Below are positions 1 to 33,234 of a stretch of DNA of 33,234 nt, in pieces. Every line of letters begins with the position of its first letter. The first letter of the stretch is position 1. The notes beneath the pieces are model-generated. The model saw only the letters and a list, made by a program, of their open reading frames with translations, did not search any database and was not told where the DNA came from. Source of the DNA: Sphingobacteriales bacterium (GTDB lineage Bacteria; Bacteroidota; Bacteroidia; Chitinophagales; Chitinophagaceae); the NCBI GenBank assembly GCA_027491165.1, contig JAIXWS010000022.1:1-33234 (forward strand). The letters are read 5' to 3'. The position numbers and the translations under genes were made by a program.

Positions 1-774
1 ATGATAGAAATAAAAAACGTAAGCAAAAGCTTTGGCGAAAAAGTAGTGTTGAGGGATGTAAGTGCACAATTACTTCCCGGAAAAACGAATTTAATCATTG
101 GCACCAGTGGAAGTGGCAAAACGGTTTTGATTAAAATAATGGTGGGCCTCATGACACCCGATAAGGGCAACATATTTTATGAGGGTAAAGACATTATCAA
201 TATCAACCCCAAAGAATTAAAGGAAATTCGCACCCAAATAGGCATGTTGTTTCAAGGATCGGCATTGTTTGATAGCCAAACAGTGGAGCAAAATGTGATG
301 TTTCCGTTAGATATGTTTACCACAAAAACGCGCAAAGAAAAATTGATGCGTGCCAATGAAGTACTGGAGCGCGTAAACCTTACAGGAGCCAACCTTAAAT
401 ATCCTTCAGAGATTAGTGGAGGTATGAAAAAACGTGTAGCCTTGGCCCGTGCTATTGTACTCAATCCTAAATATCTTTTTTGCGATGAGCCCAATTCGGG
501 CCTTGACCCTAAAACCTCTATATTAATTGATGAATTGATCGATGACATTACCAAAGAATACAACATCACCACCGTTATCAACACTCATGACATGAATACC
601 GTAATGGAGCGTGGTGACTACATCCTGTACTTACACCAAGGCCTTAAAAAATGGGAAGGAACCAATAAAGAAATCATCTACAGCAAGGACGAAGATTTAA
701 ATGACTTCATCTTTGCATCTGGCTTCTTGAAAAGAACGAAAGAAATCATGATGCAAGAAGGACTTGTTCAATAA
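1..774 (+). CDS. mlaF: ABC transporter ATP-binding protein, MlaF-like (phospholipid transport)
   Basis: A 257-residue ABC ATPase with all nucleotide-binding motifs: Walker A GTSGSGKT (34-41), signature ISGGMKKR (138-145), Walker B ending CDEP (161-164) and a late switch histidine in INTHD. The ISGGMKKR signature and the DEPNSGLDP segment are typical of MlaF/Ttg2A, which power the inner-membrane Mla complex moving phospholipids between the inner and outer membranes. The ATG is base 1 of the window, so the start cannot be tested against upstream sequence. The MlaE permease would be expected just upstream, outside the window. A strong hairpin follows, so this is the last gene of its transcription unit. 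Being an ABC ATPase is certain; the Mla assignment is inferred from motifs. Confidence 0.85.
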   Translation: MIEIKNVSKSFGEKVVLRDVSAQLLPGKTNLIIGTSGSGKTVLIKIMVGLMTPDKGNIFYEGKDIININPKELKEIRTQIGMLFQGSALFDSQTVEQNVMFPLDMFTTKTRKEKLMRANEVLERVNLTGANLKYPSEISGGMKKRVALARAIVLNPKYLFCDEPNSGLDPKTSILIDELIDDITKEYNITTVINTHDMNTVMERGDYILYLHQGLKKWEGTNKEIIYSKDEDLNDFIFASGFLKRTKEIMMQEGLVQ

Positions 775-799
775 AAAATAAAAAGCCAATAATGCACAA

Positions 800-838
800 A
801 AAAGAAGCCAACTCTTCAATGAGTTGGCTTCTTTTTTT
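800..838. terminator. Two-way rho-independent terminator
   Basis: An 11-bp perfect stem (804-814 with 821-831) around a 6-nt loop. It has a T run on the right (832-838) and an A run on the left (798-803), so it can stop the mlaF-like gene on + and gmhB on -. The two genes converge here. Confidence 0.85.
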
Positions 839-867
839 GGTTGAGAAAGGCGCAACCAATACACAAA

Positions 868-1446
868 TCAATTGAATACAGATGCTGCTTCCCAATGAAG
901 CGTATCGGCCCAATCTTTTAAGGAACTGAATTGCTCATCTACAGTATCATGCGGCATGGCAACAGGACTATTGGTTGTGCTCAAAAAAACGGTGTGCATC
1001 CCCATTCTTTTGCCAAAAAGCATATCGCTTAAATTATTACCAACCATCACACTCTTTTTAAAGTCGATAAGATCAATATCTTCTTTGGCTTGCATAGCCA
1101 TACCTGTATTGGGTTTGCGATTCACATCCCCATCTTCTACCGAAGTACAAACATATATCTTATCGATGCGCCCGCCATGTAATAATATTTCGGCCTGCAT
1201 ATGTTGATGGATGTTTTTTAAATCCTCCATGGCCATAATGCCCCGACCTACACCGCGTTGGTTGGTAACGACAATAATATTCCCAAAAATTTGCGCAAGC
1301 GATTCTATAGCTTTTAAAGTACCATCATAAAAGACAAACTCAGCCCAATTGGTTACATAAGTGCCTTTTACTTCTTCATTAATTACGCCATCCCTATCGA
1401 GGAAAAGCGTCCAGTCTTTAGTATATTTTGTTGCGTTTGGCTGCAT
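868..1446 (-). CDS. gmhB: GmhB-like HAD phosphatase (heptose bisphosphate phosphatase)
   Basis: A HAD-IIIA phosphatase of 192 residues, expected to remove the C7 phosphate from D-glycero-D-manno-heptose 1,7-bisphosphate for LPS or surface heptose. Visible motifs: nucleophile DRDG (D17, D19), TNQRG (61-65), RKP (110-112) and GNNLSD (136-141). E. coli GmhB has a Cys/His zinc loop before the RKP motif; here only one Cys (C100) remains and the loop is short. The metal-site motif, usually GD, reads GN. The ATG at 1446 is chosen because it begins 29 bases after gmhA ends; a longer frame from 1506 would overlap gmhA. The gmhA partner supports the role, but the HAD substrate is inferred. Confidence 0.8.
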   Translation of the reverse strand: MQPNATKYTKDWTLFLDRDGVINEEVKGTYVTNWAEFVFYDGTLKAIESLAQIFGNIIVVTNQRGVGRGIMAMEDLKNIHQHMQAEILLHGGRIDKIYVCTSVEDGDVNRKPNTGMAMQAKEDIDLIDFKKSVMVGNNLSDMLFGKRMGMHTVFLSTTNSPVAMPHDTVDEQFSSLKDWADTLHWEAASVFN

Positions 1447-1475
1447 GGATGTGTGCTGAAATTTTTTCACGAATT

Positions 1476-2054
1476 CTAAAATAAATTTTCTTCTACCAGC
1501 TGGCATAGAATATGCCCAATCATGATATGCGCTTCTTGTATGCGAGGCGTATCGGTTGAAGGGACATTAATAAGGTAATCCCCCATGTCTTTCATTTTGC
1601 CGCCGCTATTACCGGTCATGACTACGGTGATCATACCCATTTCTTTGGCTTGCAATAAAGCGTTGATGATATTGGTAGAATTGCCCGATGTACTCAAGGC
1701 AATAAGCACATCCCCTTTGCGTCCGATACCTTTTACCATTCGGCTATACACGGCATCGTAGCCATAATCGTTAGCTACTGCAGTAAGGTAAGAAGTGTTG
1801 CAATGTAATGCTTCGGAGGGCAAGGGATTACGATCGGTATAAAAACGACCGCTGAATTCTGCTGCTAAATGTTGGGCATCTGCAGCACTGCCCCCATTAC
1901 CGCAAAACAGCACTTTATTGCCATTTTGAAAGGCATGCGTTACACGCTCTGTCACTTCGTGAATGGTTGCTATCAAAGCCTCGTTGTGCAATATATTTTG
2001 CTTGGTCTGTATAGAAGCAGCAATAATTTCTTTAATCGAATTCATAAAATACAT
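1476..2054 (-). CDS. gmhA: Sedoheptulose-7-phosphate isomerase (GmhA)
   Basis: A 192-residue SIS-domain enzyme that converts sedoheptulose 7-phosphate to D-glycero-D-manno-heptose 7-phosphate, the first step of ADP- or GDP-heptose synthesis. The CGNGGSAADAQHLAAE block (51-66) carries H62 and E66, matching the E. coli zinc ligands H61 and E65. Near the C-terminus Q173 and H181 match the remaining active-site positions. Length equals the family norm. A second ATG at 2045 is an equally good start. It is first in a two-gene operon with the gmhB-like phosphatase. The heptose kinase and nucleotidyltransferase are not in the window. Confidence 0.92.
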   Translation of the reverse strand: MYFMNSIKEIIAASIQTKQNILHNEALIATIHEVTERVTHAFQNGNKVLFCGNGGSAADAQHLAAEFSGRFYTDRNPLPSEALHCNTSYLTAVANDYGYDAVYSRMVKGIGRKGDVLIALSTSGNSTNIINALLQAKEMGMITVVMTGNSGGKMKDMGDYLINVPSTDTPRIQEAHIMIGHILCQLVEENLF

Positions 2055-2069
2055 TGATAGCTAAGGGCT

Positions 2070-2077
2070 CAAAAATA
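2070..2077 (-). promoter_or_regulatory. Candidate -7 box for gmhA
   Basis: On the minus strand this reads TATTTTTG, an exact match to the Bacteroidota -7 form TAnnTTTG, 15-25 bases ahead of the gmhA starts. No TTG lies at the usual distance upstream, so support is partial. Confidence 0.4.
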
Positions 2078-2133
2078 CAAAGAGCAAGCCAATAAAAACG
2101 TGTGATTTTAATGACTATGAAAAGTTCTATATT

Positions 2134-3903
2134 TTATTGCACGGTAATTTTTTGGGTAAAGATTCCTTGATGGTCTTGCATAAGACTAACGATGTAAGTA
2201 CCAGGGCCTAAGTTAATGGGCAGGGTAATATCTTGCTGGGTAAATTGTAGTTCTTGTGACAAGACCCTTTTACCCAACATATCGGTAATCGTGAGCTGTG
2301 TGGGTTTATGGTTCGGCAAAGTGCTGCGTAGCGTAAGATAATTGGTTGCGGGGTTTGGGAAAACACTGATTCCATGTACGAAACTTTTGGAGGGCGCAAT
2401 ACCCAAACCGAGCACATAAACCGATTGTTTAAAGGAGTCGGCATCCACAAATGCAATTATTTTATCGCCACCAGTAGTTATGGGTACATTGTAAATATTA
2501 CGAACAATATTGGCACTATTTATTTTAGCAATGTAAGGAGTAAATTTGCCGGAATCAGCTGTAAAATACCCCTCCAACATCGAAAACATGCCAGAGGGAA
2601 TGGCTGCGCCAGTGTACAATTGAAATTGTGCCTCTACCGGAAAAGTAGCTGCCATACCAATAGGCAATCCCCCATTAAGCGACCATTCACAAACTATCCA
2701 TGAACGCAGCGCTACAGTTGCTGTTGGGGCATTATAGATTAAGCCTGTTGTATCACTTTCACCCCACCAAGTAGAGTCAGACAGGAATGCGGAAACGGCT
2801 TGAGCATTATAAAATTCATTGTCACGACTATTGTCAGATTTAGGATTAAAAATTCTTGCGTTGTTGATGGTAATAATAGAGCTGGTGCCTGTCAGGCTAT
2901 CATTATACAAAGCCATTCCGCGACCAGAAAAAGTGGCGTTTGTACTTCTATTATTAATAATTTGACCGCTCTTGATGTTGACCTCATTGTTACCTGTGCA
3001 ATAAACAGCAGCCGCAAAATTGGTGTCTGTGAAATTGAAAAAAATTTCGGCTTTATCGGTCATTTCAAAAAGTACATTTTTAAAATAAAACGCACCACCC
3101 ATTAGTGTAGAATGGTTAGCCATTATTTTGGCATTATTTTTTAAATAAACAATTCCATTTTCGGAATAACAGCCAGCCCCCATCTTTGCTTTGTTCTCCC
3201 TTATATCTGTGTAATCTAAAAAATAACTTTCGCCTAAACTAAAAACCCCACCGCCTTTTTCGGTAGCTATATTTTTTCTTACAATAGTTACGGTACTTAG
3301 CTCGAGCTTTTTGGTTGTAAAAATTCCACCACCATTAACTGCAAAATTTCCTTCAATAATACTTGCTCCTTTTAGGTAAACATCGCCCTCAGCATAAATA
3401 GCCCCTCCATTACGAGAGCCACTAAAAGAGGCGGAGGAATCGGGAGCGTGATTATTAAATAAAGTACAAAAATCACCAATTATTAGGGTAGTCCCTTTGC
3501 CAGCATAAATAGCGCCCCCGCCTGCATCAAAACCATTATTCGCGTGTCCATTTGTAATATTCAAACCTTGTATTAGTAGGGTATTTGTAGTAGTTGGAAA
3601 ATTGGGATTGGTAAAAATAATGGCAGAACTATCTGTCGGTAATCCAGCATCAATTAATGAACGGTTGCCCAAAAAAGAAGAACCTGTGATGGATAAAGAT
3701 TTGTCGATTACTATATTTTGTTCTCTAAACGTATCTGCACTCAACACCAAACTATCATTATCTATGGCGACTGCTACTGCAGTTTTGATGCTACTATAGC
3801 TTGGGCTGATGGCAGTACCTGCACGATAAATCATTACCGTCTGTGCCTGTAGATTTAATGATGCCACAAGGAGCATTAAAAGACCGATTATTTTGGAATA
3901 CAT
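2134..3903 (-). CDS. Secreted beta-helix protein with GGAI-type repeats and T9SS sorting domain
   Basis: A 589-residue protein with a signal peptide (1-20, cut near LQA/Q). Residues about 128-272 hold at least six copies of a GG[AG][IV][YF]-like motif (GGGAIYA, NGGAIYA, NGGGIFT, KGGGVFS, MGAGCYS, MGGAFYF), separated by 22-37 residues and interleaved with I-x-x-N motifs. This pattern fits a right-handed parallel beta-helix and resembles chlamydial Pmp repeats. The C-terminus (about 512-589), starting VFPNPATNYLTL and ending QKITVQ, is a type A T9SS sorting domain, so the protein is probably exported and anchored to the surface or released. It lies downstream of rnc but 124 bases away, probably as its own unit. 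Function is unknown; adhesin or glycan-binding or cleaving roles are possible. Confidence 0.85.
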   Translation of the reverse strand: MYSKIIGLLMLLVASLNLQAQTVMIYRAGTAISPSYSSIKTAVAVAIDNDSLVLSADTFREQNIVIDKSLSITGSSFLGNRSLIDAGLPTDSSAIIFTNPNFPTTTNTLLIQGLNITNGHANNGFDAGGGAIYAGKGTTLIIGDFCTLFNNHAPDSSASFSGSRNGGAIYAEGDVYLKGASIIEGNFAVNGGGIFTTKKLELSTVTIVRKNIATEKGGGVFSLGESYFLDYTDIRENKAKMGAGCYSENGIVYLKNNAKIMANHSTLMGGAFYFKNVLFEMTDKAEIFFNFTDTNFAAAVYCTGNNEVNIKSGQIINNRSTNATFSGRGMALYNDSLTGTSSIITINNARIFNPKSDNSRDNEFYNAQAVSAFLSDSTWWGESDTTGLIYNAPTATVALRSWIVCEWSLNGGLPIGMAATFPVEAQFQLYTGAAIPSGMFSMLEGYFTADSGKFTPYIAKINSANIVRNIYNVPITTGGDKIIAFVDADSFKQSVYVLGLGIAPSKSFVHGISVFPNPATNYLTLRSTLPNHKPTQLTITDMLGKRVLSQELQFTQQDITLPINLGPGTYIVSLMQDHQGIFTQKITVQ

Positions 3904-4027
3904 AGAATAGGAATTAGGTGAGCAAAATGAAATTTTGCCTTGTAAAAATAAGCATGTTTTTGCTTGGAAGATTAGGGTGGATAGAAATAATTGCTAGGGC
4001 TTAGGTCAAAAAAAACGGAACCCTTGA

Positions 4028-4753
4028 TTAGAGCATTTCCTTTTCGGCTAAGAGCTCTAATGCCTTACGGGCGGCTACTTGTCCTGCATCCTTTTTATTG
4101 AATGCGGTGCCTTCGCACAATAAGGTTTCATTGAGCATAATCCCTACAGTAAACATTCTGCGATTGCGCTCATTTTTATTTTCCATTACTTCAAAGCTCA
4201 GAGTATGCCTATTGACTTGCGCCCAATTGAGTAATTGGTTTTTATAATTAATATCGGTGCTGGCCATCATTTCGATGTCCACATATTTTTGCAATAATTG
4301 CTTGATGATAAAGGTGCGTGTTTTGGCATATCCTTGATCAAGATATACCGCGCCCACCAAGGCTTCTAGGGCATTGCCAAAAATATGACTTCGTTCAAAA
4401 CCACGGTCATGCACATTGTATTGCACCAGCTTTTGCAAGCCAATTCTATTCGCGACATTGTTGAGGGTTTCGCGGCGTACAATGCGGGAACGCATCTCGG
4501 TCAGAAAACCTTCGGATTGGGTTGGGTATTTTTTAAATAAATATTCGCCCACAATAGCGCCAATAAAAGCATCGCCTAGATATTCGAGTCGTTCGTTATT
4601 ACGCGCTAGTTCGTCGAGCTTGCTGCGGTGTACAAGGGCAAGTTGGTAATAAGGTAAATGTTTGGGTTTGAAGCCCAATAAGTGCTCCAGCTGTGCAGAC
4701 AACTGTTTGTCGGGGGAGAAGAAATTTTTTATGCGAGCAAGTAAGCGACGCAC
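4028..4753 (-). CDS. rnc: Ribonuclease III
   Basis: A 241-residue double-strand RNA endonuclease for rRNA and mRNA processing. The RNase III signature NERLEYLGD (53-61) supplies E57 and D61. The second metal-binding helix reads NALEALVGA (127-135) with E130, but the position held by Asp114 in E. coli is Asn127. A C-terminal double-stranded-RNA-binding domain spans about 170-238, with the typical KKDAGQVAARKALELL end. The start is GTG at 4753: no in-frame ATG precedes the catalytic signature, and the GTG lies 6 bases after the fabF stop. The gene is third in acpP-fabF-rnc, an order widespread in Bacteroidota. Confidence 0.95.
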   Translation of the reverse strand: MRRLLARIKNFFSPDKQLSAQLEHLLGFKPKHLPYYQLALVHRSKLDELARNNERLEYLGDAFIGAIVGEYLFKKYPTQSEGFLTEMRSRIVRRETLNNVANRIGLQKLVQYNVHDRGFERSHIFGNALEALVGAVYLDQGYAKTRTFIIKQLLQKYVDIEMMASTDINYKNQLLNWAQVNRHTLSFEVMENKNERNRRMFTVGIMLNETLLCEGTAFNKKDAGQVAARKALELLAEKEML

Positions 4754-4759
4754 AATGGA

Positions 4760-6019
4760 TTAATCTTGGAATTTTTTGAAAATAACAGAGGCGTTATGAC
4801 CACCAAAACCAAAAGTGTTCGATATCGCTGCATTAACTACTCTTTTTTGAGCCACATTTGCGGTCAAATTTAAGCGGCTATCAATAGCAGGGTCTAGATC
4901 TTTAAGATTAATAGTTGGGGGAATAGTATCTGTCATTACAGCCATGATAGTTGCTACAGATTCAATAGCACCTGCGGCACCTAAAAGATGGCCAGTCATT
5001 GATTTGGTAGAACTAATATTCATCTTGTAGGCGTGATCTCCAAATACTTTTTCGATAGCCACAATTTCAGCAACATCTCCCAAGGGAGTAGAGGTTCCAT
5101 GAACATTGATATAATCGATGTCTTCGGGTTTCATGTTGGCATCTTCTAATACGTTGCGCATCACGTTGATTACACCCAATCCTTCGGGATGTGGTGCAGT
5201 AAGGTGATAGGCATCGGCACTCATACCGCCACCAACGATTTCAACAAGAATGTTGGCGCCACGGCGTTTAGCATGTTCGTAATCTTCAAGAATAATAGAA
5301 CCGGCACCTTCACCTAATACAAATCCATCACGATTAACATCGAATGGACGGCTTGCAGATTGAGGATCGTCATTGCGTTCACTTAACGCTTTCATGGCAT
5401 TAAATCCACCGATTCCTGCTTCTGTGACAACAGCCTCTGATCCGCCACAAATAATGGCGTCTGCCTTACCGATGCGGATGTAGTTGAAGGCATCAATCAG
5501 TGCATTGGTAGAAGAAGCACAAGCACTAACGGTAGAAAAGTTGGGACCTCTAAATCCATATTTCATGGAAATTTGGCCACCGGCGATATCCAGAATGAGT
5601 TTGGGAATAAAGAAAGGGTTGAAACGAGGAGTTCCGTCACCAGCGTTATAATTTTTCATCTCTTCGATGAAGGTAATCATACCTCCGATACCCGAGCCCC
5701 AAATTACACCTACGCGGTCTTTGTCTACCCCTTCAGAGTCAAGATTAGCGTGCTTTACCGCTTCGTCTGCAGCAACAAGCGCCAGTTGAGTAAAACGGTC
5801 AATTTTACGAGCTTCTTTACGATCGAAATAATCTTCAGGATTGAATCCTTTCAATTCGCAAGCAAAGCGCGTTTTAAATTTTGACGCATCAAATTGTTTG
5901 ATGAAATCGGCACCCGAAACACCATTGATCAGGTTGTCCCAATAAATAGGGGCAGTGTTGCCCAATGGAGTTAGGGCACCGACACCGGTAACGACTACTC
6001 GTCTAAACGGAAAATTCAT
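4760..6019 (-). CDS. fabF: 3-oxoacyl-[acyl-carrier-protein] synthase II
   Basis: A 419-residue condensing enzyme that extends acyl-ACP with malonyl-ACP in type II fatty-acid synthesis. The catalytic triad is visible: C167 in SACASS, H307 in NVHGTSTP and H344 in MTGHLLGAAG. The N-terminal RRVVVTGVGALTPLG is the standard FabF opening. The ATG at 6019 is preferred over two in-frame TTG codons just upstream, because it matches the family N-terminus. It sits 23 bases after acpP and 6 bases before rnc, so all three are probably cotranscribed and its carrier partner is made with it. Confidence 0.97.
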   Translation of the reverse strand: MNFPFRRVVVTGVGALTPLGNTAPIYWDNLINGVSGADFIKQFDASKFKTRFACELKGFNPEDYFDRKEARKIDRFTQLALVAADEAVKHANLDSEGVDKDRVGVIWGSGIGGMITFIEEMKNYNAGDGTPRFNPFFIPKLILDIAGGQISMKYGFRGPNFSTVSACASSTNALIDAFNYIRIGKADAIICGGSEAVVTEAGIGGFNAMKALSERNDDPQSASRPFDVNRDGFVLGEGAGSIILEDYEHAKRRGANILVEIVGGGMSADAYHLTAPHPEGLGVINVMRNVLEDANMKPEDIDYINVHGTSTPLGDVAEIVAIEKVFGDHAYKMNISSTKSMTGHLLGAAGAIESVATIMAVMTDTIPPTINLKDLDPAIDSRLNLTANVAQKRVVNAAISNTFGFGGHNASVIFKKFQD

Positions 6020-6042
6020 CAACAAATAAAAATGGTTTTAAA

Positions 6043-6279
6043 TTACTTAACGTGTTCTTCAAGGTAAGATACTGCTTGACCAACTGTAGTGATGGTTTCT
6101 GCTTGTTCGTCGGGGATAGAGATATTGAATTCTTTTTCGAATTCCATGATTAACTCTACAGTATCCAAAGAATCAGCTCCCAAATCGTTGGTGAAGCTCG
6201 CTTCTGTGTTTACTTCCGATTCGTCAACGCCTAGTTTGTCAACGATAATTTTCTTTACGCGATTTGCAATTTCAGACAT
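6043..6279 (-). CDS. acpP: Acyl carrier protein
   Basis: A 78-residue acidic helical protein. The GADSLDTVE motif contains S37, the site for 4'-phosphopantetheine. Length and sequence are fully typical of AcpP, which carries growing acyl chains for FabF and FabD. It is the first gene of acpP-fabF-rnc, with a candidate promoter about 28 bases upstream. Confidence 0.97.
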
Positions 6280-6306
6280 AGCTTGTGCATTTAAAATTTA
6301 TGAGTG

Positions 6307-6336
6307 CAAAAATATACTTTTTAGGATATTAGGAAA
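6307..6336 (-). promoter_or_regulatory. Candidate promoter of acpP-fabF-rnc
   Basis: On the minus strand the -7 box is TATTTTTG (6307-6314), an exact TAnnTTTG match. TTT (6334-6336) stands 19 bases upstream where TTG is expected, one mismatch. It is close to the acpP start and is the best site in this gap. Confidence 0.5.
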
Positions 6337-6401
6337 GGTTTTTTTCAATCTTTATTTGAGAAAGATTTTATTTTCTTGCATTTTATACTGTACAATGCGT
6401 A

Positions 6402-7073
6402 TTAATTGGCTGATACAATTGACGAAACAATGCGCCCATCGCGCATTTCAAGGTTTCTATCGGCAAGTGCCGCCAATTCTTTATTGTGGGTAACTAACAC
6501 AAAAGTTTGTGATAATTCTTGACGCAATTGCACAAATAACTGGTGTATTGCCTGGGCATTCGCGCTATCGAGGTTGCCTGTAGGTTCATCGGCCATGATG
6601 ATAGAGGGCTTGTTGACCAAGGCACGGGCTATAGCGACACGTTGTTGTTCGCCACCTGATAGGGCACTGGGTTTATGGCTAACTCTTGAGGAGAGACCAA
6701 CGATTTCTAACATTTTAGCGGCTTCAAGCAAGGCCTCTTTTTTGTCTTTGCGCGCTATCCACAAGGGCATTGCTACGTTTTCGAGCGCAGAGAATTCGGG
6801 CAATAAATGATGAAATTGAAATACAAAACCGATTTTTTCGTTCCGAAATGTGGCTTGCTTTCGCGAAGAGAGCGAAAAGATATCAACACCATCTATAAGC
6901 ACCGAACCTTCATCGGGTATATCTAAAGCCCCCATCAAATGTAACAAGGAACTTTTGCCTGCACCAGATGCACCAGTTATAGCCACTAATTCACCTGTAG
7001 CAATGCTCAATGAAACCTCATTAACCACTGTGAGGCTACCGTATTTTTTTATTAAGTTGTTTACCTCTACCAT
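6402..7073 (-). CDS. lolD: ABC transporter ATP-binding protein, LolD/MacB family
   Basis: A 223-residue ABC ATPase with Walker A GASGAGKS (34-41), signature LSGGEQQR (138-145), Walker B followed by DEPTGNLDS (162-170) and switch His in VTHNKEL. Length and motifs fit the LolD/FtsE/MacB group. In LolCDE the ATPase drives release of lipoproteins from the inner membrane to LolA. No LolC/E-type permease is next to it, so a MacB-type or other type VII ABC role cannot be excluded. It appears single-gene: the upstream M16 operon ends at a terminator, and 122 bases separate it from acpP. I found no exact promoter box upstream. Confidence 0.75.
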
Positions 7074-7192
7074 TTATGAATGTAAATGTGCGAAAATTGA
7101 AGCGAAAATCGATATTTCCTTGTAATTAATAATTTGGCTTTAACAAGTTACTTATTGGACCACAACTCCAGATGGCTGTATTTTGAAAACAA

Positions 7193-7222
7193 AATCGCCG
7201 CAAACAGGGGTTTGCGGCGATT
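7193..7222 (-). terminator. Rho-independent terminator of the M16 operon
   Basis: A 13-bp perfect stem (7193-7205 with 7210-7222) and a 4-nt loop, GC-rich in the centre. On the minus strand it is followed by a T-rich run interrupted by one G. It lies 24 bases after the stop of the second M16 gene. Confidence 0.85.
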
Positions 7223-7246
7223 AGCCTATATTTCTTTTAGGGACAC

Positions 7247-9322
7247 TTACTCAAATTCTTTATCAGCAATGCCTTTATTTACTTCTACAGTTTGGATTTT
7301 GAATTCTCCACCCATCATTTTTAAGCTAAAAGGCATTTTGTATCCATTGGCATTGGGAACTTCTTTATAATCGCCGAACTCCATAACCATTCCAGGATTA
7401 TCTCCTTCGCCAGCTTGCACTTGCTTTACGAGTAAGTTCGTATTTACATCATAATATTCGGTAGATTTTTTACCCTTTTTATCTAGGTTTTCCACCATAT
7501 AAGCGTCTGCACCATTCACTTGAACAATACCTTTAACGGTGCGTTTATCACCATATTTTTCAGGGTTCAAATCGGCCTGCATATCTGCTTGCTCCTTAGC
7601 TTGATCCAAGTCATCACCGCTCAACTCTTGTTTTTTACCTTGAGTTTCTTGGTAACCTTTATCTCCATTCAAAACGGTTCTGCTCAAATTCATTGTTTGA
7701 CCATTAAAGGTACCATTAACGACAGCTTTGAGTTTAGAACCTTGTTTTTGAAAATTCATAATGGTGATCTCACCGCCCTGTAATGCGCCTTTACGCACTG
7801 TTTTGATATCCTTCAATGATTTGATGGCTTTTTCACCGCCCAGTGCGGCTACATAATTTTTCATTACATCTTCTGCTGTGACATTACCTGCGGATTTTGT
7901 TTCGGAAGGGACAATAATGTTGCCGTAATTATCATAATAGGTTATGATGTTATTCTTGCCGAAACGAGCCATTTTGCTTGCTACTTCCTCTTTGCTACCT
8001 ACAACAATGATGTTCATATTGCGCGGATTCATGTATTTCTGCGCAGCAGCTTTTACATCAGCAGCGGTAACTGCATTCAAGTTTTTAAGGTAGTTCTGGT
8101 AATAGTCTGCTGGCAATTTCAATCTTTCAATATTGATGGCTAACTGTGCAATACGCTGGGGTGATTCTAAGCTAATTGCAAAATTTCCACCAATATAATT
8201 CAGGGTATTTTGTAAAGATTCTTTATCGACATCCTCGGTTTGCAAACGATTCATCTCTGCAATAATTTCAGCAACAGAGCTATCACTTACTGGGTTACGC
8301 GCTTTGGCTTCAGCACCAAAATTACCTACAAGAATATCAGAACTAAGGCTGGAATAAGAACCATAAGTCCAAGCATGTTTTTCGCGAAGATTCAAAAACA
8401 AACGACCTTGAGAACCACCGCCAAGAATAGTATTGGCAACTTTAGCAGCAAACTCATCTGCTGCACCTGGTTTTAAATCTAATGGGCGAGTTATACTGAT
8501 TACGCTTTGCACAGCGGCATCACGAGGCACAAAGGCAACCTTGGGCGACAAAGGCGCTTCGGGTTGGCTATACATGGCAACAGGCACTTCTTTTTTGACC
8601 CAAGCACCAAAATATTTAGCCACTAAAGGTTTTATCTCGGCTGCAGTAATATCTCCTACAATAGCCATGTAGGCTACATTAGGACGGAAATAAGTATCAT
8701 AATATTTCTTGCAACGATCTAAAGTAATCGCTTTGATGGACTCTTCTGTTTCAACCTCTCCATAAGGGTGATTTGTCGTATAGTTCAATACTTTTTGAAC
8801 ATTGTCCATCATGGCATCTGGATCATTTTTATTGGTTTCGAGGCCCGACAATGCTTGGGTTTTGAGTTTATCCAATTCCTCTTGTTTAAAGTCGGAATTA
8901 AGAATCATATCACTCAAAATTTCCATCATTTTATTTTGATTCTTTTTGAGACCAAATGCAATTGCTCCTTCTGCGTTTGCTGAAATGCTGGCACCTATAA
9001 AATCAATTTCCTCATTCAATTTATCTTTACTACGCGTTTTTGTACCGCTGCTCAACAACTCGCCTACAAAATCTGAATAACCAGCCATAGAACCTTGTAA
9101 TTCTTGGCGGATATCTAATTGAATAGACATGGAAACGGTAGGTAGTTTATGATTTTCAACCACAAATACTTTAAGGCCATTGGGCAATGTAAATGTTTCG
9201 GTTTTGCCCATTTTTATTTCGGGTGCAGGACCGGGCTTGGGTCTTTGGCTACGATCTAATGTTTGCGCCCAAGAGCTTGCACTAATGGCGAGGGCTATTA
9301 TGGATAAGGTTATTTTTTTCAT
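7247..9322 (-). CDS. Inactive-type M16 peptidase homologue fused to a LolA-like domain
   Basis: A 691-residue protein with a signal peptide (1-19, ASSWA/Q). Residues about 40-455 form the two M16 repeats (FTLPNGLKVFVVENHKLPTV near the N-terminus), but where active members have HxxEH this protein has DFVGE (84-88), so it should not bind zinc. It is thus the non-catalytic partner type seen in M16B pairs. Residues about 477-691 form an added domain opening with YVAALGGEKAIKSL, then repeated beta strands and a late GYKMPFSLKM. This looks like the LolA-like 'outer-membrane lipoprotein-sorting' fold common in Bacteroidota; the fold is my inference. It follows the active M16 gene by 50 bases, so the two are probably made together and may form a periplasmic heterodimer. 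Confidence 0.88.
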   Translation of the reverse strand: MKKITLSIIALAISASSWAQTLDRSQRPKPGPAPEIKMGKTETFTLPNGLKVFVVENHKLPTVSMSIQLDIRQELQGSMAGYSDFVGELLSSGTKTRSKDKLNEEIDFIGASISANAEGAIAFGLKKNQNKMMEILSDMILNSDFKQEELDKLKTQALSGLETNKNDPDAMMDNVQKVLNYTTNHPYGEVETEESIKAITLDRCKKYYDTYFRPNVAYMAIVGDITAAEIKPLVAKYFGAWVKKEVPVAMYSQPEAPLSPKVAFVPRDAAVQSVISITRPLDLKPGAADEFAAKVANTILGGGSQGRLFLNLREKHAWTYGSYSSLSSDILVGNFGAEAKARNPVSDSSVAEIIAEMNRLQTEDVDKESLQNTLNYIGGNFAISLESPQRIAQLAINIERLKLPADYYQNYLKNLNAVTAADVKAAAQKYMNPRNMNIIVVGSKEEVASKMARFGKNNIITYYDNYGNIIVPSETKSAGNVTAEDVMKNYVAALGGEKAIKSLKDIKTVRKGALQGGEITIMNFQKQGSKLKAVVNGTFNGQTMNLSRTVLNGDKGYQETQGKKQELSGDDLDQAKEQADMQADLNPEKYGDKRTVKGIVQVNGADAYMVENLDKKGKKSTEYYDVNTNLLVKQVQAGEGDNPGMVMEFGDYKEVPNANGYKMPFSLKMMGGEFKIQTVEVNKGIADKEFE

Positions 9323-9372
9323 TGAGTATTTTTATTTTTTGTACAAACAAAGAATTGTCGATGTTTTAAAAA

Positions 9373-10743
9373 TTATTTCTTTTCTTCTGCTTTGGGCAAA
9401 TAATACACGACCAAGCGATTTTCTTTGGTGAAGTATTTTTTAGCTACACGCTGTAAATCTTCTTTGGTAATTTTTGTGTATTTATTCAATTCTGTGTTGA
9501 TTAAATTGGCATCACGGAAATAAGTATAATTAGTGGCCAAATTTTCTACAATACCCGCTACACGGCCATTCTGGCTTACAAAATCGTTCTCTATTTGGTT
9601 CATCAATTTCTTATACTCAGCATCAGTTAAGGGTGTTGACAGCACCTTAGCGATTTCATCATCCATTATTTTCTCTAGCTCTTCGGGTTTTGTACCCATG
9701 TTGGCAATACCAAACATCATCACTGCTCCGGGTTGCTCGTTAGGCAATGCAAATGCACCCACAGCAAGGGCTTTTTGTTGTTTGTCTACAATTTCTTTTT
9801 GGAAACGAGAGCTCTTACCTTGTGACAACAATTGGTTCAATAATTGTAAGGCATAGAAATCATCTGAACCCATAGCTGCACCATGGTAAGCTAAAATAAC
9901 TGCGGGCAATTGAACATTGTCATAGAATGTAGTACGCTTTTCGGCTGTTTGTGCTGGCTCTACTTGGGTTGGGCGAGGAATATCTTTAGTACCCCGCGGG
10001 ATTGTTGCAAAATATTTTTCAATTAATGGTTTTGCGCTAGCCTCTGTAATATCACCACCAATAACCAGTACAGCATTGTTGGGGACATAAAAGGTTTTGT
10101 AAAAATCCATGAACTCTGAAATTTTGGCTTGATCTATATATTGCTCTTTACCGATAGGGCTCCAACGATAAGGGTGAACAGTGAATAAATTCTCGAATAC
10201 GACATTGAGCAATTGACCATATGGGCGATTGTCGTAGCTCTGTTTCTTTTCTTCCTTCACCACCTTACGTTGTGTTTCTACACCCACTTCATCAATTTTG
10301 GCTTGAAACATACGTTCAGATTCCATCCACAGTGCAAGCTCTAATTGATTCGAAGGCAGGGTTTCAAAATAAAATGTACGGTCTTGTGAGGTATTGGCGT
10401 TCAATTGTCCACCATTTGCTTGTACTAATTTCATGTACTCACCACGTCCAATATTTTCACTTCCTTCAAACAATAAATGCTCGAAGAAATGCGCAAAACC
10501 AGTACGCTGGGGATCTTCATTTTTCGAACCGACATGATACATTACCGATACGGTAACTATTGGTGTACTGTGATCTTCGTGTAGAATGACATGTAGACCA
10601 TTAGGCAAATCGAATTCTGTAAATTTAATTTTTCCTTGAGCAGCAGGTTTTGCAGCAGCTGCTGCAACTTTAGTCTGTGCAATTGATGGCGCACTAAGCA
10701 GGGATGTACCGAGCAATAACGCATAAACAGCTTTTAACTTCAT
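9373..10743 (-). CDS. Periplasmic zinc peptidase, M16 family (catalytic partner)
   Basis: A 456-residue M16 peptidase. The inverted zinc motif HFFEH gives H85, E88 and H89, and a downstream Glu-rich segment (VVKEEKK) can supply the third ligand. A signal peptide (1-22, ending PSIAQ) places it in the periplasm. The ATG at 10743 is chosen because it begins the signal peptide; the frame extends to 10800 without adding meaningful sequence. It is first in a two-gene operon with the zinc-site-lacking homologue, matching known active/inactive M16B pairs. Substrates are probably peptides or signal-peptide-like fragments, not knowable here. Confidence 0.93.
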   Translation of the reverse strand: MKLKAVYALLLGTSLLSAPSIAQTKVAAAAAKPAAQGKIKFTEFDLPNGLHVILHEDHSTPIVTVSVMYHVGSKNEDPQRTGFAHFFEHLLFEGSENIGRGEYMKLVQANGGQLNANTSQDRTFYFETLPSNQLELALWMESERMFQAKIDEVGVETQRKVVKEEKKQSYDNRPYGQLLNVVFENLFTVHPYRWSPIGKEQYIDQAKISEFMDFYKTFYVPNNAVLVIGGDITEASAKPLIEKYFATIPRGTKDIPRPTQVEPAQTAEKRTTFYDNVQLPAVILAYHGAAMGSDDFYALQLLNQLLSQGKSSRFQKEIVDKQQKALAVGAFALPNEQPGAVMMFGIANMGTKPEELEKIMDDEIAKVLSTPLTDAEYKKLMNQIENDFVSQNGRVAGIVENLATNYTYFRDANLINTELNKYTKITKEDLQRVAKKYFTKENRLVVYYLPKAEEKK

Positions 10744-10766
10744 AAGAATAAGTGCATTTTGAGGGT

Positions 10767-10774
10767 CAAAATTA
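10767..10774 (-). promoter_or_regulatory. Candidate -7 box of the M16 operon
   Basis: On the minus strand this reads TAATTTTG, an exact TAnnTTTG match 24 bases ahead of the chosen ATG. No TTG at 17-23 bases upstream. The gap is shared with the divergent HAD gene, for which I see no matching box. Confidence 0.4.
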
Positions 10775-10880
10775 TCAATTAATGCGTTAGTATGTTGCAT
10801 TGACCAAAGATTTATCCCGAAAATCTACCGAAACTCCACCGCCATAATGGATATTTGCACCAATTTTGAATAGTAGCACG

Positions 10881-11531
10881 ATGATAGACACCATAATATT
10901 TGACATGGATGGCTTGCTGTTAGACACAGAACCCTTGTGGGGTAAAAGCATGATGCGCATCGCCCAAAAACACCAAATACCCATATTAGCGCATCAATTT
11001 AAAGAAACCACAGGGTTGAAAATACATGAAGTAGTGGCTTATTGGGCCATTAAATATCCTTGGAATGGCGCGAGTGTTCAGGACATTGCCGAAGAAATCA
11101 TTGACGATATCATAGCCTTATCCAAAGCAGAAGGAAGAGTAATGCCAGGGGTCATTCCTTTACTAAAAAACCTCACAAAAAAAGGATTCAAATTAGGGGT
11201 AGCCACCTCTTCTCCAACGAGAATGTTGGAGGAATTAATAGCCTTTTTTGAACTCAAACCTTATTTCATTGAATTGTCATCTGCCGACACTGTTGGTCAT
11301 GGAAAGCCGCACCCTGCAGTATTTTTGCATTGTGCAGCGCAAATGAACAGCGAAGCTTTAAACTGCCTGGTTTTTGAAGATTCCTTTAATGGAATCATTG
11401 CAGCCAAAGCAGCTAGGATGAAAGTAATTGCGGTGCCTGATGAACTTCATTTTAACGAGCCTCGATTTGCTGCAGCAGATAAAAAAATACGAAGTTTGGA
11501 AGATGTAAATGTGGAAATCGATTTGAACTAG
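10881..11531 (+). CDS. HAD-family sugar-phosphate phosphatase (HxpB / beta-phosphoglucomutase-like)
   Basis: A 216-residue HAD subfamily I hydrolase. Motif I FDMDGLLLDTEP holds the nucleophile D8 and acid D10; motif II is ATSS (108-111); motif III GKPHP (141-145); motif IV FEDSFNG (165-171). A helical cap lies between residues 15 and 90. This matches hexitol or 2-deoxyglucose-6-phosphate phosphatases and beta-phosphoglucomutases; the DTEP motif and short length favour the phosphatase. The ATG at 10881 is preferred over a TTG at 10866 because it starts directly at the first strand. Single gene, convergent with the exopolysaccharide operon. Exact substrate not determined. Confidence 0.88.
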   Translation: MIDTIIFDMDGLLLDTEPLWGKSMMRIAQKHQIPILAHQFKETTGLKIHEVVAYWAIKYPWNGASVQDIAEEIIDDIIALSKAEGRVMPGVIPLLKNLTKKGFKLGVATSSPTRMLEELIAFFELKPYFIELSSADTVGHGKPHPAVFLHCAAQMNSEALNCLVFEDSFNGIIAAKAARMKVIAVPDELHFNEPRFAAADKKIRSLEDVNVEIDLN

Positions 11532-11592
11532 CATCCTAATTTGAAGTAGCAAGTAAAAGGCTGCATCTCTTGAGCAGCCGATCAAGCATAAA

Positions 11593-11618
11593 AAAAGTGT
11601 CGACAACGCGACACTTTT
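11593..11618. terminator. Two-way terminator between HAD gene and wzc
   Basis: A 10-bp stem (11593-11602 with 11609-11618) around ACAACG. The outer A:T pairs and flanking A and T runs let it work for both converging genes. A weaker 6-bp hairpin (11559-11564 with 11574-11579) precedes it on the + side. Confidence 0.75.
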
Positions 11619-11633
11619 ATTGTTTTGAAAGCT

Positions 11634-14081
11634 TTATGAATCTTTTTTCTTAAAAACACTCTTGATTTTTCCGGAAGCACTTGGAGCATCATCTTCATAG
11701 TAACCACCTCCAGATGTATCGCTTCCGTAGCCATAACCATAGCCGTAGCCATAACCGTAGCCATAACCATAGCCATAGCCATATTTCGAGCTTCTTTCTA
11801 CACCATTAAATATAATGGCTGGATTGCTGATTTTGCCATCTTGATACAACATATCCAACATTTTCAATTGGCCTTTGACGGTGCGACCTTGTCGCGTTAC
11901 GAATACATTGACACCAGCGTATTTTGCCAAAATGGTTGCATCCGAAACCAATCCAATTGGTGCCGTATCAATAATGATTACATCAAATATTTCTGCTAAG
12001 TCCTCTAGCATTTGCTTATTGCGCGGCTGTAGAATCAGCTCGCCTGGATTAGGAGGAATGGCGCCACAGTTGGCAATGAATAGGTTTCCATGCAATCCAG
12101 AAGGTTTAATAACCTTATCTAAATCATTAATTACACCAGCAAGATAGGCGCTAATACCGCCATCTCTTTCTAGATTAAGTCGCTCACTAATTTTGGGTTT
12201 ACGTAAGTCAAACTCCATGACCAAAACTTTTTTATGCGTGAGGGCCAAGGTAAGACCGAGGTTAATCGAGACAAAGGTTTTACCCTCACCACTTATACTA
12301 GATGTGATTAGAATAGTCTTTTTGTGGTCATTTACCGCCATAAACTCAAGGTTTGTGCGGAGCAAACGAAATTGTTCTGCAATCCCTGTACGAATGCTTG
12401 GACCGATAACAACTTCCATACCTTCGGGCGCTTTGTTGATAGAACCCAAAATAGGAATACTGGTCATGGCTTCAATATCCGATTCGTTCATCACCTTATT
12501 ATTCAACAACTCCCTTCCCGCAAGCACCAAACAAGGAATCACAATACCAAACAAAAAAGCAATGATGTAAATACTTTTTGAGACAGGTTTAACTGGGGCT
12601 TCTATGCTATAGGGCTTTACTACTAATTTCGATTTTGCTGAAGCCGCGTTTAAAGTAATTTCATTTTCCAATCCTTTTTGGAATAAGGTAAGATACATGC
12701 TTTGCAATACTTCATACTCTCTTTTGACATCATTTATGGAGCGGTCGAGACCCGGGATGGTATTAATAAGCCCACTGTATTTAGCAGAATTTTGATAGGC
12801 TGATTGCAGTGTTGCGTTGATGGACCGTTCGTTTTTGGCAATAGCTTCAATCATGCCTTTACGTAATGTCGTAATTTCTGCCTCATCTCTTTTTCTGATT
12901 ATATTTTCCTTAGGTTGGTTTTCAACCTCAATTTTCTGGGCAAGCATGTTGTATTTTTCAATCATGGCTACCAAAACAGGATCTTTGGGCGCTACACCTG
13001 CAATAATTGAATTTTTATTATCCGAAATATTGGAAACAGTTGCCTTAACTTCATTTAAGGCTTGTCTTTCTAATATGACTTCATTAATCTTTTGTTGGGA
13101 TTCTTCTTTTCCAGCTACATAAGCACCCCCTTGAACTGTAACATCAATCATGTTGTTACTCACCTTAATACCCTCTACTCTAGAATCAACACCTTTTAAT
13201 TGATTGGCAAGACCTTTTTGTCTTTCGTCTATAAAATCTCGGGTTTTTTGTGCAGCTAAAACGGCATTCGACAGCTCATTAACATGATATTTGGCCACCA
13301 GTACATTGATAAAATTGATGGCTCTAAGGGGCAAATTATCTGTCATGGAGATTTCTAACATACTGGTTCTACCATCTGTCGGAAAAATTTTCAATACAGA
13401 TAGTATCTTGCTACCCGTGGCAATTTCTGGCGACACCCTAACTTTAATCGGATTGGAAGCATAGCCTACTGAAACAAATTGATTGTTTACATAAACGATT
13501 TTGATTCTGCCAAAAGGCATTTTTGTCCATGAATCAAAGGGGATACGTGTTTTCTTTTCATTTTGGGTTATCTCAAAAAGACCCTCAATTAATTTATTGT
13601 TTTCTCGAACTTGGTTAATGATAAATTCGTCACCAGAGCCTAAATAACCCGCTGTATCAAAAACTACACGGATTGGACATTCTTCATAAATCTCGTTTTC
13701 CTTTATTTTCCCTTTAACAAAATACTGAATGTTCAAATCGAGGGAATCAACCACTTCCTTTACAAGATCTTTAGACTGTAACAACATGATCTCATTGAAC
13801 ATGTTCACGCCCTCATCTTGTATACCGATTTTTTTCAATACAGCATTACCTGCCTGATCACCACCACTTGATTCTCCACCATCTAACAACAAAGAACTTT
13901 TGACCTGATACAGCGGAGTAGTGTACCGCAAATAAACAAATGCAGCAGCTAAGGAAAAAATCAAACAAAGTAAAATAAGATACCAGTAACCGACAACAGA
14001 TGCCAAAAAACGACGAATGTCAAAATTTTGATTGATTTGGTCCTTTAAGATTCCTTGGGCAGTTGAATGTTGTTGGTTCAT
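11634..14081 (-). CDS. wzc: Wzc-like polysaccharide co-polymerase / tyrosine autokinase
   Basis: An 815-residue inner-membrane BY-kinase. An N-terminal Wzz chain-length domain has one membrane segment near residues 33-53, a long periplasmic helical part, and a second membrane segment at about 508-530. The cytoplasmic kinase has Walker A SGEGKT (597-602), Walker A' VLVMEFD (620-626) and Walker B VIIID (701-705). The C-terminal tail has ten Tyr-Gly pairs (767-786) then GGGYYEDD, the autophosphorylation cluster. In E. coli, cycling of tail phosphorylation controls octamer assembly and export through Wza. It is the last gene of the operon, with its likely phosphatase two genes upstream and its Wza-like partner directly upstream. 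Confidence 0.95.
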   Translation of the reverse strand: MNQQHSTAQGILKDQINQNFDIRRFLASVVGYWYLILLCLIFSLAAAFVYLRYTTPLYQVKSSLLLDGGESSGGDQAGNAVLKKIGIQDEGVNMFNEIMLLQSKDLVKEVVDSLDLNIQYFVKGKIKENEIYEECPIRVVFDTAGYLGSGDEFIINQVRENNKLIEGLFEITQNEKKTRIPFDSWTKMPFGRIKIVYVNNQFVSVGYASNPIKVRVSPEIATGSKILSVLKIFPTDGRTSMLEISMTDNLPLRAINFINVLVAKYHVNELSNAVLAAQKTRDFIDERQKGLANQLKGVDSRVEGIKVSNNMIDVTVQGGAYVAGKEESQQKINEVILERQALNEVKATVSNISDNKNSIIAGVAPKDPVLVAMIEKYNMLAQKIEVENQPKENIIRKRDEAEITTLRKGMIEAIAKNERSINATLQSAYQNSAKYSGLINTIPGLDRSINDVKREYEVLQSMYLTLFQKGLENEITLNAASAKSKLVVKPYSIEAPVKPVSKSIYIIAFLFGIVIPCLVLAGRELLNNKVMNESDIEAMTSIPILGSINKAPEGMEVVIGPSIRTGIAEQFRLLRTNLEFMAVNDHKKTILITSSISGEGKTFVSINLGLTLALTHKKVLVMEFDLRKPKISERLNLERDGGISAYLAGVINDLDKVIKPSGLHGNLFIANCGAIPPNPGELILQPRNKQMLEDLAEIFDVIIIDTAPIGLVSDATILAKYAGVNVFVTRQGRTVKGQLKMLDMLYQDGKISNPAIIFNGVERSSKYGYGYGYGYGYGYGYGYGYGSDTSGGGYYEDDAPSASGKIKSVFKKKDS
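11724..11783 (-). repeat. Hexanucleotide repeat encoding (Tyr-Gly)10 in the wzc tail
   Basis: Ten in-frame hexamers encode Tyr-Gly. Codons vary (TAC/TAT and GGC/GGT, one GGA), so the array is imperfect as DNA but perfect as protein. Units of 6 bp can be gained or lost without shifting frame. Confidence 0.95.
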
Positions 14082-14128
14082 ATATTCTTAAACTTAATTT
14101 TGAAACAGTATCTCTTAGGTAATGAAAA

Positions 14129-14156
14129 CAAAATTATCATTTAGCTAATTGCACAA
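14129..14156 (-). promoter_or_regulatory. Possible internal promoter for wzc
   Basis: Minus-strand TTG (14154-14156), 17-base spacer, TAATTTTG (14129-14136), overlapping the end of wza. It fits the consensus at the short spacer limit. AT-rich sequence makes chance matches likely. Confidence 0.3.
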
Positions 14157-14967
14157 TACCAAATACCGAAAGTGCCGTGGTGACTATGCCCGTAAACAAG
14201 GGCAAATAAAATAATAAAAACTCGTTGGTTTGTTGCCTTTTCAATCGATTAGGCTCTACATAAACAATATCGTTTTTTTGAAGGTAATAATAGGGGCTCG
14301 TAAAGAGCGATTTGCTATTGAGATTGATACGACTAAATTCCAATTTTCCGGCATTTTCTCGAATGATCAATACCCTATCTTTTCTTCCAGTTAAAGGAAT
14401 GTCACCTGCCGAGGCTATAGCTTCTAAAATATTGATTTTGTGATTAGGAGCAAATATGGGTCCAACCCTATTGATTTCTCCCATCATATTCACCTTATAG
14501 TTTAATACACGAACCTCTACTACAGGAGCTTTTATGTAAGACACTAATTTATCTGAAATTGTTTTTTTGGCTTCAGCAGTGGTTAAGCTCCCAATTTTAA
14601 TTTTACCCATTACTGGAAAATCAATATTGCCTTCGGCATCAACCAAATAACCTTTTACCGAAGTGCCACCGCCACCGCCTGAAGCGCTATTTCCAGATGT
14701 TGCTGCAAGATTGTAAGGCACACCTCCTTCATTAAAAATGCCAACCGGATCTTTTTGGGTAAAGGCATCCTCACTGCTGATATTGATAGCAACAATATCC
14801 TCTGGAGCAATGGTCACTTTGGGCCGAGCTAATACCTGTACAATCTCCTTAGCAGTATCTGCTTTTTCATTTGTGTAAAAATAGGTCACTCTTTTAGGTG
14901 AAGAACAAGAGGCGAAAATTGAAACAGCAAACAAGGCAATCAATCCATTCAATTTTGTCATTTTCAA
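14137..14967 (-). CDS. wza: Wza-like polysaccharide export lipoprotein
   Basis: A 276-residue polysaccharide export protein. The signal peptide ends in a lipobox FASC with C21 as the lipidated Cys. A Poly_export domain (about 50-155; IAPEDIVAINISSEDAF at its start) is followed by an SLBB-type domain (about 157-240; MGEINRVGPI, then ILEAIASAGDI). A hydrophobic C-terminal segment (about 253-274) could be the outer-membrane-spanning helix or a membrane anchor. It should form the outer-membrane exit channel for the polymer handled by the Wzc kinase encoded 55 bases downstream. A second ATG, two codons in, is possible as start. It is shorter than E. coli Wza (about 360 residues), typical for Bacteroidota. 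Confidence 0.93.
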   Translation of the reverse strand: MKMTKLNGLIALFAVSIFASCSSPKRVTYFYTNEKADTAKEIVQVLARPKVTIAPEDIVAINISSEDAFTQKDPVGIFNEGGVPYNLAATSGNSASGGGGGTSVKGYLVDAEGNIDFPVMGKIKIGSLTTAEAKKTISDKLVSYIKAPVVEVRVLNYKVNMMGEINRVGPIFAPNHKINILEAIASAGDIPLTGRKDRVLIIRENAGKLEFSRINLNSKSLFTSPYYYLQKNDIVYVEPNRLKRQQTNEFLLFYLPLFTGIVTTALSVFGIVQLAK

Positions 14968-14983
14968 TATATTTTACTGGGCG

Positions 14984-15014
14984 CAAAGTTAACGGAAATA
15001 ATGATATGCTTCAG
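14984..15014 (-). promoter_or_regulatory. Candidate internal promoter for wza-wzc
   Basis: Minus-strand TAACTTTG (14984-14991) matches TAnnTTTG exactly. CTG stands 20 bases upstream in place of TTG. It lies in the cpsB-wza gap, 17 bases ahead of the wza ATG, so wza-wzc may also be transcribed apart from the upstream genes. Confidence 0.5.
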
Positions 15015-15025
15015 GTAATGGTAAT

Positions 15026-15781
15026 CTATAATTCCTTATTCTTAAAACCATATTCGCTGAGCTGCCACATAAGCTCTTGGTGCTCTTGAGGCATTGTTTG
15101 AATATGTGATAAATGGCGCTCATGATGCAGGTCGGTACCACAATAATCATATAAGCCTCTTGCTAACATTTTTTCAGCATTGATCTTTATGGATTTACCA
15201 TAATAACCCAATATGGAGAGCAAATTCATTTGCATTAATACACCCCTTTCTTTTAATTGTTCAAAAACATCCAATTTTGTCTCGTAAATATATCTTTCGG
15301 GATGAGCTAAAATGGGATGATATCCGTTGGCCTGAATTGCAAAAAGGATCTCATGAAACTGTCGATTCCAGCCCGCCATACTCACCTCTACAAGTACATT
15401 ATTATTGCCAAAAGGCATTAAGCCCTTGGGTAAAACCTGACTTAAAAAATAGGTGTCTAAAAAATATTCGGCTGATACCTGAATGCTCATATCAGGATGG
15501 TGCAGGGCCAAATGTTCTTTCAAAGGCTTAAATAGGTTCTGTACCTTGATGGTATCATTATCGTATATCTCGCCATGGATATGTGGCGTAGTAATAAATT
15601 TTCTATAGCCCAAGCTGTACAAAGCCTCTATAAAACGAAGGCTATCTTCTAGCGACTGGGAACCATCATCAATTGCGGGAACCAAATGGCTATGCATATC
15701 TGCGCCCAAAAAAGAAAAATCGGGCACTCGGTATGTTGGAATAGGAAGAGGAGGTTTTTTTTTCTTAAAAAATGAAAACAT
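15026..15781 (-). CDS. cpsB: PHP-family tyrosine-protein phosphatase (CpsB/YwqE-like)
   Basis: A 251-residue PHP-fold metallophosphatase, the kind that dephosphorylates BY-kinases in Gram-positive capsule loci. Metal ligands are all visible: HxH in DMHSHLVP (H30, H32), TPH (65-67), E105, HPER (160-163) and GTDLHH (215-220). No signal peptide; the N-terminal KKKK stretch suggests a cytoplasmic, possibly membrane-hugging protein. It lies between the glycosyltransferase and wza, so the operon encodes both the kinase and its probable phosphatase. Gram-negative enteric loci use an unrelated low-molecular-weight phosphatase (Wzb) instead. Confidence 0.92.
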   Translation of the reverse strand: MFSFFKKKKPPLPIPTYRVPDFSFLGADMHSHLVPAIDDGSQSLEDSLRFIEALYSLGYRKFITTPHIHGEIYDNDTIKVQNLFKPLKEHLALHHPDMSIQVSAEYFLDTYFLSQVLPKGLMPFGNNNVLVEVSMAGWNRQFHEILFAIQANGYHPILAHPERYIYETKLDVFEQLKERGVLMQMNLLSILGYYGKSIKINAEKMLARGLYDYCGTDLHHERHLSHIQTMPQEHQELMWQLSEYGFKNKEL

Positions 15782-15826
15782 CGTAGCAATTTTTGAATCA
15801 GAAAAAAATAAGGGGCTTTCTGCTCT

Positions 15827-16876
15827 TTACAAGCTTTTGCTAGACCACTTTAATGAGTTGTATCTTTTTTGCCCTTTTCCATAGTACTGCCAAATGATGC
15901 TGCCCTTGTATAAACCATTTTTATTGGGATGTGCAGATTTGATCTTTTGTGCAGCAGCTCTATGTTTTAGCCATTTACCGATAGAACCATAAAAGTTAAA
16001 ATGCGCTTTTATTACGGTTATAAATTCAATACGCTTGCCTTGAGAAAGTAAATGCAAACCCGCTATTCCATCCAATACCAATCGAAATGGGAATAGCCAT
16101 AGTAATCTTCCCAAACTTTCGTTTTTGAGCAATAAAACCAAGCTGTTCCTGAAATTATAAAATAGTTTTTGCGGACTACCATAACTAATTACACTACCCC
16201 CTACATGATAAACTGTTGAAGAGCCAATGTAACCAATTTTATAACCTGCATTTTTCAATCGCCAACAGAGGTCTATCTCTTCCATATGGGCATAAAAATC
16301 AGCATCTAAGCCACCAACCATATGATATAAATCGGCTCGTACAAAAAGGCACCCACCTGAAGCCCAAAAGATTTCAATATGATCATCATACTGCCCGTGG
16401 TCTTCTTCTATTTCGTCTAAAATTCTACCCCGACAAAACATGTAGCCAAGATTATCTTTAAAACCACCGGCAGCACCTGCATACTCAAACTTTTCTCGCT
16501 CCCGCCAATATTTAATTTTGGGTTGACAGGCAGCAAGTTGAATATCGGCTTCCATGGCGGTATACAAAGGTGCAAACCAACCTGGGGTAACCTCAAAGTC
16601 GGCACTGAGTAATACGTAATATTTGGATTGGATTTGTTGCAATGCTACAGCATATCCATTAGCAAAGCCTTTATTAATGGGTATCTGCAGTAGAGATACT
16701 GTAGGAAAATTTTGTCGAATATAATCAGCAGTATCGTCTGTAGAAGCATTATCTACCACCACCACAGTATACCCTGCGGTGGATTCTGCAACAATAAGAG
16801 GTAGAAAAAGCTCATGCCACTTTTTGCCATTATAGCTGAGTATGACAACAGCGGTGTCTTGAGCAGTTACCATCAT
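15827..16876 (-). CDS. Family 2 glycosyltransferase
   Basis: A 349-residue GT-A fold transferase of the GT2 rhamnosyltransferase-like group. Visible motifs: VVVVDNASTDDTADYI at the nucleotide-binding edge (38-53), SADFE in the DxD-like position (91-95), and the acceptor/catalytic segment WASGGCLFVR followed by HMEEIDLCWRL (about 171-207). A hydrophobic patch (about 245-285) suggests membrane association. It probably adds a sugar to a lipid-linked repeat unit in the cytoplasm. Only one transferase is in this operon, and no flippase or polymerase, so most of the assembly genes must lie elsewhere. Met1 and Met2 are adjacent; either may be the start. The sugar is unknown. Confidence 0.9.
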   Translation of the reverse strand: MMVTAQDTAVVILSYNGKKWHELFLPLIVAESTAGYTVVVVDNASTDDTADYIRQNFPTVSLLQIPINKGFANGYAVALQQIQSKYYVLLSADFEVTPGWFAPLYTAMEADIQLAACQPKIKYWREREKFEYAGAAGGFKDNLGYMFCRGRILDEIEEDHGQYDDHIEIFWASGGCLFVRADLYHMVGGLDADFYAHMEEIDLCWRLKNAGYKIGYIGSSTVYHVGGSVISYGSPQKLFYNFRNSLVLLLKNESLGRLLWLFPFRLVLDGIAGLHLLSQGKRIEFITVIKAHFNFYGSIGKWLKHRAAAQKIKSAHPNKNGLYKGSIIWQYYGKGQKRYNSLKWSSKSL

Positions 16877-16892
16877 TTATGCAAGATGCAAA

Positions 16893-17111
16893 TTACTTGT
16901 ACTTTGGTTCGTAAAGTGTGCTTTCGGGGACTTTAATATCTTCGTTATTTTTGAAGCTAAACTGAGATAGTTTGTAACATCCAGACCAAGCAAAGATGAA
17001 AAAACCAAAAAAGAAAAGTAAAAATAAAAATCTTGACTTTGAGGGCTTACTGTACTCAATGTCAGCGTTGTTTTCTATTTCGTGCTCTTGATAGTTGTTA
17101 TGCGTATCCAT
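16893..17111 (-). CDS. Small single-pass membrane protein leading the exopolysaccharide operon
   Basis: A 72-residue protein that I do not recognise. Residues 1-25 are polar and acidic, 27-49 form one strongly hydrophobic Phe/Leu-rich membrane segment (FLFLLFFFGFFIFAW), and 50-72 are polar. The basic residues (SKPSKSR) just before the segment suggest the N-terminus is cytoplasmic. Support for being a real gene: it starts with ATG, a near-perfect promoter lies 22 bases upstream, it fills the space before the glycosyltransferase with a 16-base gap, and no longer frame competes. Other frames here are shorter or lack start support. It may be an accessory to the polysaccharide machinery; this is inference from position only. 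Confidence 0.65.
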   Translation of the reverse strand: MDTHNNYQEHEIENNADIEYSKPSKSRFLFLLFFFGFFIFAWSGCYKLSQFSFKNNEDIKVPESTLYEPKYK

Positions 17112-17133
17112 TACGATTTTTAATTTTCAGGTA

Positions 17134-17165
17134 CAAAGATAAAAATTAAAAGCTCAAAACAGCAA
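17134..17165 (-). promoter_or_regulatory. Promoter of the exopolysaccharide operon
   Basis: Minus-strand TTG (17163-17165), 21-base spacer, then TATCTTTG (17134-17141): an exact match to the Bacteroidota consensus. It sits 22 bases from the ATG of the small membrane protein and is divergent from the histidine kinase gene. Confidence 0.7.
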
Positions 17166-17200
17166 TACTTTTCTAACAATTTCGTTTCTTCATATTGTCA

Positions 17201-18346
17201 ATGGATATACGTCAATTTTTTAACTGGAGAAGCTTTCTTGTTTTGATGGCGCTACTGATCGTAGTCGCATCCCTTTTTTACACCAGCCAACTCGCATCAA
17301 AACTGGCCATTGAAGAGCGGAAAAAAGTAGCGCTCTTTGCAGAAGGTATTCAATCAATAGCCACCGCACAAAACGGGGAAGAATTAAGTTTCGTCACCAA
17401 TATCATAACCCAAGATAGCACTATTCCCCGCATTATTACAGATGAAAAAGGACTAATTCAAGATATTCGAGCCATTGATACAAGTGGAGTGAAGAATGTG
17501 CCCCAATTTTTAAAAAATAAAATTGCCGAATACAAAAAAATCAACACGCCCATTGTGATTAACTATTCCTACGGCAATGTCTTCATCTATTATGGCGAGT
17601 CATATCTACTAACGCGTCTGAGGTATTTCCCCTATGCACAATTGGCCATTATTGCTTTGTTTTTAGTTGTAGTAGTCATTTCCATTAGCGCTGCAAATCG
17701 ATCAATTCAAAATCAAGTATGGGTAGGGCTTTCAAAAGAAACGGCGCACCAATTAGGCACACCAATTAGCGCCATTGAGGGCTGGATGGAACTTTTGCGA
17801 GAGGAGCTGCCCCACAACGATTATGTACATGAAATGCAAAAGGATGTGGATCGCTTAAAACTTGTTGCCGACCGATTTGGGAAGGTAGGAAGCGAACCCC
17901 AATTACAAGTTGAAAATTTGGTGCCGCGCCTAGCAGAAATGGTAGCCTATATGCAGAAACGTGCACCCCATAAAGTGATTATTAGTTTCGAAAGCAATGA
18001 GCCAATTATAGAAGCCAATATCAGTGGGCCAATATTCGATTGGGTAATTGAAAACCTGATACGGAATTCATTGGATGCCATGGAAGGAGCCGGCACCATT
18101 TTAGTGAACATACAAAATCGAGAGACCAAGGTATTCATCGATATTATAGATAATGGCAAGGGAATTCCCAAACACCTCATCAAAAAGGTCTTTAATCCTG
18201 GCTTTACCACCAAAAAACGCGGATGGGGTTTAGGTTTATCCCTCTCCAAACGCATCATTCAAAAATACCATCATGGTAGCATTTTTGTAAAAAACTCTGA
18301 GTTACACACAGGCTCTACCTTTAGAATAGTACTCGACAAAGTTTAA
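17201..18346 (+). CDS. Membrane sensor histidine kinase (orphan)
   Basis: A 381-residue kinase. Membrane segments at about 11-28 and 146-167 flank a periplasmic sensor region of about 115 residues with no domain I recognise. The H-box SKETAHQLGTPISAIEGW gives phospho-acceptor H183, a form common in Bacteroidota kinases. The ATPase domain has an N-box (NLIRNSLDAMEG), G1 (DNGKGIP), F/G2 (FTTKKRGWGLGL). The ATG at 17201 is chosen over a TTG two codons earlier. No response regulator is adjacent. It is divergent from the exopolysaccharide operon and 93 bases upstream of fabD, so it could regulate either, but nothing in the sequence shows it. Confidence 0.92.
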   Translation: MDIRQFFNWRSFLVLMALLIVVASLFYTSQLASKLAIEERKKVALFAEGIQSIATAQNGEELSFVTNIITQDSTIPRIITDEKGLIQDIRAIDTSGVKNVPQFLKNKIAEYKKINTPIVINYSYGNVFIYYGESYLLTRLRYFPYAQLAIIALFLVVVVISISAANRSIQNQVWVGLSKETAHQLGTPISAIEGWMELLREELPHNDYVHEMQKDVDRLKLVADRFGKVGSEPQLQVENLVPRLAEMVAYMQKRAPHKVIISFESNEPIIEANISGPIFDWVIENLIRNSLDAMEGAGTILVNIQNRETKVFIDIIDNGKGIPKHLIKKVFNPGFTTKKRGWGLGLSLSKRIIQKYHHGSIFVKNSELHTGSTFRIVLDKV

Positions 18347-18439
18347 GCTTTGCCTTAGGTTCAAAAGAATAATTACAATTTCATTTTATCTTCGCCAATC
18401 CAATATTCTCTTTCTTTTAAAAAAACAAAAACGTAGCGA

Positions 18440-19309
18440 ATGAAAAACGCATTTATATTTCCTGGGCAAGGTGCACAGTTTGTAGGCATGGGTAAAAACC
18501 TTTATGAAGAAAATAGCCAAGCCAAAGAATTATTTGAACAAGCAAATGAACTGCTTGGTTTTAGAATTACGGATATCATGTTTGCTGGTACAGATGAAGC
18601 TTTAAAACAAACCAAAGTAACTCAGCCTGCTGTATTCCTTCATTCTGCGATCCAATTTTTATGCCACAACGATTATAAACCAGATATGGTTGCAGGGCAT
18701 TCTTTAGGCGAATTTTCAGCTTTAGTGGCCAACCAAACACTTGCCTTTGCAGATGCATTAATTTTAGTGTCTAAACGAGCTGAGGCTATGCAGCGTGCCT
18801 GTGAGATAAACCCCTCTACCATGGCAGCGGTATTAGGTTTGGCAGACGAGCTAGTTGAAAAAGTTTGTAGTGAAATCGAAAATGAAGTAGTCGTGGCCGC
18901 CAATTATAATTGCCCAGGACAATTGGTGATCAGTGGTAGTTTGACGGGCATCCAAGAAGCCTGTGAAAAAATGAAAGCTGCAGGTGCAAAGCGAGCTTTG
19001 GTATTGCAAGTAGGCGGTGCCTTTCACTCACCATTGATGATGCCTGCACAAGAAGAATTGCAAGCGGCTATTGAAGCTACTATCTTTAAAAATCCAATTT
19101 GCCCCGTTTATCAAAATGTGGATGCTCATCCCTATATCAACGCGGACAGCATTAAGCAAAACTTAATGAAGCAGCTTACAGCACCAGTGCGCTGGACACA
19201 AACGGTACAAAATATGGTAGCTGATGGCGCAACAAGCTTTACAGAAGTTGGCCCCGGTACTGTATTACAAGGCTTGGTTAAAAAGATTGCCCCTGAATTG
19301 AATGCATAA
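18440..19309 (+). CDS. fabD: Malonyl-CoA:ACP transacylase
   Basis: A 289-residue transacylase that loads malonate onto ACP for fatty-acid synthesis. The opening FIFPGQGAQFVGMGK supplies the oxyanion-hole Gln, GHSLGEFSA holds the nucleophile S88, and AFHSPLM holds the catalytic His. Full length for the family. The start ATG is well placed. It follows the histidine kinase on the same strand with a 93-base gap; I see only an imperfect -7 box (TATCTTCG) there. A strong terminator ends the unit. Confidence 0.97.
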   Translation: MKNAFIFPGQGAQFVGMGKNLYEENSQAKELFEQANELLGFRITDIMFAGTDEALKQTKVTQPAVFLHSAIQFLCHNDYKPDMVAGHSLGEFSALVANQTLAFADALILVSKRAEAMQRACEINPSTMAAVLGLADELVEKVCSEIENEVVVAANYNCPGQLVISGSLTGIQEACEKMKAAGAKRALVLQVGGAFHSPLMMPAQEELQAAIEATIFKNPICPVYQNVDAHPYINADSIKQNLMKQLTAPVRWTQTVQNMVADGATSFTEVGPGTVLQGLVKKIAPELNA

Positions 19310-19360
19310 TTGAATCATATTGCTGCCCGATGTATGGCTACAAATGCATCATTGAACCAT

Positions 19361-19400
19361 AAAAATCTCTGTCAAAATAGTCTTGACAGAGATTTTTTTT
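19361..19400 (+). terminator. Rho-independent terminator after fabD
   Basis: A 12-bp perfect stem (19364-19375 with 19383-19394), a 7-nt loop, and an 8-base T run (19393-19400). About 100 bases between this and the next terminator hold no convincing gene. Confidence 0.88.
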
Positions 19401-19500
19401 GGAACTAGTTATCGGAGGCTCTTAATGACAGACCATATACAGATAAGAAGTGGAGCAAATGGGCTTTAAAAAACCTATTTAAAAAAATAAAAAGGGACAC

Positions 19501-19539
19501 AAACAATAAAAAAGCCGACCATCTAAAATGGTCGGCTTT
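19501..19539 (-). terminator. Rho-independent terminator after the outer-membrane barrel gene
   Basis: A 12-bp perfect stem (19511-19522 with 19528-19539) and a 5-nt loop. On the minus strand a T-rich tail follows. It lies 22 bases after the stop of the 19562-20284 gene. Confidence 0.88.
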
Positions 19540-19561
19540 CATTTGATTATGTAACTTAAGA

Positions 19562-20284
19562 CTATTCGTCGTTATCGCTAGATTTTTTTGATTTACGTGG
19601 TGAATCACCATCGTCATCTCTCCAATTTTTCATGTGACGATCAGTACCTGGCTCGCGGTGAATGCGACGGTTATGACCACCAAAGTTCTTTTGGATACCC
19701 ATGTTCATTTGTTGACCAAAAGAAACTTGGAAAGAACCATTTGAATTGTTTCTGTTCTCGTAAGCATGGTTCATGTAACCAATACCACCGATACCGAAAG
19801 TAAGCGCAAGACCTTTGTGAATGTGAGCAGTAACAACTGGTGCAAAGCTCAAGTTAAAACCATTGTAACGAGAATTGTCCATTACTTTACCATCAATTGT
19901 AGTATTACCATGAGCAAAACCACCATTGAATTGACCGTAAATAGAGAATATTTTGTTTAGGTTTTCTGTGTAACGTACGAAAACACCAGTTTCCCAATCG
20001 TTAGTTCTTTCCCAAGTAGCACCTACAGTGTTACCTTTTGAACCACCGTTTGCATAATTAGCGTACATACCTAGAGTCCAATGGTTGTCGAATTGGTAAC
20101 CTAGACCTGGAGTAGCCATCCAATGGATAGTGTTTGAAACACTTGATCCACCAAAAGTTCCGCCTTGTTCATCGTTTGAAGTTGAGTTTACTGAAGCTTG
20201 ACCATAAAGTAACCAGCTACCAGCTTGTGCGTTAGCAGCAGCTATTGAACCGCAAGCCAACAAAGAAAGGATTAATTTTTTCAT
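19562..20284 (-). CDS. Small outer-membrane beta-barrel protein with charged C-terminal tail
   Basis: A 240-residue protein with signal peptide MKKLILSLLACGSIAAANAQ (1-20). Residues 21-203 alternate polar and aromatic residues in strands ending with FQVSFGQQMNMGIQKNFGG, as in 8-stranded OmpA/OmpW-type barrels; phrases such as YQFDNHWTLGMYANY are typical. The last 37 residues (about 204-240) are very hydrophilic, first basic then rich in Asp, Ser and Lys, and lie beyond the last strand. The ATG at 20284 is chosen because it begins the signal peptide; the frame extends to 20335. It has an exact consensus promoter and its own terminator, so it is a single-gene unit and likely well expressed. Function unknown. 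Confidence 0.85.
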   Translation of the reverse strand: MKKLILSLLACGSIAAANAQAGSWLLYGQASVNSTSNDEQGGTFGGSSVSNTIHWMATPGLGYQFDNHWTLGMYANYANGGSKGNTVGATWERTNDWETGVFVRYTENLNKIFSIYGQFNGGFAHGNTTIDGKVMDNSRYNGFNLSFAPVVTAHIHKGLALTFGIGGIGYMNHAYENRNNSNGSFQVSFGQQMNMGIQKNFGGHNRRIHREPGTDRHMKNWRDDDGDSPRKSKKSSDNDE

Positions 20285-20309
20285 AAAAGTTGTTAATTTA
20301 TTTTGGTTA

Positions 20310-20339
20310 CAAATGTAGTGCAATAAAAATACCAAGCAA
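20310..20339 (-). promoter_or_regulatory. Promoter of the small outer-membrane barrel gene
   Basis: Minus-strand TTG (20337-20339), 19-base spacer, TACATTTG (20310-20317): the best consensus match in the window. The expected start of transcription is about 20 bases before the ATG. Confidence 0.75.
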
Positions 20340-20435
20340 GTTTTTGGTCATATTTTTTTAACATTGTTTATCTTTTAATAAGTAATGGCCTTCCTAAGCT
20401 AAAAACCAGTGCTGTATTGAGGCCTTTATAAGGAC

Positions 20436-20455
20436 AAAGCAGCTGAATCTGCTTT
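20436..20455 (+). other. Small hairpin in the lptB leader
   Basis: A 7-bp stem AAAGCAG/CTGCTTT around CTGAAT, about 46 bases ahead of the lptB start. No T run follows directly. It could be a leader structure or chance; I see no exact promoter box for lptB. Confidence 0.25.
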
Positions 20456-20501
20456 CATCGTTTTTGCTTACCTTTACCATTCACACATCGGTACCTTACA
20501 C

Positions 20502-21248
20502 GTGAAAATAGAAACAAGACATCTAATCAAAAAGTATGGCAAAAGAACGGTTGTTAATAATGTTTCTTTTGAGGTGCAACAAGGAGAGGTGGTAGGCTTA
20601 CTGGGACCTAACGGAGCCGGCAAAACAACATCTTTCTATATGGTAGTGGGTTTAGTAAAACCTGATGAAGGGTCTGTTTTTTTAGATGGGGAGGACATCA
20701 CAAAGCTACCCATGTACAAACGTGCCCAAAAGGGTATAGGATATTTACCGCAAGAGGCTTCCGTATTTAGAAAATTATCTGTAGAAGACAACATTGGTGG
20801 AGTACTTGAACTGACAAAGCTTTCACGCGCCGAACAATTATACAAGCGCGATGCCTTGCTCGAAGAGTTTAGACTCACCCATGTGCGCAAAAGTCCAGGA
20901 GATGTGTTGAGCGGTGGTGAACGGCGACGAACCGAAATAGCAAGAGCCTTAGCAGTAGATCCAAAGTTTATCTTATTAGATGAACCCTTTGCAGGAATTG
21001 ATCCCATTGCTGTAGAAGACATACAATCTATCGTGGCTAAGCTAAAGTTTAAAAATATAGGTATCCTCATCACCGACCACAATGTTCAAGAAACACTATC
21101 CATAACAGATAGAGCCTATCTACTGTTCGAAGGTTCTATATTAAAAGCTGGTGTAGCCGAAGAGTTGGCAGCAGACGAACAAGTACGAAAAGTGTATCTT
21201 GGACAAAATTTTGAATTGAAAAGAAAGAATTATACCGTCACAGAGTAA
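20502..21248 (+). CDS. lptB: LPS export ABC transporter ATPase LptB
   Basis: A 248-residue ATPase that powers LptB2FG, extracting LPS from the inner membrane. Motifs: Walker A GPNGAGKT (35-42), the LptB-type Q-loop [17 protein letters not shown] (81-97), signature LSGGE (136-140), Walker B ILLDEP (157-162) and switch His in TDHNVQE. The Q-loop is nearly identical to E. coli LptB, which makes the assignment firm. The start is GTG at 20502, placed at the family N-terminus. Other lpt genes are not in the window. The GH3-like gene follows 82 bases downstream with its own promoter. Confidence 0.96.
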
Positions 21249-21266
21249 AATATTTGGGGCATTATT

Positions 21267-21295
21267 TTGCTAATTGCTGTGCAATGTTACTTTTG
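21267..21295 (+). promoter_or_regulatory. Promoter of the GH3-like gene
   Basis: TTG (21267-21269), 18-base spacer, TACTTTTG (21288-21295), an exact consensus match 35 bases ahead of the GH3 ATG. The GH3 gene can therefore be expressed apart from lptB. Confidence 0.6.
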
Positions 21296-21330
21296 CCCAA
21301 CGAAACAAAATTGATTGCCAATACATAATT

Positions 21331-22845
21331 ATGGGTATTCTCAGTCCTGCTATCAAAAATTTTTTAAAACTGCGCGCGAGTGTGATTGACAATTTTATGC
21401 TCAATCCTATCGACACCCAAAAGCGTGTGTTTAATGATTTAATCGGTAGCGCACAATTTACCGAATATGGCAAAAAATACGACTTTGAGCATATCAACAG
21501 CATTGCAGAATTTCAGGAAAAAGTACCCCTTAATAATTACGATACGCTCAAACACTATATCCAACGTATCTTAGAAGGAGAGCAAAACATTCTTTGGCCA
21601 TCCGAAATTTCTTGGTTTGCTAAAAGCAGTGGTACAACCTCAGATAAAAGTAAATTTATTCCAGTTTCTAAAGAAGCTTTAGACGACAATCATTACAAAA
21701 GCGGCAAAGATGCTGTAGCATTGTATTTATCCAAATATCCAGAGTCCAAAATAACCTCCGGTAAATGCCTGGTTATTGGTGGCAGCCATCAACTCAATCA
21801 ACTCAACGAAGATACTTTTTACGGTGATCTATCAGCCGTTATGATGCAAAATATGCCATGGACAGGACAATTTTTGCGCACACCCGATTTGTCGATTGCC
21901 TTAATGGATGAATGGGAAGAAAAAATAGAAATGATCGCCCAAAGCACCATCCACGAAAATGTAACTTTTATAACGGGCGTACCTACTTGGACAATCGTTT
22001 TATTCAAAAGAATATTGGAAATAACAGGTGCCCAAAACATGCTGGAAGTTTGGCCCAATCTGGAGCTATACCTACATGGCGGCGTGAGTTTTAAACCATA
22101 TAGAGAACAATTCAAAAAGTACATCCCTTCTGAGGAGATGCGCTATATCGATTCATACAACGCATCCGAAGGCTTTTTTGCGTCGCAAGATGCCCAAGAC
22201 GAAGACGGCATGCTGCTCTTCCTAAACCATGGTATTTTTTATGAGTTTATAGCAATGGATGAATTTGGAAAAGAAAATGCCGAAGTACATAGCCTAAAAA
22301 GTGTTCAACTCAATACCCATTACGCCCTTGTGATCAGCACCAATACTGGTTTGTGGCGATACGTCATTGGGGATACTATTCAATTTACCTCCCTGGCCCC
22401 CTATCGTATTAAAATAACCGGCCGTACTACTTTTTATCTGAATGCTTTTGGTGAAGAAGTAATTGTGGACAATGCCGATTATGCGATTGCAAGGGCCTGT
22501 AAAAACACAGGAGCAATCGTAAACGATTATAGCGCTGCACCTATTTATATGACCGACAAGAATAATGGTGCACACGAATGGGTTATTGAATTTGAGGAAC
22601 TACCTTGCCCATTGGCTACTTTTGTACAAGAAATGGACGATGCGCTGAAATCGATTAACTCTGACTACGAGGCTAAACGCCAAAAAGATATAGCGCTTAG
22701 AATGCCTATTGTACACATTATGCCTAAAGGCGGTTTTTCGCAATGGCTGAAAAACAAAAACAAATTAGGCGGTCAACACAAAATACCTCGCTTGAGCAAT
22801 GAACGTAAATTGATAGAGGAATTAATACCCCTCACCATAAAATAA
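21331..22845 (+). CDS. GH3 auxin-responsive-family acyl-adenylating enzyme
   Basis: A 504-residue member of the GH3 branch of adenylate-forming enzymes. The three ATP/AMP-binding motifs are intact: SSGTTSDKSK (99-108), YNASE (276-280) and RYVIGD (344-349). Plant GH3 enzymes join carboxylic acids to amino acids; the bacterial members, frequent in Bacteroidota, have no settled substrate that I know of. The C-terminal part (from about 395) is the mobile domain. No signal peptide or membrane segment, so cytoplasmic. The ATG at 21331 begins the conserved region; an upstream in-frame extension to 21274 overlaps the promoter. It lies after lptB and ends inside a terminator hairpin. Confidence 0.9.
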   Translation: MGILSPAIKNFLKLRASVIDNFMLNPIDTQKRVFNDLIGSAQFTEYGKKYDFEHINSIAEFQEKVPLNNYDTLKHYIQRILEGEQNILWPSEISWFAKSSGTTSDKSKFIPVSKEALDDNHYKSGKDAVALYLSKYPESKITSGKCLVIGGSHQLNQLNEDTFYGDLSAVMMQNMPWTGQFLRTPDLSIALMDEWEEKIEMIAQSTIHENVTFITGVPTWTIVLFKRILEITGAQNMLEVWPNLELYLHGGVSFKPYREQFKKYIPSEEMRYIDSYNASEGFFASQDAQDEDGMLLFLNHGIFYEFIAMDEFGKENAEVHSLKSVQLNTHYALVISTNTGLWRYVIGDTIQFTSLAPYRIKITGRTTFYLNAFGEEVIVDNADYAIARACKNTGAIVNDYSAAPIYMTDKNNGAHEWVIEFEELPCPLATFVQEMDDALKSINSDYEAKRQKDIALRMPIVHIMPKGGFSQWLKNKNKLGGQHKIPRLSNERKLIEELIPLTIK

Positions 22846-22874
22846 GCGGCACCTTTGGTGCCGCTTATTTTTTT
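22840..22874 (+). terminator. Rho-independent terminator overlapping the GH3 stop codon
   Basis: A 14-bp stem (22840-22853 with 22857-22870), minimal loop and a T run to 22874. The GH3 stop codon (22843-22845) lies in the left arm. Confidence 0.85.
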
Positions 22875-22891
22875 AGAACTATTTAAGGATG

Positions 22892-23821
22892 TTATTTCAT
22901 AATCAGCACCCCATTTGGGTTTAACATCCGAGAGAGTGAATCTTTCATTTTTGCCGTGTCCGAAGGCATAAGCTTTATGGTATTGACCACGTAAAAAGTA
23001 TTAGAGTCTTTATTTACCACGCCAACATTATATCCGTAAGAAAAAAGTTGCTTTTGCTTTTTCTCTGCTTTGGCTAGGGTTTTGAATTCTTTGATGATAA
23101 ACTTAAAACTCGGCGTGTCCAATGTGTTCCCTGACAGATTACCTGCAGTGATTGCGCTATCAGTACCTTGCTGAGCACCGGTATCGGAGACCATCAATTC
23201 AGTTGGGGGAGCACTTGGATTTTCTGCCTGATCTAGCATTGTATTCGAGGCCTTTTGTGAATTCATAACATAAAGAATACCCCAACCAATAATACCAGCT
23301 CCTACAAGGATGATGAAGCCCCAAAAAGCCACCATATTCCAGTTAACAATACGATGCTTATTGTAATTATTATACGTTTCAAAGCTTGGTTCATCTTTCA
23401 CTTTTTGCGCCTCAGCATGGGCCATAGCAGGCATGTCAATAGGAAATAAAAGGGGGTGATTGGGTAGTGCAAATGCTGCGTCTAACTCAAAATGCAGCTC
23501 ATGCTCCTTCATCACATATTGACCGACTGATGGTATAACTACCGAAGAGCCTAAAGCCATTTTGGCTTTGCTCTCCTGAATAAATGCACTAATCTCATTG
23601 GAAGCCTTAGCAATACTTACCTGCTCATTATTAGCAACAAAATTGGGGAAAGCATCATCGATCGAACCCATGGGGTTGAGTGTAGCATAATAAGTACCAC
23701 TTATTAATTCCTTACCATCATGTTGTGCCGCTATACGCTTTATCTCTACATTTCCTAATCCTTGCAGGCAGCAATATTTATTCTTAAGTAAATAAAGTCC
23801 CACATACTTGGCAATATCCAT
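22892..23821 (-). CDS. HU/CCDC81-type domain protein with membrane segment and SPOR domain
   Basis: A 309-residue protein with three parts. Residues 1-115 look like the two HU-like modules of the CCDC81-type bacterial family (DIAKYVGLYLLKNKYCCLQGLG at the start, then a segment with VVIPSVGQYVMKEHELHFELD). One membrane segment spans about 163-186. A low-complexity linker (190-235) leads to a SPOR domain (about 238-309, FKFIIKEFKTLAKAEKKQKQL). There is no signal peptide, so the N-terminal part should be cytoplasmic and SPOR periplasmic. SPOR domains bind peptidoglycan stripped of stem peptides at division sites. It is last in the four-gene operon headed by the TonB receptor, 36 bases after the barrel gene. 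Confidence 0.85.
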   Translation of the reverse strand: MDIAKYVGLYLLKNKYCCLQGLGNVEIKRIAAQHDGKELISGTYYATLNPMGSIDDAFPNFVANNEQVSIAKASNEISAFIQESKAKMALGSSVVIPSVGQYVMKEHELHFELDAAFALPNHPLLFPIDMPAMAHAEAQKVKDEPSFETYNNYNKHRIVNWNMVAFWGFIILVGAGIIGWGILYVMNSQKASNTMLDQAENPSAPPTELMVSDTGAQQGTDSAITAGNLSGNTLDTPSFKFIIKEFKTLAKAEKKQKQLFSYGYNVGVVNKDSNTFYVVNTIKLMPSDTAKMKDSLSRMLNPNGVLIMK

Positions 23822-23857
23822 AATCTACTTGTTTGTCTTTTTTTTCGTTAGGCGAAA

Positions 23858-25486
23858 TTAAAATTTCAAGCGCACACCACCATAAATATTTATACCGTAG
23901 GCCTGATAATCTTGCCAGCGTTGATATTTATTATTCAGTAGGTTATTAAAATTTAAAAACACTGATAGCTTTTGCAAAACAATATATTCTGCACCAAAGC
24001 CTATATCCAAATAAGGTTTCAACTTGATGCTTTGATAGCTTGGAGATAATGCATAATTACCGCCAACATAGGCGGAGTAGGCGCTGATACTCAGCTCCTT
24101 TAAAGGATTCCATTGCAAATCCCCATTAAAACGAAGCGAAGGGGTATGCCATACTTTGGCATTACCAAGGATGTTGTTGAAATGAAACAAAGCAAGTTGA
24201 CCACCTACTGAAAGTTCCTTTCCAACTTGGTATCTCATGCCTAACTGCACAGAAAGCGCATTGAGCTTGGGTATGTACATAACCATCATTTTCTCAGGAT
24301 CTCCAAGAGGTGGATTGATAAATGTGGCGAAATTTTCATATTGCCACCAACTCAACTTTCCGGTAAAACTAAAATGATGGCCAAGCGCTTTTTCTCCCAA
24401 TAGAAAAATTTCATTACTGTGTGTTTGAAGCGAAGGGAAAGTGCTAATAAAGGGATTGATTTCGAATAATTGCTGAAAGGTATTTTGAATCAAAGATCCT
24501 TTTAAACCTAGGGCTATATTGGTTTTAATTTCAGAAAATGTATACTTACATTCAATATCTCTGAGCAAAAAAGCCTTTTGATTTTGACCAATTGTAGGTA
24601 ATAAATAAGCTTTTAGGGAAAATTTATCCCGACTATAATTCGCCCCCATTTTCAAAGAAGTAAAACTGTTGTTTACATTGTACAACTGCGCATTGAGTTG
24701 GGTTGTATTCGCTTCTATTGCTACTGTACCTAATAATGAACTGTCCCACTTTTTCTCTAGCCCCACTTCACCAAATACGGCCGTTTGGCTGCTGATCAGG
24801 CTACCTGTATAATAAGAAAGACCCAGATGAGCTATTTTCCTAAAACCCTTATTGCCAAAAGCTTTCTCTAAAAAACGCGTAGTCATGCTAGCACCACTGA
24901 GTGTTTGTTTCCCAGCTATTTTATTGGGTAATGCCGCTTGATCATAACCGTACTGATAAAAATTTTGATGTTGTGCAGCAAGGTCGAATTGTAGATTATA
25001 CTTTGATTGTTGATAAATAGCCATGGCATTCAGTGTAGCAAGGGTTTGCTTTTGATACTGAAATGCTCCCTTTTGACTTAAAAAACCAAAATGTACAAAT
25101 GTCTCCACATTTTTAGCGGCCATTTGATTAAAACCAGCGTCTAAAAAAATGGTTCTCAAATTCCCAAGACCTGCTTTTACATAATTCTTAAAACCTTTGT
25201 TAGTGGTGTCACTGCCAAATGCCAATGGCTGTAAAGGCCTAGGTTTGTATACATAATTCACTGTTTGCGCAGGAATATTGTAATCAAAAATTGTAGCAGA
25301 GGATTCTCTCGGCGGCAAAGTAGGGCTATAGGTTTCTTTAACCGCTTGTTTTATTTGCGGTTGGTAAATTTGGCTAATCTCTATCGTGGTCGCTTTAATC
25401 GTCGTGTCATTGACTTTGGGCTGTGCCATGGCGAATACACTAGACAGGACACATAAGCTCGAAAAAATATAGGTATACTTGTTCAT
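23858..25486 (-). CDS. Outer-membrane TonB-receptor-like beta-barrel, no plug
   Basis: A 542-residue protein with a signal peptide (1-21). After a short proline-containing stretch (to about 85), the rest is made of amphipathic strands with frequent aromatic ends, for example NLQFDLAAQHQNFYQYGYD. The end FLNFNNLLNNKYQRWQDYQA followed by GGVRLKF is characteristic of the last strands of TonB-dependent receptors. No plug domain or TonB box is visible, and it is shorter than a full receptor. It starts 3 bases after the TPR gene stop, so translation is probably coupled. It may be a partner channel or scaffold of the TPR protein rather than a transporter. Confidence 0.82.
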   Translation of the reverse strand: MNKYTYIFSSLCVLSSVFAMAQPKVNDTTIKATTIEISQIYQPQIKQAVKETYSPTLPPRESSATIFDYNIPAQTVNYVYKPRPLQPLAFGSDTTNKGFKNYVKAGLGNLRTIFLDAGFNQMAAKNVETFVHFGFLSQKGAFQYQKQTLATLNAMAIYQQSKYNLQFDLAAQHQNFYQYGYDQAALPNKIAGKQTLSGASMTTRFLEKAFGNKGFRKIAHLGLSYYTGSLISSQTAVFGEVGLEKKWDSSLLGTVAIEANTTQLNAQLYNVNNSFTSLKMGANYSRDKFSLKAYLLPTIGQNQKAFLLRDIECKYTFSEIKTNIALGLKGSLIQNTFQQLFEINPFISTFPSLQTHSNEIFLLGEKALGHHFSFTGKLSWWQYENFATFINPPLGDPEKMMVMYIPKLNALSVQLGMRYQVGKELSVGGQLALFHFNNILGNAKVWHTPSLRFNGDLQWNPLKELSISAYSAYVGGNYALSPSYQSIKLKPYLDIGFGAEYIVLQKLSVFLNFNNLLNNKYQRWQDYQAYGINIYGGVRLKF

Positions 25487-25489
25487 AAT

Positions 25490-28400
25490 CTATCCCTCAC
25501 TTAATTTACTTTTTCCTTTTTCCAATCCCTTTACCTGTTCTAATTTTTGAAGTGCTTCCTTCTTCAAAAGTTCCATTTGTACATTTTTCACAACGCTTTG
25601 CAAAGTGGCTTTGGCATTGAAATAATCCTTTTGAGCGATAAAAACATCTGCCATCAATAGGTAGGATTTTGTGTTCCAATAAGTACTATTGGTTGTTTGC
25701 TGAATGGCTTTATTAGTAGCAGCTTCAGCAGCACTTAACTTGTTTTGTGCTAATAAAATTTGAGCTATTTTATAGTAGGACTCTGCAGCAATTTCAATAT
25801 TTTTTGCCTCAGCTAATTGACCGTAAATAACAGTGGCCTCATTATATTTTTGCCCTTGCAAGAGCACAGCGGCTTTCACTAACAAGGCCTCATTTTTGCT
25901 TTGTTCATCCAGATCAGGCAAGGTCAATAAGGTATCGGCAAAACTATTGCTTAGATCATATTTATTTTGATTTTTAGTAGCCGTCATCAAGCCTTTGTAG
26001 GCCAATTTTAAATGCTCCTTACTCATGGCATTGTTACGCAATAACCCATAGTATTTTTCGGCAGTGATGTACTTATTTTGGGCCAAAGCCAGTGCTGATG
26101 CTTTCAATGCAGAGGGCTCTGTAAAATCGCTCCAAGGCTGCATCAATACAGCATCATAACCTATAATAGCCGAGTCAAATTGTTTCAGTTGGTAATGACT
26201 TTCTGCTTTGTAAAAATGCGCTTTGGTATAAAAAATACCTTGTGGATATTCATGCAGATAACTGCCCATTGCCTCAGTAGCCTTATCAAATTTACCCGCA
26301 ACATATTGGGTTTCAGCGGCAGCATAAAACAAGGAGTCTACAGCAGCCTTATCTGTTGCCGCAAGATTATTGTCTTTTAAAAATTGAAGGTATTCTTTGG
26401 GCTTATTACTGCTTACCAATAAATTCTTAAGTGCCTCGAGTGCTCCATATTTTTGCTCCGAATTAGGGTAATTTTGAACCACTTTTTTGTAGCTTTCAAT
26501 AGACTTTGCAACGTTATCGGCCTCTTGATATGCAAAACCTATTTTCATCAATGCACTTATAGCAAGATGCTTGGCTGTTTGGTCATTTATTTTCTGAAAA
26601 TGATTAATAGCATCTTCGTATTTATTAGCATCTAAATGCAAATCACCTAGAACATAATGAGCCTCATATTGATACTTCGACGCTGGATTTTTTTGTGCAA
26701 TAATTTCCAAAAGCATGTCGGCCTGCTCTGCAGGTTTACCTTGCAAACCCAATAAAGTGCTCTTCTGAAAACGGGCATAATCAGCGTCAGGACTATTTAG
26801 ACCCATTGCTTTGGCATACAGCTCACCAGCCTTTACATAATCCTTCTCTAAAAAAGCAGCATCCGCTTCGCGCATAGCCGCATCGGCAGCTCTTGCGGAC
26901 GAATAATTTTGATGAGACTGTTTGCGCTGGGCTTGCGCAAAAAATTGTCGTGCTTGTGCAAAATCTTGCTTATTTAAGGCTGCATAGCCCATAGTCATCA
27001 GTGCATTTTGCGCTGTTGCATTAACACTAATAACGGCAACTTGCGGGTTATTTTTGGCCATGAATGTAGTGGCATTGGCAAGAGCGGCTGTATAGTTTTT
27101 ATTGCGGTAATCGATCTCTGCCTTCCAAAAATAAGCAGCTGCGGTGTATCCTATGTTCTCATCCTTTTCAATAGATTCATTCAATAATTTTTCGGCAGTA
27201 GACCAATTGTTTTGTTGGATATTTTGGATTGCAAAACAATAGGTGATTTTTTGTGCGAGCGACTTTGATGCGCCTTCACTTTGATGCAACAATTGATAGG
27301 ATTCGCTATAATTTCCATCTTTAAACAATTGCTCAGAGAGCAGGTTTGTAGCTTCAGATTTGTATGTGGATGTTGGATATTCCTTGAGTAACTTTTGCAA
27401 CTGAGCACTTCCTTCGTTACTGTAGCCCAATTCAAATGCAAGCTTAGCGGAAACAAGCAAGGATGACTGAATCAGCCCTTCATTAAAGGGCATTTCACTA
27501 CAAATACTAAAAGCATTTTTAGCGCCTTTTTTATCATTGATTTTAAGGTAGCAGTCGCCCAACAAGTACATCGCATCTTGCCCAAGATTATCCTGCACTG
27601 TACTCAATTGCTGAAAAGGCTCGATGGCTTTTTGCCACTGTTGCATGCGGTAATAGCAATAACCCATTTTGTACAAATCTTGCTTCCTTATCTTGGATAC
27701 ATTTTGATAATAAAACTCAAAATAAGGAATAGCCAATTCGTACTCAGCTCCTTCAAAAAGACATTGTGCAGCAAGTAAATAGGTTTCGTTAAAATAATAA
27801 GACTTCTCTGGCTGGGCAATAATAGCCTTTGCTTTTTGCAAGGATTGTGCTCTTTGCCCGTCGAAATATAAAATCTCCGCGATATAGTAGGGCACTACGT
27901 TTTTGTATTGTTTAAGCAACTCTATTTTTTGAAAACTGGCTAGTGCATTTTTATAATCACCTTCGTTATAAGCGAGCAATCCAAAATAATAGTGTGCTGC
28001 AGCAGCATAAGGCCCTTCAAGTTCTTTTAGGGCAATTAATAAGGCTTTGGATTCTCTAAATTGTTTACTGTTGAAATAGCAATAAGCAAGTTCAAATTTG
28101 GCAGCGGCAATTTCCTGATTGCTCAAATTGGCAATGCCTGCTTTCTTATAGGCTTGGATAGCCAATGACCAATTGCCTTTGTTAAAGTGATACTTTGCAG
28201 TGGCAAAAGCTGCAAGCTCTGTATAAGCAGGATGAATCGCCTCCATTATAGGCGGATACTTACCCTGCGCAATAGAGGAAACAAGCCTTAAATATTCTGC
28301 TTTATCTTGTTGAACAATTGGGTCAAGGCGGACAAAAAGAGCATCTTTTTGCAACAAATATTGATGGGCAGAAAAATAAGAGGCAGCATATAAATTTTGC

Positions 28401-28549
28401 CTGTATTGCTGTTCGGCATTATTCAGGCAATTATTGTGGCTCAGAAAAGGAGTATGTATTTGAGCCCAAGAATGCGTATTACCCAACAGCGCGAACGATA
28501 ATACAACTAAGGAATTTATGCCTATTCTACTCTTTTTCTTCACTTCCAT
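25490..28549 (-). CDS. Large periplasmic tetratricopeptide-repeat protein
   Basis: A 1019-residue protein with an N-terminal signal (about 1-29, ending HSWAQ). Nearly the whole length is helical repeats with TPR signatures, such as GNWSLAIQAYKKAGI, GDYKNALASFQKIE, EYELAIPYFEFYYQ, KDYVKAGELYAKAMG and NKYEDAINHFQKI. I estimate more than 20 repeats. No catalytic motif and no membrane segment beyond the signal. Arrays of this kind form superhelical binding surfaces, here in the periplasm. It begins 11 bases after the TonB receptor stop and ends 3 bases before the barrel gene, so it is built to be made with both. Confidence 0.9.
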   Translation of the reverse strand: MEVKKKSRIGINSLVVLSFALLGNTHSWAQIHTPFLSHNNCLNNAEQQYRQNLYAASYFSAHQYLLQKDALFVRLDPIVQQDKAEYLRLVSSIAQGKYPPIMEAIHPAYTELAAFATAKYHFNKGNWSLAIQAYKKAGIANLSNQEIAAAKFELAYCYFNSKQFRESKALLIALKELEGPYAAAAHYYFGLLAYNEGDYKNALASFQKIELLKQYKNVVPYYIAEILYFDGQRAQSLQKAKAIIAQPEKSYYFNETYLLAAQCLFEGAEYELAIPYFEFYYQNVSKIRKQDLYKMGYCYYRMQQWQKAIEPFQQLSTVQDNLGQDAMYLLGDCYLKINDKKGAKNAFSICSEMPFNEGLIQSSLLVSAKLAFELGYSNEGSAQLQKLLKEYPTSTYKSEATNLLSEQLFKDGNYSESYQLLHQSEGASKSLAQKITYCFAIQNIQQNNWSTAEKLLNESIEKDENIGYTAAAYFWKAEIDYRNKNYTAALANATTFMAKNNPQVAVISVNATAQNALMTMGYAALNKQDFAQARQFFAQAQRKQSHQNYSSARAADAAMREADAAFLEKDYVKAGELYAKAMGLNSPDADYARFQKSTLLGLQGKPAEQADMLLEIIAQKNPASKYQYEAHYVLGDLHLDANKYEDAINHFQKINDQTAKHLAISALMKIGFAYQEADNVAKSIESYKKVVQNYPNSEQKYGALEALKNLLVSSNKPKEYLQFLKDNNLAATDKAAVDSLFYAAAETQYVAGKFDKATEAMGSYLHEYPQGIFYTKAHFYKAESHYQLKQFDSAIIGYDAVLMQPWSDFTEPSALKASALALAQNKYITAEKYYGLLRNNAMSKEHLKLAYKGLMTATKNQNKYDLSNSFADTLLTLPDLDEQSKNEALLVKAAVLLQGQKYNEATVIYGQLAEAKNIEIAAESYYKIAQILLAQNKLSAAEAATNKAIQQTTNSTYWNTKSYLLMADVFIAQKDYFNAKATLQSVVKNVQMELLKKEALQKLEQVKGLEKGKSKLSEG

Positions 28550-28560
28550 TCTTTATTAAC

Positions 28561-30909
28561 TTAAAAGCGCCAAGAAACGTTTATACTAGGGAAAACGGGT
28601 AATTGATAGTAAACCTTATTATCCAATCTATTTACATAAAAAACGTTGTTTCGATCGTAGACATTTGTGAGGGCAAATGTAGATTCGAGTGAAGAATAGT
28701 TGCTGATTTTAAAGGTCTTTTTTAAAGACAAATCCATACGGTGATAATGGGTAAGACGACCTCCGTTAATGGTGTTGGCATAAAGGGTATTGATATTGCC
28801 ATTTTGGGTGAGTGGATTTGAAGCTAAGCTACCACCAGTCAAATTGACATTCTCACTAAAAGCCTGTGTTTGGGTAAAGGGGAATGGTGAGCCGTAGTTA
28901 AACCTTACTGAAAGATCCCAGTCTTTTTGCTTTCCTAATGTATAAGAACCCACCAAGTTAAGGTTGACACGACGGTCGAATGGTGGAGGATAGGATTGCG
29001 TGCTGTAGCTACCATTAAAATTCTCTAGACGGGTGGTATATTCAATCTTTTGGTAAGAAAGCACAGCCCAAAGGAATACGCGCTTGACAACGTATTTTGC
29101 TGATAAATCTATACCTGCTGCCCTACCTTTATCTGCTTGGAAATCAGCGATGCTGGTAGCATTTACGCCTTTGGTACGATTCAGCTGAATAATCTGAGCG
29201 AAATTTTTGTACCAGGGCTCGATGTTAAATTCCACATCCTTAATATCAAATTCAACACCCGCTACTAAATGCTGCGCTCTTTCGAGATTACTCGCTGCAT
29301 TTTGCCTGTCCGTATTTAAAATTCTTTGGTCGGGACTCAAAACAAAACCGTTGAAAAAATTCACCACATCTCTATCTGATTTGATACCTACAATATTTTG
29401 AGAATATAAACCCGCTGCTGCTTTAAAGCGCAAATTGCTATTGGCATTAAACTTCATGTTTATTCTTGGTTCGGGAGAAATAGCCCCTTGAGAAGAATAA
29501 TATTGGATACGCAAACTAGGCTCTAATATAAAACGTTGGTTAAAGTTTTTCTTGTAAACAAAAAATGCAGAAGCCGTAGTATTGTTTCTGTCTAAAGAAA
29601 TGGTTTGTCCTAAAGAAGTTTGGTAGTCCAATTTCGTGCTTTGACCAGCCACTTCAATGCCATATTTCAATTGGCTATAGCCAGGGAAAAAGTAGGTAAA
29701 ATCAATGGCTCCCTCAAAATTATTAATACCGCTGCTACGGGGTGCGTAATTCGCTTCTTGGTTATTGATTTTATAAGTAGAATAGGCAAACTTACCGTTG
29801 ATCAGTGAAGAAGATCCTGCGGGGGATACCACAAATGTAGTACCTGCACCAAAAGACTTCCAATCGAACATGGCTGTAGATTCGCCTCTGCTATTCAATA
29901 CGTTTGCCCTGTCATTAAAATTAAATCCAAATAAGTTGAATTTCGAACCATTATTACCACTAAAGGTAACTTTACCATAAAGGTCTGTAAACTCAAAGGG
30001 CAAACCATTTTTGAACTGTTCACCTAGGCCACTATAAATTGATTTTGATGTTTGACTCAAATAACTGTGTTTTGCCGAAATCAAGAAAGTAGAACTTCCA
30101 CCTTCTGGGTCTTTTTGTTTCATCAAAGGACCTTCTAACATACCCCGCACCATTATTGGCGAAGCAGATACCGTTCCCGATAAACGTTGGTTGTTACCAT
30201 CTTTGGTATGGATATCTAAAATGGCAGAACTTCTATTACCATAGGTTGCATTAAAGCCTGCAGTATAAACATCTGCAGAGCGAATAGCATCAGTTTCGAA
30301 AACAGAATACAAACCAATAGAGTGAAATGGATTATAAATAGTAATCCCATCAAGCAAAATACCTGTCTGAACAGGCGAGCCACCCCTAATGTATAATTGA
30401 CCTCCTTGGTCGCCTGTAAAAGTAACACCCGGTGTAACTTGTAAATATTGTGCCAAATCTGGCTCCCCACCCGAGCTGGGTAGTAATTTAATTTCTTTTG
30501 GCGTAATGGTGGTGGTACCAATATTGACCCGGGTAGTCTTTTGGATTTTTCGGGCGGATACATCCACACCTTTCAGCTCCAATCCTTTTGAATCGAGGTA
30601 AAATTTCTTGGTTACAAAGTCATTGGCCACAACTTTTACTGTTGCAAAGGCAGTATCATATCCAAAAGACGTTGCGAATAAAGTATATTGTCCTGGCGCC
30701 AGCTGTCCAATTGTAAAATAGCCATTTGCATCTGTTTGTGCACCCATTTTAGTGCCTTTTACAAATATATTGGTAGTACCCAAAGCCTCACCTGTACCTT
30801 TTTCATACACAAAACCTTTGATCGCTCCGGTAGAAGAAGTAGACTGTGCAACGACAGTGGTGATACTGATGCAAACCAAAAGGCTCACAAAACTTAAAAT
30901 TTTACGCAT
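28561..30909 (-). CDS. TonB-dependent outer-membrane receptor with carboxypeptidase-like N-terminal domain
   Basis: A 782-residue receptor. Signal peptide 1-21; carboxypeptidase-D regulatory-like domain at about 27-110 (GAIKGFVYEKGTGEALGTTN); plug at about 125-240 with LYIRGGSPVQTGILLDGITI; then a 22-strand-type barrel to the terminal SWRF, a proper aromatic end. No SusD partner is adjacent, so it is not a standard glycan-uptake SusCD pair. It heads a four-gene operon with an exact promoter 51 bases upstream. Substrate unknown; the neighbours (TPR, barrel, SPOR) suggest a structural or envelope-linked role rather than nutrient import, but this is inference. Confidence 0.93.
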   Translation of the reverse strand: MRKILSFVSLLVCISITTVVAQSTSSTGAIKGFVYEKGTGEALGTTNIFVKGTKMGAQTDANGYFTIGQLAPGQYTLFATSFGYDTAFATVKVVANDFVTKKFYLDSKGLELKGVDVSARKIQKTTRVNIGTTTITPKEIKLLPSSGGEPDLAQYLQVTPGVTFTGDQGGQLYIRGGSPVQTGILLDGITIYNPFHSIGLYSVFETDAIRSADVYTAGFNATYGNRSSAILDIHTKDGNNQRLSGTVSASPIMVRGMLEGPLMKQKDPEGGSSTFLISAKHSYLSQTSKSIYSGLGEQFKNGLPFEFTDLYGKVTFSGNNGSKFNLFGFNFNDRANVLNSRGESTAMFDWKSFGAGTTFVVSPAGSSSLINGKFAYSTYKINNQEANYAPRSSGINNFEGAIDFTYFFPGYSQLKYGIEVAGQSTKLDYQTSLGQTISLDRNNTTASAFFVYKKNFNQRFILEPSLRIQYYSSQGAISPEPRINMKFNANSNLRFKAAAGLYSQNIVGIKSDRDVVNFFNGFVLSPDQRILNTDRQNAASNLERAQHLVAGVEFDIKDVEFNIEPWYKNFAQIIQLNRTKGVNATSIADFQADKGRAAGIDLSAKYVVKRVFLWAVLSYQKIEYTTRLENFNGSYSTQSYPPPFDRRVNLNLVGSYTLGKQKDWDLSVRFNYGSPFPFTQTQAFSENVNLTGGSLASNPLTQNGNINTLYANTINGGRLTHYHRMDLSLKKTFKISNYSSLESTFALTNVYDRNNVFYVNRLDNKVYYQLPVFPSINVSWRF

Positions 30910-30959
30910 AAAATGGAATAACTAAATCAATAGCTGGTTTATATAAAAAAATTGACTGT

Positions 30960-30990
30960 CAAAGATAAGGATTAGGCCCCAAGCCCTCAA
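30960..30990 (-). promoter_or_regulatory. Promoter of the TonB-TPR-barrel-SPOR operon
   Basis: Minus-strand TTG (30988-30990), 20-base spacer, TATCTTTG (30960-30967), an exact consensus match 51 bases ahead of the receptor ATG. The four genes below it have gaps of 11, 3 and 36 bases and no further boxes that I can see. Confidence 0.7.
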
Positions 30991-31045
30991 AAGAAATTAA
31001 TGAACGTAAAATCAGGCTTTTTAGTACCTACTATTTAGATTACTA

Positions 31046-31549
31046 TTATGGGAGATTTTGCTTCATCCCTTTTTTAACTGCTTCGGCAAAGGCGATAACT
31101 TCTGTTGGGCTCAAAACAATATATTTTTCATCCTTTGTAGTAATCAATAATAAATTATTCTTCTCCGTGATTTGCATATTCAATATGCCATACTCGGCCG
31201 AAAGAAAATAACCAAACCAACCCCACAAACCGCCCGAACCCCAAAGCCTTAGCCTTACTTTGAGCTCTTTGTAAGCAATGGTCTCAAGGCTGGCGATATT
31301 ATTAAAGGGTATTGTTTTAGGCCATAATTTTTTATGAATGCTAATACCCATCTCATCAATAGCATATTGAAAGGGACGCAAAACGTAGCAAAGCGAAAAC
31401 AAAACAACCAATATCAACACATTCAACAAAGCCAGTTCGATACCTGTTTGAAAATACAAAATAATGGGTATGGGCAGAATAGCAAAATGCACTATGGTCG
31501 TGATTATTTTGACCGTATTGTCCATTTGTGTGGTAAATATGTGCTTCAT
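31046..31549 (-). CDS. Small membrane protein with PH-like soluble domain
   Basis: A 167-residue protein. Two adjacent hydrophobic segments (about 15-33 and 39-57) make a membrane hairpin, followed by a soluble domain of beta strands (about 64-160: YAIDEMGISIHKK, then a TIPFNNIASLE segment, then YIVLSPTEVIAFAEAVKK). This layout resembles bacterial PH-domain (bPH/YdbT-like) membrane proteins; the fold is inferred. The Gly/Trp-rich piece LWGSGGLWGWFGYF in the middle is typical of one such group. The ATG at 31549 is preferred over a TTG at 31576. It stands alone, divergent from ligA and 136 bases before the TonB receptor. Function unknown. Confidence 0.7.
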   Translation of the reverse strand: MKHIFTTQMDNTVKIITTIVHFAILPIPIILYFQTGIELALLNVLILVVLFSLCYVLRPFQYAIDEMGISIHKKLWPKTIPFNNIASLETIAYKELKVRLRLWGSGGLWGWFGYFLSAEYGILNMQITEKNNLLLITTKDEKYIVLSPTEVIAFAEAVKKGMKQNLP

Positions 31550-31585
31550 GTAGCCGATTATATTTTTGAAATGCAATATTACTGA

Positions 31586-33234
<1,649 letters not shown>

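Follow-up and report, generated by a model that had tools for sequence, protein, structure and literature searches.

A conserved TPR-barrel gene module of Bacteroidota and its candidacy as a Tol-like envelope machine

Four genes and their flanking signals

The locus lies in a contig of a Sphingobacteriales bacterium (GenBank assembly GCA_027491165.1, contig JAIXWS010000022.1, positions 1 to 33,234; this whole stretch of 33,234 nucleotides is referred to as the window). Four ATG-started open reading frames (ORFs) are arranged in tandem on the minus strand, separated by gaps of 11, 3 and 36 bases, with a promoter match in front and a strong hairpin behind:

30960-30991, minus strand: Bacteroidetes-type promoter match, TTTG-N20-TATCTTTG
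28561-30909, minus strand: TonB-dependent receptor with carboxypeptidase-like domain and plug, 782 amino acids (aa); optional first gene
25490-28549, minus strand: TPR protein, 1019 aa, predicted helical solenoid with an N-terminal signal-like segment; core gene
23858-25486, minus strand: predicted plug-less 22-strand outer-membrane barrel with a disordered N-terminal extension of about 97 residues (signal included), 542 aa; core gene
22892-23821, minus strand: HU-TM-SPOR-like protein, 309 aa
22840-22870, no strand assigned: strong hairpin between the operon end and the convergent gene, likely a shared terminator

The initial annotation had described these genes as an operon preceded by one exact promoter, followed by a terminator-like region and lacking SusD, and this description was confirmed. 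The four proteins were annotated against Pfam (E values up to 0.1). The receptor matched CarbopepD_reg_2 (E = 2e-15) and Plug (E = 5.1e-11), the second protein matched many TPR families, the barrel matched no family, and no SusD family was among the hits of the four proteins. The promoter match is exact, although the loose pattern is not rare: there are 3 matches in the window against 1.53 expected, and 22 of 100 shuffled sequences contained 3 or more. What counts is its position, given that about 0.003 matches are expected in the 150 bp before the operon. The hairpin comprises 14 pairs (-21.7 kcal/mol, z = -7.6) and lies between convergent genes; a simple terminator scan of the region did not list it, and the 9 sites that the scan returned equal the 8.9 expected.

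Structure models support the assignment of the two core proteins. The AlphaFold model of the TPR protein (mean pLDDT 86.4) is helical throughout, and a Foldseek search with it gave only generic repeat matches (TM 0.12-0.25 by query length in the 50 rows examined). In the AlphaFold model of the barrel (mean pLDDT 80.4), strands span residues 101-541, residues 1-97 are below 50, and no ordered part precedes residue 98, confirming the absence of a plug. Counting strands of 8 residues or more gave 22, and the best structural matches were barrels of TonB receptors (FhuA, Z = 23.4 over residues 89-542; BtuB, Z = 23.0), so that gene 3 has the predicted fold of a TonB-dependent receptor barrel.

The assignment of the fourth protein is less direct. 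Its HU part rests on PF18175 only (E = 4.6e-4; 20.5 bits against a cut-off of 35), and a transmembrane (TM) segment at about residue 168 is followed by 123 residues in which Pfam found no SPOR domain. However, a C-terminal profile of its clade (8 sequences) aligned to the C-termini of 18 selected orthologues with 95.6% probability, against 0.3% and 0.6% for two controls. Among 50 orthologues, SPOR was found in 34, HU-CCDC81_bac_2 in 31 and Bac_DNA_binding in 23. Orthologues thus support the presence of both domains, whereas the hits of the window protein itself do not settle it.

Conservation of the TPR-barrel pair

To determine whether the four genes are conserved neighbors, as had been proposed in advance as a test of the initial annotation, homologs were sought in a draw of 198 genomes of the phylum. 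Strong hits to the TPR protein and to the barrel fall in the same 142 genomes, and both are missing by the thresholds used from the other 56. Of the 142, the genes are adjacent in 102, separated by a gap of 0.5-1.4 kb in 10 and apart in 30, these classes being defined by distance and not by counting genes. For the barrel, a diverse profile matched 185 genomes at E = 1e-10, of which the 142 at 104 bits or more were kept (the best genome dropped had 88 bits), whereas an order-level profile had found 89 of 198. For the TPR protein, full hits of 372 bits or more were kept, and second copies and hits up to 178 bits were dropped. Only the best few candidates per genome were scored (4 for TPR, 7 for the barrel), such that a diverged copy can be missed, and the diverse profiles were built partly from genomes in the same draw, without holding these out. 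Bacteroides and other named gut genera were not tested for the pair. PF18174 alone was a poor tracer, found in 39 of 198 genomes but not in that of the window.

Gene order was further examined in 41 order-level loci, of which L031-L070 represent 40 of the 55 other genomes with a TPR match, chosen for the length of their contigs. TPR and barrel genes were found together in 41 of 41 loci and an HU and/or SPOR gene was third in 32 of 41. In 15 of these 32, the third gene ends 0-33 residues after its membrane segment and has no room for a SPOR domain; 10 of the 15 were scanned, none with a SPOR hit. In locus L097, from a further set, inspection by eye showed TM-SPOR with no evident HU part; the HU-SPOR bridge is therefore not constant.

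The receptor, by contrast, is not a core member. It is directly upstream of the TPR gene in 13 of 41 order-level loci and present in 30 of 77 named loci, and in the five genomes of other families with its closest relatives (830 bits or more) it lies on another contig (four genomes) or about 350 kb from the TPR gene (genome G119). The 80 named loci are the best 80 of 570 confirmed and are not independent, at least six (L155, L156, L157, L158, L173 and L184) being contigs already present among the genomes; in L194 and L197 the ORF first selected was antisense, and the barrel was found on a second look. A SusCD-type uptake operon was rejected because the receptor is optional and no SusD family was among the Pfam hits of the four proteins.

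Linked motor genes and the distribution of TolB

In other lineages, the barrel gene is often followed by HU/SPOR, TolQ/ExbB-, TolR/ExbD- and TolA/TonB-like genes, which are not in the window and were not part of the initial annotation. A TolA-like gene lies 0.8-4.2 kb downstream of the barrel on the same strand in 85 of 142 genomes; it is elsewhere in 47, and in 10 none was found. An ExbB-like gene lies 0.1-3.1 kb from the barrel on the same strand in 24 of 101 loci examined. Loci L071-L130 were chosen to spread over families or to center on barrels, so operon frequencies in them are not a random sample. MotA_ExbB and ExbD domains were over cut-off in the two operons scanned (L073 and L097), and the motor residues are kept (Thr in 24 of 24 ExbB-like and Asp in 24 of 24 ExbD-like proteins). 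However, these proteins score below the curated TolQ/TolR and ExbB/ExbD cut-offs: TolQ 108.1 of 221 and TolR 56.5 of 127.3 bits in L097, and 65.6 and 33.4 bits, respectively, in L073. For the transducer, TonB_C was over cut-off in L097 (28.4 of 24.6), no family was found in L073 and L083, and only 8 of 18 sequences have the S-x3-H motif typical of TonB/TolA, a mixed outcome that does not decide whether a TolA/TonB C-terminal domain is a general feature. In the genome of the window, an ExbB-like gene (273.7 bits) and a TolA-like gene followed by a FolC-like gene are on two other contigs; no ExbD-like gene was seen beside the ExbB-like gene.

The module was then compared with the components of Tol-Pal. 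Full-length TolB occurs in 43 genomes, the module in 142, neither in 13 and both in none. The 13 with neither are those of families f30, f33, f46, f55 and f58, and G071. The TolB model TIGR02800 was over its cut-off in 0 of the 142 module genomes and in 41 of 198 overall, all of one family, f35, so that the contrast rests on a single family. That f35 is Chlorobia is an inference from its tol-pal genes, small genomes and lack of SprA, not checked by name; a flavobacteria-like identity once considered for another family, f41, is not supported. A Fisher value ignores phylogeny and was not used. Weak, partial TolB-model matches occur in 188 of 198 genomes, reaching 171 bits in a module genome, and a published survey based on HMM presence counts Tol-Pal as almost complete in Bacteroidetes (PMC8871954). 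No OmpA-type family, as expected of Pal, was among the Pfam hits of the four window proteins; the rest of the genome was not searched for Pal. The window TPR protein scores 124.5 bits against a cut-off of 90.1 on TIGR02795 (CpoB/YbgF), but through 6 stretches of repeats in a protein of 1019 residues, which leaves a correspondence with CpoB undecided.

A tentative Tol-like model and its alternatives

The initial annotation had inferred an envelope-spanning assembly running from the cytoplasm to the outer membrane, perhaps tied to division or envelope constriction rather than nutrient uptake. This interpretation is partly supported: gene order is conserved strongly for the TPR-barrel pair and fairly for an HU and/or SPOR gene in third place, and the division-linked, envelope-spanning role gains from motor genes that share the operon elsewhere, whereas the receptor as a core member is not supported and the case for SPOR is weaker than in the initial annotation.

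In the explanation favored here, which is held tentatively, the window carries the local form of a conserved module that may stand in for the Tol-Pal machine with which other bacteria pull in their outer membrane at division. A plug-less 22-strand barrel and a long periplasmic TPR scaffold would make up the outer-membrane end; a membrane protein with HU-like domains on the cytoplasmic side and, in many lineages, a peptidoglycan-binding SPOR domain on the periplasmic side would tie it to the inner membrane and perhaps to the nucleoid or division site; and a TolQ/ExbB-TolR/ExbD proton motor with a TolA/TonB-like transducer would supply force. Most likely, in this view, the machine organizes or pulls the outer membrane against peptidoglycan during constriction in lineages without canonical Tol-Pal, and the TonB receptor is an addition in one clade. 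Gene order, co-occurrence, domains, barrel fold and linkage to motor genes were demonstrated by the analysis; the physical complex, the transmission of force to the TPR protein or barrel and the division role are inferences. No complex was modeled, and interfaces, localization, depletion phenotypes and outer-membrane constriction were not examined. No experiment was performed. The lack of SPOR in 15 of 32 close loci lowered confidence in this explanation and in the stronger reading below, and the 13 genomes with neither system and the 57 in which the TolA-like gene is elsewhere or was not found also weigh against it.

A stronger reading, considered unlikely although not excluded, is that this is the missing Tol-Pal counterpart of Bacteroidota: a proton-driven machine running from HU domains at the nucleoid, through the inner membrane and SPOR-marked peptidoglycan where present, along a TPR cable to a TonB-receptor barrel that lost its plug and became an outer-membrane anchor instead of a transporter. 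A locus that brings together a scaffold, an outer-membrane barrel, an HU/SPOR membrane protein and, in many lineages, a proton motor with its transducer makes this question testable by depleting one or two genes, and it would also show a TonB-receptor barrel turned from a transporter into a structural part.

Compared with Tol-Pal (TolQ-TolR-TolA-TolB-Pal-CpoB), the module has the same class of inner-membrane motor and transducer, a periplasmic TPR partner and, in many lineages, a peptidoglycan-binding partner, but its outer-membrane end is a plug-less barrel with a TPR protein of about 1000 residues instead of TolB-Pal, and an HU membrane protein is added.

Among the alternatives, all judged improbable although transport, polymer export and a T9SS-linked role stay possible, two survive best. 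The TPR-barrel pair and its motor could serve type IX secretion (T9SS) or the envelope changes it needs, as SprA is present in 154 of 198 genomes, including 141 of the 142 module genomes, and 184 of 198 agree. This overlap is broad but not strict: 13 genomes have SprA without the module and one (G060) the module without SprA. No T9SS gene was recognized inside the operons scanned, although only a few neighbors were covered, and PorW/SprE matches the TPR protein at only 43.9 of 250 bits. Equally, the locus could be a TonB-type uptake operon in which the receptor, or the barrel itself with another plug, imports a nutrient with the linked ExbBD-TonB, assisted by the TPR and HU/SPOR proteins. The plugged first gene, the TonB-receptor fold of the barrel and the ExbBD/TolQR class of the linked motor are in its favor, and the module shares ExbB/ExbD/TonB-like genes and a TonB-receptor barrel fold with the Ton system. 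However, the conserved barrel lacks a plug, the plugged receptor is optional, no SusD family was among the Pfam hits of the four proteins, and the near-strict co-occurrence of TPR and barrel suits a core task better than one substrate.

Still less likely is a polymer exporter of the TPR-plus-barrel kind (BcsC, PgaA, PelB, AlgK-AlgE), passing a polysaccharide or lipid-linked product through the barrel. A long periplasmic TPR solenoid next to an open wide barrel fits, but no synthase was found in the window operon, the barrel has 22 strands of TonB-receptor type rather than the 16-18 of those exporters, TPR and barrel are separate genes, and a proton motor is linked. An outer-membrane biogenesis factor (lipid, LPS or protein insertion) using the barrel as platform is comparably doubtful, since the wide plug-less barrel, the scaffold and the effect of Tol-type systems on lipid balance are compatible with it but no lipid-transfer or POTRA family was among the Pfam hits of the four proteins.

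Other systems share parts of this arrangement. PorE and the vWA-TolQR-TPR clusters of PMC12204202 are offered there as a Bacteroidetes tether and as a new force-transducer class, respectively, the latter also having a TPR gene by TolQR-like genes; PorE, however, is a single OmpA-type lipoprotein, and the vWA clusters use a vWA transducer, with no barrel found mentioned. The HU/SPOR gene, third in the module, resembles the HU-CCDC81/SPOR proteins (HU-CCDC81_bac_1 and _2), described by Burroughs and Aravind in 2017, although the window copy is below the Pfam cut-offs and many close relatives end at the membrane segment. Finally, an FtsE-like gene, whose product scores below the FtsE cut-off (233.7 of 264.85) and which was set aside as main evidence, lies divergently next to the TPR gene in 5 of 101 loci.

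Gene organization and conservation of the module

The observation that opened this analysis holds: the four open reading frames (ORFs) lie on the strand, and have the lengths and intergenic gaps, that the initial annotation had described. The promoter match in front of the operon is exact and well placed, although the loose pattern is not rare in the window, and a strong hairpin follows the last gene. The fourth gene is a softer case than had been claimed, because its HU part scores below the Pfam cut-off and its SPOR part is recognizable only through orthologues.

Conservation of gene order, which the initial annotation had put forward as a test of its reading, was examined in 40 loci of order-level relatives plus the window. 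The barrel gene is next after the TPR gene in 41 of 41 loci, a gene of the HU/SPOR family is third in 32 of 41, and the TonB receptor gene is directly upstream in 13 of 41. A second set, which partly overlaps the first, comprised the best 80 of 570 confirmed loci; these are the nearest titled neighbors of the window's organism in that scan (mostly Bacteroidetes and Chitinophagaceae MAGs, Taibaiella, Chitinophaga, and Ferruginibacter; one is titled Phycisphaerales). Here, the barrel is next in 76 of the 76 loci with downstream sequence visible, HU/SPOR is third in 66 of 72, and the receptor is upstream in 30 of 77. The receptor, which had been counted as one of the four components, is an addition in part of the order.

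At the phylum scale, searches with diverse profiles detected a full-length TPR homolog in 142 of 198 genomes (372 bits or more, with all other genomes at 178 or less) and the barrel in 142 of 198 (104 bits or more; best other genome, 88). These are the same 142 genomes; the two genes are adjacent in the same order in 102, separated by a gap of 0.5 to 1.4 kb in 10, and apart in 30. The 56 genomes without them fall in six families (denoted f30, f33, f35, f46, f55, and f58) and part of a seventh (f37), so there are at most seven lineages and not 56 independent events; f35 alone accounts for 43. Keeping both genes even where they are unlinked argues for a joint task.

In 5 of 101 fetched loci (L076, L077, L078, L079, and L106), all in families f24 and f25, an FtsE-like ATPase gene stands back to back with the TPR gene, directly upstream on the opposite strand; the best family for the L077 protein is FtsE, at 233.7 bits against a cut-off of 264.85. 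In two loci of one genus, L077 (10310-11170, plus strand) and L076, a PhzF-family gene sits between the TPR and barrel genes, and gaps of similar size occur in four other genomes of that genus (G082, G229, G197, and G123).

Linkage to motor genes

In linked operons, the barrel gene is followed by the HU/SPOR gene, an ExbB/TolQ homolog (PF01618, E = 1.7e-32 in locus L097 and 2.7e-22 in locus L073), an ExbD/TolR homolog (1.5e-28 and 5.2e-23, respectively), and a TonB/TolA-like protein, for which TonB_C is over the cut-off in L097 whereas no family was found in L073 and L083; folC comes next in L073 and L083. An ExbB-like gene lies on the barrel's strand, 0.1 to 3.1 kb away, in 24 of the 101 fetched loci. 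In one more, L036 of the window's family, it is 8.2 kb away on the other strand. A TolA-like gene, found in 136 of 198 genomes at E = 1e-8, is located 0.8 to 4.2 kb downstream of the barrel in 85 of 142 barrel genomes and elsewhere in 47, and was not found in 10.

The window's genome is of the split type, with the ExbB-like gene on one contig (C44), without an ExbD-like neighbor detectable by the profile used, and the TolA-like gene (88.2 bits), followed by a FolC-like gene, on another (C24). In some other split genomes, ExbB, ExbD, TolA-like, and FolC genes stand together (loci L132, L136, L138, and L242). Of 19 relatives, 18 have one ExbB of this subfamily at 243 bits or more.

Predicted structures and the variable third gene

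The AlphaFold model of the barrel (41 sequences; mean pLDDT, 80.4) has 22 strands between residues 101 and 541, by a count that left out five segments of 3 to 4 residues, and nothing ordered before residue 98. Its best structural matches are TonB-dependent receptors, aligned only over the barrel. An open barrel of this width needs a filler; that the TPR protein or the N-terminal extension provides it is inference. The model of the TPR protein (mean pLDDT, 86.4) is helical throughout, and its structural matches were generic only.

Among 50 orthologues of the gene that follows the barrel, Pfam models at E = 0.01 identified SPOR in 34, HU-CCDC81_bac_2 in 31, Bac_DNA_binding in 23, and HU-CCDC81_bac_1 in 14. 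In 15 of 32 order-level loci, the protein is 178 to 219 amino acids long and ends 0 to 33 residues after its most hydrophobic stretch; of the ten of these that were scanned, nine match HU-CCDC81 models weakly and none matches SPOR. In L097, a TM-SPOR protein without an evident HU part, as judged by eye, takes this place. Thus, the bridge from HU to SPOR is common but not constant, which weakens the division reading somewhat.

Contrast with Tol-Pal and the surrounding genes

Full-length TolB is present in 43 of 198 genomes (41 over the curated cut-off and two at 340.5 and 332.9 of 343.15), all in family f35, and none of these has the module. No module genome has TolB over the cut-off, although partial matches to the TolB model are common, occurring in 188 of 198 genomes. 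In the f35 locus L244, tolQ, tolR, tolB, pal, and ybgF pass their cut-offs and tolA scores 39.4 of 59.45; the six f35 loci look alike by gene sizes, with an extra ORF in L246 and no pal-sized ORF selected in L245. This pattern fits replacement, but it is one phylogenetic contrast, and SprA of the type IX secretion system (T9SS) shows nearly the same distribution: it is present in 154 of 198 genomes, 141 with the module and 13 without, and one module genome lacks it. In 13 genomes (G059, G063, G064, G068, G071, G073, G134, G142, G180, G188, G192, G222, and G235), SprA is present but neither the TPR-barrel module nor full-length TolB was found, which suggests a third arrangement or strongly diverged versions.

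The word SPOR does not occur in the text of PMC12204202. CpoB is described as coupling peptidoglycan synthesis to outer membrane constriction (PMC7391070), and, against PMC12204202, the Tol-Pal genes of Bacteroidetes have been counted as almost complete by HMM presence (PMC8871954). No paper that describes this operon was found in a literature search that left out most subscription journals. The HU-SPOR fusion was described in 2017.

Taken together, these genes form a conserved module for which there is a fair case as a Tol-like machine. The gene order, the co-occurrence, the domains, the barrel fold, and the linkage to motor genes in many but not all lineages are shown, whereas the complex, the path of force, and the division role are inferred. 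The proposal in the initial annotation, an envelope-spanning assembly perhaps tied to division, is partly supported.

Other genes in the window include the following:

31046-31576, minus strand: a protein with a bPH_5 (bacterial PH) domain (E = 3.8e-15), 136 bases upstream of the receptor gene on the same strand.
20502-22845, plus strand: an LptB-like ABC ATPase (371.8 bits, over the cut-off) followed by a GH3-family protein whose best NCBIfam match is OlsH, lyso-ornithine lipid synthetase, at 429.2 of 620 bits; convergent with the operon.
2134-3903, minus strand: a protein with a T9SS type A sorting domain (42.7 bits; cut-off, 23).
7247-10800, minus strand, and 11634-16876, minus strand: a pair of M16-like (YfmF/YfmH-type) proteins, and a polysaccharide set with a Wzc-like tyrosine kinase and a Cps4B-like protein.
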